From Steroidobacter agaridevorans (GTDB lineage: Bacteria; Pseudomonadota; Gammaproteobacteria; Steroidobacterales; Steroidobacteraceae): 64,000 bases of DNA. Positions 1 through 64,000 of this stretch are shown piece after piece. The stretch is taken from positions 713,399-777,398 of the forward strand of contig NZ_BLJO01000002.1 of assembly GCF_009932555.1 (NCBI RefSeq), written 5' to 3'. A program made the position numbers and the translations under genes. The notes under the pieces are model-generated. The model made no database searches, was not told the origin of the DNA, and worked only from the letters and a program-made list of their open reading frames with translations. Within the stretch, counting starts at the first letter, position 1. The number at the start of each line of letters is the position of its first letter.

Positions 1-2
1 CG

Positions 3-815
3 ACCAATCCAACTCGTCCCTATACGGTCAACACCATCGACGAGCATCTCGACATGCTGATGGTGTGCCATCACTTGGATCCCGGCATTGCCGAGGACGT
101 CGCGTTCGCCGAATCGCGCATCCGCCGCGAGACAATTGCCGCAGAGGATATCCTGCACGACCTGGGCGCCTTTTCGATGATCTCGTCCGACTCCCAGGCC
201 ATGGGCCGCGTTGGCGAAGTCATCACACGCACCTGGCAGACGGCGCACAAGATGAAAGTGCAGCGGGGCTCGCTGGCGCCGGACACGGCACGCAACGATA
301 ACTTTCGCGTGCGTCGCTATCTCGCCAAGTACACGATCAATCCAGCCCTGACGCACGGTGTGGCGCATGAAGTCGGATCGATCCAGGCCGGCAAGCTCGC
401 CGACATCGTGCTGTGGCGCCCGGCGTTCTTCGGCGCGAAGCCCGCGATGATCATCAAAGGCGGCATGATCGTCGCCGCTCCCATGGGCGACCCGAATGCG
501 TCAATTCCTACGCCGCAGCCCGTGCACTATCGTCCGATGTTTGGCGCGCTCGGTCGGGCTCGGTCCGCCACGTCTGTGAGTTTTGTTTCCAAGGCCGCGC
601 TGGAGAACGGCATGGCCGAGCGCTTGAAGCTCGATAAGCGCTTGGTCGCCGTGCAGGGAACGCGTACTGTGCGCAAGCGCGATCTGGTGCTGAACGACTA
701 TCAGCCGACGATCGATGTGGATTCGCAAACGTACGAAGTGCGCGCCGACGGCCAGCTGCTCACCTGCGAGCCGGCGAAAGCGTTGCCGCTGGCGCAGCGA
801 TATTTCCTGTTCTGA
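3..815 (+). CDS. ureC: Urease subunit alpha, C-terminal part (5' end outside window)
   Basis: This is the last 270 codons of the urease alpha subunit, which binds the two nickel ions and hydrolyses urea to ammonia and carbamate in the cytoplasm. The reading frame is open from base 3, so the gene starts before the window. The conserved flap and active-site stretch MVCHHLDP (residues 20-27 of the fragment), the following AESRIR arginine and the SSDSQAMGR segment match the catalytic histidine, arginine and aspartate regions known for the family. The C-terminus ends in the usual RYFLF. It is followed after two bases by ureE, so the genes are one operon. The fragment looks intact. Confidence 0.97.
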
Positions 816-817
816 AG

Positions 818-1288
818 TTGACCTCTGTGCTGAATATCACTCGAAAGCTGCCCGCCTCCACGACGCCTGCTGACGTGAAGCTCGTGCTGCCGTTTCAATT
901 GCGGAACAAGAGCCGTCTGCGCACCACCTTGGATACTGGCGAAGAAGTGGGCCTGATCCTCGAGCGTGGATCGATCCTGCGCGGCGGAGATCTGTTGCTT
1001 GCGGAGGATGGCCGCGTCGTGGAAGTCGTCGCGGAGCCCGAGACGGTTTCGACAGTGCGCGCCTCCGAGCCGCTGGCGCTGTGTCGGGCGAGCTATCATC
1101 TGGGCAATCGACACGTCGCGCTGCAGATCGGCCCTGGCTGGGTTCGTTATCAACACGATCACGTGCTCGACGAAATGGTCCGCGGCCTGGGTCTTGCCGT
1201 CACAATCGAAGAAGCGCCTTTCGAGCCCGAGGCTGGCGCCTATGGTGGGCACTCGCATTCCGCACTTGCTCCGCATGCGCTCGGGTAG
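818..1288 (+). CDS. ureE: Urease accessory protein UreE
   Basis: UreE is the nickel metallochaperone that delivers Ni(II) during urease maturation. The 156-residue product has the UreE N-terminal beta domain (about 1-75) and the C-terminal metal-binding domain with [19 protein letters not shown], whose GNRH histidine matches the family nickel ligand. The tail [11 protein letters not shown] holds only three histidines, far fewer than the histidine-rich tails of some homologues. I chose TTG at 818, two bases after the ureC stop, because the protein aligns from there; a GTG at 827 is the alternative. The 3' end overlaps ureF by 14 bases. Confidence 0.93.
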
Positions 1289-1940
1289 CACTCACCTGCT
1301 TCGCATCCTGCATCTGGCGAGCCCCGCCTTGCCGATCGGCGCTTTTCACTTCTCGCAAGGATTGGAATATGCCGTCGAAGCAGGCTGGGTGAAGGACGAG
1401 CCCTTCGCGCTCGAATGGATAGCCGGCGTTGCTCGATGTGCCATCGGCACGCTCGATCTGCCGGTGCTGCTCCGCCTGCATCGTGCCGCTCGCCTTGGCG
1501 ACGACGATGGGCTGCAACGGTGGGGCCGATTCCTGCTGGCGGCTCGAGAGACGGAAGAACTGCGTGCCGAGGACCGCCATATGGGATCCGCACTGGCTCG
1601 CATCTTGCGAGAGCTCGGCGCGAGGCTTCCAAGCCGGAACCATCCCGGCTACGCCGAGATGTTCGCTGTTGCCTGCGTGCACTGGAACATCGGTGAGGAC
1701 GAAGTCCTGCAGGCGTATGCATGGGCTTGGGCGGAGAATCAGGTTCTCGCAGCCGTGAAGCTCGTACCGCTCGGACAAAGCGCCGGACAGCGCATGCTGC
1801 ACGCCCTTGTGCCGTTGCTCGAAGAAATCGCGGTGCAGGCGTTCGATATCGACGATGAAGGCATCGGCGCCTGCGCAGTCATGCAAGGGCTCGCCAGCGC
1901 GCGACACGAAACCCAGTACACTCGGCTGTTCAGATCCTAA
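1275..1940 (+). CDS. ureF: Urease accessory protein UreF
   Basis: UreF acts with UreG and UreD/H as a GTPase-activating scaffold for nickel insertion into urease. The frame stays open far upstream, but ATG 1275 gives 221 residues, the usual family length, and begins [10 protein letters not shown] directly before the typical [18 protein letters not shown] motif. The all-helical C-terminal half with [18 protein letters not shown] is also characteristic. The gene overlaps the end of ureE by 14 bases. Unusually, ureG does not follow; 70 bases later an unrelated exported amidohydrolase starts. Confidence 0.93.
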
Positions 1941-2010
1941 AAGCGCCAGACTGCAACTTTCTCGGCGCCTGGCAAGTCACAACGCTGCGTCGATTCAAGG
2001 AAGCTGAAGC

Positions 2011-3258
2011 ATGTCGAACCGTTGCCTGGGCGTCTTGCTGGTGGCTCTCACCGGAATAGTATCATCAGTGGCTCAGGCCCAGCAGGCCTGGACGTTGGAC
2101 GGCGTGAAGATCTATCCGGCCCCGAATGCGCCACCGGTCAGTGGCCACGTCATCATCGCGGGCAACAAGATCGAATCGGTCACAACCGGCAAGTCGCGCG
2201 CGACGGCCGAGAACAAGCACTCTCAGTGCGATGGCGGCGTAATCGTGGCGGGCTTCCAAAACAGTCACGTCCACTTCACCGGCGAGGAGTTCAGCAACGC
2301 TCGACAGCGGCCGGCCGCAGAGCTCGACGCTGCATTGACGCGGATGCTGACGCGCTACGGCTACACGACTGTCTTCGATGTCGCTTCCGATGGCGAAAAC
2401 ACATTGGCTCTGCGGAGCAGGATCGAGAAAGGCGAGCTGCGCGGACCGAGAATCCTCACAGTGGGCCTGGCTCTCTTTCCTCCGCACGGCTTACCGATTT
2501 ATATCTCGCACATGCCCAAGGAGCTGCTCGATCGGCTCCCGCAACCCGACTCCGCCGACGCAGCGGCGCAGATCGTGCGCAAGAACCTGGATGCCGGCAC
2601 TGACGGAACCAAGCTCTTCATCGCAACTCCGCAAGGTGACGGCACCAACAAGCGCATGCCCGCCGACATCGCCAGCGCCGCCGTACAAGAAACACACCGA
2701 CGAGGCAAGTTGGTGTTCGCCCATCCGACCGACATCCAGGGCATCCAGGACGCGCTCGCCGCCCACGTCGACATCCTGACTCACCCGCCGCTCGGGGCGC
2801 CGGCGCCGTGGCCGGAGCCACTGATGAAACAACTGCGCGACGCCGGAGTCTCGATGACGCCGACGTTGCAACTCTTCCCCTATGAGCTGAACAAACAACG
2901 CGTCCCAGCGGATATCGCCGAACGGCTCGTGAACGAGACTCTGACCGAGTTCGGCAAATTCGCGACGCTCGGCGGCCAGGTGCTGTTTGGCACTGACGTG
3001 GGTTACATGACCGACTACGATCCGACTCGCGAATACGAGCTGCTGGCGAAAGCGGGCATGACGCCCATGCAAATGCTCGCCTCCCTGACCACAACCCCAG
3101 CCGCGCGATGGAATGAGCAGGATTCACGAGGACGCATCGCGGCCGGGATGGCTGCAGACCTCGTCGTACTCGACGCCGACCCCGCCGACTCACCTCGCAA
3201 CTTCGCCTCCGTCCGCTGCGCCATCCGTGGCGGCGAAGTCATTTACTCGCGGCGCTGA
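2011..3258 (+). CDS. Exported amidohydrolase family protein
   Basis: This is a 415-residue metal-dependent hydrolase of the amidohydrolase superfamily (imidazolonepropionase-like branch), probably periplasmic. Residues 1-24 form a signal peptide ending AQAQ. The metal-binding signature SHVHF follows at about 84-88, then GTDGTKLFI (candidate carbamylated lysine), FAHPTDIQG and ILTHPP (histidine ligands) and LFGTDVGY (catalytic aspartate), so all ligand positions seem present. The C-terminal GRIAAGMAADLVVLDADP is the standard return to the small beta domain. Substrate cannot be told from sequence; cyclic imides, dipeptides and amides are known for relatives. It follows ureF by 70 bases but is not a urease accessory gene. 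Confidence 0.85.
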   Translation: MSNRCLGVLLVALTGIVSSVAQAQQAWTLDGVKIYPAPNAPPVSGHVIIAGNKIESVTTGKSRATAENKHSQCDGGVIVAGFQNSHVHFTGEEFSNARQRPAAELDAALTRMLTRYGYTTVFDVASDGENTLALRSRIEKGELRGPRILTVGLALFPPHGLPIYISHMPKELLDRLPQPDSADAAAQIVRKNLDAGTDGTKLFIATPQGDGTNKRMPADIASAAVQETHRRGKLVFAHPTDIQGIQDALAAHVDILTHPPLGAPAPWPEPLMKQLRDAGVSMTPTLQLFPYELNKQRVPADIAERLVNETLTEFGKFATLGGQVLFGTDVGYMTDYDPTREYELLAKAGMTPMQMLASLTTTPAARWNEQDSRGRIAAGMAADLVVLDADPADSPRNFASVRCAIRGGEVIYSRR

Positions 3259-3349
3259 TCAAGCTCCCCTAACCCGGAAGCCGACATCACAGGGGCAAAA
3301 TAAGCCGCAAAACGCGAACATATCTGGCGAATTCGCCCCCTCCACGCTC

Positions 3350-3399
3350 TGTAAGTTATACGCCGAGTGCGCTCTCTACGTAACTTGCGTATACTTACA
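3350..3399 (+). promoter_or_regulatory. Inverted repeat over the toxin start codon (candidate autoregulatory operator)
   Basis: TGTAAGTTATACG at 3350-3362 and CGTATACTTACA at 3388-3399 are near-perfect inverted copies 25 bases apart, with a related CGTAACTT at 3379-3386 between them. The right arm contains TATACT, a good -10 hexamer, and its last base is the A of the toxin ATG. Toxin-antitoxin operons are normally repressed by antitoxin bound at such palindromes, so this is the likely operator. No Shine-Dalgarno sequence precedes the ATG, which would fit a leaderless or nearly leaderless message. Confidence 0.5.
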
Positions 3400-3755
3400 T
3401 GCACGCCGTTTTTATTGAGTTGCCAGCCTTCGAGCGCCATCGCTCCGCCTACCTCGATGACGATGGCTTTCGGCGGTTGCTAGACACGCTCATGGCCAAT
3501 CCGGAAGCTGGTGATCCCATCGAGGAGACCGGCGGTCTCAGAAAACTGCGCTTCGCCGATGTACGGCGTGGCAAAGGCAAGCGTGGCGGGCTGCGAGTGA
3601 TCTACTACTACTGGACCGGCGGGCCTGAGTTCTGGTTATTCACGTTGTACGGCAAGGATGAGATGTCTGACCTGACAGCCAAACAACGAGCGGCGCTGAA
3701 GGCACTCGTCAAGGCTGAATTGAATGTGAGGAAGGCGCATGAAAAAGAAGCGTGA
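3399..3755 (+). CDS. RelE/HigB-like toxin of a type II toxin-antitoxin pair
   Basis: The 118-residue product matches the RelE-like (HigB2-type) mRNA interferase toxins. It opens MHAVFIELPAF, contains GGLRKLRFADVRRGKGKRGG and IYYYW, and has FTLYGKDEMSDLT followed by a basic helical tail. The family cleaves mRNA on the ribosome. The toxin gene precedes and overlaps the antitoxin gene by 17 bases, the reverse gene order typical of higBA. No ribosome binding site is visible before the ATG. The sequence appears complete and potentially active. Confidence 0.87.
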   Translation: MHAVFIELPAFERHRSAYLDDDGFRRLLDTLMANPEAGDPIEETGGLRKLRFADVRRGKGKRGGLRVIYYYWTGGPEFWLFTLYGKDEMSDLTAKQRAALKALVKAELNVRKAHEKEA

Positions 3756-4056
3756 CTTATTTTCCGACTTGTCGGATGGCTTCGATGCACTCGCCGAACA
3801 CCGCGCTGGCAAACGAACGCTGCGTACTCATACGGTGAAAGCCAAGCCCGCCCCGAAGATCACGCCTCGCGAGCTTACAAAAGTACGCACGGACATGAAT
3901 CTCTCACGCGGGCTGTTCGCGGGCTACCTCCGCACCAACGTTCGGACGCTCGAGAATTGGGAACAGGGACGCGCCAGGCCCAACGCTCAAGCCGCGCTGC
4001 TCATTCGCCTGGTGCAGCGCTATCCGGACACCGTCCATCGGCTTGCGGAGATCTAA
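3739..4056 (+). CDS. HigA/NadS-like XRE-family antitoxin
   Basis: The 105-residue product has a C-terminal Cro/C1-type helix-turn-helix (about 50-100: ITPRELTKVRTDMNLSRGLF then LRTNVRTLENWEQGRARPN). That form is typical of antitoxins that both neutralise a RelE-like toxin and repress the operon. The N-terminal 45 residues are basic and probably flexible. The start overlaps the toxin gene by 17 bases, indicating translational coupling. The stop lies three bases from the convergent stop of the next gene, leaving no room for a separate terminator. Confidence 0.88.
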   Translation: MKKKRDLFSDLSDGFDALAEHRAGKRTLRTHTVKAKPAPKITPRELTKVRTDMNLSRGLFAGYLRTNVRTLENWEQGRARPNAQAALLIRLVQRYPDTVHRLAEI

Positions 4057-4059
4057 CGT

Positions 4060-5664
4060 CTAACGCGTACTCCGCACCGGCTTGAACAGCAGGTCCTGAA
4101 AATCGAAGCTGAAGTCGGCGAGTGGCGAGATGGCCTTCATGGTCATCGTGGCGATCGAGCCGTCGGGCTGCAGCGAGAAGGTCACGTATGCGTCTTCCGT
4201 CAGCGTCCGATCCGTCCAGCGTGTGCGGAAGGTGTCGTACTGGACGTGCTCGAGCTTGCCCGAGAATGCCGGCGTGTGCTCGAAGCGGATCGACAGGCCG
4301 TCACCGCCATTCTCGATGGTGACGCCGCCATACCAGTCATCTCGATAGCTGCCCGCATATTTTTCCAGTAAGAGCGATGGCCCCTTCCCGCCCTGCGCCG
4401 GCGCAGTCGGCGCCGCGGCTGCCAAGATTTCCTGGCCCTTTGCGATTCTTGCCTTGCGTACATCATTAAGTGCGCCGATCCAATCGGGGCTCGACAGGCC
4501 GAGATAGTGATCCAGCAATCGATACTGGACCGCTGCCAGCGCGGAGGTTTCTTCCGAATTGGTCATCATCGCAAACGCAACGTCCTTGCCAGGAACGATC
4601 ACGACCAGCGCAACGCTGCCCAACACGCCGCCGCCGTGGGAAACGATCGGCTGGCCACGATAATCGCTGTAACCCCAGCCCAGCGCATAGGCACGGAAGT
4701 TAGCCTGAGCGAGCTCGAGCGGCTTCGGGTTCTGGGCCACCGGGATCAGTGTCTGACCGGTCCACATCTCGCGAGACTGAGCTTCGCTGAACAGACGCAC
4801 GTTCGTGCGAGGATCAAGGCCACGGCCCAGCTGCAATTCGAGCCAACGCGCAACGTCAGCGATGCTGGCGTTGAGCGATCCGGCTGGCGCTGAATTGTCG
4901 AAGCTCATCTGCTTCGGCAGCGACGTCATCGGCCCGACGCCGCGGAGCTCGGTCGACACACGTCCATGCGGCCAACCCTTGTTGGCGCCGGGCGGCGTCG
5001 TTGACGAGGTCGTCGTATGTTCCATCTGCAGCGGCGCGAGGATGCGCTGGCGAACGACGTTCTCCCACGTGTCCTTGCAAACCGCTTCGATCAGCTGGCC
5101 GGCAACCACGTACAGCATGTTGTCGTAGGCATAGCCGCTGCGGAAGCTCGTCGCAGGCTTGATGTAACGAAGCTTCTCGACGATCTGCGCACGAGTCAGC
5201 GTCGTCTCCGGCACAAACATCAGGTCGCCGGCGCCGAGACCCAGGCCGCTGCGATGAACGAGTAGATCTCGCACCGTCATCTCGCTGCTCGTATACGGAT
5301 CGTACATGCGGAATCCCGGCAGCAAATCCACGACTTTGCTGTCCCACGACAGCTTGCCTTCATCGACGAGCATTGCCAGCACGGCGCTTGTGAAAGCCTT
5401 CGTGGTCGAGCCCATCGAAAACATCGTCTGCTCGTCGACTTTGGCCGCCTCCCCCATGCGGCGAACGCCATAAGTGCGCACGACCGGCGCCTTGCCGCGC
5501 TCGACAATCGTGATCGCCATGCCCGGCGTCTCGAAGGTATCGAACACGCGCTTTACGTAGCGATCGAGATCGCTCGGCGGCGCTGCGTGCGCCGATGCGA
5601 CAACGAGCACCGTGGCCGCGATCGTTACACGCAGGGCTGCTCGAACGTGATTCAACATCGACAT
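4060..5664 (-). CDS. Exported serine hydrolase, class C beta-lactamase/CubicO family
   Basis: The 534-residue protein has a signal peptide (about 1-27, ending SAHAAP) and a beta-lactamase-type transpeptidase fold. Its nucleophile motif is S-T-T-K within FSMGSTTKAF, the second motif is Y-D-N in GYAYDNMLY, and the third is HGGGVLG. Residues about 425-534 form a C-terminal lipocalin-like module of the DUF3471 kind (KYAGSYRDDWYGG). Family members are esterases, D-amino-acid or peptide hydrolases rather than antibiotic resistance enzymes; the substrate here is unknown. The frame stays open for 173 codons upstream, antisense to the next gene; ATG 5664 was chosen for its signal peptide. Confidence 0.87.
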   Translation of the reverse strand: MSMLNHVRAALRVTIAATVLVVASAHAAPPSDLDRYVKRVFDTFETPGMAITIVERGKAPVVRTYGVRRMGEAAKVDEQTMFSMGSTTKAFTSAVLAMLVDEGKLSWDSKVVDLLPGFRMYDPYTSSEMTVRDLLVHRSGLGLGAGDLMFVPETTLTRAQIVEKLRYIKPATSFRSGYAYDNMLYVVAGQLIEAVCKDTWENVVRQRILAPLQMEHTTTSSTTPPGANKGWPHGRVSTELRGVGPMTSLPKQMSFDNSAPAGSLNASIADVARWLELQLGRGLDPRTNVRLFSEAQSREMWTGQTLIPVAQNPKPLELAQANFRAYALGWGYSDYRGQPIVSHGGGVLGSVALVVIVPGKDVAFAMMTNSEETSALAAVQYRLLDHYLGLSSPDWIGALNDVRKARIAKGQEILAAAAPTAPAQGGKGPSLLLEKYAGSYRDDWYGGVTIENGGDGLSIRFEHTPAFSGKLEHVQYDTFRTRWTDRTLTEDAYVTFSLQPDGSIATMTMKAISPLADFSFDFQDLLFKPVRSTR

Positions 5665-5687
5665 CGTCCTCACCCCAGGCAATTGGT

Positions 5688-7676
5688 TCAGTAATTCACG
5701 TCGAAGGCGATGAGATGGAATGCCAGCGCGACCCAGAGCACGACCAGCAGCGCAAGCGCGAGCAGCACCGCCCAGGCCTTGGCGTACCACTTGCGTTCGC
5801 CACGCACGACGACCATGGCGTTCCACACACCGATCGCAGCGGCCCCGAAGAAAACAATCGCGGACAGCAGCTGCACGATCATCAACAAGACGTCGCCCGT
5901 CGAGGAAAGCAGTTGATCGCCCATGACCAGCGACACCACCACACCCCAGAGGACGAACAGCGCAATCACCGCGGACGAGGCGACGCGTATCCAGCGATGA
6001 GCCTGCGCGTCCCGACCCGATAGACTGTAGCTGGCGCCATAATGCCTGCGCGTCAGCGCGGAGATGGGCCATGCGAGCGCCGTAAAGAGCAGCGCGATCA
6101 AGCCAGCGACGAGCGCCGGTGTGACCCATGCCGGGGAAATCGACGCCGGCACCGGCTCGAACACCATGAACGGCGAGACCCATTCGAAGCCGAAGCGCGT
6201 GACTCGCCCGTCCTCGACCTTCGCCGACAGGAAGCTTTCGCCATCGACATCGCGCCAGACGAACGGCTCGACTTCACGCCACTTGATGGGCGCGCCGGCG
6301 ACGTTCGTGGCCAACGAAACGCTGATCGTGCCATCTTCGTTCGGAAATACCTTGACGGGACTCGCCAGTCCCAGCACACGCAGGAAGTTCGTCTCCATAC
6401 GGCGCGAGACTTGATACAGGCCGGTGATCATTCGCGCGTGCTCGGCCGCTGTTTGCGGATCGACCTTGCCGTCGAACGTCGGCCCCGGCAGATAGCGATC
6501 GGCAAACTGCTCGAACACAGCCTTGCGGATCTTGCCGGCCGCGCCCTCCTTGCCTGCACTGTTCAACGACAGGAACAGACCGACATTGTCGTCAAGGAAC
6601 AAAAACAGATCGGAATGAAACCACGCCGTATCGCCGGCATGCGAAATGATTCGCCGGCCATTGCGGTTCTGCTCATAGAACCCCAGCATCATGCGATCGA
6701 CACGCGGCAACACGGTGAGCGCCGTGGCGTGCATCTGCTCGGCAGTCTCCTCCTTGAGAATGCGGTTGTCGCCGAACGCGCCCTTCTGCAGATGGGCGAT
6801 CATGAATCGCGCCATGTCCGCACCCGACGAGGCTTGACTGCCGGCCGGCGCCGAGACGACGACTTCGAAGGGCTTCGCCTTGCCTTCCGAGGCTCGCGCA
6901 TAGCCCTTCGCCATGAATGGCTGCAAACGCTCGGGCAACGGCTGACGGAACGTCGAATGTTCCATGCCGAGCGGCTGCAGGATGTGCCGATCGACGTAGT
7001 CGTCGTAGGACAGACCGGCAGTGCGCGCGACGATATAACCTGCCAGCGAAGTGGCGTAGTTCGAATAAGCCGGTGTGGTGCCGGGAGCGAAGATCCGAGC
7101 CGGCACCCACTCCTTGAGGTAGACATCCAACGGATCGAAAGGCGCACCTTCGGGAATGATCAGGTCTTTGACCCGCTCCTCGAACCCGGGCGTATGAGTG
7201 AGGATGTTCCGCAACGTGATCGGCTGGCCGTCACGCGCCGGAATCTCGAAATCCAGATATCCGTTCACATCCGCATCGAGATCGAGCTTGCCCTGCTCGA
7301 CCAGCTGCATCACCGCGGTCCAGGTGGTCAGCTTCGAAATCGATCCTGGACGAAACAATGTCGTTGCCGGATCGACCGGCTGGCGCGCCTCAACGTCGGC
7401 GTAACCGTAGCCTTTCTGCAGGAGAGTCGCGCCGTCCTTCACGACAACCACCACCGCACCTGCCACGTCGCCGGTTGCCAGGGCGTACGGCATGAAGCCA
7501 TCGAGCCACGCTTCCAGATCTTCGCGCGTCAGTGGCCTGACATCACTGGCCGGCATTTCGGCGGATGTGACACTGGGCTCCGGAGCAGGCGGCTGCGAAG
7601 GAGCATCCCCAACCGCCGCCGCGAACAGTGCTCGCGAAAACAGCAGCATCGTCATCAACGTGACAGCAGCACGCAT
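5688..7676 (-). CDS. Exported serine hydrolase with C-terminal membrane helices (paralogue 1)
   Basis: The 662-residue product has a signal peptide and a beta-lactamase/PBP-like domain (about 50-380) with S-I-S-K in RPGSISKLTT, Y-S-N in PAYSNYATS and SHAGD as third motif. A beta-rich linker follows. About four hydrophobic helices close the protein (near 490-510, 550-570, 585-605 and 635-655), so the hydrolase domain is probably tethered on the periplasmic side. It is a clear paralogue of the gene at 8058-10013 along its whole length. ATG 7676 gives the cleanest signal peptide; ATG 7688 is the alternative. It lies 23 bases upstream of the next serine hydrolase gene, so co-transcription is likely. 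Confidence 0.87.
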   Translation of the reverse strand: MRAAVTLMTMLLFSRALFAAAVGDAPSQPPAPEPSVTSAEMPASDVRPLTREDLEAWLDGFMPYALATGDVAGAVVVVVKDGATLLQKGYGYADVEARQPVDPATTLFRPGSISKLTTWTAVMQLVEQGKLDLDADVNGYLDFEIPARDGQPITLRNILTHTPGFEERVKDLIIPEGAPFDPLDVYLKEWVPARIFAPGTTPAYSNYATSLAGYIVARTAGLSYDDYVDRHILQPLGMEHSTFRQPLPERLQPFMAKGYARASEGKAKPFEVVVSAPAGSQASSGADMARFMIAHLQKGAFGDNRILKEETAEQMHATALTVLPRVDRMMLGFYEQNRNGRRIISHAGDTAWFHSDLFLFLDDNVGLFLSLNSAGKEGAAGKIRKAVFEQFADRYLPGPTFDGKVDPQTAAEHARMITGLYQVSRRMETNFLRVLGLASPVKVFPNEDGTISVSLATNVAGAPIKWREVEPFVWRDVDGESFLSAKVEDGRVTRFGFEWVSPFMVFEPVPASISPAWVTPALVAGLIALLFTALAWPISALTRRHYGASYSLSGRDAQAHRWIRVASSAVIALFVLWGVVVSLVMGDQLLSSTGDVLLMIVQLLSAIVFFGAAAIGVWNAMVVVRGERKWYAKAWAVLLALALLVVLWVALAFHLIAFDVNY

Positions 7677-7723
7677 TTCCGTCCCCATGGTTTTAGTAAT
7701 GGGCGAACAAGCCTTATCAGGAC

Positions 7724-7751
7724 ATCTTAGTCCTATATAGAGAATCGTCAA
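7724..7751 (-). promoter_or_regulatory. Candidate sigma-70-type promoter for the 5688-7676 gene
   Basis: Read leftward, TTGACG (7751-7746) and TAAGAT (7729-7724) are separated by 16 bases, giving a start near 7717 and a leader of about 40 bases. The first ten bases, GTTGACGATT, recur in the candidate promoter of the TonB receptor near 18.8 kb. Confidence 0.4.
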
Positions 7752-7782
7752 CCGCGGCCTGGCGCCGCGAGACCGCCCGGCA

Positions 7783-8049
7783 TCACTCCTTGTGACAGCC
7801 GAGCGTGCCCACGGGTATCAAGAGCACATAGGCCTGCTCGCACTCGAAGGTCAGCTTCTGTCCGCATCCCGCGGCTTCGAAGACATAATCGCCGAGATAC
7901 CGACGCTTGATTTGCGTAACCGTGACTTGCGAGGCATCGCAGGTCAGCGCGCTGCTGGCCTGCTCGCGCACAGTTTGTGGAGCGGATACGCAAGCCGTGC
8001 AAAGCATGGCGGCGGCCGCAACAGAAAACATCCTCATGGTGTATCTCAT
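7783..8049 (-). CDS. Small lipoprotein of unknown function
   Basis: The 88-residue product starts MRYTMRMFSVAAAAMLCTAC, a short signal with an L-C-T-A-C lipobox, so it should be a lipoprotein with a mature part of about 69 residues. The mature region has four further cysteines (LTCDAS, AAGCGQ, TFECEQ, TLGCHK), suggesting two disulfides. I do not recognise the family. The start lies eight bases after the stop of the 8058-10013 serine hydrolase, so they are probably one operon. ATG 8037 is another possible start that keeps the lipobox. Confidence 0.65.
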   Translation of the reverse strand: MRYTMRMFSVAAAAMLCTACVSAPQTVREQASSALTCDASQVTVTQIKRRYLGDYVFEAAGCGQKLTFECEQAYVLLIPVGTLGCHKE

Positions 8050-8057
8050 CCAATGGC

Positions 8058-10013
8058 TCAGTAGTAAAGGTTGAGCTTCACGAGATTCAGGGTGAACGCG
8101 ACCCAGGTGATCGCGACACAGGACGCAGCCAGCACCACGCTCCATGTTCTACCGAACCAGCGGTGATTGCCTTGGAACGAGAGCCACGCATTCCAGATCG
8201 CAACGCCTGCACCAAACAACCCGATGAAGCCGAACAGATGGAGCACGACGAACCACACATTCGTTCTGCCATCGAACAGCGCGAGATTCCCCAGGCCGTA
8301 CTGGATCATCGTCATCCAGCCAACGACGACAGCGAGGTTGACGATGGCCGTGCCGCCGACCAGCCAACGCGCGAGTGTTTGTTGTTTCGTCATTTCGAGC
8401 GTCACCCCGTGGCGGCGCCGGATCCAGGCGGCAACCGGCCACCCGATAAGTGTCAGCAGCAGACTCAGCGCCGCGATGACGACCACTGGAACGATCCAGC
8501 CGGCGGAGGTCCCTGCCGGGACCGGCATGAAGACTTGAATGCCGCTCGATGTATCGTGCCCCAGGAACCGCACGCGCCCGTCCTCGATTTTCGCGGCAAG
8601 ACGCTCCTTGCCACCGACCTCGCGCCACACGAACGGCGCGACTTCACGCCAGACTTTCGGCTGGCCATCGAGTTTCGTGAGCGGCGGAATGATCAACGTG
8701 CCGTCCGCGTTGGCAGTAACGTTGAATTGGCTGAGCACGCCCACGGCCCTGAAGAATGTGTTCTCCGCGCGGCGTGAGCTTTGGTATCGGCCCGCCACCA
8801 ACCGGCTGTGCTCGACCGCCGTCGACGCTGTCGGCTCATCCGGCACGGGCGCGGGAAAATATCGATCCGTGAACTGCTCGAACAGCGCGGTGCGGACACC
8901 GCCCACCGCTCCCTCCTTGCCAGTGCTGTTGAACGACATGAACAGGCCGACGCCTTGGTCCATGAACAGGACCAGCTGGCTGTGGAAGACCTGCGAATCG
9001 CCGCCATGCTCGATGATCCGTTGGCCATTGCGATTCGCTTCGAAGAAACCCAGGGCCATGCCGTTGACCGGCGGGGTCGCCTGAAACACGGAGTTGTGCA
9101 TGAGGCGCGCGGTTTCTGGCTGTAACAGAGACGGAGCCCCGCCCTGTTCCGCACTCAGATGCGCGATCATGAATCGCGCCATATCGGCGCCGGTGGCGCT
9201 GATGCTGCCTGCAGGCGCGGGGCCGACCAGCTCGAAGTACAACGGCGACCCCGATGCGCGCCCATATCCCTTCGACATGTCAGCTTCCAGCTTCGCCGGC
9301 AGCGGCTGCCGGAATGTCGAACGCTGCATCCCCAGCGGCTCGAAGATGTGACGATCGAGGTAATCGTCGAATGTTTCTCCGGAGACGCGTTGGACGATGT
9401 AGCCCGCGAGCGCTATGCAGTAGTTGCAATAGGACGGCACTTCGCCCGGCGGGAAGATGCGCGCGGGCGGCGATCTCTTCACGAACGCCTCCAAGCTCGG
9501 AAACTTTTCCGGATCGGAGTGCATGAGCTCGCGCACCAGCTCCTCGAACCCGCCGGTGTGGGTGATGAGATTGCGCATCGTCACCGGCTTGCCGAAACCT
9601 TCCGGAATCTTGAAATCCAGGTACCGATCGATGGGCGCGTCGAGATCGACTTTGCCCTGCTCGACCAGCTGCATCACCGCGGTCTCGGTGAACAGCTTGC
9701 CGACCGAGCCGGCCCTGAACAGCGTGCGCTCGGGATCCACGGGCCGCTGCTTCTCGACATCGTCGTAGCCGTACCCTTTTTGCAGCAGGACTTCGCCATC
9801 CTTCACGATGACGACGACGCCTCCCGCGATGTCACCTCGCTGCAGCTCATAATCCAGGAAGCCGTCGAGCCAAGGCTCCACATCGGCGCGCGTGAGCGGA
9901 AGAGCCGCTGCGCTGGTGGCGGTGCTTGCTTGTGGATCCGAATCGTTGGCGAGCGCCGCGCTCAGCGAGCCGAAGCTGCAAACTAGGACGGCGAGAGTTC
10001 TGGCGAGGCGCAT
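8058..10013 (-). CDS. Exported serine hydrolase with C-terminal membrane helices (paralogue 2)
   Basis: The 651-residue product is the tandem paralogue of the 5688-7676 gene, sharing domain order and much sequence (LTRxDxExWLDGF, VKDGxxLLQKGYGYxDVE). The motifs are S-V-G-K in RAGSVGKLFT, Y-C-N in PSYCNYCIA and EHGGD. Residue Y-C-N replaces Y-S-N but keeps the key tyrosine and asparagine. A signal peptide (about 1-24) and about four C-terminal membrane helices are present. GGAG six bases before ATG 10013 fixes the start. It lies 98 bases downstream of the LytTR response regulator gene in the same direction and may be its target or operon partner. Confidence 0.88.
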   Translation of the reverse strand: MRLARTLAVLVCSFGSLSAALANDSDPQASTATSAAALPLTRADVEPWLDGFLDYELQRGDIAGGVVVIVKDGEVLLQKGYGYDDVEKQRPVDPERTLFRAGSVGKLFTETAVMQLVEQGKVDLDAPIDRYLDFKIPEGFGKPVTMRNLITHTGGFEELVRELMHSDPEKFPSLEAFVKRSPPARIFPPGEVPSYCNYCIALAGYIVQRVSGETFDDYLDRHIFEPLGMQRSTFRQPLPAKLEADMSKGYGRASGSPLYFELVGPAPAGSISATGADMARFMIAHLSAEQGGAPSLLQPETARLMHNSVFQATPPVNGMALGFFEANRNGQRIIEHGGDSQVFHSQLVLFMDQGVGLFMSFNSTGKEGAVGGVRTALFEQFTDRYFPAPVPDEPTASTAVEHSRLVAGRYQSSRRAENTFFRAVGVLSQFNVTANADGTLIIPPLTKLDGQPKVWREVAPFVWREVGGKERLAAKIEDGRVRFLGHDTSSGIQVFMPVPAGTSAGWIVPVVVIAALSLLLTLIGWPVAAWIRRRHGVTLEMTKQQTLARWLVGGTAIVNLAVVVGWMTMIQYGLGNLALFDGRTNVWFVVLHLFGFIGLFGAGVAIWNAWLSFQGNHRWFGRTWSVVLAASCVAITWVAFTLNLVKLNLYY

Positions 10014-10111
10014 ACGTTCTCCGGCACGGTGCATCTGGCCGGAAATTTACGATGCGGCCCGGCCGGTGGGCCGATTTCGTGTCGAACGGTCCGATCGCCT
10101 GAGTGAATGGT

Positions 10112-10822
10112 CTACACGCTCATCTGCATGCGGAACAGTCGCGCCTGACGGCGGGAGATCTCGACTTCGGAGCCGCCTCGCAGCCGAACATGCAACTGCC
10201 CGCCGATCCCGAGCTCGACGTTCTCGATGCAGTCGACGTTGATGATCTGCTTGCGGTTGGCGCGAAAGAAACGCTTGGGATCGAGCCGCTGCTCCAGGCT
10301 CTGCAAGGGCCGCCCGAGCAACGGACGCTCCTGGCCCCAGAACAAACGCACGTAATTCCCTTCCGCCAGCAGCATGCACACTTCGCGCAGCGGCACGAAC
10401 CAGCAACGATCGCCATCGCGCACGAACAGGCGCTCGAGGATGTCGTGCGGCGGAGCTTCGACACCCCGCTCTTCCGGCATCGAACGCGCCCTGGTGAGCG
10501 CCGCCGCCAGCCGCTGCGGCTCGATCGGCTTGAGCAGATAATCGAGCGCGTTCACCTCGAAAGCGCGTACCGCATGATGGTCGTATGCGGTCGTGAAGAT
10601 GACGCGCGGCACGTGATCGAGTCGCGCGAGCAGATCGAACCCCGATCCACCCGGCATCTGGATGTCCAGAAAGATCAGATCCGGCGCGAGCGCCTCGACC
10701 CGCGCGGCTGCTTCATTCACGTCGCCCGCTTCCCCCACGACCTCGACCCACGGAAACTCCGCGAGCAACCGTCGCAATTCACGCCGCGCCAGCGGTTCGT
10801 CATCGACGATGAGCGATTTCAT
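10112..10822 (-). CDS. LytTR-family response regulator
   Basis: The 236-residue product has a receiver domain (1-120) with acidic pair DDE at 7-9, phosphoacceptor D53 in FLDIQMPG, a threonine in FTTAYD and the lysine in LLKPIEP. A LytTR DNA-binding domain follows (about 135-236, with AEGNYVRLFW and FFRANRKQIINVDCIE). LytTR regulators bind short direct repeats and control exported or cell-surface functions. The start ATG overlaps the kinase gene stop in ATGA, so the two form a two-component pair. The serine hydrolase genes downstream are plausible targets, which is an inference from position. Confidence 0.93.
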   Translation of the reverse strand: MKSLIVDDEPLARRELRRLLAEFPWVEVVGEAGDVNEAAARVEALAPDLIFLDIQMPGGSGFDLLARLDHVPRVIFTTAYDHHAVRAFEVNALDYLLKPIEPQRLAAALTRARSMPEERGVEAPPHDILERLFVRDGDRCWFVPLREVCMLLAEGNYVRLFWGQERPLLGRPLQSLEQRLDPKRFFRANRKQIINVDCIENVELGIGGQLHVRLRGGSEVEISRRQARLFRMQMSV

Positions 10823-11922
10823 GCTTCGACTTCACTTGGGACACGGATTCGTGCGATTGCCAGGTCAGGTTGCGACAGGTCCAGCTCGAGGCTGGCTCGC
10901 GACCCGAACAGCAATCGCAACCTTTCGGCGGCATTGTACAACCCCGATCCCTGCTGCTCGCGCGGCGTCGGATTGATCGGACGCGGATTGCTCACCTCGA
11001 TATGCAAGGCGCTGTCACGCAAAGTCGCGGAGATCCGCAGAACACCGCCGCCGGGCAACTCCGCGATTCCATGCTTGATCGCATTCTCGACCACTGTCTG
11101 CAGCAGCATGACGGGAACGCGTACATCTTGCGCGCCGGGTGCGATGTCGAGCTCCACGCGCAAACGATCGCCAAGACGCAATGACTCGAGGGCCAGGTAA
11201 TCGCCAACAGTTTTGAGCTCGCGCTCCAACGTCACCAGTTCCTCGTGATCCGATCTCAACGTGTAGCGCAGGAGTCCGGCGAGTTGTGTGACAGCATCTC
11301 GAGCACGCGCCGGATCTTCGGCGATGAGCGCACGCACGCTGTTGAGCGAATTGAACAGGAAGTGCGGATTGAGCTGCGATTTGAGCAGCTTCAGCTCGGC
11401 GGCTTGCAGCGCCCGGCTCAGCTCCGATTGGCGCAGCTCGGCCGCCTGCCGCTCGCGCACCGACGTAATGCCGATGTACAGCGCGATCCAGATGAAAAAG
11501 ATCAGGCTCCAGTTGACGGTCCGGAGCATCACCGGATCCATGGCCACGAGCAGCGACGGCAGCGCTTCGAGGACCGCGGGGTCGTGGATCGTTTCCAGCC
11601 CCCACAGCGGCGCGACCGCCATGAAATGCATCGCCGACGCTACCACGCTCCCTAGCAACACACTCGCCACCAGCGCACGCGGCAAGAGCTGCCGGATGCT
11701 CAGCTTCTTCCAGCCTCTGCGCAGCATGAATTCACGAAGCAACTGCGTGAGGCCGATGGCTGCCAGATTCAGCACAGTGACTTCCACAACGATCCGCTCC
11801 CACGGGATCGGCAGCGTAGCCATGGCGTTGGAGACCTGACTCGAGCCATAGAGTCCCCAGCCGAGCAGCTGGCAGGCCCAGTACGCGCGCGAGGTGTTCA
11901 TTGGAGCGATGGATTGTCTCAT
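10819..11922 (-). CDS. LytS/YehU-like sensor histidine kinase
   Basis: The 367-residue membrane kinase has about four hydrophobic segments in the first 155 residues and no obvious extracytoplasmic sensor domain. A short coiled region (155-180) precedes the His-kinase domain with the phosphoacceptor H187 in LNPHFLFNSLNS, the hallmark of the HisKA/PF06580 class. The ATP-binding part has VENAIKHGI (N box) and GSGLYNAAERL (G box). It forms an ATGA-coupled operon with the LytTR regulator. The signal sensed is not apparent. Confidence 0.92.
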   Translation of the reverse strand: MRQSIAPMNTSRAYWACQLLGWGLYGSSQVSNAMATLPIPWERIVVEVTVLNLAAIGLTQLLREFMLRRGWKKLSIRQLLPRALVASVLLGSVVASAMHFMAVAPLWGLETIHDPAVLEALPSLLVAMDPVMLRTVNWSLIFFIWIALYIGITSVRERQAAELRQSELSRALQAAELKLLKSQLNPHFLFNSLNSVRALIAEDPARARDAVTQLAGLLRYTLRSDHEELVTLERELKTVGDYLALESLRLGDRLRVELDIAPGAQDVRVPVMLLQTVVENAIKHGIAELPGGGVLRISATLRDSALHIEVSNPRPINPTPREQQGSGLYNAAERLRLLFGSRASLELDLSQPDLAIARIRVPSEVEA

Positions 11923-12095
11923 TCGGCCGCTAAGCTAACCCAACGGCGGCTGGCGAACGAGATGGCGGGGTGAACGGTCGGAGGACCGGTCGAACGGCTT
12001 CGGGTCGTGGCGAGTGGAATTCCATCGGACGCAGGGCCGCGGCGAGCGGCCAATTGGATTTGAGCACATGTTGCCGGTCGTGCCGATTCGATAAT

Positions 12096-12827
12096 CTACT
12101 TGCGCCGGAGCTTCTGGAACTCCGAGAACTCCCAGGAGCGTAACGACAGTATCGCGCTACAACTGTCCCGCTCCTCGAGCGGACGCCTCGCATCTTTGTG
12201 TGCGAGGTCCTCGAACTCCGTCGCCAGACGATCGATGCCCGCTTTGAATTTCATCAACGATTCGGCGGTGAGCAGGCCGCCGAAGAAGCGCAGCTCATCG
12301 CCCTGGCCGTCGAAGCGTCCGCCGAAGAATTCCGGCACCACTCGTTTCAGAAAGAATTCATGGACCGGCCCGTCCTTGCGCCATGAGAAATTGCGCGCTG
12401 TGAGCTTGCGGATCCGATTGGGCGGCTTGAACTCGGCAATGCCCAGGCGCTCGAGCTTGATCAGGATGTCGATCAGCTCGCTTTCGCTCAGCTGGAAGGT
12501 CGAGAGGATTTCCTGGAAGCGCCAGTCATTGGCGGTGAGATAGGCCACCAGCAGCAGCTTCGGCCGACTGACGATGGCCCGCTCCTGCTCATCGCTGAGC
12601 TGAGTCAGCATCGCGCCCGGCACGGGCGGGTGCACCAGCTCTTCAAGGTCGATGCCCACCGCGTCGCAGATCCGGTCGAGTCGCTCCAACGAAAACGTGC
12701 CACGGCTCAGGTCCCGCTTGATCGTGGGCTCGCTGACTCTCAGGCGCCGCGCCAGCTCGCCATAAGTCACACCGCGCAGCTTCAACACCGCTTTCAAGTT
12801 TTTGATGAGCGTCTTCGAATCGGCCAT
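12096..12827 (-). CDS. XRE-type helix-turn-helix transcriptional regulator
   Basis: The 243-residue product has an N-terminal Cro/C1 helix-turn-helix (about 5-65: LKAVLKLRGVTYGELARRL then VSEPTIKRDLSRGTFSLERL). A larger C-terminal region, rich in charged helices and a second winged-helix-like segment (about 80-150), may sense a ligand or dimerise. I do not recognise the C-terminal family. ATG 12827 starts MADSKTLIK. The gene is divergent from the ketosynthase/oxidase operon, and the 143-base gap contains an A/T-rich palindrome, so it most likely regulates itself and that operon. Confidence 0.82.
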   Translation of the reverse strand: MADSKTLIKNLKAVLKLRGVTYGELARRLRVSEPTIKRDLSRGTFSLERLDRICDAVGIDLEELVHPPVPGAMLTQLSDEQERAIVSRPKLLLVAYLTANDWRFQEILSTFQLSESELIDILIKLERLGIAEFKPPNRIRKLTARNFSWRKDGPVHEFFLKRVVPEFFGGRFDGQGDELRFFGGLLTAESLMKFKAGIDRLATEFEDLAHKDARRPLEERDSCSAILSLRSWEFSEFQKLRRK

Positions 12828-12861
12828 GGATTGCGCACTCCCCGTCCGGCGCCCGCAGGAC

Positions 12862-12890
12862 GGTATAATAATACGATACCTTCCGTATCG
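12862..12890. promoter_or_regulatory. Palindromic promoter/operator between XRE regulator and ketosynthase operon
   Basis: The segment contains TATAAT on the plus strand (12864-12869), overlapping reverse-strand TATTAT hexamers, and two inverted repeats: GGTAT...ATACC (12862-12880) and CGATAC-CTTCC-GTATCG (12874-12890), the latter a perfect six-base stem. It is the only A/T-rich patch in the divergent gap. A role as shared operator for the XRE protein is inferred from position and symmetry. Confidence 0.5.
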
Positions 12891-12970
12891 ACCGGTGTCA
12901 CGCCGCCGCGAGTATTTGGCGTGCGAACGGCGCCCCGTCAACCTGCCCACGGGTTCCACGGGAGATCCAC

Positions 12971-14812
12971 ATGCCGATTCGATTCGACAATGTTTATGTG
13001 ACATCGACGGGGTCGTTTCTACCGGGCGCGCCCGTCGGCAACGACGATATCGATCGCTACATCGCTCCTATCAACGCCACGTCCGCGCGCATCAAGCGGC
13101 GCATTCTCGCGGAGAACGGCATCACCCGCCGGCACTACGCGATCGATGCGAACGGCGAGACGGTGCTTTCGAACACGCAGATGGCGGCGATGGCGATCAA
13201 CCGTTGTTTGTCGGATGGCGAGGTCGAGCTGCAGGACGTAACCATCCTGTGCACTGGTTCATCGGGAGGCGATCTCGCGATGCCCGGCTTTGCCAACATG
13301 GTTCAAGGCGAGCTGCATGCGCCTCCCATGACCACGAGCGCGCACCAGGGTGTGTGTGCCGCAGGCATGGCAGCCCTACAGCATGCGGCCACTGCCTTGG
13401 AGCTGAGCGACAAGGGCAATGCGCTCGTCACCGCGAGCGAGATGCCGTCACGCATGTTCAAGCATTCCAGGTTCGCTCCGCGAGGCTACGCGACCGATTT
13501 CGACTCGCACTTCCTGCGGTGGATGTTGTCGGACGGCGCAGGCGCCTGCTTGCTCAGCAAACAGCCGCGACGCTCGGGCGTGTCGCTCAAGCTGAAGTGG
13601 ATCCACAACCGATCCTTTAGCGGCGATCTGCCAGTGTGCATGCAGATCGGTCAGCCGGGCGGCGCACAGGGCCGGTCCTATCTCGATTACCCTTCGCTAG
13701 CGGACGCAGAAGCCGACGGCGCGTTTCTCTTGCGGCAGGATGTGCGCTTGCTGCCGCACTTGTTCGAGCTGGGCATTCATGAATATGCGACGCTGGTCCA
13801 GCAGGCCGCGTTTCGGCCCGAGCAAATCGATCACTTCCTCTGCCACTACTCGTCGCAGAAATTCGCAGGCGTCGTCGAAGATCTCATGCAACGCGCCGGG
13901 CTCGCGATCCCCCGCGAGCGTTGGTACAGCAATCTCACCTGGCGTGGCAACACCGGCGCCGCCTCGATCTTCATCATGCTGGCGGACTTCGTGCGTGAGC
14001 GCGAGCTCAAACCGGGCCAGCAGATTCTGTGCTTTGTCCCGGAGTCGGGCCGCTTCAGCATTTCTTTCATGCACCTGGAGGTTGTAGAAGGCGACGCTGC
14101 CGTGCAGATGTGTAACATCGCCCCTCCCCACGAAGCTTGGCCGACGCAGTCTGCTCCGGCGTCGCGCTTGATCCAGGAACTGGCGTCGGTGTGGCACGAG
14201 TATCGTTCGCGCGCCTGGCGCAGCGGATTGATCCGGAAGATCGTCGCTGGCGAGTTCACCAATGCCGACTACGTGCGCTGGATGTCGTGCTGGATTCCGC
14301 AAGTCCGTGAAGGCAGCCGGTGGATGCTCGCCGGCGCCAGCAACCTCGATCCGCGCTACGCCGCTTTGACGGCGCTCGTGAGCAAGCATGCCGGCGAGGA
14401 GCGCAACGACTTCAAGATCCTGTTCGAGGACTATCGATTGGCGGGCGGCGTGGCCGGCATGATCGAGGAGCTGCGCCGCAATCCAGGCGGTGAGGCCCTC
14501 AATGCCTACATGAATGCGCTCGCGAGCGAGCCGACTCCGCTGGGCTTGCTCGGTGCGATTTACATCATCGAAGGCACCGGCCAGCGAATCATTCCGGCCC
14601 TGTTGCCGCTCTTGCGCGATCAGCTCGACCTGCCCTCGCAGGCGTTCCGCTTCCTCAGCTATCACGGCGAGAACGACGCCTCGCATCTCGAGCGCTGGCT
14701 CACTGCCGTCGAGATGGCCGTGCAGCTCAGCCCGGGTTGCGAACGGCAGATCCTCAACGTGGCCCGCCACACCGCGGAACTCTACGTCCTGCAGATGGAG
14801 CACGTCCTGTGA
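12971..14812 (+). CDS. Ketoacyl synthase III fused to heme-oxygenase-like di-iron oxidase domain
   Basis: Residues 1-375 are a KAS III/FabH-like thiolase-fold enzyme with a complete Cys-His-Asn triad: C129 in HQGVCAAGM, H292 in CHYSSQKF and N327 in WRGNTGAAS. Residues about 400-613 are helical and carry the ligand pattern of heme-oxygenase-like di-iron oxidases: E476/E477 in HAGEERND, E534 in YIIEGTG and H565-x3-D569-x2-H572 in SYHGENDASH. In family members known to me the first motif is usually ExxH; here the histidine position appears to be D480. Fusion suggests that a beta-ketoacyl product or substrate is passed to an oxidative step such as C-C or C-N cleavage. The gene is coupled by GTGA to the next one. 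Confidence 0.82.
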   Translation: MPIRFDNVYVTSTGSFLPGAPVGNDDIDRYIAPINATSARIKRRILAENGITRRHYAIDANGETVLSNTQMAAMAINRCLSDGEVELQDVTILCTGSSGGDLAMPGFANMVQGELHAPPMTTSAHQGVCAAGMAALQHAATALELSDKGNALVTASEMPSRMFKHSRFAPRGYATDFDSHFLRWMLSDGAGACLLSKQPRRSGVSLKLKWIHNRSFSGDLPVCMQIGQPGGAQGRSYLDYPSLADAEADGAFLLRQDVRLLPHLFELGIHEYATLVQQAAFRPEQIDHFLCHYSSQKFAGVVEDLMQRAGLAIPRERWYSNLTWRGNTGAASIFIMLADFVRERELKPGQQILCFVPESGRFSISFMHLEVVEGDAAVQMCNIAPPHEAWPTQSAPASRLIQELASVWHEYRSRAWRSGLIRKIVAGEFTNADYVRWMSCWIPQVREGSRWMLAGASNLDPRYAALTALVSKHAGEERNDFKILFEDYRLAGGVAGMIEELRRNPGGEALNAYMNALASEPTPLGLLGAIYIIEGTGQRIIPALLPLLRDQLDLPSQAFRFLSYHGENDASHLERWLTAVEMAVQLSPGCERQILNVARHTAELYVLQMEHVL

Positions 14813-15705
14813 ACAGCCAACCGAATTTCCTCCGCGAACCGCACGATCCGAAGGACCCGAGCCCGTGGCGCGCCCTGTATCTGGATCAAAGCCTGCCGCT
14901 CGCCGAAGAGTGCAAGCGCGCCTGGCTGGAGGACGTGAGCTCCCGCTCGCGGCAGTTCCTGCTGCCGCTGGTGAGGCCGATCGCGCGTCTGACCATCGTC
15001 GCCCTGCAGATCCTCAAGATCGTGATTCCGAAGCGCTTCACTTCCTCGGCGCTATTGCATCGGCTGCTGGAATGGAACATGCGCACCTGGCTGTCACCCA
15101 ACGCCAATCTGCTGATCTTCCGGCACTTCCATCTGGGCTCGGAGATCCTCGACTTCATCGCGCGCAACACGCGAGGAGTGACTGTGACGACCAACCCGCT
15201 GAAGCCGAGAAGGCTCACGGAAGTTCGCGATCACCTCTATCTGAAGCACGATATCAATCTGTTCAATTTCGTGATCGCCCTCAACGAGCAGCTGCGCGAG
15301 CGCGGCCTCGAGCTGGCGCCCATCGACGAACTCGACTTCAGCGGCATTACCGACGGACCGCTGCCGATCGAGCCCATGCCCGCGCGCTGGAGCAACTTCA
15401 TCGACCTGCAGACCGCCATCGAGCTGTACACACCGTTCTACCAGCTGCTGCTCACCGACAACGACTTCTGGCGCGCTTCGAACTCATTGCAACTGGATGA
15501 GACGATTGGACTTTATGTCGCGCGTCTGCTCGGTACGGCCTGGACGCCGGCGCTCATCAACAACCGCCATCCGCTGGTGCCGCTGTCGACCATGCAGGCC
15601 GGCTTTCGCCTGGTGCTCCATGGACTTGCCACCGAGATGCAGCACGCATTGCTGGTGCAGTACAAGCGCGCACAATTGCAAGTCTTGACAGCTCGCTCGT
15701 CTTGA
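14809..15705 (+). CDS. Unrecognised protein coupled to the ketosynthase-oxidase
   Basis: The 298-residue product begins at GTG 14809, which overlaps the previous stop as GTGA, so it is translationally coupled. I do not recognise a family. Residues about 45-75 are hydrophobic and basic (LLPLVRPIARLTIVALQILK), suggesting a membrane-associated or amphipathic helix. There is a histidine-rich FRHFHLGSE at about 103-111, and the C-terminal half is helical with ELYTPFYQLLLTDNDFW and GLATEMQHALLVQYKRAQLQ. No signal peptide is visible. It may be a partner or second enzyme of the ketosynthase pathway; this rests only on gene coupling. Confidence 0.75.
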   Translation: MNSQPNFLREPHDPKDPSPWRALYLDQSLPLAEECKRAWLEDVSSRSRQFLLPLVRPIARLTIVALQILKIVIPKRFTSSALLHRLLEWNMRTWLSPNANLLIFRHFHLGSEILDFIARNTRGVTVTTNPLKPRRLTEVRDHLYLKHDINLFNFVIALNEQLRERGLELAPIDELDFSGITDGPLPIEPMPARWSNFIDLQTAIELYTPFYQLLLTDNDFWRASNSLQLDETIGLYVARLLGTAWTPALINNRHPLVPLSTMQAGFRLVLHGLATEMQHALLVQYKRAQLQVLTARSS

Positions 15706-15741
15706 CTCCGCGACTCGGGTCGATCGTGCCTGCCAAGTGAT

Positions 15742-15756
15742 CCACAAAAGTTGTGG
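15742..15756. other. Hairpin in the gap between convergent genes
   Basis: CCACAA-AAG-TTGTGG is a perfect six-base stem with three-base loop, 37 bases after the operon end, but it lacks a following T tract. It could be a weak terminator or a protein site. The rest of 15706-15934 shows nothing else I can name. Confidence 0.3.
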
Positions 15757-15934
15757 GCAACCCTGTGGATATCTTTGGACGCACGACCTTTTGCCGGGAA
15801 ATTCACGCGCCAGAATCGCGTGCTCAAGTTTTGATCAATCCGTGACGCTTGCGCACGGTGTTCTGCGCGAGGCGCGGCTATGCTGAGCGCCGAGACCTGG
15901 CCCGGATTTTCCGCCGAAGGTCAAGGCGCTCGCG

Positions 15935-18712
15935 TCAGAACTTGACGCGGGCGCCGACGCTGTAAATCGTCTCGTCGCCCATCAGCCCGAGGACGACTCG
16001 TTCGTTCCCCCAGTAGCTCGAGGTCTTGTTGCGCAGGATGTTCGTGCCGCCGATGTCCACACGCAACGCATCGGTCACGTCGTAGCCGATGCTGAAGTCG
16101 AGACGGCCGGCGGGCCGGACATAGGATAGGAAGACCGGCACATAGGCTTCGTTCACCCGCTCCGGATCGAACGGCCGCAGCGCCACGCCGCCGGTGTTGT
16201 CGGCGTTGATGTATTTGGAGCGATGGGTCCAGATCAAGCGGCCGCTGATGGCGGACTTGTCGTAGAGCAAGCCGACCGTGTAATTGTATTTGGACACGCC
16301 CACCAGGGGATTGCCCGCGAGCGGATCGTCGCCCTTGATCTCCGAATCCGCCAGCGTGAATGCGCCCTGCACGCCGACGCCCGACCACGCTCCCGGCAGG
16401 AAATCGAAGAAATACTGGGCACTGACTTCGAGACCTTGCAAGTCCACCGAGCCGACATTGCGCGGGCTGGAGATCAGGTAATTGAGTCCGTCGATCGTCT
16501 CCTGAGTGCTCGAGGTGACGACACGGTCCTTGATCGAGCGATAGTAACCAGTCACCGCGGCATAGCCGCTGTCGAAGTAATATTCCGCCGTCAGGTCGAT
16601 GCTGTCCGATGTCTGCGGCTTCAGATTGGGGTTGCCGCGCGTGCCGTTGTTGAGCAGAAACACATTGCCCACCAGCGTCAGCGATTCAGCGGGATTGAGC
16701 GACGCAAAATCCGGGCGCCTCATCGAGCGCGAATAGGTCAGGCGCGTCTGGAACGAATTCGGGAACACTAGCCGCGCCGTCGCCGCCGGCAGGACGTCGA
16801 CGTCCGATGTATCGGCCCGCACCGGACTGAAGGTGCTGCCCGTCCGCTCGAAGCCTTCGATGGTCCGCTCGGTCTTGACCACTCGCGTGCCGATTACGCC
16901 GTCCAGCGTCAGCGATCCCAGCGGAATCTCATAGGCGCCCTCGACGTAGGCGGCATATGTCGGCTCTTCGGCATTGAATTCCTTGGTCGGCTCGTAGTCG
17001 GGCTGCCGCAGCGGCAGGTTGAACAGGCTGCGCAACTCGTTGCGACCGCGCTCCGAGCGGAGATAGGCCGGGTTCACGCCGAGAAACTCGGCCCCGCCGT
17101 TGAGCCTCGGCGCCTCCCCAATCACGCCCAGGAAATCGGGTGACAGCGGCAGGCTGGAGATCAGCCGCGCGTTCGCCTCGGTCGGGGTGCCGATGTTTCC
17201 AAAGCCGATCGACTGGACCGTGTTGGTCTGTCGCACCTCCTGAAATCGCGTCTCGCGTCTGGCGTAGCGCAGGCCCGTCTTGACCTTGGGAACGATGCCA
17301 CCCAGCTCGAACTCTCCATCGAGCCGCGCCTGGAGCAGTTCGCCCTCGCCGAGCGTGTAATTCTGGTTGATCGAGTTGCGCAGCGAGAGGTTCGCCGAGC
17401 TCAACGGAATCGAGGGATCGATCGTGAACGACGGACCGTCGTCGTCATCCAACTCGACGAAGATCGTCGGCACGCGCTGACCGACCTCGGCGTTGAAGTT
17501 CTCCAGGAACGATCGCGACGTTTGATAGGCCACGTCGAACATGACTTTCGCGCGATCCCGCTCCCAGTTCAAACCGCCCGCGATCATCTTGTTTCGCTGA
17601 GTCACGTCCTCCGACGAGGAGTTCTGGTTGATCACGACATTGTCGAAGCGCGCGCTCTCGAGCTCGCACACTCGCCGCACCGTGAATGGCTGGATCGACA
17701 CCGTTCCATCGGCATTGTTGACCAGCGTCGGGTTGGTGCCCTGGGCATTCACGCGAGCGTCGAAGCAATAGTCGCTGACCGTGACGTCGGACATCCGCGA
17801 GTTGTTGGTGAAGGGCTGCGGATTGAAACCGGCAAAGCCGGTCGTGCTGCGGAAATGCGTGTAGAGGCCGTCTGCGTAGACCTGCAGCGCCGGCGTCGCC
17901 TGCCACTGGACCGCCGCATTCGCTTGCTTCCGGTCGATGTCGCCCACATCGGGCATATTTCTCAGCACCTGAGGAACGAGCAGGTCGGGCACGTTGAGCG
18001 GGGCCACGCCCGAATAGCGGCGTTCGCTCAGGTTGGAAACGCTGCGGATGTTCTCGGCGCGAGAATAGGTCGCGTTGATCAGGGCGCCGATTTCGCCGAT
18101 CGACGTATCGGTCGTGCCTGCCGCAAGCACGCCGAACTGCGGGTTGTGCGCATCGGCAATGTCGGCGTAGTTGTCTCGTGCTGTTACGACCAGCGTCGGT
18201 TCGCTGAAACTGAACGGGCGGTTGAGCCGCAGGTCGAGCGCACCGGCCACGCCGCCCTCGATCTGATCCACCGTCTGCGACTTGAACGCATCGATGCGAG
18301 CGAGCGCCTCGGCCGGCACATCTTGCAGATCGAAGCCGCGCCCGGTTGTTGTGATCACCTCGCGCCCATTCACCGTCGTCAGGATGTCGGTCAAGCCGCG
18401 AATGCGCACACCCGACAGCTCGTTGTTGCGGTCGTTCTGCACCTGAATGCCGGGCACGCGCTGGAGCGCGGCGGCGACGGTGGGATCGGGCAGCTTGCCG
18501 ATGTCGGTCGCGACGATCGAGTCGACCACCTGCACCGAATCGCGTTTCACTTCCGCCGCGCGTTCGAGCGACTGGCGAACGCCAGTCACAACGACTTCTT
18601 CATAGTCCGCCGGCGCCGTTGCGTCTGGCGCCGCCCCACTCTCCTGGGCCATGACGGGAATGGAAACAAACACAGCCGTGGCCGACACGGCGCTAAGGAG
18701 CTTGAGCCGCAT
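15935..18712 (-). CDS. TonB-dependent outer-membrane receptor
   Basis: The 925-residue product has a signal peptide (about 1-22), a TonB box-like EEVVVTG near 40, a plug domain (about 55-175: VVDSIVATDIGKLPDPTVAA, RVPGIQV, VRIRGL, GREVITT) and a 22-strand-type barrel. It ends in YSVGARVKF with the C-terminal phenylalanine needed for barrel insertion. The sequence type (Caulobacter-like receptor with internal LNPAESLTL and RGNPNLKPQTS motifs) is usually linked to uptake of carbohydrates or similar large nutrients; the ligand is unknown. ATG 18712 has GGGGG just upstream; a TTG at 18721 is the alternative. No carbohydrate enzymes flank it. Confidence 0.93.
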   Translation of the reverse strand: MRLKLLSAVSATAVFVSIPVMAQESGAAPDATAPADYEEVVVTGVRQSLERAAEVKRDSVQVVDSIVATDIGKLPDPTVAAALQRVPGIQVQNDRNNELSGVRIRGLTDILTTVNGREVITTTGRGFDLQDVPAEALARIDAFKSQTVDQIEGGVAGALDLRLNRPFSFSEPTLVVTARDNYADIADAHNPQFGVLAAGTTDTSIGEIGALINATYSRAENIRSVSNLSERRYSGVAPLNVPDLLVPQVLRNMPDVGDIDRKQANAAVQWQATPALQVYADGLYTHFRSTTGFAGFNPQPFTNNSRMSDVTVSDYCFDARVNAQGTNPTLVNNADGTVSIQPFTVRRVCELESARFDNVVINQNSSSEDVTQRNKMIAGGLNWERDRAKVMFDVAYQTSRSFLENFNAEVGQRVPTIFVELDDDDGPSFTIDPSIPLSSANLSLRNSINQNYTLGEGELLQARLDGEFELGGIVPKVKTGLRYARRETRFQEVRQTNTVQSIGFGNIGTPTEANARLISSLPLSPDFLGVIGEAPRLNGGAEFLGVNPAYLRSERGRNELRSLFNLPLRQPDYEPTKEFNAEEPTYAAYVEGAYEIPLGSLTLDGVIGTRVVKTERTIEGFERTGSTFSPVRADTSDVDVLPAATARLVFPNSFQTRLTYSRSMRRPDFASLNPAESLTLVGNVFLLNNGTRGNPNLKPQTSDSIDLTAEYYFDSGYAAVTGYYRSIKDRVVTSSTQETIDGLNYLISSPRNVGSVDLQGLEVSAQYFFDFLPGAWSGVGVQGAFTLADSEIKGDDPLAGNPLVGVSKYNYTVGLLYDKSAISGRLIWTHRSKYINADNTGGVALRPFDPERVNEAYVPVFLSYVRPAGRLDFSIGYDVTDALRVDIGGTNILRNKTSSYWGNERVVLGLMGDETIYSVGARVKF

Positions 18713-18788
18713 ATCCCCCAACCTTTTGTACGTTTTGCGTTGTTCGCCGCCTCACATCCGGCGATCCGATGTGGCGACTATTGGCGGA

Positions 18789-18817
18789 TTAATATTATAA
18801 AGCTGAGAAATCGTCAA
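18789..18817 (-). promoter_or_regulatory. Candidate promoter for the TonB-dependent receptor
   Basis: Read leftward, TTGACG (18817-18812) and TATTAA (18794-18789) are 17 bases apart; an overlapping TATAAT lies in the spacer. The -35 box overlaps the stop codon of the DedA gene. The start GTTGACGATT is identical to that of the candidate promoter at 7724-7751. Confidence 0.4.
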
Positions 18818-19392
18818 CTGCCGCCCGATCCGGGGGCCGCTACCGATCTGGCAAGCCACCAGCGGCGCAGCAGGATGCAGCTCGCCAGAAGCATCAGCCC
18901 CGCGACGATGTGTTTCTCATGCCGATGCAGCTCTTCGATCCACTGGGCTGCGACATGCGTCCCGGCGTAACCGATCGACGCAAACACTACCGACCAGATC
19001 GCCGCGGCCAACAGATCGAGCTTGAAGTAGTGCCTAGCATTCATTCCGCTCATGCCGATGGCCATGGGCAGCGCTATGCGCAAGCCCCACATGAAGCGCA
19101 TGCCAAGAACAACCAGAGTGCCGCGTTGTTCGATGAGGCGTAACGCCGTATCGATCTTGGAACGCAGCTTCGGCCGGCGCATCAGAAATCGAGCTCCATG
19201 TCGGCGGCCGAACTGAAAATACAACTGGTCGCTGATCACGCCAGCGACGAACGCCGTGGCGATCACCCAGGGCAGCTCCAGATAACCTCGATGGGCTGCG
19301 AATCCGCCGAGCAGCAGCATGCTTTCGCCTTCGGCCAGGCAACCAACGAACACAGCCAGATAGCCGTATTGTTGAAGCAGGCTCGATAACAT
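18814..19392 (-). CDS. DedA family membrane protein
   Basis: The 192-residue protein has about five hydrophobic helices and the VTT/DedA signature: the acidic AEGESMLLLGGFAAHRGYL near 20-38 and RFMWGLRIALPMAIGMSGM near 98-116. DedA proteins are inner-membrane lipid scramblases/flippases, some of them moving undecaprenyl phosphate or phosphatidylethanolamine. Lipid carrier recycling would suit the polysaccharide locus elsewhere in the window, but no link is visible. The gene is upstream of the TonB receptor gene in the same direction and separated by about 100 bases containing a likely promoter. Confidence 0.88.
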   Translation of the reverse strand: MLSSLLQQYGYLAVFVGCLAEGESMLLLGGFAAHRGYLELPWVIATAFVAGVISDQLYFQFGRRHGARFLMRRPKLRSKIDTALRLIEQRGTLVVLGMRFMWGLRIALPMAIGMSGMNARHYFKLDLLAAAIWSVVFASIGYAGTHVAAQWIEELHRHEKHIVAGLMLLASCILLRRWWLARSVAAPGSGGS

Positions 19393-19562
19393 CGGTAGGT
19401 TTGCCGACAGCTGTTAGCGGTGCGGGTCATCATGCGCAACGCCAAGGAAAAACGCTTCGCGTGACCATGCCTCACGGACTTCCCGAACTACGGATTGGGG
19501 GCCGTTTTGCCGAGATTTTCGTGGGCAGCTATGATGCCTCGAAACCAGACCGAGGGACTCCC

Positions 19563-21191
19563 ATGCACTGGACGGCTTTTCGGGGCGTGATCGCGGCGGC
19601 GGCCTTGGTCTTATCGGCGGTCTGTCATGCGCAGGACATCGAGCGCATGGATCAGATCGTGCAGCATCTGGTCGATGGCAAGCAGTTCATGGGCTCGGTG
19701 CTGGTGGCGCGTGCCGACCAGATCGTGCTCCATAAGGCGTACGGAAGCGCCAACCTGGAATGGGACATCGCGAACACCCCGACGACGAAGTACCGCATCG
19801 GCTCGATCACGAAGCAGTTCACGAGCGCGAGCATCCTCCTGCTGGAGGAACGCGGGAAACTCAAACTGGACGATCCCGTCAAGAAACATTTCGCCGAGGC
19901 GCCGGCCACGTGGGACAGCGTCACGCTCGAGCATCTGCTGACTCATACGTCCGGCATTCCGAATTTCACCAGTTTCCCCGAGTACCAGAAACTCAAGCAG
20001 TTCCAAACGCCGCTGACGGACCTCATCGGCCTGTTCAAGGACAAGCCGCTCGAGTTCGCCCCGGGCGAGAAGATGGCTTACTCGAACTCGGGCTACCTGC
20101 TGCTCGGTTACGTCATCGAGAAGGCTTCCGGGATGTCGTATGCCGACTTCGTTCAAGCAAACATCTTTACGCCGCTCGGCATGAAGGATTCGGGTTACGA
20201 CTCGAATGCGTCGATCATCCCTCGCCGGGCGGCTGGCTACACGCGCAGCGGTGAGTCGCTGGTCAATGCCGATTTCGTGCATATGAGCATCCCGCATGCC
20301 GCAGGCGGCTTGTACTCGACCACCGAGGATCTGCTGCGTTGGCAGCGCCAGCTATACGGCGGCAAGCTGCTGTCAGGCGCATCGCTGACGAAAATGACCA
20401 CCCCTTTCAAGAACGACTATGCGCTCGGCCTCGCCGTGCAGACCGGCAAGCGCAAGATGTACAGCCATGGCGGCGGCATCGAAGGCTTCAACACACTTCT
20501 GGCCTACTACCCTGACACGCAAGTCTCTGTAGTGGCGCTCGCCAACTTGAACGGCGGCGCTCCGGCGGAGATTGCCGCGAAGCTCGGCTCTCTGGCGCAT
20601 GGCGAGACGATCACGCTGACTCACGAGCGCAAGGAAATCGCCGTCCCTCGGGCAGTGCTCGAAAGATACGTCGGTACTTATGCGTTGTCGCCGCAGGTGA
20701 ACGTCATGGTGACGCTCGACGGCGATCAACTGGTGACCCAGGTCTCGGGCCAGATACGGGCGGCGGCGTTTGCGGAATCGCCAACGCGTTTCTTTCTCAA
20801 AATCGTCGACGCGCAGTGGGAGTTCGTGGAAACCGATGGCAAGGTGACGCACGTCGTCCTCCATCAGGGAGGGCGCGAGACCAAAGCACAGCGCACCAGC
20901 GATACGGTTGCGGTGAAACGTGAGATCACTCTGCCGGCCAATGCGTTGAAAAAATTTGTGGGAACCTATCAGCTACGGCCCGGTTTCGACCTGGTCATCA
21001 AGCTCGAGGGCGAGCAGCTCGTCCTGAACCCGACGGGACAAAAGTCCGATCGTCTCTACGCCGAATCTGCGGACACCTTCTTCAGCAAGGTCGTCGACGC
21101 CTCGATTCAGTTCCATGGCAACGATCAAGGCGAGATCACGCACCTGACGTTGAACCAGGGGCAGTTCAAGGGGGATGCGCGGAGGAAGTGA
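19563..21191 (+). CDS. Exported serine hydrolase with duplicated C-terminal module
   Basis: The 542-residue product starts at ATG 19563, preceded by GAGGGA, and has a signal peptide (about 1-23, ending CHAQ). The beta-lactamase-like domain holds S-I-T-K in RIGSITKQFT, Y-S-N in AYSNSGYL and YSHGGGIEGF. The C-terminus has two tandem copies of a DUF3471-like beta module: LERYVGTYALSPQVNVMVTL (about 363 on) and LKKFVGTYQLRPGFDLVIKL (about 460 on). Each is followed by a matching FFxKxVDAxxxF and THxxLxQG segment. It is more distant from the three paralogues at 4-10 kb. Substrate unknown; family members act on peptides or esters in the periplasm. Confidence 0.88.
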   Translation: MHWTAFRGVIAAAALVLSAVCHAQDIERMDQIVQHLVDGKQFMGSVLVARADQIVLHKAYGSANLEWDIANTPTTKYRIGSITKQFTSASILLLEERGKLKLDDPVKKHFAEAPATWDSVTLEHLLTHTSGIPNFTSFPEYQKLKQFQTPLTDLIGLFKDKPLEFAPGEKMAYSNSGYLLLGYVIEKASGMSYADFVQANIFTPLGMKDSGYDSNASIIPRRAAGYTRSGESLVNADFVHMSIPHAAGGLYSTTEDLLRWQRQLYGGKLLSGASLTKMTTPFKNDYALGLAVQTGKRKMYSHGGGIEGFNTLLAYYPDTQVSVVALANLNGGAPAEIAAKLGSLAHGETITLTHERKEIAVPRAVLERYVGTYALSPQVNVMVTLDGDQLVTQVSGQIRAAAFAESPTRFFLKIVDAQWEFVETDGKVTHVVLHQGGRETKAQRTSDTVAVKREITLPANALKKFVGTYQLRPGFDLVIKLEGEQLVLNPTGQKSDRLYAESADTFFSKVVDASIQFHGNDQGEITHLTLNQGQFKGDARRK

Positions 21192-21233
21192 TTTCTTGCG
21201 ATGAAGTAAGCCGTCTATGACTGCCCCGCGCGC

Positions 21234-22529
21234 TCACGGAGGCCCGGTCTCGCCAGCGCACGCCTTCGCGCGCGCCAGGAGCAACTCCCGCTCGCGCACA
21301 TTTTGCGCCATGACTGCCGCTCGCCCAAACTCCTTGTAAGCCTCCTCCACGCGCCCGAGCTTGCTCAGCAGATCGCCGCGCACGCTCGGCAACAGGTGAT
21401 ACCCCCGCAGAGCCGGCTCGTCTGTCAAAGCATCTATCAGCTCGAGACCCGCCTCCGCGCCGAAAGCCATACCTACCGCGATCGCGCGGTTTAACTCTAC
21501 GAGCGGCGATTGCGTGATCTCGACCAACGCGTCGTAGAGGGCGACGATTTTTTTCCAGTCCGTCTCGTCGGCCGAACGAGCTTGCGCGTGGCACGCAGCA
21601 ATCGCCGCCTGTAGCGCATAGGGTCCAAGCGGACTGGCGAGCGCTTCGGCACGAGCGAGTGCGGCGAGGCCCCGATGCACCAGAAGCTGGTCCCAGCGGG
21701 AGCGGTCCTGATCGAGAAGCAGGATCGGCTCCCCCGACGGACCGAGGCGCGCGCTAGCGCGTGAAGAATGTAGCTCCATCAGTGCTACGAGGCCGTGAAC
21801 CTCGGCGTTGTCGGGTACCCGTTCGGCCAGAATCCGAGCCAACCGCAGGGCTTCTTCGCAAAGCTCCAGGCGCATCCAGTCTTTACCCCGGGTAGCCGCG
21901 TAGCCCTCGTTGAAGATGAGATAGATCACTTCGAACACCGAGGGCAACCGGTCAGCAAGATCCTCGCCACGCGGTATCTCAAAAGGCACGCGGGCCTCCG
22001 CCAGAGTTCGTTTCGCGCGAACGATACGTTGCGCGATGGTCGTTTCCGGGACGAGAAATGCCCGGGCGATCTGATCCGTCGTGAGCCCGCCGAGAAGACG
22101 CAGTGTGAGTGCTACTCGCGCTTCTTTCGAAAGCACCGGGTGACACGCAATCAGAATGAGGCGCAGGAGTTCGTCATCGACGCCCTCGTCGCTATCCGCT
22201 TCGATTTCGTGACGGTCGGCCGATGTGCCATTGGTGGCGTCGCTTTGGATGCGCGCATGGGTCCGATCCAACATCCCACGCCGGCGCAGCTGATCGATGG
22301 CGCGGTTCTTTGCAGCCGCCATCAGCCACGCACCGGGATTGTTCGGAACACCGGTGCCCGGCCAACGCTCGAGCGCCGCGAGGAGCGCTTCCTGAGCGAG
22401 ATCCTCAGCAAGGCTGAGATCGCGCACGACGCGAACGAGACCACCGAGCAGCCGAGCTGACTCGATCCGCCAGACCGCTTCGATGGTCTCTCTCGTGACT
22501 GACTCTCGCATCGATGGGCACCAATTCAA
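21234..22529 (-). CDS. ECF sigma factor of the YCII-linked (ECF42-like) type
   Basis: The 431-residue product has sigma region 2 (about 22-95: LAEDLAQEALLAALERWPG, AWLMAAAKNRAIDQLRRR) and region 4 (about 130-190: LRLLGGLTTDQIARAF then PETTIAQRIVRAKRTL). A long C-terminal extension with TPR-like helices (DUF6596 type) replaces an anti-sigma factor in this group. The upstream gene encodes a YCII/DGPF-domain protein, the usual partner. TTG 22529 overlaps that gene's stop as TTGA and has GAGGGA six bases upstream, so I prefer it to ATG 22511. Confidence 0.92.
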   Translation of the reverse strand: MNWCPSMRESVTRETIEAVWRIESARLLGGLVRVVRDLSLAEDLAQEALLAALERWPGTGVPNNPGAWLMAAAKNRAIDQLRRRGMLDRTHARIQSDATNGTSADRHEIEADSDEGVDDELLRLILIACHPVLSKEARVALTLRLLGGLTTDQIARAFLVPETTIAQRIVRAKRTLAEARVPFEIPRGEDLADRLPSVFEVIYLIFNEGYAATRGKDWMRLELCEEALRLARILAERVPDNAEVHGLVALMELHSSRASARLGPSGEPILLLDQDRSRWDQLLVHRGLAALARAEALASPLGPYALQAAIAACHAQARSADETDWKKIVALYDALVEITQSPLVELNRAIAVGMAFGAEAGLELIDALTDEPALRGYHLLPSVRGDLLSKLGRVEEAYKEFGRAAVMAQNVRERELLLARAKACAGETGPP

Positions 22530-22954
22530 CGTTTCCCTCTGAAAGTTTCGCTCCAGGTGGGAGCGGCTTTACGAATCACCTCGAGGTACTGGGGCGGGAT
22601 ATCGGATGGCTCCGTCATGGGGTGAATCGTGAGCACATCGGCGGCGCCCAGTCCAACCGGGCAACGAAGCGCCCACTGGGTCGCATCCTCCAGCGAGGGT
22701 ACGTCTATCAGATAGAAGCCGCCGACCAGTTCCTTGGACTCTACAAAGGGCCCGTCGAGAACGGTGCGCTTGCCCTTCGATACACCAACCCGTACCCCTT
22801 TGCGGGCAGGATTCAGCCCTTCCGAGGCGACGAGCACCCCGGCCCGGTGCATTTCTTCGTTGAACCGCATGTAAGCGGCGAAGGTCTCGTCGTCGACGGG
22901 CCGGTCGGACGCCGGCGCCTGCGGATCAGAGGCGGCTGTGATGAGAAATCGCAT
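22526..22954 (-). CDS. YCII-related (DGPF domain) protein
   Basis: The 142-residue product is a YCII/DGPF ferredoxin-like-fold protein: MRFLITA start, FNEEMHRAGVLVASEGLNP, TVLDGPFVESKELVGGFYLIDVPS and the final PPQYLEVIRK. Such genes are almost always next to ECF42-type sigma genes, and the product is thought to be a target or signal partner of the sigma factor. AGGAGA seven bases upstream of ATG 22954 fixes the start. The upstream 244 bases (22955-23198) contain no gene I can support and presumably hold the promoter. Confidence 0.93.
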   Translation of the reverse strand: MRFLITAASDPQAPASDRPVDDETFAAYMRFNEEMHRAGVLVASEGLNPARKGVRVGVSKGKRTVLDGPFVESKELVGGFYLIDVPSLEDATQWALRCPVGLGAADVLTIHPMTEPSDIPPQYLEVIRKAAPTWSETFRGKR

Positions 22955-23198
22955 CTTTGGTCTCCTGTAGTCACGCCGGCTCGCCGGAAGCCCCAAGAGC
23001 ATCGGTGCCGGTCTTGCCCGGATACGACGAATGACGGCCGGTCCGATCGACGTCCCGCCGATCTTTTTTTTGGGCCCGCGATTGCAGCTGATCCACGAGC
23101 TACAAGAAGTCAAGTCAGAGACCGGCCTGGAGCCGATGGCCACGATACCCGGATAAATAACAACAACAACCCCGTGGAGCAGTCATCCAGCCTACGGA

Positions 23199-23732
23199 CT
23201 ATTCAATTGCATCCGTTACTCTGAGCAGCAGGTTTCCATCCGGCGTACAGAACTCCCTCGATCTGTATGCGCCTCGTTTGATTCGCGTCAGTTGCGTTGC
23301 GGGCACGAACCGCTCCCCATAATTGGGCAACTCCCAGGCATCGATAACAGTCGCCTGCCCGCTCTCCAAGATATCGGCGAGCAGCAATTCCATATCGACA
23401 AGATACAACGCGTCCTTGAGGAGCAATACAAACAGGTCTTTCGAATTGCCGGCTGGAAGACCGTCGCGAATATCTTTCAGCAGGCGCTGGGCAGGAGATG
23501 AAGCACCCTTCGCCCGCGGACGAATCCGCTCCTCCAGCTTTCGCACCAACGTCGCCGGTTCCACGACGATCGCGTAGTGGTCGGCACGATAATAGTAGAA
23601 CTCCTGCAGCGTTCTCTTTTGCAGAGTGATCCTGCTGGTCGGATAGTCGGTGTTTCCTTTCGTGTCGGCCGAGCACCCCGCCTCGGCCTTGAAAGCCAGC
23701 CAACATAGGAGCAGAACGAAACAGCTTCTCAT
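23199..23732 (-). CDS. Exported protein of unknown function
   Basis: The 177-residue product begins MRSCFVLLLCWLAFKAEAGC, a signal peptide of about 18 residues; the final A-E-A-G-C could be read as an imperfect lipobox. The mature protein has mixed alpha/beta character with LQEFYYYRADHYAIVVEP, SPAQRLLKDIRDGL and a beta-rich end. I do not recognise a family. It stands alone between the sigma/YCII pair and the toxin-antitoxin pair. TTG 23744 would add four residues; ATG 23732 is preferred. Confidence 0.6.
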   Translation of the reverse strand: MRSCFVLLLCWLAFKAEAGCSADTKGNTDYPTSRITLQKRTLQEFYYYRADHYAIVVEPATLVRKLEERIRPRAKGASSPAQRLLKDIRDGLPAGNSKDLFVLLLKDALYLVDMELLLADILESGQATVIDAWELPNYGERFVPATQLTRIKRGAYRSREFCTPDGNLLLRVTDAIE

Positions 23733-23872
23733 GACGATACCCAAGCGCTACGCAGCCATGAGTTCTTTCTGTCGGCCTCGGATGGCTTCGCAGGCAGGAT
23801 TGGTGCCCCTGAGCGGAGCTGGGTTGAACCGAGTCCTTGAAACGCTGAGGGAATGGAACGCCTTACCGGCAC

Positions 23873-24313
23873 TCAGGAATCGGGTAAATTGTCGACCCAT
23901 GGATTGAACACCGGCACGCGCGCCTTTGCATATTCGGCAGTATCACGCGAGACGACTGTGAGACCGTGATGCTGACCGGTCGCAGCGATGATGAGATCGG
24001 GTTGCGGGAAGGTATGTCCGCTCTTGCGCCCTTCCTCAACCATGAGTCGCCACTTGAACATGACGTCCTCGCTGACCGCGAGCGCTCGCCCCTCAAACAT
24101 CGGGCGAACTTTGTTAGTAAGCCAGTCCGTGAGTTCGGAGCGGCGCCCGGGATCGGGAACGAGCTCTATACCAAAGCGGATCTCGGCCAGCGTCACGATG
24201 CTGATATGAAGTAGCTCGAGGGGTTGGCTCGCGACGAACGCAAGTACCTTACGTTCCGGCCTTGGCCGACGGAGCTCCGAGAGAATGTTAGTGTCCAGCA
24301 GCCAACCTGTCAC
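23873..24313 (-). CDS. VapC-like PIN-domain toxin
   Basis: The 146-residue product is a PIN-domain ribonuclease: LLDTNILSELRRP (first acidic residue D7), TLAEIRFGIE (second), QPDLIIAATGQHHGLTVVSRD (third and fourth acidic positions) are all present. VapC toxins cleave tRNA or rRNA. The GTG start overlaps the antitoxin stop as GTGA. The catalytic residues are complete, so the toxin should be active. Confidence 0.93.
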   Translation of the reverse strand: MTGWLLDTNILSELRRPRPERKVLAFVASQPLELLHISIVTLAEIRFGIELVPDPGRRSELTDWLTNKVRPMFEGRALAVSEDVMFKWRLMVEEGRKSGHTFPQPDLIIAATGQHHGLTVVSRDTAEYAKARVPVFNPWVDNLPDS

Positions 24314-24633
24314 AGAGAGATATCTCGTACGGGCATGGGTTCCCGCTTGGGCGCGATATCGACATCACGATAAGGCGATGCTTGCATCGCCGCTATGAGC
24401 GCCTCACCGGTCACGTCGCCCTTCATGCGTCGAAAGTCCTCAGCGGCGATTACTACCACTTCATCGCGCCCATGCACGGTCACGTGCTGCGGCCCTTCGC
24501 TTCTGACCTTGCGCACGAGTTCGCTGAACCGCGCCTTGGCGTCCTGCAGGACCCAATATCCCCGTCGATTCTTCGCAGCCGCGCGCTGAGGCTTCTTGGG
24601 TGCTCCGGATTTGGATTTTGGTGACCTAGTCAT
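24310..24633 (-). CDS. Phd/YefM-family antitoxin
   Basis: The 107-residue product has a basic, low-complexity N-terminus (1-25), then a Phd/YefM DNA-binding fold (about 27-75: YWVLQDAKARFSELVRKV, PQHVTVHGRDEVVVIAAEDF), then a C-terminal tail that would wrap the PIN toxin. It is the partner of VapC, coupled by GTGA. The ATG lies inside a perfect palindrome, which suggests autoregulation and little or no leader. The frame is open upstream of 24633, but the earlier residues do not resemble the family. Confidence 0.87.
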   Translation of the reverse strand: MTRSPKSKSGAPKKPQRAAAKNRRGYWVLQDAKARFSELVRKVRSEGPQHVTVHGRDEVVVIAAEDFRRMKGDVTGEALIAAMQASPYRDVDIAPKREPMPVRDISL

Positions 24634-24642
24634 GCTGACTAG
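24626..24642. promoter_or_regulatory. Perfect palindrome over the antitoxin start codon
   Basis: CTAGTCA-TGC-TGACTAG is a perfect seven-base inverted repeat with a three-base centre; the antitoxin ATG (24633-24631) is within it. GCTAAT-like sequence next to it may be part of the -10 region. Antitoxin repression at such sites is established for Phd/YefM systems. Confidence 0.55.
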
Positions 24643-24688
24643 ATTAGCATGTCTCGTAAGCTGCTGCGGCGGCCTCTTCTCGCTTGTT

Positions 24689-24922
24689 TTATCTTGCGAA
24701 AATGGCGGCTGAATGTTCGCAATTATTTGATTCAAAAAGATTTTTTGTGACTTTACGCAGACTGAACCGGAAGAATTCTTCCACCTCGCGCACTCGACGC
24801 GTCGCGTCCTCAGCGAGCCAATCGAGACGACCTTTTCCCATTCTGCGCGCCGCCATTCGGGCCTCCATCAGATTTGCATTCATTCGACAGACCGTCAAAA
24901 GATGCTGAATTTTACGGATCAT
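24689..24922 (-). CDS. Possible small protein of unknown function
   Basis: This 77-residue reading frame begins MIRKIQHLLTVCRMNANLME and is rich in Arg, Lys and Glu with a helical middle (RRVREVEEFFRFSLRKVTK). Its ATG overlaps the end of the 24912-25763 gene by 11 bases, which favours translational coupling. No homologue comes to mind, and it could be a chance frame in an accessory region. Confidence 0.35.
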   Translation of the reverse strand: MIRKIQHLLTVCRMNANLMEARMAARRMGKGRLDWLAEDATRRVREVEEFFRFSLRKVTKNLFESNNCEHSAAIFAR

Positions 24923-25763
24923 CTGGCGCGCGCTGTAGCACGCCCCTCAATCTGGTGCGCGCCGGTGTGGCAGCAGCTTCGAGAGCCTCCAAATCTTCAG
25001 AATTCGCTTCGGTCTTGCCCTGAATGTATTGGTGCGTTGGTAGCATCACGTAGTCCAACGCGCGCTTGTTAATGACAATGGTCCGGTGCCAACCCTCGGC
25101 GGCCAGAACGATCATGCCATCTGCCGACTGCCCGCCATCAAGATCGATCAGCTCTGAGAAGGCTCGGTAAAGCCTCTCAGGACCGTCGACGTAAACACTT
25201 CGTCGGTTACCCGAAGACAGCTGGTAAGTTGTTCTGTTAGCGAGAGCGAAAATCAGATCTGTTTCCTTCTGATTCTTCTCGCGTTCACTTTCAAGATCCT
25301 CTGGCTTGATCCGCCCATCAGCCACCAGCTTTTCGTACTGCTCATCCGTGATCATTACTCGCTCAGTGACCCGCTGCACATCGACCGGATCGAAGTCCTC
25401 CAGACCAATACCATCTGCTGCCAACGCCTCGACAATCTCCCAGTCGCGCGTATCCGGCATTTGAATGCTTACGTGATCTGGATAGTCACGGAACACTTCG
25501 CCCTCGGGCCCACAATCGTCGTACGCCTCGCTGGAGAAGTACAAGTCAGCGATAGCGCCGCTTCTAATGACTACTGTCTGATTCGCTAGACTTTGGACCA
25601 TCACGAACGCTAAGTCTTCCTGCAGTTCCTCGTGCAGACGACGAAACGCTCCGTCTGAAATGGAAAGCAGCAGAGGAGCCCCGCCGCCGCAGAACTGAAT
25701 CGACACTTCCCCATAGTAGTTAAGGTCCTCACCCACCGGTGATTCACGCGCCGAGAGAGCCAC
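24912..25763 (-). CDS. Unrecognised acidic protein
   Basis: The 283-residue product starts at GTG 25763 and has no signal peptide or membrane helix. It is acidic in the middle (IGLEDFDPVDVQRVTERVMI, ITDEQYEKLVADGRIKPEDLESE). N-terminal and C-terminal parts contain beta-rich segments, including VYVDGPERLYRAFSELIDL and WHRTIVINKRALDYVMLPTHQYI. I do not recognise a family. It is the only sizeable gene in a gene-poor, less GC-rich stretch between a toxin-antitoxin pair and a tRNA, which fits acquired DNA. Confidence 0.6.
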   Translation of the reverse strand: MALSARESPVGEDLNYYGEVSIQFCGGGAPLLLSISDGAFRRLHEELQEDLAFVMVQSLANQTVVIRSGAIADLYFSSEAYDDCGPEGEVFRDYPDHVSIQMPDTRDWEIVEALAADGIGLEDFDPVDVQRVTERVMITDEQYEKLVADGRIKPEDLESEREKNQKETDLIFALANRTTYQLSSGNRRSVYVDGPERLYRAFSELIDLDGGQSADGMIVLAAEGWHRTIVINKRALDYVMLPTHQYIQGKTEANSEDLEALEAAATPARTRLRGVLQRAPDDP

Positions 25764-26187
25764 TAAGCGTTCGATGAGGAGTTGGTATCCTCGAGCGGAC
25801 TAGGTTGAACCGTTCTAACGAAACGGCTCGAGTTCTGGCGAAACTGCAGGAAAGGCACACCGAATTGAGCCGGAACGCGAGCTATTCAACGCGCGCTCCT
25901 ATCCGGCGATGAAACTGAAATCCACGTTTGCGCAACCTCGATTCCAACAACGTCCACACAACGACGAGCGCAGTAGCGAAGACCGCCTGCCACAGAGCGC
26001 CCCGCGCCCTACGTGGGCGCCACCAAACTCAGCTGCTTCGAGCGCAACTAACAGCATCTAGAGACGCTCGCATACTAAGGCACTTGAGCAAGTTGACGCG
26101 TCACGCGGTCCTTCAAGGCCGCTGATCGAATACTTGGCTGGCATCCCTGCCGTGCATACTGAGCTACGGATTGGTCTCTTTTTGAGT
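25764..26187. other. Gene-poor 0.4 kb next to tRNA-Arg
   Basis: No credible gene is visible. The only longer frame (25928-26125, plus strand) is short, has no ribosome binding site and an unlikely composition. The composition is less GC-rich than the surrounding genes. The stretch ends in the 12-base tRNA-like repeat and a CTC-AAAAA-GAG patch just beyond the tRNA 3' end. I read it as the edge of a decayed insertion. Confidence 0.4.
26158..26169 (-). repeat. Direct copy of 12 bases of the neighbouring tRNA gene
   Basis: ACTGAGCTACGG at 26158-26169 repeats exactly the bases 26248-26259 inside tRNA-Arg (acceptor/D-arm side), 90 bases away and 18 bases beyond the tRNA 3' end. It may be a tRNA remnant left by recombination at the tRNA, or a chance match to a conserved tRNA segment. 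Confidence 0.35.
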
Positions 26188-26263
26188 TGGTGCGCCCGGC
26201 AGGAGTTGAACCTGCGACCTACCGCTTAGGAGGCGGTCGCTCTATCCACTGAGCTACGGGCGC
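26188..26263 (-). tRNA. tRNA-Arg (anticodon CCU)
   Basis: Read on the minus strand, the gene folds as a standard cloverleaf: acceptor GCGCCCG/CGGGCGC, D-arm GCTC...GAGC, anticodon stem ACCGC/GCGGT enclosing loop CTCCTAA (anticodon CCT), and T-arm GCAGG-TTCAACT-CCTGC. Discriminator A and an encoded CCA (26190-26188) complete the 3' end. It decodes AGG. tRNA-Arg(CCU) genes are frequent integration sites for mobile elements. Confidence 0.96.
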
Positions 26264-26295
26264 AACCAGGCGACATTCTAGCAGCTCACACAACT

Positions 26296-26535
26296 TCATG
26301 TCCTCGCGGGGTCATTCTTCTTCGCCCCGCGCAGGTTCAGGACGAACAGGCCGACTTGCAGGACGATCAGGGCCAGGGCGTCTTCGTGCCAGCCCCAGAC
26401 GATCCACAGCACATTGCTCACGATGAACGTCCAGAAGCCCCAGTTGCGGCGGGCTTTGGACTGGGACGCGACCAGCCAGGCGGCCGCCAGGGTGACGACC
26501 ATCGCGGGCCATTGCAGCAGCGACAACGCATCCAT
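26296..26535 (-). CDS. Small membrane protein, two to three helices
   Basis: The 79-residue product starts at ATG 26535 with GAGGT five bases upstream. It has hydrophobic segments at about 6-24 (WPAMVVTLAAAWLVA), 33-47 (WGFWTFIVSNVLWIV) and 51-67 (LALIVLQVGLFVLNL), with a basic tail. No family is recognised; the tryptophan-rich helices recall small SemiSWEET-like or inner-membrane YgjV-type proteins, but this is only a resemblance. It is divergent from the hybrid kinase. Confidence 0.65.
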   Translation of the reverse strand: MDALSLLQWPAMVVTLAAAWLVASQSKARRNWGFWTFIVSNVLWIVWGWHEDALALIVLQVGLFVLNLRGAKKNDPART

Positions 26536-26698
26536 GAATACCTCGGATCGGGCGATTCGGCGTGGGAATGCCGGCGATCGAAGCAATCGCCCGGGTGCGG
26601 TACGAGTTCCGGCGCGGTGACGATGCGGCTGTCGGGAATGCACGTGCTTTGCTAGATTGCCCGCTTTGTCGGCGGCCGACAGCTTCCCATCGAATTAC

Positions 26699-28363
26699 AT
26701 GCTCGTCAGACGCATCCGCAAATGGTACGAGGCTACGCAATTCCTGCGCGAGCACATCTGGCTCGGCTATGCCTTTGCCTTGTTGACCAGCATCGGCGCC
26801 ATGTATGTGCGGGTGCTGCTCAGTGGCGTGCTCGAAGGCTTTCCGTTCATCACGTTCTTCGTCGCCATCGTGCTCACGGCGTTTATTTTCGGCTGGCGGG
26901 CCGGCGCCCTGGCAGGCGCGCTGGGCGGCGTGATTTCCGGGTACTTCCTGCTGCCGTCCGACTGGTCCCTGTTCGGCAGCGGCATGTCGAACTGGATCGG
27001 CATGGGCTTCTACATCGTACTGGTCGGCGTGATCCTGCTGTTGACCGCGGCCATGCATCGCGGCTTTGCCGAATATGCCCAAGACGACCGCTTACGCCGG
27101 CAGCTGAACGACCTGCTGGAAATTCGGGTCGCGGAGCGCACCGCCGAGCTGGAGTCGGCGAATCAGAAGCTGCGCGACGAAGCCCAATCGCGAGCGGCCG
27201 CCGAAGCGCTGGTCAGACAGATGCAAAAGATGGAAGTCGTCGGCCAGCTCACCGGCGGCATCGCGCACGACTTCAACAACATGCTCGCCATCATCGTCGG
27301 CTCGCTCGACATGGCGAAGAAATACTTTCAACGCGATCCGGCCAAAGCGTCGCGATCCATCGACCATGCGCTGGAAGGCGCCACGCGCGCCGCCGAGTTG
27401 ACAGCGCGGCTCCTGGCGTTCTCGCGGCAGCAACCGCTCGATCCCCGCGTCGTGGACGCGAATAAACTGGTGAGCGGCATGTCGGAGCTGCTGACGCGAA
27501 CGCTCGGCGGCAACGTGCGCATGGAAACGGTGCTCGCCGGGGGGCTGTGGCGCATGTTCGCCGACCCGCCGCAACTCGAGAGCGCGATCCTCAATCTGTG
27601 CGTGAACGGTCGCGATGCCATGCCCGACGGCGGCAAGATCACGCTGGAGACGATGAATGCGCATCTCGACGACGTCTACGCCGCGGCGCATGCCGAGGTT
27701 CGGCCCGGTCAGTACGTGGCGATCGCGGTCACCGACACCGGCACAGGAATGACTGCCGAGGTGCTGTCACGCGCGTTCGACCCCTTCTTCACGACCAAGA
27801 AGCCCGGCCAGGGCACGGGGCTGGGGTTGTCGCAGGTGTATGGCTTCGCGAAACAATCCGGCGGCCACGTGAAGATGTATTCGGAAGTGGGCCAGGGCAC
27901 GACGGTGAAGCTCTACCTGCCCCGCTACGTCGGCGAGGATGAGCCGCTTCAACACGAGCTGCCCATGGATCGTCAGCTCCAAGGGTCGTCGTCGGAAGTC
28001 ATTCTCGTGGTGGAAGACGAAGACCGCGTGCGTCGGATGTCAGTGCAGCTGCTCAGCGACTTGGGTTACACAGTCATTCACGCCAGCGATGCGAAGCAGG
28101 CGCTCGCGATGCTGGAGACCGGGGGCGTCGCGTTCGACCTGCTGTTTACGGATGTCGTGATGCCTGACATGAACGGCAAGCAACTCGCCGATCGCGTCCG
28201 CGAGCTGCGACCGGGAGCCAAAGTGCTGTACACCACCGGCTACACGCGCAATGCGGTCATTCACAACGGCATGCTCGACCGCGATGTCTCATTCCTGCCC
28301 AAGCCCTTCACGATCCAACAGCTCGCGACCAAAGTCCGCCAGGTATTGGATCAGAAGCAGTAG
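26699..28363 (+). CDS. Hybrid sensor histidine kinase/response regulator
   Basis: The 554-residue protein has an N-terminal four-helix membrane region (about 20-118) like the DUF4118/KdpD type. A coiled linker (125-175) follows, then a HisKA domain with H190 in GGIAHDFNNML and a HATPase domain (NLCVNGRDAMP, DTGTGM, FTTKKPGQGTGLGLS). It ends in a receiver domain (about 430-550) with DVVMPDMNG as phosphorylation site and PKPF. There is no output domain, so it likely hands phosphate to another protein or regulates its own kinase. TTG 26657 would extend the protein; ATG 26699 is preferred. One base separates its stop from the convergent neighbour's stop. Confidence 0.92.
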   Translation: MLVRRIRKWYEATQFLREHIWLGYAFALLTSIGAMYVRVLLSGVLEGFPFITFFVAIVLTAFIFGWRAGALAGALGGVISGYFLLPSDWSLFGSGMSNWIGMGFYIVLVGVILLLTAAMHRGFAEYAQDDRLRRQLNDLLEIRVAERTAELESANQKLRDEAQSRAAAEALVRQMQKMEVVGQLTGGIAHDFNNMLAIIVGSLDMAKKYFQRDPAKASRSIDHALEGATRAAELTARLLAFSRQQPLDPRVVDANKLVSGMSELLTRTLGGNVRMETVLAGGLWRMFADPPQLESAILNLCVNGRDAMPDGGKITLETMNAHLDDVYAAAHAEVRPGQYVAIAVTDTGTGMTAEVLSRAFDPFFTTKKPGQGTGLGLSQVYGFAKQSGGHVKMYSEVGQGTTVKLYLPRYVGEDEPLQHELPMDRQLQGSSSEVILVVEDEDRVRRMSVQLLSDLGYTVIHASDAKQALAMLETGGVAFDLLFTDVVMPDMNGKQLADRVRELRPGAKVLYTTGYTRNAVIHNGMLDRDVSFLPKPFTIQQLATKVRQVLDQKQ

Positions 28364-28364
28364 C

Positions 28365-29390
28365 TCACGCCGGCCCCGGAGCGATGCGGTCGATGGCCGC
28401 CAGCTCTTCCTTGGTGAAGCTCAGTTGCTTCAACGCGCCGAGATTCTCTCGCACCTGAGCCGCGCTGCTCGCGCCGATGATCGCGGACGTCATGCGCGGA
28501 TCGCGTAGAACCCAGGCAATCGCCAGCTGGGCAAGCGACTGGCCGCGTGCCTGAGCAATTTCATTCAGCGCTGCCGCCTTCTTCACGACCACGTCGGACA
28601 CCTGCTCCGGCCGCAGGAATCGAGTGCCTCGCCCCACGCGCGAGTCCGCGGGAATGCCCTGCAAATAGCGGTTCGTCAGCAAGCCTTGCTGGAGCGGCGA
28701 GAAACAGATCATGCCGGCGCCGATCTTCTCGACCGCCTCGAACAGGCCCGTCTCGATCTCTCGTTTCAGAATGCTGTACGAGGGCTGATGGATCAGCAGC
28801 GGAATGTTCCAGCGGCGCAATACCGCTTCCATCTCCAGCGTCTGCTCGGGCGAGTACGCGGAGATGCCGACATAGAGCGCCTTGCCCTGCTGCACGGCCG
28901 TCGCAAGCGCCGAAGCGGTTTCCTCGAGCGGGGTCTCGGGATCGAAACGATGCGAATAAAAGATATCGACGTAATCGAGACCCATGCGTCGCAGACTCTG
29001 ATCGAGGCTGGCGAGCACATACTTGCGTGAGCCGCCGCCCTGCCCGTACGGCCCGGGCCACATGTCCCAGCCCGCCTTGGTGGAGATGATCAGCTCGTCG
29101 CGATGCGCCTGAAAATCTTCCTTGAGGATGCGGCCGAAGTTGCTCTCGGCGCTGCCATACGGCGTGCCGTAGTTGTTGGCGAGATCGAAGTGAGTGATGC
29201 CGAGATCGAACGAGGCTCGCAGGATCTCGCGCTGACGCTCGAGCGGCGTGTTGTCACCGAAGTTGTGCCATAGCCCGAGCGATAGCGGCGGCAGTTTCAA
29301 GCCGCTGCGGCCGACCGGGCGATACGCGAATTGATCATATCTGTCGCTGGAAGCGACGTAACCGGTGGCGGGCTGTGTCATGCCCGCCAT
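28365..29390 (-). CDS. Aldo/keto reductase, YghZ-like
   Basis: The 341-residue NAD(P)H-dependent reductase closely follows the E. coli YghZ/GprA pattern (PALSLGLWHNFG-like segment, ITHFDLANNYGTPYGSAE). The catalytic tetrad is visible: Asp and Tyr in DLANNYG, Lys in ISTKAGW and His in FYSHRFD. Relatives reduce L-glyceraldehyde 3-phosphate and methylglyoxal. ATG 29390 and ATG 29381 are both possible starts. The gene lies only 11 bases after the porin gene, so they may share a message. Confidence 0.92.
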   Translation of the reverse strand: MAGMTQPATGYVASSDRYDQFAYRPVGRSGLKLPPLSLGLWHNFGDNTPLERQREILRASFDLGITHFDLANNYGTPYGSAESNFGRILKEDFQAHRDELIISTKAGWDMWPGPYGQGGGSRKYVLASLDQSLRRMGLDYVDIFYSHRFDPETPLEETASALATAVQQGKALYVGISAYSPEQTLEMEAVLRRWNIPLLIHQPSYSILKREIETGLFEAVEKIGAGMICFSPLQQGLLTNRYLQGIPADSRVGRGTRFLRPEQVSDVVVKKAAALNEIAQARGQSLAQLAIAWVLRDPRMTSAIIGASSAAQVRENLGALKQLSFTKEELAAIDRIAPGPA

Positions 29391-29401
29391 CGTAGCAGTT
29401 A

Positions 29402-30703
29402 TCAGAACGAGACCATAAACGCGACACGGATCCGATCCAGCCAGTCGCCGATGGCATTGCTACCCGCGTCGACAGCGTTCTCCGGCTTGTAGTGATACCA
29501 GATGGCGGTGAGCAGCGTTTTCGGCATCGGCACGTAATCCACCGTGAGCGCATGCAGCTCATAGTTGGTGCCGATGCCGATGTTGTCGTGTGAGAACGCG
29601 CCCAGCACCGCATCCGTCTCGGCCACCGAGTAGCCATAGGTCACGCGCAAATCGTGGGGCTGAGTCACGCGACCGATGCCCAGGTCCGCGCCGTAGCCGG
29701 TGTCCTGTGAAGTCTCGGCGCCGAAGTTCTTCACGTAGTTGCCGACGAAACGCACCGGCCAACGCGCGCCAAGTCCCGAATAGCTCGCACCGAGGATGAA
29801 ATCGCCAAGATTGAAGTCGGAGAGATAGCTGCCGTCGGGCCGACGCAGATTGCTCCGGAAATCGCCGGCGTCGGCGCCAACGATGCTGCCCAAGGTGTAG
29901 TCGTAGTAAGCCACGGACGCATCGAACTTGAAGTGGCCGAGCTCGGCGGAGTCGTAACCGAGCTGGACGCCGCTCATGGTGCTGTCGGGGCCGACGGCAT
30001 CTTCATCGACGATGAAGAACAAACCGCTCGCGCGCAGGGCCGAACCGTCGCCGAGCTTGTGCCTGTACACGCCGCTCAGGCCTTGCGGATTCACGTCGCC
30101 ATCCCACACCAGGTCGGTTCGCGTAAAGGGCTGCGGAATCTTGCCGCCGTAAACATTCAGGTCGCCGAAATTGATCTGCGCGTAGGCCTGATCGAGGCTG
30201 ACCTGAAAGTCATCGTCCCAATTCGACATCTGCACGTCGACGCTGTTCGGATCGTCCGCATCGCCGGTCACCAGGCGGGCGCCGACGGTGACGCGATCGG
30301 TGACGGCATACGTCGCACCGAGACGGCCACGAACCTGTCCGCTGTCACGTGCGCGGGCATCGTCATCGGAGTAGTCGCCTTGATAGCGCAGGCGCAGATC
30401 GCCCGACACCGTCAACTTCGGCTTGCCATCGGGATTCGCAAACTGCGGAGCCGGCGAGGAAGGAGCAACCGCGGGCGCGCTCTGAGCCGCAGCGCTGGTC
30501 GCGCCGACACTCGCTTCCAACTCACGAATTTTCGCTTCGGTCTGACGCTGCCACTCGGCGATACGCGCCTGCTCTGCTCGCAATGCTTCGATCTGCGCGC
30601 GAAGCGCGGCGGTGTCGGTGGTGCTCGCAGCTTGAGCGAATGCGTTCGGGCTCGCGGCCGCCAATAGGACGGCAACAGCTGCGCCGAGGTTGTTGGAATT
30701 CAT
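29402..30703 (-). CDS. Porin with N-terminal coiled coil
   Basis: The 433-residue outer-membrane protein has a signal peptide (1-23, ending AFAQ), a coiled-coil segment (about 30-66), an Ala/Pro-rich linker and an about 16-strand barrel. It starts with LTVSGDLRLRYQGDY and ends with RIRVAFMVSF; the terminal phenylalanine is the barrel assembly signal. It resembles the putative porin group (Porin_5). The coiled coil may trimerise it or bind peptidoglycan. The partial gene at the right edge encodes a related barrel. Confidence 0.87.
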   Translation of the reverse strand: MNSNNLGAAVAVLLAAASPNAFAQAASTTDTAALRAQIEALRAEQARIAEWQRQTEAKIRELEASVGATSAAAQSAPAVAPSSPAPQFANPDGKPKLTVSGDLRLRYQGDYSDDDARARDSGQVRGRLGATYAVTDRVTVGARLVTGDADDPNSVDVQMSNWDDDFQVSLDQAYAQINFGDLNVYGGKIPQPFTRTDLVWDGDVNPQGLSGVYRHKLGDGSALRASGLFFIVDEDAVGPDSTMSGVQLGYDSAELGHFKFDASVAYYDYTLGSIVGADAGDFRSNLRRPDGSYLSDFNLGDFILGASYSGLGARWPVRFVGNYVKNFGAETSQDTGYGADLGIGRVTQPHDLRVTYGYSVAETDAVLGAFSHDNIGIGTNYELHALTVDYVPMPKTLLTAIWYHYKPENAVDAGSNAIGDWLDRIRVAFMVSF

Positions 30704-30810
30704 GAATGCTCCACGGTTGAAAACTCGGGCGCGCCTGTTCGGCGCGACCGCGGAGCATGATGCCGAACGAGTACTGACGTTAACCTGACGCTCTTGTCAG
30801 CTGCCGAGGG

Positions 30811-31095
30811 TCAGCTGCCGAGATCGAACATCCCTTCGACCGCAGCCTTCGTGAACACACGGAACGCGATCATCGTCTCGGTCAACTGCACGCCGGGCAG
30901 CTTGCGCATCTTGTCGCTGACCACCTCGGCCAGCTGCTCGTTTTCCTTGACGCGCACGATGGCGACGAGATCGTACTGCCCCGCCACCGAGAACACTTCG
31001 GCGACGCCTTTGAGCTCGACGAGCTTTTGCGCGAGCTCGTTGACACTGGAAGTTTCGGCCTTGATGAGGACCACTGCACTGACGCCGCCGACCAT
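30811..31095 (-). CDS. Stand-alone Lrp/AsnC ligand-binding (RAM) domain protein
   Basis: The 94-residue product is the C-terminal RAM domain of Lrp/AsnC proteins without a DNA-binding domain: VSAVVLIKAE, LKGVAEVFSVAGQYDLVAIVRV, MRKLPGVQLTETMIAFRVF. Such proteins bind amino acids and can form mixed oligomers with full-length regulators. AAGGAG precedes ATG 31095. It is next to, and in the same direction as, a full-length Lrp/AsnC regulator, which may be its partner. Confidence 0.9.
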   Translation of the reverse strand: MVGGVSAVVLIKAETSSVNELAQKLVELKGVAEVFSVAGQYDLVAIVRVKENEQLAEVVSDKMRKLPGVQLTETMIAFRVFTKAAVEGMFDLGS

Positions 31096-31134
31096 GACTG
31101 ACTCCTTGAACCTTTGTAACTTTACTTTCGTCGC

Positions 31135-31590
31135 TCACCGCAGGCAGGCCATCACCGAGCCGCGATGCTTGATGGTCTTCATGCAGACCGTCGTTTCCAA
31201 TCGTTGCACACCGGGCAGCCGCGAGATCTGCGCCCGGAGCAATTCATCCAGTTCGCCGATGCCACGCACCAGGACATGCAGCAGGTAGTCCGCCTGCCCC
31301 GCCGTCGTGAAGCACTCCAACACCGACGGGTGCCGATTCACTGCCGCCTCGAAATCGGTATGCCGCGTCGGGTTGATGGTCACTTGCACGAAGGCATGTA
31401 AATCCAACCCGACCGCCGCGGCGTCGATCTCCGCCCGATAACGCCGGATGACGCCCTGACGCTCCAACTCCCGCACTCGGGACCAGCACGGACTCTTCGA
31501 CAACCCGACCTTCTCGCCCAGCTCGGCGTACGAGAGCCGTCCGTCGTCTTCGAGCAATTTCAGGATAGTGGTCTCTGTCTTGTCCAGCAT
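31135..31590 (-). CDS. Lrp/AsnC-family regulator, KynR-like
   Basis: The 151-residue product has a winged helix-turn-helix (about 4-60: LKLLEDDGRLSYAELGEKVG then LSKSPCWSRVRELERQGVI) and a RAM ligand-binding domain. It is divergent from kynU, the arrangement known for KynR, which activates kynurenine pathway genes in response to kynurenine. The imperfect inverted repeat TGTCcGGC...GCCGACA near 31671-31693 in the shared gap is a candidate binding site. Regulation of kynU is inferred from this context. Confidence 0.88.
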   Translation of the reverse strand: MLDKTETTILKLLEDDGRLSYAELGEKVGLSKSPCWSRVRELERQGVIRRYRAEIDAAAVGLDLHAFVQVTINPTRHTDFEAAVNRHPSVLECFTTAGQADYLLHVLVRGIGELDELLRAQISRLPGVQRLETTVCMKTIKHRGSVMACLR

Positions 31591-31722
31591 CGGGACATTT
31601 TCCTCCGAATCGGGGTATCGACACTACTATCGTTCTTTACGGCGCATGGCAAGACCCGCCTTTCGGAACAATGTCCGGCGGCCTTGGGCCGACACTTTCC
31701 GACAGGCACAGGGGTCCGCCAG

Positions 31723-32997
31723 ATGCATCGAAAATTCGACAAGATCACGACCTTCGAGCGACGAGATGCGATTACCTACCCGGCGATCCGCCGGTGGGAC
31801 CAGGAAGACCCGTTACGCCACCGTCGCGAGGAGTTCGAGCTACCGGGCGGCATCATTTATATGGACGGCAACTCGCTCGGTCCGCTGCCCAAGGCCACCC
31901 GCGGCCGGATCGAGGAAGTGGTCGCCAAGGAATGGGGCCAGGGCCTGATCCGCAGCTGGAACGAGCATCACTGGATCGACGCGCCTTTGCGCGTGGGCGA
32001 CAAGATCGCCCGATTGATCGGCGCACGCAGCGGTGAGGTCGTCGTGGCCGACTCCACCTCCGTCAACTTGTTCAAGCTGCTGGGCGCGGCGCTCGCCGCC
32101 CGCCCGGACCGCTGCGTGGTGCTCTCCGAGCCCGGCAACTTCCCCACCGATCTGTACATGGCCGAAGGCGCCATCGGCACTCGCAGTTGTCCGTTACAAC
32201 TGCGGCTGGAACCGGCCGAGCGCATCATCGACGCCATCGATGCGAACACCGCGGTGGTCATGCTCACGCATGTCCACTACAAAACCGCCGCCATTCACGA
32301 CATGCGAGCCATCACTGCCAAGGCTCACGAGCATGGCGCGCTGGTGATCTGGGATTTGAGTCATAGCGTCGGCGCGATCGAGGTCGATCTGAACGGCTGT
32401 GAAGCCGACATGGCCGTGGGGTGCGGCTACAAATATCTGAATGGCGGGCCGGGCGCGCCGGCGTTTTTGTTCGTCTCGCAACGGCTGCAGGACCAGCTCA
32501 CCTCGCCGCTCAAGGGTTGGATGGGTCACAACCGCCCGTTCGAATTCATCGACAACTACGAGCCGGCCAACGGCATCCGTCGTTTCCTGTGCGGCACGCC
32601 GTCGATTCTTGGCGTACTGAGCCTGGAGGTCGGCGTCGATCTGATGTTGCGCAGCCGGATGCAGGACATCGTGCAGAAGTCGCGCTGGCTGAGCGAGTTG
32701 TTCGTCGATCTCCTCGCCGACATCTGCCCGTCGCTGCAACTGGTCAGTCCGGCGAACGTGAACGATCGCGGCAGTCATGTTTCCTTCTCGCATCCCGAAG
32801 GCTACGCAATCATGCAGGCGCTGATCGAACGCGGCGTGATTGGCGACTTCCGTGCACCGGATCTGCTGCGCTTCGGCTTCACGCCTTTGTATCTTCGCTA
32901 CCAGGATGTCTGGGACGCCGCCTACACAGTTGCCGATGTAGTCCATAGCGGCTGCTGGGCAGATCCGCGTTATGCCGTTCGCGCCGCGGTGACATGA
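31723..32997 (+). CDS. kynU: Kynureninase
   Basis: This PLP enzyme splits kynurenine into anthranilate and alanine. The 424-residue product has MDGNSLGPLP near the N-terminus, the SEPGNFPTDLYM and VHYKTAAIHD segments, DLSHSVGAIE for cofactor binding and GCGYKYLNGGPGAPAF with the Schiff-base lysine at about 230. ATG 31723 is preceded by AGGGG; the frame extends to TTG 31684. The stop overlaps the ligase start as ATGA, making a kynU-ligase operon. Confidence 0.96.
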   Translation: MHRKFDKITTFERRDAITYPAIRRWDQEDPLRHRREEFELPGGIIYMDGNSLGPLPKATRGRIEEVVAKEWGQGLIRSWNEHHWIDAPLRVGDKIARLIGARSGEVVVADSTSVNLFKLLGAALAARPDRCVVLSEPGNFPTDLYMAEGAIGTRSCPLQLRLEPAERIIDAIDANTAVVMLTHVHYKTAAIHDMRAITAKAHEHGALVIWDLSHSVGAIEVDLNGCEADMAVGCGYKYLNGGPGAPAFLFVSQRLQDQLTSPLKGWMGHNRPFEFIDNYEPANGIRRFLCGTPSILGVLSLEVGVDLMLRSRMQDIVQKSRWLSELFVDLLADICPSLQLVSPANVNDRGSHVSFSHPEGYAIMQALIERGVIGDFRAPDLLRFGFTPLYLRYQDVWDAAYTVADVVHSGCWADPRYAVRAAVT

Positions 32998-34622
32998 TGT
33001 TCGCCGAGTCCTTTCGCATGCCGTACACCTCCCATGTGGATGGCTTTGCGAATGAGCGATTGCCGCCGCCGCACTTGTGGCCGGAGTTTCGTTTCGACCT
33101 GCCCGAGCTGCAGTATCCCGAACATCTCAATTGCGGCGTCGTGCTGATCGACGATGCCGTCCGCGAAGGGCATGGCAACCGCGTCGCGCTCTACGCCGAC
33201 AGCGGCGTTTGGACCTACGCAGAGCTGCTCGAGCGCAGCAATCGCATTGCCAATGTGCTGGTGAACGAGATGGGCATCGTGCCCGGCAATCGCGTGCTGC
33301 TGCGAGGCCCGAACAATCCCACGTTGGTCGCCTGCTGGCTGGCCGTGATGAAAGCCGGCGCGATCGCCGTGACAACCATGCCTTTGCTCCGCGCGCACGA
33401 GCTGTCGGTCATCGCCGAGCGCGCGCAAATCGACCATGCCCTGTGCGACTCACGTTTCGCACAGGAGCTGCAGCAGGCCGCGCAACTCGGCGGACGCCTG
33501 CGCAAGATCGTGCAATTCGGGGGTGGCCAGCTGGAGAAAATGATGAACGGGCAGGCTTCGACATTCGCCAATGTCGACACTGCCCGTGACGACGTTTGTT
33601 TGCTCGCATTCACGTCTGGAACGACAGGCACGCCGAAGGCCACCATGCATTTTCATCGCGATGTGCTCGCGATGCGCGAGATCGTCGCCGGCCATCTGCT
33701 CGAGACTTCACCCGAGGACATCTATGTCGGCAGTCCACCGCTCGGCTTCACGTTTGGATTGGGAGCCCTGCTGGTTTTCCCATTGGGCAGGCGCGCGGCG
33801 AGTGTCCTCGTCGAACAGCCGAGCGGCGAGAACCTGCTGGCGGCTGTGCAACGTTTCCGGGCGAGCGCATTGTTCACATCGCCGACAGCGTATCGATCGT
33901 TGCTACCGCTGTTGAGCAAGTTCGATATTTCCAGCCTGAAGCGCTGCGTGTCCGCGGGCGAGGCGTTACCCAAGGCAACGTCGGATGCGTGGTTCGCAGC
34001 GACTGGCATTCGCCTGATCGATGGCATCGGCGCCACCGAGCTGATCCATATCTTTATTTCCGCCAAAGGCGATCAGATTCATCCGGGCACCACGGGCAAG
34101 CCGCTGCCCGGCTATCAGGCGTGCATCCTCGACACCGATGGTCTGCCTTTGCCACCGGGCAAAGTCGGTCGCCTCGCCGTGAAGGGTCCGACCGGATGCC
34201 GCTATCTCGACGACCCGCGCCAGCATGATTACGTGTTTGAAGGATGGAATGTCACCGGCGATCTGTATTCACAGGACGAGGACGGCTATTTCCATTTCGA
34301 AGCGCGCGCCGACGACATGATCATTTCCGCCGGCTACAACATCGCCGGGCCGGAAGTGGAAGCGGCGCTCCTGGAACATCCCGCAGTCAAAGAATGCGCC
34401 GTGGTCGGCGTGCCGGACGAAGCGCGCGGTCAGCTCGTCAAGGCATTCATCGTGCTTCACGACGGCAACGACGGCTCGTCGGAGCTCGTGCAAACATTGC
34501 AAGCGTTCGTGAAGCAAACCATCGCGCCATACAAATACCCGCGCGCCATCGAATTTCGCAGCTCGCTGCCGAAGACCGCGACCGGAAAATTGCAGCGTCA
34601 CGCGTTGCGCTCGACGAGCTGA
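32994..34622 (+). CDS. 2-aminobenzoate-CoA ligase (benzoate-CoA ligase family)
   Basis: The 542-residue AMP-forming acyl-CoA ligase has the P-loop-like TSGTTGTPKATMHFH (about 204-218), the DGIGATELIHIF motif, WNVTGDLYSQDEDGYFHF, RADDMIISAGYNI and the catalytic lysine in PKTATGKLQRH. It resembles benzoate/2-aminobenzoate-CoA ligases. The ATGA overlap with kynU indicates that the substrate is anthranilate released from kynurenine, giving anthraniloyl-CoA for aerobic degradation through the CoA branch. Genes for later steps and for tryptophan dioxygenase are not in the window. Confidence 0.9.
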   Translation: MMFAESFRMPYTSHVDGFANERLPPPHLWPEFRFDLPELQYPEHLNCGVVLIDDAVREGHGNRVALYADSGVWTYAELLERSNRIANVLVNEMGIVPGNRVLLRGPNNPTLVACWLAVMKAGAIAVTTMPLLRAHELSVIAERAQIDHALCDSRFAQELQQAAQLGGRLRKIVQFGGGQLEKMMNGQASTFANVDTARDDVCLLAFTSGTTGTPKATMHFHRDVLAMREIVAGHLLETSPEDIYVGSPPLGFTFGLGALLVFPLGRRAASVLVEQPSGENLLAAVQRFRASALFTSPTAYRSLLPLLSKFDISSLKRCVSAGEALPKATSDAWFAATGIRLIDGIGATELIHIFISAKGDQIHPGTTGKPLPGYQACILDTDGLPLPPGKVGRLAVKGPTGCRYLDDPRQHDYVFEGWNVTGDLYSQDEDGYFHFEARADDMIISAGYNIAGPEVEAALLEHPAVKECAVVGVPDEARGQLVKAFIVLHDGNDGSSELVQTLQAFVKQTIAPYKYPRAIEFRSSLPKTATGKLQRHALRSTS

Positions 34623-34711
34623 GCGCCAGCTTGCAATAGCCCTGCAATGTCGATGTCACGTTGAGGCGGTTGAATGGCCCCTCTTCGCTGATCCGTCTCG
34701 CAGGCGCAGAC

Positions 34712-34912
34712 ATGAAAGACCTGATCCGCTCGCCTCTGCAATTCGTCCGGCCCATGACGAAGGACGAGTGGCAGGACCTGGTGTTACGAGCCGGTCACAA
34801 TGAGAGGCTACGGATCAGACGGCGTCAGCGGCGCGCGAAGCCGACGTCTCTGGACCTGAGCGATCGCCGTGGCGGCGAGCTCACGCGGCCCGCTTCTTCC
34901 GCGAGCCTTTGA
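34712..34912 (+). CDS. Doubtful small basic protein
   Basis: A 66-residue frame starts at ATG 34712, MKDLIRSPLQFVRPMTKDEW, and has an arginine-rich middle (RLRIRRRQRRAK). It runs into the convergent 34881-35129 gene by 32 bases. No family, weak ribosome site (AGGCG); it is the only candidate in the 258 bases after the ligase. Confidence 0.25.
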   Translation: MKDLIRSPLQFVRPMTKDEWQDLVLRAGHNERLRIRRRQRRAKPTSLDLSDRRGGELTRPASSASL

Positions 34913-35129
34913 GGGACGCATCGGGCCCGAGCAATTTCTTCAATTTTTTGCTCAAGCCCTCGAGCTCGGCACGCGCCTTCTTGGCAACCTTCTTCGCTTC
35001 CTTGAACAGGCGGCGGGCTTCGCGAGCCCGGGCCTTCGCATCGCGCGCTTCCTGTTTCGCCAGCTCGGCCCGCTTGCGTGCATTCAGCGTACGACGCTGC
35101 AGCTCACCGACGCTCTTTTTCTTCGCCAT
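34881..35129 (-). CDS. Small lysine-rich coiled-coil protein
   Basis: The 82-residue product is almost entirely helical and basic: MAKKKSVGELQRRTLNARKR, then heptad-like repeats of AKxxAxEAxxLFKEAKKVAKKA, and a KGSRKKRAA tail. It resembles histone H1-like or nucleoid-associated lysine/alanine-rich proteins in composition, though composition alone cannot assign function. It is 24 bases downstream of the GlyGly-CTERM gene's stop in the same direction order but precedes no other gene. Confidence 0.55.
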   Translation of the reverse strand: MAKKKSVGELQRRTLNARKRAELAKQEARDAKARAREARRLFKEAKKVAKKARAELEGLSKKLKKLLGPDASLKGSRKKRAA

Positions 35130-35153
35130 TGCGGTCCCCGGTTCGCTGAACGG

Positions 35154-37208
35154 TCAGCGCAGGATAGAGCGTCTGCGTGCCGTCGCCAAGCTCAGCAATG
35201 CCAGCAGAGAAACGAGCAGCAGCGGATCCATGGCGCCGCCACCGCCTCGACGGAGCGCCGCCGCGTTCACCGTGACAGTGACGGACGCATCATCCCGGCC
35301 GCCCGGGCCCACGCACTCGATCTCGAAAGTCGTATTCGCCGTGAGAGCGACGCTCGTCTCGGGCCCGGTAAGCGCCTTGCTACCGCTCCAGCCACCGGCC
35401 GCCGAGCAGGAGGTCGCACCGGTTGCCGACCACGTCAGCGTGGTGGTTTGACCCGACGTCACCGAAGTCGGCGAGGCTGCCAGAGTCACGACCGGCGGAG
35501 CCACGGAGTCGGCGACCTTCATGCCGAAGGTTCCGTAATTCGCATCCGCCGCCGGCTGACCGAGGAAATTCAACACGTGCAGGCCGGCTTCGAGCTGCAG
35601 GTTCTGAATGGCGCTGCTGCCGATCACTTGCCCCACCAGCGTGGTGCCTCGAGTGACGGCCAGCCAGCTGGTCCGCAGCCGCTCGGGAAACGCGAAGTCT
35701 TTCAAAGTCACATCGTAGCGACCGGCGGCGGGCAACGTGACGACTCGGGCGGTGAACAAGCCGCCGACGCCCTGCGTGCTCTCGATCACCGTCGCATTGC
35801 CCGGCTGAGTGGTCAGGGTCAGTGCAAACAAACCATTGCCCGGCGTCGTGCCAGACACTGGCGGTGGAGTCGCGGCAACCAGCACACGCATCCGGCCGGT
35901 CTGCAAGGTCACAGGCTCGCTGCCTGCTTCATCGAGCTGATGAACGACTGTCGCACCCTGCACCACCGCGGCCCGCAGGTCGGTAAGCTGCGTAGGAAAG
36001 CGCAAGTCCGCGAGCGTGAGCATGTAGTTGCCGGCGGCAACGGCCTCCGACGGCGAGAAGGAATAAATCGCCGGCGTCGACGCTTCGGGCGAGGCATCGG
36101 CGATGTGAACATCTGCGTACTCGACCTGCGCGCCTTGCCCCAACGTGACTGACGCAGCGCCAACGGTCGGCGTCACCGCATATACAAACAACTGCGCCGG
36201 ACCTGCGCTCAGCGTCAAGTTTGCTGCCGTCGTGCCGGTCGTGCTGCCGACGAAGGTTTCGTTCTGGATCACTGCAGCCGAGAACGAAGTGAGGGCCTCT
36301 GGAAATTCCAGATCCGCCAACGTAAGGGTGTGCGCCCCGGCACTGGCAATGCTCAACGTGCGTGCGCGCGGCAAGCTGCCGACCGCATTTTCACTTCGAT
36401 AAATCACCGCATCCGAAGGTCCACCCTGCACGCTCACGCCATACAACCCCGCCGCATCCGCGCCGGAACTGGATGCAATGACGATCAAGTCGTAAGTGGC
36501 GCCGGCCGTCGCATTGAACGTGCCCACGTCAGCCGTGCTGAATGCCCCCTGATTGCTTACAACGACGCCGACGGTCGGCGAGGTCTGCAGCACCAGCACA
36601 TTCCTCTCGACCAGCGGCGCAGGAAACGAGCGATCCAACGCACGCACCCGATAGGCGCCGGCCTGAGTCACGGTGAATGAAGTCTGCAACACCGTTTGCT
36701 CCGGCGCCGGACCGCTCTGAATCGCGATCTCATCGGCCACTTGAAAGAGGGGCGCGCCGCCACCGGATGGAGCCACGTCGACGCTGAACAGGCCGACGCC
36801 CGCATCCGAAGCAGCGCCCAACACGTGCACGCGATAGGTGCCCGGTGTCCCGGCGAACACCTGCGTTTCCGGCAGCTGCGCGATGTTCGGTTCGGTCGGA
36901 TAATCGATCTCGAGCTCAGCCACAGCCTGCAAGTCTCGCGTCACCAGCACTTGCAACGACTGCAGGACCGGCACATTGAGATTGGTTGGATCGACCGGCA
37001 GTCCCGGCATCACGCCGAGATCCTTCAAGGTCACGACGTAGTTGCCCGCGGCGGTCAACGTGAACTCATAGGTCGGCGGCAACTGTGCGGCGGCTGCGGC
37101 ATTCGCGGCCAGCACTTCCGATGTTTCCAACACTGTCGCCGACCACGCCGGCAAGCCGACACCCGACGCCAGCCACGCGGCCAGCGCCACAATCGTTTTT
37201 CTAAACAC
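35154..37208 (-). CDS. Exported five-repeat protein with GlyGly-CTERM-like tail
   Basis: The 684-residue product has a signal peptide (1-23). Five copies of an about 90-residue beta domain follow (about 47-145, 175-262, 283-357, 382-468, 486-566), each marked by a motif such as LTLADLEFPEAL (295-306), LTLADLRFPTQL (397-408) or VTLKDFAFPERL (500-511). Next come an Ig-like domain (571-650) with TLTWSATGATSC, then Gly-Gly-Gly-Gly-Ala-Met at 656, a hydrophobic helix and ARRRSILR. That end matches the GlyGly-CTERM sorting signal, which rhombosortase processes. The same domain occurs once in the VPLPA protein at 57833-58369. Function unknown; probably a secreted or surface protein linked to the polysaccharide locus. 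Confidence 0.8.
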   Translation of the reverse strand: MFRKTIVALAAWLASGVGLPAWSATVLETSEVLAANAAAAAQLPPTYEFTLTAAGNYVVTLKDLGVMPGLPVDPTNLNVPVLQSLQVLVTRDLQAVAELEIDYPTEPNIAQLPETQVFAGTPGTYRVHVLGAASDAGVGLFSVDVAPSGGGAPLFQVADEIAIQSGPAPEQTVLQTSFTVTQAGAYRVRALDRSFPAPLVERNVLVLQTSPTVGVVVSNQGAFSTADVGTFNATAGATYDLIVIASSSGADAAGLYGVSVQGGPSDAVIYRSENAVGSLPRARTLSIASAGAHTLTLADLEFPEALTSFSAAVIQNETFVGSTTGTTAANLTLSAGPAQLFVYAVTPTVGAASVTLGQGAQVEYADVHIADASPEASTPAIYSFSPSEAVAAGNYMLTLADLRFPTQLTDLRAAVVQGATVVHQLDEAGSEPVTLQTGRMRVLVAATPPPVSGTTPGNGLFALTLTTQPGNATVIESTQGVGGLFTARVVTLPAAGRYDVTLKDFAFPERLRTSWLAVTRGTTLVGQVIGSSAIQNLQLEAGLHVLNFLGQPAADANYGTFGMKVADSVAPPVVTLAASPTSVTSGQTTTLTWSATGATSCSAAGGWSGSKALTGPETSVALTANTTFEIECVGPGGRDDASVTVTVNAAALRRGGGGAMDPLLLVSLLALLSLATARRRSILR

Positions 37209-37219
37209 AACCGCTCCCC

Positions 37220-37237
37220 ACGCGGCGCGAGCCGCGT
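37220..37237 (-). terminator. Hairpin between PrsT-like and repeat-protein genes
   Basis: ACGCGGC-TCGC-GCCGCGT (minus strand) is a perfect seven-base stem with a tetraloop, 24 bases after the PrsT stop. It has no T tract, so it may act as a processing or attenuating hairpin rather than a full terminator. Confidence 0.35.
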
Positions 37238-37261
37238 CCCGAAATTGAAGTTCTATCTTCC

Positions 37262-39652
37262 TTAGCCGGCCGCTTTCATTTGATCGAGCGCCGCCTGCGC
37301 ATCCTTCGAGCCGTGGAACTGACGGCCCGAGCTGACCGCGGCTTCGAGATTCTTCTGCGCCGACGCGCGATCGCCGGTCTTGAGCTGCGCCATGCCGAGG
37401 TGATAGCGCATCAGCGGCGATTCCGGCGACTTGTCCACCGCCTGCTGCAACAGGGCCAACGATTCCTGGAACTCGCCGCGCTTGAATTTCACCCAGCCGC
37501 GCGTATTCAGAATGGACGGCTCGCTGACATTGTCGAGCTTGCCCGTCAGCTCCGCGGCACGCTCCAGGCTGGAAGGATCGGTGCGATAGCTCACCAGCAG
37601 CATCGCCAGATTGTTGGCGGCCGCGACGGAATTCGGCTCGCGCGTCACCATGCCTTCGTAGATTCGAATGGCGTCATCGGGTCGATCGAGGCGCTCATAG
37701 AGCGCGGCCAGGTCGGTGCCCAGCGCGGCGGCGCCGGTTTTCGCGAAGCCATCTTCGAGCGCCTTGATGGCTTGATCGTTGCGCTTGCCCGCCAAATGCG
37801 ACAGAGCGAGGCCTCGATACGGCATCCACCATTGCGGCGCCTTCGCGATGGCTTCGTCGAATGCAGCAGCGGCGGCATCCAGCTCGCCACGCGTCGCCAG
37901 CAGCTCGCCCTTCAAATTGCGAGCGATGACATTGTCCGGCTGCTGCGCGATGACTTTGTCCAATCGAGCGAACGCCTGTGGCAGCTGCTTGCGAGCTGCA
38001 TCGACGCGCACCAGTGCGGTCAACGGCTCACCGGCGCTGGGTTGAATCTCCAACGCACGCTCATAGGCAGTGGCGGCGGCGTCGTATTTCTTCTCCGCCT
38101 CGCTGACCGCGCCTTCCAGATACCAGCCCAGCGGCAGATCCGCACGCGCCTGTTTGATATTTTCCGCCGTAGCGCGAGCCGCCGTCAGATCCTTGAGCTG
38201 TGCCTGCACGCGGAACAACGACTCCATCACCGATACATCGCTCGGCGACTCTTTCACCAGTTGCTCGAGCACCGGGCGCGCCTGCTCGCCCCGCCCCGAC
38301 TGGGTCAACAGCTGCGCCAGCTCCAGCCGCACGGTTTTGTCGCCAGGATTGGACTGCACCGCCGATCGCAATGTTTCTTCCGCAAGCGCCGGCTCGCTGT
38401 TCTGCAAGTGAGCCCGAGCCAGGGCTCGCAGGATGGGCGCCGAGTTCGGCTGATCGCGCAGCACCGAGCGCAGGTCCGCAATCGCCGCCGGCGCATCGCC
38501 GCGCGCCAACGCCATATTGCCGCGCAGGGCCAGCGCGTCATTGTCGCGAGGGTTTTCCTTGAGCACTTCTTCGATGAGCGTCGATGCGCCCTTCACATCC
38601 TGCTTCGCGAGCAGCAGAGTCGCGAGCCGGTTGCGGGCCACCAGGCCGTCGGGCTTGGTCTCCTGTTCCTTGACGATTTCGCCGTAGACGCGCTGAGCAT
38701 CGTCGATCTTGCGCTGTGACTCGTAGAACCGGGCGAGCGCGAGTTGCATCTGCGCGCCGTCCTTTTCCTCGTCGGCGAACTTCTTCAGCTCCACCTCGGC
38801 CTTGTCGGCGCTGCCATTCGATGCGAGCAGGTCTGCGAGTGCCGCCTTCGCTTCGACGCTGTCGGGCTTGGCACTGATGGCGTCGCGCATCGTCTGTTCG
38901 GCGGCCACCAGGTTCTTGGTGAGCATGTGGAAGCGGGCCAGCCGGTAGCGATGCGAGAGGTCCTCGGGCTGCATCTCGATGACCTTGCGCAACTGCGCCT
39001 CGGCCTCGGGCATCTGTTTGTGAGCAAGCAGCAAATCGGCGAGCACGACGCGCAGGTCGACGCTCTCCGGCACGCGCTCGATGCCCGCGGTGACGATTTC
39101 GATGGCCTTGTCGCTGCGGGCATTCTGTCGATACAACGACGCAAGCAGCGCAATCGCATATTCGTCGTTGGGCGCCAGCTTCGCCGCCGCTTCAGCGTCT
39201 TCGAACGCGCCCGGCACATCGCCAAGCTGCGCCTTCGCCGCGCCTCGCACGGTCAGCAAAGGCGCGCTCTGAGGATTCTGGGTCAAACCGGGTGTCACCA
39301 ATTCCATCGCGCGGTCGGGCACGCCACCGAGCAGGAACAAGCGCCCCAGCGCCGCCCGCGAATCCGTATGATTGGGATCCTGGTCGATGGCCGCTTGATA
39401 ATGCCCGACGGCTTCACGCGGATTGCCGAGCTTCTCCGCGATGCGGCCCAGCTGATAGCGGGCGTTGACGTCGTTGGGCTCGATCTGCAAAGCGTTACGG
39501 AATTCGACACGCGCCTTTTCGTAGTTGCGCTCGGCGAGATAGCTTTCGCCCTTTTCCACATAACGAGCCTTGCGCTGCTCGGCCCCGCCGCAGCCGGCCA
39601 TCAGGCTCACGATCACCGCGGCACTCACCAGTTTGCTGAGAGTCTTCTTCAC
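37262..39652 (-). CDS. prsT: PEP-CTERM system TPR-repeat lipoprotein, PrsT-like
   Basis: The 796-residue product begins at GTG 39652 (VKKTLSKLVSAAVIVSLMAGC), with the lipobox L-M-A-G-C giving a lipoprotein after about 20 residues. The rest is an array of about twenty TPR units (for example YLAERNYEKARVEFRNALQI, AVGHYQAAIDQDPNHTDSRA). PrsT is a usual companion of exosortase/EPS loci; its role in polysaccharide export or assembly is not fully established. It follows the WecA-like gene after 130 bases, in the same direction. Confidence 0.9.
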   Translation of the reverse strand: MKKTLSKLVSAAVIVSLMAGCGGAEQRKARYVEKGESYLAERNYEKARVEFRNALQIEPNDVNARYQLGRIAEKLGNPREAVGHYQAAIDQDPNHTDSRAALGRLFLLGGVPDRAMELVTPGLTQNPQSAPLLTVRGAAKAQLGDVPGAFEDAEAAAKLAPNDEYAIALLASLYRQNARSDKAIEIVTAGIERVPESVDLRVVLADLLLAHKQMPEAEAQLRKVIEMQPEDLSHRYRLARFHMLTKNLVAAEQTMRDAISAKPDSVEAKAALADLLASNGSADKAEVELKKFADEEKDGAQMQLALARFYESQRKIDDAQRVYGEIVKEQETKPDGLVARNRLATLLLAKQDVKGASTLIEEVLKENPRDNDALALRGNMALARGDAPAAIADLRSVLRDQPNSAPILRALARAHLQNSEPALAEETLRSAVQSNPGDKTVRLELAQLLTQSGRGEQARPVLEQLVKESPSDVSVMESLFRVQAQLKDLTAARATAENIKQARADLPLGWYLEGAVSEAEKKYDAAATAYERALEIQPSAGEPLTALVRVDAARKQLPQAFARLDKVIAQQPDNVIARNLKGELLATRGELDAAAAAFDEAIAKAPQWWMPYRGLALSHLAGKRNDQAIKALEDGFAKTGAAALGTDLAALYERLDRPDDAIRIYEGMVTREPNSVAAANNLAMLLVSYRTDPSSLERAAELTGKLDNVSEPSILNTRGWVKFKRGEFQESLALLQQAVDKSPESPLMRYHLGMAQLKTGDRASAQKNLEAAVSSGRQFHGSKDAQAALDQMKAAG

Positions 39653-39782
39653 GTCGCACCGATATTTGAATTTTGACTGCGCAGGATGTGACCTGGCGCA
39701 GCGTCTGAGCTTGGGTGACGAGCGTATGCGCGGGAGTTGACGGTCCGATGACAGCGCCGTTGCAAGCGGCGCGAGCAATGTT

Positions 39783-41426
39783 TCAAAGCCAGCCGTGCAG
39801 CGAGCACGCCGCGAGATAGCCCAGCGCCACCAGGCTGGGCAGCCGCCACCAGTGCGCGGACGCGCTGAATAATGTTTCCACGCCATACATCAGCACCACC
39901 AGCTTCGCGATGCTCTCGCCGACGGTCGCCGAGCTCACCACCGAGCCCGGCAGATTGGGCACGGCCACTGCAATAAAAACGACCAATATGTCCAATGGCG
40001 TGACCCGGAAGCGCCGGTCGCTCGCGAGCCGGAAACGTATGACGATTGCAGTCACCAGTGCTGCAAACAACACCACCTGCAGCGTCGCGCGCCGATCCAG
40101 GAATGTCGTTGTCTGACGATCGAAATACACGGCCATCACCAGCGCGAGGAACGCGGCGCCCTTCAACATCCAGCCCGAGTCCGCCTCCCGCCAGCGCATG
40201 GCCATCGAGCCCGCGGTGACGACCGCAACGATCGCCGCCATGATTTGCACGTCACTGCTGGGCGGCGGACTCTCGAGGCCCACCGAAAAAAGATATACAG
40301 CGACGGCGGCTGCGATGAAGAGCAGCGCCCAGCGTGGCAAACGCGCTGGCGCACGCAGCCAGACGACGAATCGGCCCAGCTGCGACGAACTGCCGTTGCC
40401 ATTGCGGCTCACCGGGCGCCACCGCCAGCCCAACGCCGTCGCCAGCTGCAACGAGCCGATGACGAGCAACGACACACCGGCGAACGAGGCGACGATGGTG
40501 AAGTCGGATTCGTAGCGCAGATACCAGGCGGTGACGAACAGGCAGGCCTGCAGCAGATAAATGCCCATCACCGCCTCGTGATGATCGAAGCCGAGCGCGA
40601 GCAAACGGTGATGGATGTGATTGCGATCCGCCTGCAGCGGCGACCGGCCTTCGAGCATCCGTTGCGTCATCACCATCAGCGTGTCGATGATGGGAATGCC
40701 GAGCAACAGCAACGGCAGCGCGGAGCTGAGCGGCGTCGTTTCGTCCTGCGTGAGCACCACTGCGAGCACGGCGACCGAGAAGCCGAGGATCTGGCTACCG
40801 CCATCGCCCATGAACACGCGCGCCGGATGCGTGTTGTAGCGAAGGAAGCCGAGGATCGCGCCGACGATGACGATGGCTACCACGCCTACGAACGGCGTGC
40901 CCGAAGTAAATGCCAGCAATGCCAGCGCGGACAGTGACAGCAACGTGGTGCCGCCCGCCAGTCCGTCGAGGCCGTCAGCGAGATTGATGGCATTGGTCAC
41001 GCCGATCAGGAACACGAACGTCAGCGGCCACGCGATGGCGCCCGGCAGCTCGTACCGCTCCGCCAGGGTCACGGTGGAGATGGTCACATCGCCCCACTGC
41101 ATGATCAGCAACACCGCGATGATCTGACCGAGCAGCTTCGGGCCGGCGCTCAAGGTCACCCGGTCGTCCCAAACGCCGAACAACAGCAGCACCAGCACGC
41201 CGGCGAGATAAGCCGGCATGGGCTGTGCGAACTCGCCGGAAAGTAACAAAGCCAGCAGCGTGCCGGCCGCCATCGCGATGCCGCCCACCCTCGGCACGGG
41301 CGTCGTGTGCACCTTGCGGGCTTCCGGTGCGTCGAGAAAGCGCCAGCGTGCGGCCGCCTGCATCAGCGGCGGGATGAGCGCCATCGTGACGCTCATCGCC
41401 AGCAGGAAGCCCAGCATCAGGTCCAT
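39783..41426 (-). CDS. WecA/MraY-family sugar-1-phosphate transferase
   Basis: The 547-residue polytopic enzyme transfers a sugar-1-phosphate (probably HexNAc) to undecaprenyl phosphate, initiating repeat-unit assembly. Visible motifs are VHTTPVPRVGGIAM, FGVWDDRVTL (aspartate pair), TNAINLADGLDGLAGG, FMGDGGSQILG and the cytoplasmic RNHIHHRLLALG. About eleven helices form the family core (to about 325); an additional C-terminal region of about 200 residues with five or so helices extends beyond normal WecA length. It is eight bases downstream of the exosortase gene. Confidence 0.9.
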   Translation of the reverse strand: MDLMLGFLLAMSVTMALIPPLMQAAARWRFLDAPEARKVHTTPVPRVGGIAMAAGTLLALLLSGEFAQPMPAYLAGVLVLLLFGVWDDRVTLSAGPKLLGQIIAVLLIMQWGDVTISTVTLAERYELPGAIAWPLTFVFLIGVTNAINLADGLDGLAGGTTLLSLSALALLAFTSGTPFVGVVAIVIVGAILGFLRYNTHPARVFMGDGGSQILGFSVAVLAVVLTQDETTPLSSALPLLLLGIPIIDTLMVMTQRMLEGRSPLQADRNHIHHRLLALGFDHHEAVMGIYLLQACLFVTAWYLRYESDFTIVASFAGVSLLVIGSLQLATALGWRWRPVSRNGNGSSSQLGRFVVWLRAPARLPRWALLFIAAAVAVYLFSVGLESPPPSSDVQIMAAIVAVVTAGSMAMRWREADSGWMLKGAAFLALVMAVYFDRQTTTFLDRRATLQVVLFAALVTAIVIRFRLASDRRFRVTPLDILVVFIAVAVPNLPGSVVSSATVGESIAKLVVLMYGVETLFSASAHWWRLPSLVALGYLAACSLHGWL

Positions 41427-41433
41427 TGGGGCC

Positions 41434-43029
41434 TCAGTCGGGAATATAGCGCTCGAGGCGCGGTGCGACCTGGCCCGCGAACTCGACCAGTCGGCGATCG
41501 CCGTTCTGCACGGGCTCGCCGATCGCCAACGGCGTCACCAGGCGCACCAGCGCTCCATCGGTGCGCTGACGGGTGAGCGAGTCGAGGAACAAGTACCACT
41601 TCACCAGATATTCATTGGTGATGACGCGGCCACGCTGCTGGAACCAGTAATACACCAGCTGTTTGCGGCTGCCGAGCTCGATCTGCACCCGGTTCGCGCG
41701 CAGCGGCTTGCCGGCCACTTGCACACCAGCCACCTCGACCTCATCGAACTCGGTCATACGCCAACCGCCGCCGGGCAGGCATGAGCGCGGCGAATGTGCC
41801 GAGCTGCCGGCACGTTGCGAGTCGTACCACGCCACATAGAAGTTCACGGCCTCACGGCCGCCGCGCATGTAATCCGAGATGATGTAGTCATCCAGCTTGA
41901 GCTGGTCCAGGAAGATCTGTTCCATCGCGCTGCGCTTGCCGGTCCAGGACTCGACTTGATTCGGGAACGCGAAGAACGATTCGCGCTTCGGAATAGCCTC
42001 GGCGCGTTCCGGCGCCAGCATCACGCCAGCCGCGAAGGCACTGACGATCACCGTACTTACGATGAAGGATGCCGGCGCGGCGCGATGAACCGGCGGCGCG
42101 CTGCTATCGATGGGCTCGGCTTCGTCCAACCCGAACACCTCGCGCCACGGACGACGATTCTTGCCGATCCTGGCGAGCAGCATCATCTCCAGCAGCAACA
42201 CGCCGGCGCTGGTCATGAACACCGCCCAGCCCTGGAAGTCGTGCAGGAAGCCTTCCGCCATCTTGTGGCCCCAATGCTCCACCATCACCCCGATGGTGCC
42301 GATGCGGAAGCTGTTCATGAGAATGGTCACGGGAATGCTGGAAACGAACAACAGCCAGCGCTTCCACATCTCGACCTTGAACATATAGGCCATGATGAAG
42401 CCCATGGTCATCAGCGGGAACAGATAGCGCAGACCATCGCAGGCCTCGGCCACCTGCAGCTTGTAGCCGCCGAGGTCGATGACGTTGCCTTCGACGAACA
42501 CGCTGATGTCGAACAGGCGAATGAACCAAACGCCGATCTGCGAAGAGATCAGCTGCAGCTGCGCGGAGAAGTTCTGCAGCAGAAACTCGGGCAAAGGAAC
42601 CATCAATGCCAGCAACAGCAGCGGCGCCCACAAGTTCATCGCCGAGCGCACGCCGATCAACGCCACCACCAGGCCGTAGATCGCCAGCAGCAGACCGTAC
42701 TGCTGTACCACGTCGACCGTTGCCAGCACGCCGGCGATCTGCAACAGCGCGCCGAACACGACGAGTGCGACGCCGCCCCACGAGCCGTTGAACTCCAGAC
42801 GCGCCAGCTCGCCCCGACGTTGCCACAGCAAATACGCCGAGATCACCGGAATCAGCAACGCGTGGCTGTACTCTTCGCGCTCCAGCCACGTGGCGATCAT
42901 GTGATCGATGCCGGTCTGCATCATGGCCGCCGTGATCACGGCGACCATGGCCAGGGCGACCCAGGCATACAGCCAGGGGGTGGCGGCCGGCCGGTCCGGC
43001 GCCGCTGACGCTCGAAGTACTGTACTCAT
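41434..43029 (-). CDS. xrtD: Exosortase fused to EpsI domain (VPLPA-specific, XrtD-like)
   Basis: The 531-residue product has an exosortase membrane domain (about 20-300, eight or so helices) with the catalytic set C197 in AEACDGLRYL, R242 in NSFRIGTIG and H263 in EGFLHDFQGW. After a linker, an EpsI domain (about 335-531) follows with VESWTGKR, NFYVAWY and SCLPGGGW. Exosortases cleave sorting signals on exported proteins in an archaeosortase-like transpeptidation. The fused EpsI form is typical of the VPLPA-CTERM type XrtD, and four VPLPA-type proteins lie at 57.8-61.8 kb. ATG 43029 gives the expected N-terminus; the open frame upstream is not used. Confidence 0.92.
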   Translation of the reverse strand: MSTVLRASAAPDRPAATPWLYAWVALAMVAVITAAMMQTGIDHMIATWLEREEYSHALLIPVISAYLLWQRRGELARLEFNGSWGGVALVVFGALLQIAGVLATVDVVQQYGLLLAIYGLVVALIGVRSAMNLWAPLLLLALMVPLPEFLLQNFSAQLQLISSQIGVWFIRLFDISVFVEGNVIDLGGYKLQVAEACDGLRYLFPLMTMGFIMAYMFKVEMWKRWLLFVSSIPVTILMNSFRIGTIGVMVEHWGHKMAEGFLHDFQGWAVFMTSAGVLLLEMMLLARIGKNRRPWREVFGLDEAEPIDSSAPPVHRAAPASFIVSTVIVSAFAAGVMLAPERAEAIPKRESFFAFPNQVESWTGKRSAMEQIFLDQLKLDDYIISDYMRGGREAVNFYVAWYDSQRAGSSAHSPRSCLPGGGWRMTEFDEVEVAGVQVAGKPLRANRVQIELGSRKQLVYYWFQQRGRVITNEYLVKWYLFLDSLTRQRTDGALVRLVTPLAIGEPVQNGDRRLVEFAGQVAPRLERYIPD

Positions 43030-43099
43030 CTGCCGTTCGGCCAGAATTGTTCGTTTGTGAGATCGCGAAGGGTATGGTGGGTGTGTGACAGTCCAAAGA

Positions 43100-44248
43100 C
43101 TAAGCGGCGGTGAAGCTGGCGCTGCGGGCCGGCACGCAGGATCGATACAAGTCGACAAAGCGCCTGCCGATGTGAGACCACTGGTATTTCTCCGCCACCA
43201 GCGCTCGTCCCCGCTCGGCGCTGGCCGCCCGCATCTGCGCATCGGACAGCATTGCCCTCATCGCCTCGCCGAGCCTGTCGGGCACGCCGGGCGCCACGAT
43301 GGCCGCACCCGCGGCCTGCGCTTCCGGAAAGTTACATTCAGGGGTCACGATCAGCGGCGCGCCCGCAGCCAATGCCTCGAGCAATGTGATGCTCTGAGCC
43401 TCGTGACGGCTCGGCTGAATGACACAAATCGCATTCTGCAGCAGAGCTACCTTGGCGGCGCCATAGATCGCGCCGACAACCTTCACGCGAGCGCCGAGTC
43501 CAAGTCGCGCCACTCTCTCGAAAACATTGTCACGTTCGCCGCCGTCCGGGCCGGCGACGATCAGGTCCACGTCAGGAAAAGCCTGCGCCACGGTGGCAAA
43601 CGCATCCACCGCGAGATCCGGCGCCTTGATGTGATGCAAGCGCGCCAGAAACAGCACATAACGACGCCCGGCGGTCAGCTCACGGATTGGCTCCTCCCCC
43701 AGTTGCGTCTGAAACTCCGCCGTGTCGATCCCGTTCGGCAGCACTGCCAATCGCACTGGTGCTGTGACTTTCCCGAGATCCGCCGCTTCGATGTCATTCA
43801 ACACGTGCAGATAACTGGCCCGTCCCAGCAGCTTGCGCCACCCCAGGGCCAGCGCCAGCCGTTTGCGTACCGGCTTCTGGCTCAGGCTGAAGGCCGAGAG
43901 CATCCCGTGCGGGGTGATGACGAAAGGCAAGCCATTGCGGTCCGCCCAGCGCAGCGCGAACAACAATTGCGGTTGCCAGAGCCCGTGAACGTGGAGCACA
44001 TCGATATTCGATTCGCGCAGCACACTGATCGCATCCCGACCGGGCGAGGTGAAAGCCACAGCAACCCGATCCATGCCGCGCACTTGCGCCAGGCTCTTAC
44101 GGACATCGTCGAATCGCGCTTGGGGATGAGAGGCAAGCAACGTGACGGCCGCTGCGTGGCTTGCCTGTGCGCTCGCCAGGCGAGTCGCGACGGCGGGCGG
44201 ACCGCCTTGAGCCGGATCGAGCGAGGTAATCAGATGAGCGATGCGCAT
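43100..44248 (-). CDS. Glycosyltransferase family 4
   Basis: The 382-residue GT-B enzyme has an N-terminal acceptor domain (MRIAHLITSLDPAQGGPP, VHGLWQPQ, TPHGML) and a nucleotide-sugar domain with VLPNGID, VLFLARLHHIKAPDL, VAGPDGGE and the acidic HEAQSITLLEALAAGAPLIVT signature. It is one of four transferases that add sugars to the undecaprenyl-linked repeat unit. ATG 44248 is five bases after the stop of the acetyltransferase gene, so the two are coupled. Confidence 0.9.
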   Translation of the reverse strand: MRIAHLITSLDPAQGGPPAVATRLASAQASHAAAVTLLASHPQARFDDVRKSLAQVRGMDRVAVAFTSPGRDAISVLRESNIDVLHVHGLWQPQLLFALRWADRNGLPFVITPHGMLSAFSLSQKPVRKRLALALGWRKLLGRASYLHVLNDIEAADLGKVTAPVRLAVLPNGIDTAEFQTQLGEEPIRELTAGRRYVLFLARLHHIKAPDLAVDAFATVAQAFPDVDLIVAGPDGGERDNVFERVARLGLGARVKVVGAIYGAAKVALLQNAICVIQPSRHEAQSITLLEALAAGAPLIVTPECNFPEAQAAGAAIVAPGVPDRLGEAMRAMLSDAQMRAASAERGRALVAEKYQWSHIGRRFVDLYRSCVPARSASFTAA

Positions 44249-44253
44249 CTCGG

Positions 44254-44931
44254 TTAGATCCGTTCGCCGCGCAGGCTGCGTCGCTTGACGAGCGCTGCTG
44301 GATTGCCACGATAGATTCCATACTCCTCGGTCGTGGCTGTCAGGATGCTGCCCGCGGTCAGCACACTCATTCTTTTGAGAGTCACACCCGGGCACACGAT
44401 CGCGCGGGCCCCGACCCAAGCCCCGTCTTCGAGTTGGATGGGCGCCGTGATCAAGCCGAAACGCAGGTCGCGATAGTCATGGTTCCCGGTCAGCAGATAG
44501 GCATCCTGCGAAACGCAGGCGTGCGCGCCGATGGTGACTTTCGCAAGATTGTCGATCCACGAGCCTTCTCCGATCCATGCGAAGTCGCCCACCGACAGCA
44601 GCCAGGGATATTTGATGCGCACGCGCGGCTTGATGACGATTCTCCGGCCCATGCGCGCGCCGAATGCACGCAGCAACCATACCTTCGGCGCCGACACCGG
44701 CAATAGGCACGAATCGAAAAACAACGCATGCACGACGTACCAGGCCACGCGTCGTGCGATGGAAGCCTGGGGCGAATAGCCGCGCCGATCGTAATCATCC
44801 AGGCGCGTAAGCGGCCCCTCCTCGCTCGGATGAGACGTCGTCGCGCCGGACGCGTTCAGAAACATGGAATCCACGGGATCGATTTGTTTCTTGGCAAACC
44901 AGCCGCCTTGGTATCCCAACACTGTTACCAT
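44254..44931 (-). CDS. WcaF-like sugar O-acetyltransferase
   Basis: The 225-residue product is a left-handed beta-helix acetyltransferase of the WcaF type: RIVIKPRVRIKYPWLLSVGD, AWIGEGSWIDNLAKVTIG, SQDAYLLTGNHDY (catalytic histidine) and WVGARAIVCPGVTLKRMSVL show hexapeptide repeats. It would acetylate a sugar of the exopolysaccharide, with acetyl-CoA as donor. The first 22 residues are atypical; ATG 44865 would give 203 residues and leave a wider divergent promoter gap to the plus-strand gene at 45000, so the true start may be there. Confidence 0.88.
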   Translation of the reverse strand: MVTVLGYQGGWFAKKQIDPVDSMFLNASGATTSHPSEEGPLTRLDDYDRRGYSPQASIARRVAWYVVHALFFDSCLLPVSAPKVWLLRAFGARMGRRIVIKPRVRIKYPWLLSVGDFAWIGEGSWIDNLAKVTIGAHACVSQDAYLLTGNHDYRDLRFGLITAPIQLEDGAWVGARAIVCPGVTLKRMSVLTAGSILTATTEEYGIYRGNPAALVKRRSLRGERI

Positions 44932-44999
44932 TTAATGTCGTTGACGACTTTCCGCCGGTAGCGCAGCATCCGCGCGCTCTTCCCTCTCCGCTTCCGCCC

Positions 45000-46193
45000 A
45001 TGCGATCCAGCACACGACCGATCCGGGTTGCGCTGTTCCAGAACATCGTTGCGCACTATCGGCAGGCCTTACTGCGCGAACTGGAAAATATTCCGGCGCT
45101 GGAGCTGCATCTGTTCGCCGATACGGATGCCGGCGGCCAGGCGATTCCAGTCCTCGATCTCGCCACGCATCCGAGATTTCACAGGACCGCCTGCCGACCG
45201 ATGTTTCGTGCGACCTGGCAAACCGGCGCGGTCACCGAGGCCGCCACGGGAAGATTCGACGTTTACGTATTCATGGGCGACGCGTCGTGGCTGTCGACCT
45301 GGGTGGCTGCATGCATCGCTCGCGCCAGAGGCCGCCGTGTTCTGTTCTGGACTCATGGCTGGACGCGCCCCGACCGCGGCCTGAAGCGGCTCGTGCGCGT
45401 GTTGTTTTATCGCCTGGCCAACGGACTGCTCCTGTATGGCGAGCATGGCAAGCGGCTCGGCATCGCTGCGGGATTCGATCCGAACCGTCTGCACGTCATC
45501 TTCAACAGCCTGGATTTCGACCAGCAGCAGGCACTCCGCGCGAGCATTTCAGAGGCCGATATCTACAGCATTCGTCGACAGTTGTTCGGCGTCGAGGACG
45601 CGCCGGTGGTCATGGCCACGGCGCGTCTGACATCTGTCAAACGTTTCGACTTGCTGATCCATGCCTGCGCGCTCGCGCGCCGGAGCCGGCCCGACCTGCG
45701 ACTGCTGATCGTTGGAGATGGCCCGGAAAAGGGCTCCCTCGAGCAGCTCGCCGCCGAATGTGGCGTAGCTGCGGCTTTCGTTGGACCTTGTTACGACGAG
45801 GCGACGCTGACGCGATATTTCGCATGCGCCAATGTCACCGTTTCACCTGGCAACGTCGGGCTGACGTGCATGCATAGCTTGGGGTATGGCGTGCCGGTCA
45901 TCACGCACGACGAAGCCAAACAACAGATGCCCGAATTCGAAGCGATCGTTCCCGGAGTGACGGGTGCGCTGGTATCGAAGGATTCCGTCGAGGCGCTGGC
46001 GGCAGCCATCGTTGCATGGACCGCAACGGCCGCGGTCAGCCCAGAGACGCGCGAAGCCTGCCTCGCTGCGATACGCGAACGCTATCATCCTCGCGTTCAG
46101 GCACGTTTGCTGAGCGAGGCAATGCTGAGCGCCGGCAGCTCAGCGACGATAGGTCGAAACCGTCAAGAAGATGTCCTGCCACGTGTGCCGTAA
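45000..46193 (+). CDS. Glycosyltransferase family 4, opposite orientation
   Basis: The 397-residue GT-B transferase has VALFQNIVAHYRQALLREL at the N-terminus, FWTHGW and then the donor-binding part VMATARLTSVKRFDLL, LLIVGDGPEKGSLE and PGNVGLTCMHSLGYGVPVITH. It is the only plus-strand gene within the 35-58 kb locus. Its last 54 bases overlap the convergent flippase gene, so antisense transcription is possible. Role: addition of a sugar to the repeat unit. Confidence 0.9.
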   Translation: MRSSTRPIRVALFQNIVAHYRQALLRELENIPALELHLFADTDAGGQAIPVLDLATHPRFHRTACRPMFRATWQTGAVTEAATGRFDVYVFMGDASWLSTWVAACIARARGRRVLFWTHGWTRPDRGLKRLVRVLFYRLANGLLLYGEHGKRLGIAAGFDPNRLHVIFNSLDFDQQQALRASISEADIYSIRRQLFGVEDAPVVMATARLTSVKRFDLLIHACALARRSRPDLRLLIVGDGPEKGSLEQLAAECGVAAAFVGPCYDEATLTRYFACANVTVSPGNVGLTCMHSLGYGVPVITHDEAKQQMPEFEAIVPGVTGALVSKDSVEALAAAIVAWTATAAVSPETREACLAAIRERYHPRVQARLLSEAMLSAGSSATIGRNRQEDVLPRVP

Positions 46194-47558
46194 CAGCAGA
46201 TTGCCGACCACCGCCAGTCCCACAAAGAGCAGCATCACGGCCACTGCCGATGTGCCGGCGATTCCCAGCGCCAACAGCAACGCGGCGATGCTGATCGCGG
46301 CCGCAACCGATAGCACCAGCAGGATGCTGCGCCAGGGAACGCCGAGTCGCGTCTGAATCATCACAAACACCGCGACAAAAAGTGCATAGAAGACAGCGAG
46401 CGCAATAGCGATCGACTCGACAGTGCCGTGGTAACGCGAGGCCACCGCCGCCACGGCGATGCCGCCGACTGCATAGGCGCTCAGCACCCAGAAACGCACA
46501 CGCCACAGTCCCCGGGCATCGATCAGTGCGCGGCCGGCGTTCACGATCAGCCAGACGGGAATGCACGTGACGAGAATCTGCGCGGCCGGCGCGGCGATGT
46601 CCCACTTGCCGCGCCAGACCAGGTTCATGAGCCACGGCAGCAACAGCGCACAGACAATCGAGAACGGAATGCCCGCGACAGCGATGCCGCGAACGACGCG
46701 TGCATACAGCACCACCTGTTGCGACCGGTCGCGGTTCAAGCTGCTGAGCACCGTCGGCAGCACTGTCTCGATGGCGCTGTAAACCGGCATGCTGAGGGCC
46801 AGCACCAACTGGAAGGCAAAGAAGAAGATGCCGACCGTTCTGGTATCGGTCAGCGCGCTGACTGCGAAGTACACGCCGTTGGTCGCCAGCGCCAGCGCGG
46901 CGGAGCTCAGCATGATCCAGCGCGTGTCCGCAAACAGCAGGAAATAATCACGCCACTGCGTCTTGTGTGCAGGTGGATCGACCGGCAGTGCGCCCGCATA
47001 ACGTCGGCCGGCGATGCTCTCATAGCTGGCTTGCAGCAGCGGCGCGATGGCGAAACTCACCGGGCCGAGCCCGGCAAATGCCAGCAGCGCAATGCTCGCG
47101 TGCCACAGCAGGGTCGACCACAGCGTCATGCTCGCCACGGCCCGGAAGTTGCGATCGACGATCAGCCGGGAACGATAGATGAGCGACGGCGCACTCAACG
47201 GCAGCGACAGCGCGATGCCGGTCAGCACCAGAGCGAGCGAAGTGCGTTCGCCGAACGCCGGCGCCGCCATCGCCAGCAGAATCAGCGTGCCGAGTGCGTT
47301 TATCGCCAGCGAATAGTTGCGATACAGGCGCACCTTCGCGTGCAGCTCCTCGGCTCGTTGGATCATGATCTGGCCAATGCCGCCATTGCGCAGAGCCGTG
47401 ATCATCGCGGACATGGACAGCGCGAGCGCATAGATGCCGAAGTCCTCAGGCACCAGCAGCCAGCCGACCACGACCTGGCCTGCCACGGTCACCAGGCGCG
47501 CCAGCGTGTTGCTGGCGAAAACCCAAGTCATGCCGTCGATGGCACTGCGAGATGTCAT
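46140..47558 (-). CDS. Wzx-like oligosaccharide flippase
   Basis: The 472-residue protein is strongly hydrophobic with about 12-14 membrane helices and the MOP/polysaccharide-transporter pattern (GMTWVFASNTLARLVTVAGQ, VPEDFGIYALALSMSAM, SALTDTRTVGIFFFAFQ). It would move the lipid-linked repeat unit from the cytoplasmic to the periplasmic leaflet. It is 27 bases downstream of a glycosyltransferase gene in the main leftward operon and overlaps the convergent transferase at its 3' end. Confidence 0.9.
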   Translation of the reverse strand: MTSRSAIDGMTWVFASNTLARLVTVAGQVVVGWLLVPEDFGIYALALSMSAMITALRNGGIGQIMIQRAEELHAKVRLYRNYSLAINALGTLILLAMAAPAFGERTSLALVLTGIALSLPLSAPSLIYRSRLIVDRNFRAVASMTLWSTLLWHASIALLAFAGLGPVSFAIAPLLQASYESIAGRRYAGALPVDPPAHKTQWRDYFLLFADTRWIMLSSAALALATNGVYFAVSALTDTRTVGIFFFAFQLVLALSMPVYSAIETVLPTVLSSLNRDRSQQVVLYARVVRGIAVAGIPFSIVCALLLPWLMNLVWRGKWDIAAPAAQILVTCIPVWLIVNAGRALIDARGLWRVRFWVLSAYAVGGIAVAAVASRYHGTVESIAIALAVFYALFVAVFVMIQTRLGVPWRSILLVLSVAAAISIAALLLALGIAGTSAVAVMLLFVGLAVVGNLLLRHTWQDIFLTVSTYRR

Positions 47559-47585
47559 GGCTTTGGACGGCGCCCGCGACGGCCG

Positions 47586-48671
47586 TCAGGTCGGTACAGC
47601 CGCGCTGGATGAGCGACGTGAGGACCGCCTCGACTTCAACCCCTCCAGATGCTCTCGATACAACGCTGTGAGCGAGCGAGCCGATGCGTCCCACGTCAAA
47701 TGCTCGAGGATGTGCTCGCGCAGTTGTGCGCTCCTGGGCCGATTCCACGCCTGCAGCAGCGCGCGTTTGATGTCGTCCGGCCGGTACGGATCGACGTAGT
47801 CAGCGTGCCTCAGAAAATAATCGGGCGGCCCGCCGTTCTTTGTGATCACCAGATTCGCGCCCCGCGCAGCGGCCTCCAGCGCAACCAGCCCGGTTCCTTC
47901 ATGAATGCTGGGCAGGCAAAACACGCGGCACAGGCTGTACAGCGCGTCCCGCGTTTGAGCGTCGACGAAGCCAAGCAGGTGCAGTCGCCCGCTGCGACGT
48001 GCTGTGCGCTCCAGCGTGTCGAGAATGGCGCCGGGTGACGAGCGTCCCGCGATTACCAGTGGCAGACCGAGCTCGTCAGCCGCGGCTGCCAGTCTCAGCA
48101 CATTCTTTCGAGGCTGAGTGAACGCACTTATATGCAGCACGAATTCCGCCGGCAGACCGAGTCGCCGCCGATGTTCCTCGAGATCGCAAGGCGCGGCCAA
48201 CGGCGGTGGATTGCACCCATTCAGCACGATGCCTGTTCGTTCACGCGCCACGCCCAGGCCGAAGACCATGCGATCGCTCTCATGGCTCGATCGGCAGATC
48301 ACCAGATCGCTGTCCCGCGCCTGCTCGCGCATCACGCCCTGAGCCGACGGAAAGCGCGGCGACAGCCCGCCCAGCCAGGCAGCTGCGCGGTACAAAGCAA
48401 ACGGCTGATTCGAATCGATGATGGGCGAAAACACCAGCAACCCGGGCTTGTGCAGGCGACGTTCGCGTGTCACGCCCTGTAGAGGCAGGCCCCCGACGTA
48501 GAAATGCAGCACGTCGAGCTCGCGCTCGTCACGCCACTCCCAGGGATTCAGGCGCAAGACCGTGTGCCCTAGCCGCTCGAGCGCCGCAGCTTGCTGGCGC
48601 GCCTGCTCGGCAACGCCGTTCGCTGGATTGGCGACCGCGAAGATCGATGGCAGCAGCATGCCGATGCGCAT
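47586..48671 (-). CDS. Glycosyltransferase family 4
   Basis: The 361-residue product is a GT-B transferase: N-terminal MRIGMLLPSIFAVANPANG with GVAEQARQQAAALERLGH, then VLNGCNPPP, VLHISAFTQPRKNVLRL, LLGFVDAQTRDALYSLCRVF and the acceptor/donor signature HEGTGLVALEAAARGANLVIT. The C-terminus is basic and serine-rich (SRRSSRRSSS). It lies seven bases after a methyltransferase gene. Confidence 0.88.
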   Translation of the reverse strand: MRIGMLLPSIFAVANPANGVAEQARQQAAALERLGHTVLRLNPWEWRDERELDVLHFYVGGLPLQGVTRERRLHKPGLLVFSPIIDSNQPFALYRAAAWLGGLSPRFPSAQGVMREQARDSDLVICRSSHESDRMVFGLGVARERTGIVLNGCNPPPLAAPCDLEEHRRRLGLPAEFVLHISAFTQPRKNVLRLAAAADELGLPLVIAGRSSPGAILDTLERTARRSGRLHLLGFVDAQTRDALYSLCRVFCLPSIHEGTGLVALEAAARGANLVITKNGGPPDYFLRHADYVDPYRPDDIKRALLQAWNRPRSAQLREHILEHLTWDASARSLTALYREHLEGLKSRRSSRRSSSAAVPT

Positions 48672-48678
48672 ACTCGAT

Positions 48679-49281
48679 CTACTTCACCAGGGTCAGCGCA
48701 ATGTTCTGAGCGGGAAACAGCCGGCTCAGGAACGTCAGCTCGTAATACTTCTGCAGCTTGAAATGCAGGTTGACGACCGGCTCGAGCAGATAGTCCCACA
48801 GCAGCGGCCCGCGAAAGAACGTCAAGCGGCGCTCGCCGATCGCGGCAAAGGAAAAATCGAAGTAGTACGAGCGCGCGCCCGCGCCGACGAAAAAGTCGAA
48901 GGTGCGGATGGAGAAGCGCTGACGGTGCGTCGGGTCGATGTAGTTGTCCACCGATGTGAAATGCGGAACCTGCACGTAAAGAGTGCCGCCAACGCGCAGG
49001 ATGCGGTGAATCTCGCGCAACAGCCGCGGGTAATCGACGTGCTCCAAAACGTCCTTGGCGCACACATGATCGAACTGCTGGTCATGGAATGGCAGCGGCA
49101 ACTGGTCCAGGTCGTGCACCACGTCCACGCCGGGCAACGCAGCACGATCCAGATTGACCCAGCCCGGACGGATGTCGGTGCCGCAGCCGAGATTGAGCTT
49201 TCTCGACGCCGACGCCTCGGCGCCGGTGCGCGCAGCCGCGTCAGGCCAGCTCGTAGACGATGGTGGTGATACGGCCGCCAT
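48679..49281 (-). CDS. SAM-dependent methyltransferase
   Basis: The 200-residue class I methyltransferase has motif I KLNLGCGTDIRPGWVNLD (about 28-45), DLDQLPLPFHDQQFD and CAKDVLEHVDYPRLLREIHR. It is of the type found in polysaccharide clusters, where it methylates a sugar or a chain end. The start ATG 49281 overlaps the upstream methyltransferase gene by 41 bases, an unusually long but in-locus overlap; no other start before motif I is available. Confidence 0.88.
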   Translation of the reverse strand: MAAVSPPSSTSWPDAAARTGAEASASRKLNLGCGTDIRPGWVNLDRAALPGVDVVHDLDQLPLPFHDQQFDHVCAKDVLEHVDYPRLLREIHRILRVGGTLYVQVPHFTSVDNYIDPTHRQRFSIRTFDFFVGAGARSYYFDFSFAAIGERRLTFFRGPLLWDYLLEPVVNLHFKLQKYYELTFLSRLFPAQNIALTLVK

Positions 49282-49960
49282 ATTTAGGAATATCCAGAAT
49301 GATCTGCTGGGCTCGCGTGCGCAGCTCGAAAGGCGGTGCAGTCAACACGACGCCGGAGTTGGCGTCGAGCCGGATGCCCGAGCCGTGGCGATGATCCGCG
49401 TTCGGCACAAAGTCATGGCCCGCCGGCAGATGCTCGGTGAGCACGAGATAACGAAACTGCGGCAGCTTGGCGACGACGCTCGCGATCTGCTCATTGCTGA
49501 GATGCTGCAGAACCTGGCGGATGAACACCACATCGCCGGCTGGCAGCGGATCCTTGACGATGTCGACGCAGCGGAAATCGACATCCAGGGAAGCGAACTG
49601 ACGGCGGTTGTACGCGATGAGATCGGCAACCACGTCGCACGCAATGTAGCTGCCGCAGGCGCTGCGTATGCGACGTCCGACATTGAAATCGCCGCAGCCC
49701 AGATCGACGACGGCCGGCCGAGCCGGCAAGCTGCTGAGAAATCCGCTCACCGCGCCCACATACGGTTGGATCAAACCGGCGTCGTGACTGCCAGGCCCCG
49801 AATAGAACCTGCGACGCAGGGTTCGGCCCCACAGTCCTTCGCGATACACCTGCGTAAACACGTCTTCCGGCGTGCCGCCGCCGGCGGACGGAAGGCCTGG
49901 CTCAAGCGTCGCCCGTGAACGTGACAGCAGAGATCGTATCGCCAGTCGTGCCAGTCTCAT
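49241..49960 (-). CDS. SAM-dependent methyltransferase
   Basis: The 239-residue product has the Rossmann-like motif VVDLGCGDFNVGRRI (about 87-101), CDVVADLI and the post-motif VVFIRQVLQHLSNEQI. N-terminal residues contain a basic helix. The sequence differs from the adjacent methyltransferase, so this is not a simple duplication. Target is unknown; sugar methylation is the most likely in this context. Confidence 0.87.
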   Translation of the reverse strand: MRLARLAIRSLLSRSRATLEPGLPSAGGGTPEDVFTQVYREGLWGRTLRRRFYSGPGSHDAGLIQPYVGAVSGFLSSLPARPAVVDLGCGDFNVGRRIRSACGSYIACDVVADLIAYNRRQFASLDVDFRCVDIVKDPLPAGDVVFIRQVLQHLSNEQIASVVAKLPQFRYLVLTEHLPAGHDFVPNADHRHGSGIRLDANSGVVLTAPPFELRTRAQQIILDIPKYGGRITTIVYELA

Positions 49961-50041
49961 GGACCTATCCGTGAAGGACGCGCAAGGGGCGCAATTTGCA
50001 TGCTATTTATGACGAGATGATGATGGCGATGGAGCGCCGGC

Positions 50042-51358
50042 TCAGCGCAACAGGTTGGCAAACGCCGGCGGGCGTGCCGAGCTCGATGCGTGCTCGATCT
50101 GCGCTTCGGATTGGGGCTGCCGGCCAATGGAATGAGCCACGCGGCCGGCCAGCAGCGTCGTCGTGAAAACCAGGAAGTTGCCCAGCAGACTCCCCTCTTT
50201 CAGCGACAGGATGAAACAAAACAAAGCAGCCGCACCGCTCGCGGCCAGCACTTCGGCATACTGGGGCCGCTGTTGCGCCTGCCGGCGCAGCCGTAAGAAG
50301 GCCGAGGCCGTGGGGATCAGTAACGCCAGCAACAAAGAGAACCCGATCAGACCTTCCTCGCCGAGCACTTCCGCAGGCATGTTGTGCGGGTAGGCGCCAA
50401 TGAGCGTGGGATCGAAGGACGCTGAATTGCCGAGACCGAACACTATCGTGAGCGGAGACCGGCTCCACTCCTCGAGCAGCGCCAGCACCATGTCGAACCG
50501 CCCGGTTACATCCGCCGTCGCTTGTTCGCCCGTCCAGCGCGCTTCATTGTTGACGATGTAAAGCGATGAGCCGATATCGAGCGCCACCGCGAGCGCTACG
50601 CACGCGAGCACCGCCGGCACCAGGCCACGCACTCTGGCCAGAGAGAATCGCACCGGGAGCATCAGCGCCAGCGATGCCATCACGGCGATCAATTGGCCGC
50701 GCGAGCCGGACCGAATGATGATCAAGACACAAATCACGACGCCCGCCAGCCGCAGCAGCCATTCCAACCAATTCCTGCGGCCGAAGCCGACGAACAACGT
50801 CGCCGCGGCGGCTACGCCCGCGAGGCTGGCGAGCGCCAGCGGATTGGTCTCATCCGCGTGCGAGCCGACCATCAGGCCGCGGACGCCCCACTGCCCGAAC
50901 ATCAGCACGACGAACGCCAGTGTCAGTCCGATCGCACTGGTCCAGCGCAATGCCAGCCGCATGTCGTTCTCGCTCGTGACCAGCAGCGGACAGGCGAGCG
51001 CGACGGCCACATACGGGCCAGCCGCGTGCCATTGCTTCCAAGCCAGCTCCGGCACGCTGGTCCACAGTAACGACGTGAGCGCATAGAGGTACAGCAGCAC
51101 GGCGAGCCAGATTTTCGAGCGGGGCAACGACTGCAAGGCGCCGCCGCGCTTGCGCACCAGTCCCACTAACAACAGCACGCCGACGACGTAGTTCGTGAAT
51201 GTTTGATGTTGGAGCAGCCAGGGATGCGATATCTGACCGAGCTGGTCGAGGCCGAACATGCACAGCACGGCAGCGACCGCCACCGGCGCACGCCACAACG
51301 TGCCGATGAACAACAACGCGATGCACGCCGCGTAGGTGGCCAGGCCGACGGCATTCAT
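50042..51358 (-). CDS. O-antigen ligase/polymerase family protein (Wzy-like)
   Basis: The 438-residue membrane protein has about twelve helices and the Wzy_C signatures SGSRGQLIAVMASLALM and GLGNS...GAYPHNMPAEVLGEEGLIGFSLL with the conserved histidine in a periplasmic loop. It would polymerise repeat units flipped to the periplasm; a ligase role is an alternative, as the family cannot be split by sequence alone. ATG 51358 overlaps the upstream gene's stop in ATGA. Confidence 0.9.
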   Translation of the reverse strand: MNAVGLATYAACIALLFIGTLWRAPVAVAAVLCMFGLDQLGQISHPWLLQHQTFTNYVVGVLLLVGLVRKRGGALQSLPRSKIWLAVLLYLYALTSLLWTSVPELAWKQWHAAGPYVAVALACPLLVTSENDMRLALRWTSAIGLTLAFVVLMFGQWGVRGLMVGSHADETNPLALASLAGVAAAATLFVGFGRRNWLEWLLRLAGVVICVLIIIRSGSRGQLIAVMASLALMLPVRFSLARVRGLVPAVLACVALAVALDIGSSLYIVNNEARWTGEQATADVTGRFDMVLALLEEWSRSPLTIVFGLGNSASFDPTLIGAYPHNMPAEVLGEEGLIGFSLLLALLIPTASAFLRLRRQAQQRPQYAEVLAASGAAALFCFILSLKEGSLLGNFLVFTTTLLAGRVAHSIGRQPQSEAQIEHASSSARPPAFANLLR

Positions 51359-52191
51359 TGTTTGTTACGGCAAACGCGGCTCGAGCTTTCGATGAAAGCG
51401 CGTGTGGCGAGCCACCACTCCGCCATGCCGTTCCAGTTGTTGCCGGGCGGATACCAGAGGATCACGCCTTCGACATTTGCCTCCAGGATCTGCAGCTGTT
51501 TCAGCCAGTAGCTCGCAGGCAGATACTGTCCACGCAGCTTGCTGTTCGACTCGTGATATTGCGGCCAGATGAATGGATACACCGGCTTGCCTGGGGCGAG
51601 TCGCCGCGCTTCACGGATATTCTCCACCGTCGAGCGCTCCCAGCCGGCTTCGTCTTCATAAAAGGTGTAGAGCGATGGCGTCAACACGTCGACAGCGTCC
51701 GCCAACGCCTGAAAACGATCGTTCTCAGCCTGCCACGCCCGATATTCCTTGGAGGTCGGATCGGACAGCGATCGCCAGTAATCGCGCAACGGCGGCACAC
51801 CGTAGTATCCAACGGCGCTGCCGCCGGCACTGGCCTGGGTCCACCCCGCCAGCGTGATGTACTTTCTGACGCTCTCCGCGACGACCGCATCGCTGCCCTT
51901 GTTGGGCCAATGTTCCAGGTCCGTGATCAGCAACGGCGACCCTTGATCCCTCGCGAGCAGTTGCTTCACCGTCAAATCGACCAGCGAGCGCTCCGGCAAC
52001 TCCTGCCGTCGCGCCGGATCCGGCCAGTAGTGGAGATGCACGTAGATGACCGTGGCGGTTTCGATGCCGTATTGCTTCAGGTCCGGCTTCAGCTTGAACC
52101 CCGTGGCATCGAAGATGCGAAAGCAGCCGGTCTCACCCGCTGAACCGATGGCCGACCAGAGACACAGGATTGCGAGCGCGGCACGTTTCAT
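51355..52191 (-). CDS. Exported glycosidase-like protein in the polysaccharide operon
   Basis: The 278-residue product starts MKRAALAILCLWSAIGSAGE, a signal peptide of about 18 residues. The mature part has TIM-barrel-like strands ending in acidic or aromatic residues: VIYVHLHYWP, LLITDLEHWPN (candidate D-x-E pair), VLTPSLYTFYEDEAGW, VYPFIWPQYHES and GVILWYPPGNNWN. These resemble endo-glycosidases, including hyaluronidase-like families, but I cannot name one. ATGA overlaps on both sides show it is integral to the operon. It may trim or cleave the polymer in the periplasm, as do the glycosidases found in other synthase or Wzy loci. Confidence 0.72.
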   Translation of the reverse strand: MKRAALAILCLWSAIGSAGETGCFRIFDATGFKLKPDLKQYGIETATVIYVHLHYWPDPARRQELPERSLVDLTVKQLLARDQGSPLLITDLEHWPNKGSDAVVAESVRKYITLAGWTQASAGGSAVGYYGVPPLRDYWRSLSDPTSKEYRAWQAENDRFQALADAVDVLTPSLYTFYEDEAGWERSTVENIREARRLAPGKPVYPFIWPQYHESNSKLRGQYLPASYWLKQLQILEANVEGVILWYPPGNNWNGMAEWWLATRAFIESSSRVCRNKQ

Positions 52192-53399
52192 ACGCTTTGC
52201 AGAGCCTCCAGCCACTGACGCGTAGCGCGACCGACCGTATAGCGCTCCACGAATAGCGCCCGCGCGCGGTGTCCCATCTGTTCCCGGGACATCCGGTCTG
52301 CCTGCAAACGCGAGATCGAAGCGACGAGCGCACTGGCATCGCCAACGCTGACCGCCGCGCCACATCCCGCAGCGTTGATGATGCGAGCCAGCTCGCCATC
52401 GACATCGCCGATGAAAATCGTCGGCCGGCCGGCGGCGAGAATGCCGTAGAACTTGCTCGGCACGATCAGGCCTTCCAGTTGCGGCAGCAGACAGGCCAGA
52501 TGCACATCGGCCGCCGCCAGCGAATCCGACAGCAGCTCGCGCGGCTGATAGGGAAGGAAACGAAAGTTCGGCAGACGCTTCGCCGTCACCGCAGCCTGCA
52601 ACTGCTCCATCTTCGCGCCGCCGCCGATCATCAGGAATACGATGTTCGGATCCACGCTCAGGCGCTCGGCAGCGTCGAGCAGAGTTTCAAATTCATGCAC
52701 GCGCCCGAGATTGCCAGAATAGGCTACGACGAACTTATCCGCGATGCCCAGACGCGCCCGCAGCTCGCAGGACTCAACCGACTTGGGGGTCACGGCATCG
52801 CCATCGGCCCAGTTTTCGATGATCCGGATGCGCTCGCCGGGAATGTTTCTCGCTTCCAGGTGCTCCCGCATTCGCATGCCCAGCACCACGTTGGTCCGGG
52901 CCATCGACAGGGAATAATCGCGAAGCTTCGTCAGGCGGCTATCGAGCCACGCGGGCAGCGGGTTCGCGCCCAGGTGCGACGCCACCTCCGGAAACACATC
53001 CTGCAGCCAGTTCACCAGTCGCGCACCGCGCACCTTGGCAATCGCGGCGACGACGATGGAGATCAGCGGCGGGTCGGTCTTCGCGACGACCGTATCGGTC
53101 GAACGCAATAGCCGGAGCAGTCTGGCGCTCGCTGTGACATAGAAGCTGCCGTAGTCGATGGCCCGGCCGTACAGGCGGCCGCGGCCGAAATGCGAAGTCC
53201 AGGTCCGGTGAACATGAATGCCGCGAACATTTTCTTGCGATGGCAGCTGCTGGCTCGGGTCGTCATACAGACGATCGGAGCACACCACGTGCACTTCCAC
53301 GTTCTGCTCCACCAGCCGACAGGCGAGATCGAACAGCATCTGGCTGGTGGCAGACAGATCCGGATAGAAAAACCGGTTGACGAATACGATGCGCAGCAT
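52188..53399 (-). CDS. Glycosyltransferase family 4, WbuB-like
   Basis: The 403-residue GT-B transferase begins MLRIVFVNRFFYPDLSATSQ, contains NWLQDVFPEVASHLG and RIRIIENWADGDAV, and has the donor part VVAYSGNLGRVHEFETLL, FLMIGGGAKMEQL and GLIVPSKFYGILAAGRPTIFIG. WbuB-like enzymes commonly transfer L-fucosamine or a similar amino sugar, though sequence alone does not establish the sugar. It is two bases after the tyrosine kinase gene and overlaps the glycosidase-like gene in ATGA. Confidence 0.92.
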   Translation of the reverse strand: MLRIVFVNRFFYPDLSATSQMLFDLACRLVEQNVEVHVVCSDRLYDDPSQQLPSQENVRGIHVHRTWTSHFGRGRLYGRAIDYGSFYVTASARLLRLLRSTDTVVAKTDPPLISIVVAAIAKVRGARLVNWLQDVFPEVASHLGANPLPAWLDSRLTKLRDYSLSMARTNVVLGMRMREHLEARNIPGERIRIIENWADGDAVTPKSVESCELRARLGIADKFVVAYSGNLGRVHEFETLLDAAERLSVDPNIVFLMIGGGAKMEQLQAAVTAKRLPNFRFLPYQPRELLSDSLAAADVHLACLLPQLEGLIVPSKFYGILAAGRPTIFIGDVDGELARIINAAGCGAAVSVGDASALVASISRLQADRMSREQMGHRARALFVERYTVGRATRQWLEALQSV

Positions 53400-53401
53400 C
53401 G

Positions 53402-54229
53402 TCAGTAGGCCGTACCGGCCGGCTCGCGCGAACCGTTCAGCACCGTGCCGACGAACGGAAGATCGTGCAGCAACTGAAACGTCCGAGCCACATCGTCACG
53501 GCGTGCTTTGCCTTCGCCGATGACCAGCAGCCCGGCTTGCAGATAGCGCGCGAACGCGAGCGCATCGTCGGCCTGCAGCACCGGCGGCACGTCGAAGATG
53601 ATGACCCGATTGGCGTAACGCGTGCGCATCTCGTTGACGATCTCGGCGGTCGCGGGCGACATCAGCAGTTCCGAGGAATGCTCGACCCGCTCGCGCGCCG
53701 GCAGAATCGTCAAGCGCTCGTAGCCTGCGACTTTGAACATCGCTTCCTGCACCGGCCTGCGCAGGCGCAGGCAATCCTCCACGCCCACCGTGGGCTCGTG
53801 GCCGAAACGTCGATGAATGTTTGGATTGCGCAGATCGAAATCGACCAGCAGCACGGTGCGCGCCGGATCGGCGGCGATGGCAATCGCCAGATTGACGGCC
53901 GTGAGCGTTTTGCCCTCGCCCGATTGGGCACTCATCACGCCCAGCGAGTTCGCGCCGAGCTGATCCAATCGACGCAGCACTTGGGTGCGCAACATCTTGT
54001 AAGCGGCGCCATGGGGGCCGCTTGCGCCTGGCGGAAGAATGCGTGCCTCATCGCGCTGCTGTTCCGAGAACTGAACCACCGGCGAGCTGAACTTCAGCGT
54101 ATCGGTGAAATCGACGCTATTTTCGGTCGCGACAGCCCTCGGCGGCACGACCGAGATAGGCGCATCCGCGCGCACCTCGCGATGTGCGAATGTCGCCAGA
54201 TCCACAGCTCTTGGAGTAGTACGTTCCAC
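53402..54229 (-). CDS. CpsD/CapB-type polysaccharide tyrosine kinase domain
   Basis: The 275-residue cytoplasmic P-loop protein has Walker A SAQSGEGKT (100-108), the Walker A' LLVDFDLRNPNIHRRFG (about 132-148) and Walker B VIIFDVPPVL. It pairs with the separate Wzz-like membrane protein upstream, as in split BY-kinases, and would control chain length by phosphorylation cycles. The C-terminal end GTAY has a single tyrosine rather than the usual tyrosine cluster. The start is GTG 54229, nine bases after the Wzz stop. Confidence 0.92.
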   Translation of the reverse strand: MERTTPRAVDLATFAHREVRADAPISVVPPRAVATENSVDFTDTLKFSSPVVQFSEQQRDEARILPPGASGPHGAAYKMLRTQVLRRLDQLGANSLGVMSAQSGEGKTLTAVNLAIAIAADPARTVLLVDFDLRNPNIHRRFGHEPTVGVEDCLRLRRPVQEAMFKVAGYERLTILPARERVEHSSELLMSPATAEIVNEMRTRYANRVIIFDVPPVLQADDALAFARYLQAGLLVIGEGKARRDDVARTFQLLHDLPFVGTVLNGSREPAGTAY

Positions 54230-54238
54230 GAATCACCC

Positions 54239-56002
54239 TCAACCGAAGAAGCGGCGCCACGCCACTGCCCAGAGCACGTCGAGCGGACGATATAAGAAGT
54301 GGATCATCACAACGGCCACCACGAAGCTGGTCGCGGCGCCAGCGAGCGACAAGCGTCTCACCCTGGTTTTGCCGGTGCGTTCCGCTGGAGTTTCGATCCA
54401 CGGCAACACAGCTAGCGGAGGCACGGCAACCAGCGCCTCGATGTCACGGCGACTGCGAATGCTCGTATCCAGAGCCTCGAGCAGCAGCACGATGCCCACC
54501 GCCGCGCCGAGCGACAGCACCATCCCCATGAGCAGAATGGCCGTGCGATACGGGCTGACAGGCTCTTCGGCCGCCATCGGCGGCTCGATCAATGTGAAGC
54601 GCTCGCCCTTGCGCTCGGTTTCGAGATTCCTCGACAGCGTCGCTTCCATTTGTTTCTGTCGCACTTCGCGATATTTCAACTGCGCGTTCTCCAGCTCCCT
54701 GGCAATGGCGCTGTACTCGCGGGCAATCTCGGGCGATTCGGAGAGGCGCTGTTCGTACTCGGCGATCTTGGCGCGCAGCGCTGCCGTCTTCTTCTCCAGC
54801 GCCCGGCGCTCATTCGACGAAGCTTCCCGCTGCGCGCTCACTTGTATGTAGGCAGGATTGTCAGGGTCGGCACGCACGGCCTCGGAAGTGAGCGGCGCAG
54901 TCCGCATGACGCTTTCGAGCGATGCGACCATGCGCTCCAATTGCTTCACTTCCGGGTGATCGGGCGCATATTTCTCGCGCGCGGATGCCAACTGGCTCTG
55001 CGCGTCGCTCAACTGGCGCGCCAGATCGTTTGCGGTATCGACACGGCCGACTTCCCTTTCCAAACCATCGATCTCGCGCTGCATACGCAGGATGTCCGGA
55101 TGGGTCGGTGCATAAATGGCGCTCGCTCGAGCGTACTCCGACTTCAATGTCTTCAGTCGATCGCTCGGCGAGAGGATGCGCTGGCCGGTTTCCGTGTAGA
55201 TCTGAGCCGCTGGCGTCAGTTGCGCCAGCTGGGCGTCGAGATAAACGATCTGTTGATCCAGGGAGCGAATGCGAGTCTCGGTCTCGCGCAACTCCTCCTC
55301 GGCGCGATTCATCATCTGCATGTTGAGCTGCGACAGCTCGGGCAAATTGTTGACGTTCTGTTCCTTGAAGGCCGCGAGCCTGCCGTCGAGCTCATCGATT
55401 TGTTTGCTCAGCCGGTCGCCCTCGGCGGTGAGGAACGTCGCGGTGTCGTCGGCTGTCTGCCGCCGGCTCTCCAGGTTCTCGTTCAGATAGAGTGTCGTGA
55501 TCTCGTTCGCGACTTTGGCGGCCAGCGTCGGATTGCCGCTGTCGTAGCTGACCGAGAACGCGATCGTCGCCTTGACCGGCCGGCCGGAGCGGGGATCGAC
55601 CACGTCGGCGCTGATCATCGAGAACCGGATGTCGTCGCGCATGCGGTTCAACAGCGCCTCGCGCGGCTCGGTGCGACGCTTGTCCGGATAGAGCTGGTAG
55701 CGATCGATGATGCGCATCAGGTTGTCCGAAGTCATGACGCGCTGACTGATCATCTGGATGCGTTGATCGGCATAGCTCGACACCATCGAGCGCACCAGAT
55801 CCACCGGCACTTCCTGCTGCTCGATCAGGATGATGCCGGTGGAGCGGTAAGTCGGTGGCCAGAAAATCGCGGCGGCGACCGCGATGACCAGCACCGAGAC
55901 CGCCGCAACGATGGCCGGCACGCGACGACGGCGCGCAGCGGTGACATAGTCCACCAACGAGCGCGACTGGGAATTCACAGGGATTGAGGTTGACCGTTCC
56001 AT
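54239..56002 (-). CDS. Wzz/GumC-like chain-length determinant
   Basis: The 587-residue inner-membrane protein has an N-terminal helix (about 28-48), a long periplasmic region with extended coiled coils (about 160-440), and a second helix (about 485-510) after the proline-rich EEPVSPYRTAIL. A third hydrophobic segment lies near the C-terminus (FVVAVVMIHFLY). It works with the CpsD kinase to set polymer length. Its ATG lies 28 bases inside the end of the upstream barrel gene. Confidence 0.92.
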   Translation of the reverse strand: MERSTSIPVNSQSRSLVDYVTAARRRRVPAIVAAVSVLVIAVAAAIFWPPTYRSTGIILIEQQEVPVDLVRSMVSSYADQRIQMISQRVMTSDNLMRIIDRYQLYPDKRRTEPREALLNRMRDDIRFSMISADVVDPRSGRPVKATIAFSVSYDSGNPTLAAKVANEITTLYLNENLESRRQTADDTATFLTAEGDRLSKQIDELDGRLAAFKEQNVNNLPELSQLNMQMMNRAEEELRETETRIRSLDQQIVYLDAQLAQLTPAAQIYTETGQRILSPSDRLKTLKSEYARASAIYAPTHPDILRMQREIDGLEREVGRVDTANDLARQLSDAQSQLASAREKYAPDHPEVKQLERMVASLESVMRTAPLTSEAVRADPDNPAYIQVSAQREASSNERRALEKKTAALRAKIAEYEQRLSESPEIAREYSAIARELENAQLKYREVRQKQMEATLSRNLETERKGERFTLIEPPMAAEEPVSPYRTAILLMGMVLSLGAAVGIVLLLEALDTSIRSRRDIEALVAVPPLAVLPWIETPAERTGKTRVRRLSLAGAATSFVVAVVMIHFLYRPLDVLWAVAWRRFFG

Positions 56003-57144
56003 ACGACGTTCAATGACGCTCGATAGCCGTTGGCCCGCTCGGCGGCGAGCTCATAGTCTTGTGTGTTGCCGCTGAGCTGCAGCGACAGGCTCCAGTTACG
56101 CGACAGACGCCAGCTCGCGCCAATGTCGAGACGAGCGTATTGGACTTCATACGCCGCCCCTCCGCTTTGCTGCGGCAACAAGTCTTCCGTGCTCACCCAG
56201 TGCGCCGCCACGTTGGTGCTGAGTCTTTCGGTGAGCGCGCGATTGAAGCTCAACTTGAGCGCGTGACGGCGGGTCAGCATGCCGCGACCGGTCGGCGACT
56301 GGCTGCGCTCGGCATTTGCCGTCAACGACCAGCGCTCGCTCTGACGTTTTATTTCGCCGTCGAACACATAGCCCGAGTCGCTGGCGTTGTCGGTTTCGAC
56401 GATCGACGGCCCGGCCGACAGCTCGACCGTCCACAACAGCCAGGGTTGAAAACTCCATCCCAGCCGCACCGAGCCGTCGCGAGTCGCGGAGCCACCGAAT
56501 CCTTCGGTCGACAGCTCTCCCCCCTGCGCACTGACGGTGAGAGCGCTGCCTGTATCGGTCAAAGCAATCGTCGAGAACAACGACAGCGCCATGTACCGAT
56601 AGTCGACCAGCCCGCTGAACTCGGCGTCGACGTACCTGTGGTCCGTCAGATACATCTGCAAGCCGCCGCTGAGCCGCTCCGTGAATGTGACATTGGGCGC
56701 GATCGTGACGCTGCTCGCTTCGTGCCGGCGATTGGATTGCACCAGGCCTGTCGACCCAAGCTCGCTGGTCAGCGTCGTGTCGCGAGTGAAGCCGATTTCC
56801 GTGTTCCACACCGAGCGCTCGCCCTGCCTGCGATAGCCTGCAGTCAGGTACTGATTGTCGTTGTCCAACGAATCTTCATCGCTGTAACGAGAGGAAGCCA
56901 TGCGAGGCAGCAGCGTCAGCTCCGATCTCTCGGTCAGACGCGTCAAGCTGGCGCTCAGCTCGCCGATCGCTCCTTCCGTCGAATCCCCACCGTCGGGCAA
57001 CAATCGTGGATTGTCGGCGTACGACGTCCCGACATACGCGGACGGCACGACCTGCCACTCAGCAGCAGCTGCTTGCTGAGCGCAGAGCGCCGTGCCTGCC
57101 GAGCACAGCGCCACACACGTCAATTGCGTCCCCGTTCGCGCCAT
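55975..57144 (-). CDS. Exosortase-system outer-membrane beta-barrel protein
   Basis: The 389-residue product has a signal peptide (about 1-28) followed by alternating beta strands throughout (EWQVVPSAYVGTSYADNPRL, LTLLPRMASSRYSDEDSLDN, RHALKLSFNRALTERLSTNV, WSLSLQLSGNTQDYELAAER). It fits the PEP-CTERM-associated outer-membrane protein family (TIGR03016-like) found in exosortase EPS loci, where it may help polymer export. The C-terminus ends VVWNGQPQSL without a final phenylalanine. It sits five bases after the Wza-like gene. Confidence 0.82.
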   Translation of the reverse strand: MARTGTQLTCVALCSAGTALCAQQAAAAEWQVVPSAYVGTSYADNPRLLPDGGDSTEGAIGELSASLTRLTERSELTLLPRMASSRYSDEDSLDNDNQYLTAGYRRQGERSVWNTEIGFTRDTTLTSELGSTGLVQSNRRHEASSVTIAPNVTFTERLSGGLQMYLTDHRYVDAEFSGLVDYRYMALSLFSTIALTDTGSALTVSAQGGELSTEGFGGSATRDGSVRLGWSFQPWLLWTVELSAGPSIVETDNASDSGYVFDGEIKRQSERWSLTANAERSQSPTGRGMLTRRHALKLSFNRALTERLSTNVAAHWVSTEDLLPQQSGGAAYEVQYARLDIGASWRLSRNWSLSLQLSGNTQDYELAAERANGYRASLNVVWNGQPQSL

Positions 57145-57149
57145 GTGAA

Positions 57150-57731
57150 TTACGGCACCACCACGGTGTCGCCGCTTTTCAGCAGGATGTTCTGATCGAG
57201 GCTGCGGCCGCGTTCCACGTCGCTATAGCGAAAGCGCCGCGACGTCTGTTTGCCGCTCGACTCGCGACGCAGGATCTGAATGTCATCGAGCGCAGCGAAC
57301 GACGTTGCGCCACCGGCCAGACTCAACGCCTGCATGACGTCGATGGGCTGGCTGAATGTGAATTCACCCGGTCGATTGACCTTGCCGAGCACATACACCC
57401 GATTGCCACCGATCTGTTTCACGGCGATGGTGACCGCCGGATCTGGAATGAACTTGTTGAGCCGTTCGTTCACCAGCGTGCGCAACTCGTCGACGGTGCG
57501 GCCAGACGCGCGTACGTCGCCGACCAGCGGAAAGGACATGCCGCCATCGGGACGCACCAGCACCTCGGACATCAGCGCCTCTTCTTTCCACACCGAAACC
57601 ATCAGTACGTCTCCGGGCTGGATGCGATACGGCTCTGGTTCATCGGCGCGCACAGCACCGACGTGCGCGCAGAGCATCCACAACAGCGCGAGAGCGTATC
57701 GATGGAACATGACAATCTTGGGGCGACGCAT
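57150..57731 (-). CDS. Wza-like polysaccharide export protein
   Basis: The 193-residue product has a signal peptide (about 1-29, ending VRADE), a Poly_export domain (about 34-110: YRIQPGDVLMVSVWKEEALM, LVRPDGGMSFPLVGDV) and an SLBB domain (about 111-160: NRVYVLGKVNRPGEF). It forms the periplasmic export channel part. It is short and lacks the outer-membrane helix of Wza and a clear lipobox, so the neighbouring barrel may supply the outer-membrane pore. It is the first gene of the leftward EPS operon; ATG 57707 (MFHRYAL) is an alternative start. Confidence 0.9.
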   Translation of the reverse strand: MRRPKIVMFHRYALALLWMLCAHVGAVRADEPEPYRIQPGDVLMVSVWKEEALMSEVLVRPDGGMSFPLVGDVRASGRTVDELRTLVNERLNKFIPDPAVTIAVKQIGGNRVYVLGKVNRPGEFTFSQPIDVMQALSLAGGATSFAALDDIQILRRESSGKQTSRRFRYSDVERGRSLDQNILLKSGDTVVVP

Positions 57732-57777
57732 TCGTATGACCGCTGAAATTCAAAGTCACGACAGGTCTGGCATAAGA

Positions 57778-57814
57778 AAGCGCGGCACGGCATGAAAATC
57801 AGCCGCCCGCGCTT
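57778..57814 (-). terminator. Hairpin between the VPLPA-CTERM gene and the EPS operon
   Basis: On the minus strand AAGCGCGG (57814-57807) pairs with CCGCGCTT (57785-57778), extended by CGGC/GCCG, followed by TCTT. It lies 18 bases after the VPLPA gene's stop and 46 bases before the Wza-like start, so it probably separates the two transcripts. Confidence 0.5.
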
Positions 57815-57832
57815 GTTATATATATGTGTGTG

Positions 57833-58369
57833 CTATCGATCCGACTGCTTGCGACGGAACACGGCCAGACCGCCCAGACCCGACAGCAGCAGCCACGCGG
57901 CAGCCGGCAGCGGCACCGGCGAGAAGTTCGCCTGCAGGTTGTAGAGGCCCGGCATGTGCCAGCTATCGCTTTGCGCGAACACGGCGACGAACAGGTTCGC
58001 CGGATCGGACAGATTGAAGATCAGACCGTCGGGGCCAGTGCTGCCATCGATCTTTTCCCACAGGCCGTTGAGGTCGGTCACCAGCAGCGACAGCGACGAC
58101 AACGCGTGCGGCCACTCGATATCGGTCAGACGCACGGTGAGCGTGCCGGCGCTGGCCGCGCTTAGCGCATTCACGGAAAGGCTCGTGCCCCACACCAGCT
58201 GCGTGCTGTTGATCGTGCTGCCCGCCGGTCCCTTGACCAGCGATTGCAGCGGCACGCCCGAGAACCAGGGCGTTTCGGCCTGCACGTGCTCGGCACGCGC
58301 CGCCATCGAAGTTGCAAACAGGCCGAGCACCAGTGAGGCGATCGCCGCGAATTTAATCCTGCCCTTCAT
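57833..58369 (-). CDS. VPLPA-CTERM exported protein with a single DLxFP-type domain
   Basis: The 178-residue product has a signal peptide (about 1-26), one beta domain (about 73-148) and the sorting tail PVPLPAAAWLLLSGLGGLAV with FRRKQSDR (152-178), the substrate signal of VPLPA exosortases. The domain motif VRLTDIEWPHAL (79-90), followed by LSLLV, LFVAVF and GLYNLQ, matches the repeats of the 684-residue protein at 35154-37208. GGAG seven bases upstream supports ATG 58369. It is three bases after a ribbon-helix-helix gene, so it is co-transcribed with a regulator. Confidence 0.85.
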   Translation of the reverse strand: MKGRIKFAAIASLVLGLFATSMAARAEHVQAETPWFSGVPLQSLVKGPAGSTINSTQLVWGTSLSVNALSAASAGTLTVRLTDIEWPHALSSLSLLVTDLNGLWEKIDGSTGPDGLIFNLSDPANLFVAVFAQSDSWHMPGLYNLQANFSPVPLPAAAWLLLSGLGGLAVFRRKQSDR

Positions 58370-58372
58370 ATT

Positions 58373-58915
58373 TCACTCCAGTTCGACTGGCGAGCGTGAC
58401 CCGCCGTTGTTGTTCCGATACACGTACTTCTCATAGAGATACTTCCGCAGGCTGTTGCCCAGCTCGTCTTCTTCACCGGGCTTCCCTGCCCGACCCGCTT
58501 TATCTGGCGCCGCGCCGTTGCCATTCCTGGCATGGCTCTGGCCATAGTTGTGACTGATGCTCGACAGCCGCAGCTTGGCGTACGACTGCTGGATGCCGCT
58601 CATCGCGATGAGTTGAATGTCGTCGGAGTCGACGCGCGCGTCCGGATCCGCGCCCTGGTTGATGATCGAGTCGAGGCGCAAGGCGTCGAGCTCGAAATGA
58701 CGGAAGATGTCGGTGCCCGATTCGACGAACACTGGCACCAGACTCTTGCCGCGCACGCCCAGGTCATGCAGCGGCGCGAGGCGGCCGAGCATTACCTTGA
58801 CGGCGAAACGTATGACATCTGAATCACGAACGCCGAGGCGTTCCGCCAGGCGCTTGACGCTGCGAATATCAGCCGCGCTCATGCGAATCGAGACGGCCTG
58901 CTTGCGGCTGTCCAT
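58373..58915 (-). CDS. Ribbon-helix-helix-like regulator, co-operonic with VPLPA protein
   Basis: The 180-residue product has an N-terminal segment of CopG/Arc-like form (about 4-45: KQAVSIRMSAADIRSVKRLA then RLGVRDSDVIRFAVKVML): a strand followed by two helices that dimerise to bind DNA. The remaining 135 residues are not recognised and include an Asn/Gly-rich, probably disordered part (NYGQSHARNGNGAAPDKAG) and a C-terminal helix. AGGGG precedes ATG 58915. It may regulate its own operon or the EPS locus; both are inferences. Confidence 0.72.
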   Translation of the reverse strand: MDSRKQAVSIRMSAADIRSVKRLAERLGVRDSDVIRFAVKVMLGRLAPLHDLGVRGKSLVPVFVESGTDIFRHFELDALRLDSIINQGADPDARVDSDDIQLIAMSGIQQSYAKLRLSSISHNYGQSHARNGNGAAPDKAGRAGKPGEEDELGNSLRKYLYEKYVYRNNNGGSRSPVELE

Positions 58916-59094
58916 GTTTCTTGTCCCCTGCGCTACACGTTATGTGCGACCGGCCCGGCCGCGGTCGGGAATACTCCGGTAGGCAAATGACAGGACTTTG
59001 AACAAATGATGAAAGCGTGACACAAGCACTGGCGGCGGAGTGCCAGCTCTGGCCTCCGCTCTCCCGTCGATCGGGTTGTTTGTTATTTTGTGAG

Positions 59095-59847
59095 TTACGC
59101 GGTCCTTCGCGACACCCCCGCCAGGCCGACCAGCCCGGAGATCAGCAACAGAACCGGCGTCGGCAGCGGCACCGGCGTGATGTCCTGCACGACCGCGACG
59201 AAATCCTGATAGTCACGGTCGCCGCCGCTCAGCAGGTCTTCCCACGCGAGGATGTAGTCCTCGCGACTGAAGAACTCGCCCTCGAGCGTGCCGCTCAGGA
59301 ACGGGGTGCCGGTGCCTTGATAAGCGTAAAGATGATCGACACCATCGGCATTGCGGGCGCTCTGGCTATAGAACGTCCCTTGGTCCTGCACGCTCAGATA
59401 GAAACCGAAAGCCGAAGTCGAGATGAGCTGATGCGTCCAGCCTCCCGAGCCGACTTCCTGGACGCTGACGCGCCAGCCGTTGACTGTCTGCCGTAGACGC
59501 AGCACCGCTTGATCGCCCGCCGCATCGGCGCCGTCGAAGATCGACAGGCGTGCGTTCGGGTTGTTCAGATCGTAGACGCCGAACACGTTGGTGCTCGCGT
59601 TGCCGGCGAGCTCCAGCACGATGTCGATCTGGCCGATCGAGCCCACCGTGGTCCACGCCGCATCGTCGCCATCGTCCAGGCACGAGGTCGTCGCGCTCAG
59701 CGTGTTGGCGCCAAGCATGGAGTCGAAGCTTCCCTGCAGGGACGGCTCGCCCGAGCCGCCGAAGGAACACAGCGCATTCGCCTGAGCGGCCGCCAATCCC
59801 AAAGCGGCCAGCGCACTGAGCTGCAGTATGGAAACCCGGTTTGTCAC
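59095..59847 (-). CDS. VPLPT-variant CTERM exported protein with DUF4114-like end
   Basis: The 250-residue product begins at GTG 59847, preceded by GGGAG, and has a signal peptide ending ANALC. The secreted part is beta-rich with two cysteines (SFGG and TTSCLDDG regions). Near the C-terminus FSREDYILAWEDLLSGGDRDYQDF is the DUF4114-like calcium-binding type motif. The tail is PVPLPTPVLLLISGLVGLAG with SRRTA, so the sorting box is VPLPT rather than VPLPA. A GTG at 59862 lacks a ribosome site. Likely exosortase substrate. Confidence 0.82.
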   Translation of the reverse strand: MTNRVSILQLSALAALGLAAAQANALCSFGGSGEPSLQGSFDSMLGANTLSATTSCLDDGDDAAWTTVGSIGQIDIVLELAGNASTNVFGVYDLNNPNARLSIFDGADAAGDQAVLRLRQTVNGWRVSVQEVGSGGWTHQLISTSAFGFYLSVQDQGTFYSQSARNADGVDHLYAYQGTGTPFLSGTLEGEFFSREDYILAWEDLLSGGDRDYQDFVAVVQDITPVPLPTPVLLLISGLVGLAGVSRRTA

Positions 59848-60132
59848 ATCCGCTCCCGCCACTGATTGTTCTTTGGACGGTGCGCATGCTGCGATTTATG
59901 AATGAAACCGACGTTATGCCAAGTTGAAACCTTTACGGCAATCTTGCAGTACCGTTGCGCCACGAAAGTCGTTTGAAAGTACAAACATCGTCAGACAAGG
60001 ACTTGCGAGCGCGTCTTTGGATCTCACCGCAGCTTCCTACACGCAATTGACATACGTCAGTGGCGCGCTTGTCGTTCGCATCGTTCATTGTCACGCAACA
60101 GCAGTTTCGTACGGTCGCCTGCTGCAGCGCTC

Positions 60133-60160
60133 ATTGGCGCTGCATGACCTGCACCTATAC
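60133..60160 (+). promoter_or_regulatory. Candidate promoter for the plus-strand VPLPA-CTERM genes
   Basis: TTGGCG (60133-60138) and TATACA (60155-60160) are 16 bases apart, with a start near 60167 and a short leader before ATG 60183. A perfect TTGACA at 60047-60052 has no -10 at the right distance. The whole 59848-60182 gap (335 bases) holds no gene and serves two divergent VPLPA-type genes. Confidence 0.4.
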
Positions 60161-60182
60161 AAACATATGACGAGGCTCGCCC

Positions 60183-60854
60183 ATGAATGTTTCTTTCCTG
60201 CGTAACTTTCTTTGCTCCGGCGCCCTGCTGAGCAGCGCCGCCTTCGCCCCGGTCGCATCCGCCAATATCTACATCACGGAATGGATGTACAACGGCACCG
60301 GCGAGACCGGCGAGTACATCGAATTCACCAACACCGGCACGAGCGCGATCGACTTCACGGGCTGGAGCTTCGACGACGACTCCCGCAATGCCGGCACCGT
60401 CAGCCTGAGCGCTTTCGGCCTGGTGAATCCAGGCGAGTCGGTGATCCTCACGGAGGCCGACGCCGCATCCTTCCGTTCCGTGTGGAATCTTTCCGCCTCC
60501 GTCGACGTGATCGGCAACAACACTACCAACCTCGGCCGTGCCGATGAAATCAATTTGTATGACGCCGGCGGCAACCTGGTCGATCGCCTGACCTATGGCG
60601 ACAGCACGATCCCCGGCTCGATCCGCGCGCAGAACATCAGCGGCAATCCGCTGAACCTGAGCGTGCTTGGCGCCAACAATGCGCTGGGCTGGATCTTTGC
60701 CTCGGTCGGCGACGCGTATGGCTCCTATGTCGACCTGAACAACGTGGACGTGGGCAATCCTGGCTCGTTCGCTCCAGTGCCGCTGCCGGCGGCCGCCTGG
60801 TTGCTGCTGTCCGGCGTTGCCGGCCTGGCCGGCATCCGTCGTCGCCGCGCCTGA
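60183..60854 (+). CDS. VPLPA-CTERM exported protein with lamin-tail domain
   Basis: The 223-residue product has a signal peptide (about 1-27), a lamin-tail (LTD) immunoglobulin-like domain (about 28-135: IYITEWMYNGTGETGEYIEF, TGWSFDDDSRNAG, NPGESVILTEADAASF, DEINLYDAGGNLVDRLTYGD) and the tail PVPLPAAAWLLLSGVAGLAG with IRRRRA. LTD domains occur in secreted bacterial proteins, often with nucleases, but here the domain is alone. The tail predicts processing by the XrtD-like exosortase. GAGG upstream supports ATG 60183. Confidence 0.9.
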   Translation: MNVSFLRNFLCSGALLSSAAFAPVASANIYITEWMYNGTGETGEYIEFTNTGTSAIDFTGWSFDDDSRNAGTVSLSAFGLVNPGESVILTEADAASFRSVWNLSASVDVIGNNTTNLGRADEINLYDAGGNLVDRLTYGDSTIPGSIRAQNISGNPLNLSVLGANNALGWIFASVGDAYGSYVDLNNVDVGNPGSFAPVPLPAAAWLLLSGVAGLAGIRRRRA

Positions 60855-60881
60855 ATGATCGCGACACAGAGGAGATAACTC

Positions 60882-61778
60882 ATGAAGATTCGTTCTCTGA
60901 TCGCCACCGCCGTGCTGCTCGCACCGGCAATCGCCGGCGCGCAGGTTGCATCGATCGACCTCGGCAACTATCGACTCGAACGGACGGTCGGCTTGCCGGC
61001 CGGTCCGGCGTCGGAAGCGTCCGCGGTCACCTGGAACTGGGACAGCGATTCGCTGTTCGTAGTCGGCGACGAAGGCGACGCCATCGTCGAAGTCGACCGC
61101 AACGGCACGCTGCTCAGCTCCATGTCGCTCAGCGGCTTCGACGACACCGAAGGCGTCACCTACATCGGTGGCGGCCGTTTCGTGGTCGTCGAAGAGCGTC
61201 TGCAGGACGCCTATGTGCTGACGTACACCGCGGGCGGCGCCGTCGCCCGCTCGAGCCTCGCGTCCGCCTCGCTGGGCGTCACGGTGGGCAACGTCGGCCT
61301 CGAAGGCATCTCTTACGACCCGAGCACCGGTCAGTACATCGTCGTCAAGGAAACGACGCCGCAGCAGGTCAACGCCGCGACGTTGAGCTTCGGCGCCGGC
61401 ACGAGTGGCACTGCGAATGTCACATCGCTGTTCAATCCTGCGGGCCTCGGTCTGATCGACCTTTCGGATGTGCAGGTCTTGTCGACCGTGCTGGATCCAT
61501 CGTCACCCGATTACGGCAATCTGCTGATCTATAGCCAGGAGTCGGCGCGGCTGCTGGAAGTGAGCCGCACTGGTAGCGTGCTGAGCATGTACAGCCTCGC
61601 TGGCATCACCACCTCCGCCGAAGGCGTCACCATCGACAGCAATGGCGTGATCTATATCGTGGATGAAGGCCCGAACATGTACGTGCTCGCGCCCGCACCG
61701 GTGCCGCTGCCGGCCGCCGCCTGGCTGCTGTTGTCCGGTGTTGCCGGCCTAGCCGGCGTCAGCCGTCGCCGCAAGTAA
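60882..61778 (+). CDS. VPLPA-CTERM exported protein, SdiA-regulated-like beta propeller
   Basis: The 298-residue product has a signal peptide (1-20, ending AGAQ). A propeller-like domain of the SdiA-regulated family (about 25-275) has repeated blades such as LFVVGDEGDAIVEVDRNGTL, SGFDDTEGVTYIGGGRFVVV, GNVGLEGISYDPSTGQYIVV and GVTIDSNGVIYIVDEGPNMY. The end PVPLPAAAWLLLSGVAGLAG with VSRRRK is a VPLPA sorting signal. AGGAG eight bases before the ATG is strong. It is 27 bases after the lamin-tail gene, so the two form an operon. Confidence 0.9.
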   Translation: MKIRSLIATAVLLAPAIAGAQVASIDLGNYRLERTVGLPAGPASEASAVTWNWDSDSLFVVGDEGDAIVEVDRNGTLLSSMSLSGFDDTEGVTYIGGGRFVVVEERLQDAYVLTYTAGGAVARSSLASASLGVTVGNVGLEGISYDPSTGQYIVVKETTPQQVNAATLSFGAGTSGTANVTSLFNPAGLGLIDLSDVQVLSTVLDPSSPDYGNLLIYSQESARLLEVSRTGSVLSMYSLAGITTSAEGVTIDSNGVIYIVDEGPNMYVLAPAPVPLPAAAWLLLSGVAGLAGVSRRRK

Positions 61779-61794
61779 TCGAGCCCCCAAAAAG

Positions 61795-61828
61795 CTCCGG
61801 CCTCCGCCAATCCTGGCAGAGGCCGGAG
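61795..61828 (-). terminator. Rho-independent terminator
   Basis: CTCCGGCCTC (61795-61804) and GAGGCCGGAG (61819-61828) form a perfect ten-base stem. On the minus strand it is followed by CTTTTTGGGGG, a proper T tract, so it ends leftward transcription of the 61876-62136 gene; it may also stop the plus-strand VPLPA operon, whose stop is 16 bases away. Confidence 0.85.
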
Positions 61829-61875
61829 TAAGCGATGTCCGTCCGATCGAAACCGGGGGACACCGTGGGGATCGG

Positions 61876-62136
61876 TCAAGTGGGATCGGCCGTCGTGCTC
61901 TCGGCGATCCGGCAATGATTCAGAAACGTCCCCAACTTCAACAATGCCTCGACCGCGGCCGCTGAAATCGCGCGATGCTCATCCAGCATCATCCGCTGCG
62001 TGGCATTGTCACAGCTCAGCAGCGCGCCGATCAGCAGGCTGTGATGCTGATTCAACTCCTGCATGGCGACGTTGGCGGCCCGGTGCAGCTCGATGAGACG
62101 CTGCTGGCTGCGGCCACTGAGCAATGAACGATTCAC
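61876..62136 (-). CDS. Small helical protein of unknown function
   Basis: The 86-residue product is helical (SQQRLIELHRAANVAMQELN, MLDEHRAISAAAVEALLKLG) with no signal peptide or membrane helix. The GTG start overlaps the stop of the coiled-coil gene in GTGA, and a strong terminator follows, so it is the last gene of the leftward porin operon. No family recognised. Confidence 0.65.
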   Translation of the reverse strand: MNRSLLSGRSQQRLIELHRAANVAMQELNQHHSLLIGALLSCDNATQRMMLDEHRAISAAAVEALLKLGTFLNHCRIAESTTADPT

Positions 62137-62747
62137 GGCTGTAGTTCCAGGCGCTGCTCGTCGGCACGATAACGATAGTCGTCGATCAGATTCTCCAGGC
62201 GCGTGCGCTGGATCCGGGTGAACGGCTCGCGCTCGGTCACCTGGGACCAGAAGCCGCGATCTTCCATGCGATCCAGGATTTCATCGTTGACTTTATACAA
62301 GCCGACGTTGCGGTCGACGCACAGTTTGTAGTCGCGCTCCTTCGCCGCCATTTGTGACTTGAGCGTCACCCGCTCCGCTTCGACGTCACGCAGCGCCTGC
62401 GCGGTCTCGCGAAATTTTCCAACCAGCTCCTGGTTCTGCGCCTTGCCGCGCTCGAGCTGCTCTTCGAGCTGCTGAATGGCAGTGCTGCCCTTGCCGGCCG
62501 CGGCGATCAATGCCTTGTTGCGAGTATCCAGATCCTTGGTCACGACCGTGTACTTCTGCAACTGAGCCTTCGCCTGCTCGAGCTCCTGCTTGAGCTTGTC
62601 GTTCTCGGCCTGCAATGCCGACTTCTCGCTCGTCAACTGTTGCAGCTGCTGAGCGACACGCGCGTCCGCATTGCCGCTGCGTTGAACCTGCGCCTGCGCG
62701 ACGCAAGCGACTGAGCATGCCAACAAGACAATCGCTGCTCTGATCAT
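62133..62747 (-). CDS. Exported coiled-coil protein
   Basis: The 204-residue product starts MIRAAIVLLACSVACVAQAQ, a signal peptide of about 20 residues. Residues about 30-140 form a continuous coiled coil (QQLTSEKSALQAENDKLKQE, LEEQLERGKAQNQELVGKFR). The C-terminal 60 residues hold CVDRNVGLYKVNDEILDRME and RIQRTRLENLIDDYRYRADE. It could span part of the periplasm. It lies 20 bases after the porin gene and is coupled to the small gene downstream, so it may work with that porin. The longer open frame upstream is not used. Confidence 0.75.
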   Translation of the reverse strand: MIRAAIVLLACSVACVAQAQVQRSGNADARVAQQLQQLTSEKSALQAENDKLKQELEQAKAQLQKYTVVTKDLDTRNKALIAAAGKGSTAIQQLEEQLERGKAQNQELVGKFRETAQALRDVEAERVTLKSQMAAKERDYKLCVDRNVGLYKVNDEILDRMEDRGFWSQVTEREPFTRIQRTRLENLIDDYRYRADEQRLELQP

Positions 62748-62767
62748 GTCCGTGCTCTCCGCGCTGG

Positions 62768-64000
62768 TCAGAACACACCGTTCAGATCGATTTGCCAGAC
62801 ATCGATGCCCAGCGGCGGCCCGTCGATCTCGTTCGCGGTCAGATAGCGCAGCCGCAGCCAGGCGCCGCGCGACAGGCCCAGATCGAAGCCGAGCTGATAG
62901 CCCTTCGCATCGGTGCCGCCGAGATGGAAATCGGAATCCGTGAATGCATCGAGCACGGCGTCGCGCTCCACATAGCGATACGACATGAAGGCGCGCCAGC
63001 TCCACAGCGCCGACAAGCTCGGCTGACCGACCGACACCGCGAACTCGTAGCCTTCGGTGCGTTCATCGATCAGGGCGCCGGTGCGGTTGAAGACATCCTC
63101 GGTCTCCCAACCCAGATTCTTCACATACTCGCCGCCAATCGTGACATGCGTGGAGCCGAAGCCCACATCCAGCAGCAGGCTGGCGTTGGCGATCTCGTAT
63201 TTGCCGGCCAGCGCGAACAACTCGGTGCTGTTATCGGTGTCGTTGCGGATATCGAAGACCGTGTTGCCCTTCTGCAGGAACTCCGGCGCGGTAAAATCGA
63301 ACAACGTGCCTTCCGGAACGTTGCGCACGCCGGTGATGTTCTCGTACGCGAAATAACCCGACGCGAAGCGCAGCCGCGTCTGTTGGCCAAATGCGAACTC
63401 CGCGCCCAGCTGGCCGCCGAACAGCCATTTGTCGTCCGAGGACAGCGCGACTTCCTGCAGCGGGAACGCGCCGGCCGTCAGGAACAAGCCCCGCTCCATG
63501 CGATCCGGATCGTTACCGAACAGATCCATGGCGTAAGTCGCCGAGATGCCTTCGAACGTGAGATCGCCGTCCCACAGCAGCTCGTTCACGCCGACAAAAG
63601 GATTGTTGAAACGGCCGAGACGCAGATCGAACTCATGACGGTGGCCGCTGCTGATGGGATTCCAGAGAACCGCGGCGCGGTCGACGGCGACTTCCCACCG
63701 GTTGCCATAGTTGCCGAGCGTTTGATTCGTCGACACGGGCGAGCGCATGTTGCCGCTGGCGATACGCATATCCAGACCGAAAGCGTTGCCGAGATCGGCG
63801 CGCAGGCCGAGGCGCAGTCGGCCGACCAGGCGATTGCGGTCCTCGGTGGTGTTCAACAGTGCATCGAGGCCGGCCGGACCGATGCCGCCCGCGTCGTTGA
63901 TGGCCTGGAAGTCGCGATAGACGTTGGTCGCGTTGTCCTCGGCATACTCATCGCCTTGCGAGCGCGCGCGAACATCGCCGTACAGTTGCACGCCTTTGAT
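62768..64000 (-). CDS. Porin, 5' end outside window
   Basis: The visible 410 codons encode a porin barrel: VQLYGDVRARSQGDEYAEDN near the window edge, FGLDMRIASGNMRSPVSTNQ, repeated strands with LRLGRFNNPFVGVNELLWDG, and the final WQIDLNGVF with terminal phenylalanine. The frame is open to base 64000, and the signal peptide and any coiled coil lie beyond it. It resembles the Porin_5-type protein at 29402-30703 in pattern (start with GDVRxR; LWDGDLTFEGIS versus VWDGDVNPQGLS). It is the first gene of an operon with the coiled-coil protein. Confidence 0.85.
   Translation of the reverse strand: MKGVQLYGDVRARSQGDEYAEDNATNVYRDFQAINDAGGIGPAGLDALLNTTEDRNRLVGRLRLGLRADLGNAFGLDMRIASGNMRSPVSTNQTLGNYGNRWEVAVDRAAVLWNPISSGHRHEFDLRLGRFNNPFVGVNELLWDGDLTFEGISATYAMDLFGNDPDRMERGLFLTAGAFPLQEVALSSDDKWLFGGQLGAEFAFGQQTRLRFASGYFAYENITGVRNVPEGTLFDFTAPEFLQKGNTVFDIRNDTDNSTELFALAGKYEIANASLLLDVGFGSTHVTIGGEYVKNLGWETEDVFNRTGALIDERTEGYEFAVSVGQPSLSALWSWRAFMSYRYVERDAVLDAFTDSDFHLGGTDAKGYQLGFDLGLSRGAWLRLRYLTANEIDGPPLGIDVWQIDLNGVF

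Follow-up and report, generated by a model that had tools for sequence, protein, structure and literature searches.

A StlD/DarB-like ketosynthase fused to a haem-oxygenase-like domain, and its DUF6999 partner: a possible lipid-forming trio in Steroidobacter agaridevorans

What is made by a polypeptide that joins a ketosynthase to a haem-oxygenase-like oxidase, and what does the gene coupled to it contribute? The question is raised by a locus of Steroidobacter agaridevorans (source assembly 8.0 Mb, 26 contigs) that lies in the window, the whole stretch of 64,000 nucleotides analysed here. The original prediction described a KAS III-type/di-iron-type fusion in one reading frame, coupled by a GTGA overlap to a second gene. 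The coordinates were correct, and both Pfam domains score above cut-off in the same protein: ACP_syn_III_C with 45.4 bits (cut-off 26.6) and Haem_oxygenas_2 (PF14518) with 42.1 bits (cut-off 28.9; residues 508-605, profile positions 79-176 of 177). The nine residues that had been named (C129, H292, N327, E476, E477, E534, H565, D569 and H572) are all present, and the TGA at 14810-14812 and the GTG at 14809 do overlap. The features of the locus, in window positions, are the following.

12096..12827, minus strand: XRE-type regulator (HTH_26 by Pfam), divergent from the fusion; likely start at 12827, as judged from the match, the longest frame extending to 13004
12873..12902, no strand assigned: candidate operator/promoter element ACGATACC...GTATCG...GGTGTCACG, containing a CGATAC-N5-GTATCG dyad, in the interval that separates the XRE gene from the fusion
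12971..14812, plus strand: whole fusion gene, 613 aa, TGA stop at 14810-14812
12971..14086, plus strand: ketosynthase domain of the fusion, residues 1-372, StlD/DarB-like, with C129, H292 and N327
14153..14809, plus strand: haem-oxygenase-like (PF14518) domain of the fusion, about residues 395-613, candidate ligands H473, E477, D480, E534, H565, D569 and H572
14809..15705, plus strand: partner gene, DUF6999 (PF22523), 298 aa, GTG start at 14809 overlapping the fusion stop (GTGA)

The first half of the fusion had been called a KAS III domain with an intact catalytic triad. The triad is indeed intact, C129, H292 and N327 being unchanged in 116/116 aligned fusion homologues (the best 120 of 7389 matches, minus four of 590 residues or fewer). 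The domain is not a generic KAS III; it is StlD/DarB-like, since the best match in both sequence and structure is StlD (PDB 5gk0/5gk2; residues 6-372, 37% identity). Its fold is that of a thiolase with Cys-His-Asn, StlD is the nearest structure, and the triad and the SE(M/V)PS and HYSS segments are common to StlD, DarB and the fusion, whereas the C-terminal iron-type domain belongs to the fusion. The StlD/DarB beta-ketosynthase model NF005293 is matched over positions 1-378 of 378 with 360.8 bits, below its curated cut-off of 450, and the DarB model with 298 bits against a cut-off of 550. Because the domain, at 361 bits, falls short of the StlD/DarB cut-off of 450, its substrate class may differ. 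A profile search of the source genome found one StlD/DarB-like ketosynthase of such strength (362 bits; next 21), and no ACP or DarA-like gene was recognised among the Pfam-scanned neighbours of the trio loci. According to an excerpt of PMC4578411, DarB-class enzymes make 2,5-dialkylcyclohexane-1,3-diones by condensing two thioesters, one beta-ketoacyl and the other alpha,beta-unsaturated acyl; DarA is labelled an aromatase in an excerpt of PMC3949708. A DarB-like ketosynthase (39% identical) was also seen on the Streptomyces plasmid NZ_CP108315.1 (L053:3992-5128), where it adjoins an acyl carrier protein, a FAD monooxygenase and a SCP2 protein, no HDO being annotated.

The second gene had been taken for a partner without a recognisable family. 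It belongs to a named Pfam family, DUF6999 (PF22523), which it matches with 415.5 bits (cut-off 27) over positions 1-275 of 275; the family carries no functional description. A possible membrane-associating helix had been suggested as well. The hydrophobic stretch exists, its most hydrophobic 19 residues beginning at residue 51 with a Kyte-Doolittle value of 1.68 (family median 1.62, 120 homologues), but it is a borderline case with prolines and arginines in it. DUF6999 gave no PDB sequence match and no Foldseek match at E 0.001, and no open-licence PMC paper on the family itself was found.

The partner had been expected to accompany the fusion across genomes, and it does. Twenty loci were compared, from 17 full-copy genomes (window included), one fragment genome, a Steroidobacter MAG contig (L002; 81% identity across the entire fusion) and a Pseudoalteromonas THAF3 plasmid; all except the window and the MAG contig had been selected for holding DUF6999. 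Ketosynthase and oxidase lie directly upstream, on the same strand, in 19/19 intact DUF6999 loci. They are fused in 15 of these and form two genes in the other 4 (L010, L015, L018 and L037), the three components and their order being unchanged; the DUF6999 proteins of L015, which is the locus on the plasmid of Pseudoalteromonas sp. THAF3, and of L018 are only 26-27% identical to the window's partner. In the reverse direction, the oxidase profile was run over 145 genomes of one family, up to 20 candidates being scored per genome. Any match was found in 25 genomes, and at least 290 bits (next 90.5) were reached in 6, which are exactly the 6 with DUF6999. On the oxidase tree the fused copies form one clade (95/90) and the split copies another (83/76); on the ketosynthase tree, which has very long outgroup branches, the fused group is weakly supported (69/84) and the split copies are not one group. 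L033, close to L007, was omitted from both trees.

DUF6999 is present in 5 of 299 phylum genomes, 5 of 100 own-family genomes, and 5/150, 6/145 and 2/149 genomes of three other families, tallies that share some genomes and count the source genome in both the phylum and the own-family sets. Among plasmid records it occurs in one. Of 14 control genomes one, that of Caulobacter vibrioides, has DUF6999; it also has a PF14518 match, a finding at the level of the genome. Scoring of 7999 candidates gave 7389 homologues to the fusion, a number that may include unfused ketosynthases, and DUF6999 has 3115 homologues. Because homologues are so abundant, the trio appears to be a widespread system that has been overlooked, and not a rare one. 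A same-genus genome holds a 64-residue C-terminal piece of DUF6999 (L019:9706-9897, 83% identical) with no ketosynthase or oxidase match, and there the system has apparently been lost. A role in anti-phage defence was rejected, 0 PADLOC families being matched. The two fused domains each fall in a known superfamily; the literature searched yielded no example of their combination, of the helix-1 ligand set described below or of the constant DUF6999 partner. The fusion and DUF6999 were found described nowhere in the open-licence PMC literature searched, an absence that is weak evidence, and the words 'ketosynthase', 'fusion' and 'fused' are absent from the 2026 HDO review (PMC13108848).

The reading that we favour, tentatively and at somewhat less than an even chance, is that the fusion joins two fatty-acyl thioesters and oxidises the product to a ring-type lipid, with DUF6999 as a likely obligate helper. 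C129 would take up an acyl chain, which would then condense with a beta-ketoacyl thioester in the manner of DarB and StlD when these make 2,5-dialkylcyclohexane-1,3-diones. In the usual DarB scheme the first ring product retains a carboxyl group adjacent to a ring CH. Such a nascent product could pass to the tethered iron domain, which would abstract the hydrogen beta to the carboxylate and drive loss of CO2 as UndA does, aromatising the ring, and the separate aromatase DarA of dialkylresorcinol pathways would be replaced by the tethered domain. DUF6999 may then help, e.g. by handing over the substrate, assisting cofactor assembly or carrying out a further modification; lipid metabolism would take up the product or its chains. 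In UndA, according to an excerpt of the HDO review (PMC13108848), a fatty acid loses CO2 and gains a C=C bond. The likeness to UndA, BesC and SznF remains an analogy, and decarboxylative aromatisation by a tethered HDO, perhaps the likeliest specific chemistry, stands well short of an even chance; the evidence is better for the broader claim, namely that a dedicated system of three parts makes a two-chain lipid and that the attached domain oxidises it. In its boldest form the proposal would be a self-contained lipid-ring synthase, in which a DarB-like ketosynthase and a tethered oxidase with a rewired helix 1 (His/Glu/Asp for Glu/His) aromatise by oxidative decarboxylation with DUF6999 as obligate partner, giving an undescribed class of phenolic lipids scattered through Pseudomonadota. 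We regard this form as rather unlikely.

A fatty-acid or lipid setting, which had been anticipated from the window, is borne out in relatives by neighbouring desaturase, hydroxylase, acyltransferase and kinase genes. A fatty-acid desaturase lies directly upstream in 9 of the 20 loci (PF00487 by Pfam in L009, the others by tblastn), preceded in 8 of those 9 by a PF04116-type hydroxylase. At the window's own locus no desaturase or hydroxylase match was obtained by tblastn, and the L009 desaturase as query gave no match in the source genome, in a search that carried no positive control. Eleven downstream neighbours of DUF6999 were scanned by Pfam. LplT-PlsC (lysophospholipid transporter-acyltransferase) follows in L016, diacylglycerol kinase in L035 and an alpha/beta hydrolase in L017, each with a 4-base overlap, and in L010 a full acyl-ACP-phospholipid O-acyltransferase follows after a 21-base gap (1580.7 bits, cut-off 1349); the remaining 7 of 11 are not lipid genes or gave no family match above cut-off (L002, L015, L018, L031, L032, L034 and L037). 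Since desaturase and hydroxylase, or acyltransferase, diacylglycerol kinase or hydrolase, join the operon elsewhere, the product is likely a lipid. A PF10118 'predicted metal-dependent hydrolase' was seen immediately upstream of the fusion in L034:12378-13247 and L036:6692-7561.

These neighbours bear on the kind of lipid as well. The trio may make an unusual acyl chain (e.g. branched, ring-bearing or unsaturated) that is kept as a thioester and esterified into membrane phospholipids, the iron domain desaturating or fragmenting the chain. We judge this unlikely on balance, and keep it open because glycerolipid-type neighbours occur: the lysophospholipid transporter-acyltransferase stands downstream in two distant lineages (L016 and L010), diacylglycerol kinase in L035 and the hydrolase in L017, and desaturase with hydroxylase stands upstream in other lineages. 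Given the acyltransferase and kinase genes nearby, the product could be an acyl chain destined for phospholipids and not a resorcinol. However, 7 of the 11 scanned downstream neighbours are not recognised lipid genes, and the gene downstream of the window's own trio is a 928-aa frame on the opposite strand. In addition, StlD/DarB-type enzymes are described in an excerpt of PMC4578411 as making ring products, not acyl thioesters.

The favoured reading, a ring-type lipid finished by the attached oxidase, requires a working metal site, and the oxidase domain is predicted from its sequence to bind two irons. The ligand pattern put forward earlier stands for E477, E534 and H565-x3-D569-x2-H572, all five residues being unchanged in 116/116 fusion homologues from the best 120 of 7389. 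It does not stand for E476: that position is E in 60, D in 55 and Q in 1 of the 116, and because all three occur there, E476 is unlikely as a ligand and was rejected. H409 was rejected too, being invariant in fusions and lost in split copies. Two residues that the earlier list had missed, H473 and D480, are invariant in the 116 fusions and in 10/10 aligned copies (6 fused, 4 split), so that the H473/E477/D480 set is a family trait and no sequencing accident. Their spacing is i, i+4, i+7, with H473 one turn ahead of E477, and H473 is a candidate metal ligand. Published HDOs have an E-H-E-H-(D/E)-H metal motif according to an excerpt of PMC11363339, and the ligands of MboA are given as Glu86, His89, Glu143, His172, Asp176 and His181 in an excerpt of PMC13185094; the counterparts in the fusion are E477, D480, E534, H565, D569 and H572. 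With the HDOs UndA, BesC, SznF, MboA and FlcD the fusion shares the PF14518 domain and the equivalents of E534 and H565-x3-D569-x2-H572, and the spacing from Glu86 to His89 of MboA is matched by E477 before position 480. In contrast to them, it has Asp480 for the helix-1 His, the additional invariant H473 and the attached ketosynthase. The canonical 3H/3C motif is kept at five of six positions, the second being Asp in 116/116 fusions and 4/4 split copies. The register that sets D480 against the canonical His is backed by 3dde (E-E-x-x-H), the nearest PDB sequence to the oxidase domain (1.1e-11), and by the separate relatives L044 and L046 (E-x2-H). The structure model (pLDDT 85.6) is helical in the oxidase domain, with helices interrupted at 478-479 and around 568-570; lability of helix alpha-3 is noted for known HDOs in an excerpt of PMC13108848.

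With Asp480 in place of the helix-1 His in every aligned copy, fused or split, a standard di-iron site cannot be taken for granted. The haem-oxygenase-like domain may have lost two-iron binding and be mononuclear or structural only, which we consider improbable. D480 is invariant where L044 and L046 have His, and in FlcD changes of the motif can mean one iron (an excerpt of PMC11363339), but the helix-3 ligands lost in FlcD are kept here (D569 and H572), as are H565 and E534, and the extra invariant H473 stands one turn before E477. Taken together, the fusion, the coupling, the co-occurrence and the lipid setting of the original prediction held; the generic KAS III, E476 as a ligand and the nameless partner had to be replaced.

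Upstream, an XRE homologue is divergent to the fusion in 4 of the 20 loci searched (window, L002, L016 and L017), and it was not found at L018 of the same family. The ACGATACC and TGTCAC blocks recur by eye in L002, L016 and L017, and a perfect dyad lies at the same place in L002, but not in L016 or L017; the dyad element is likely an operator, to judge from its sequence. Scans of 12700-16000 for promoters and terminators found a single site of either kind, each on the minus strand, a number that shuffled sequence also reaches. Elsewhere in the window, two small frames with a 4-base overlap were seen at 23873-24735, on the border of the block with the lowest GC (24001-26000, 0.558); the 146-aa frame among them begins like what we take to be a PIN-domain toxin, and the ORF starts at about 39800-58400 presumably belong to an exopolysaccharide cluster. 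The divergent XRE gene in four loci and the partly conserved intergenic sequence would suit a diffusible signal (a dialkylresorcinol, cyclohexanedione or pyrone analogue) regulated via the XRE protein, and related ketosynthases produce quorum-sensing photopyrones and dialkylresorcinols (an excerpt of PMC4578411). Such a role is nevertheless quite improbable: the XRE gene is present in only 4 of 20 loci and not in same-family L018, lipid-metabolic genes are the neighbours elsewhere, and the XRE protein here is no LuxR-type receptor.

The nearest separate PF14518 relatives found score 88-93 bits with the fusion-oxidase profile (L044-L047, and L052 in the source genome). With the L046 proteins as queries, the separate HDO was located between an AMP-ligase and an SDR reductase in 5/5 of these loci, an acyl-activating-type enzyme beside an HDO; ketosynthase and DUF6999 were not noticed in the short stretches viewed, and no description of the role of this other trio was found. 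The HDOs of L044 and L046 have the canonical E-x2-H in helix 1 and form a clade separate from the fusion on the oxidase tree. L052 is a second, separate HDO of the source genome (G000:C1:1026554-1027141, minus strand), and a third PF14518 match there scores 39 bits (L060, G000:C9:92409-92906). Fatty-acid synthesis already provides enoyl thioesters, and the different arrangement of these nearest separate relatives likewise argues against an iron domain that acts first, supplying an alkene or alpha,beta-unsaturated acyl partner for the ketosynthase condensation. Known HDOs can desaturate (an excerpt of PMC13108848) and DarB-type condensation requires an alpha,beta-unsaturated acyl partner (an excerpt of PMC4578411), and still this order of events has little probability.

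The trio is of interest beyond this genome. HDOs are estimated to number more than 10,000, with functional validation for about a dozen (an excerpt of PMC13108848), and here the problem of finding an HDO substrate is unusually tractable because a covalent link joins the oxidase to the enzyme that most likely makes its substrate. The invariant His-to-Asp change, together with the additional His, would probe the limits to which the metal site of HDOs can be rewired. The trio would also give a first handle on the function of DUF6999, a protein present in Caulobacter vibrioides, a laboratory organism in which genes are routinely deleted and lipids profiled.
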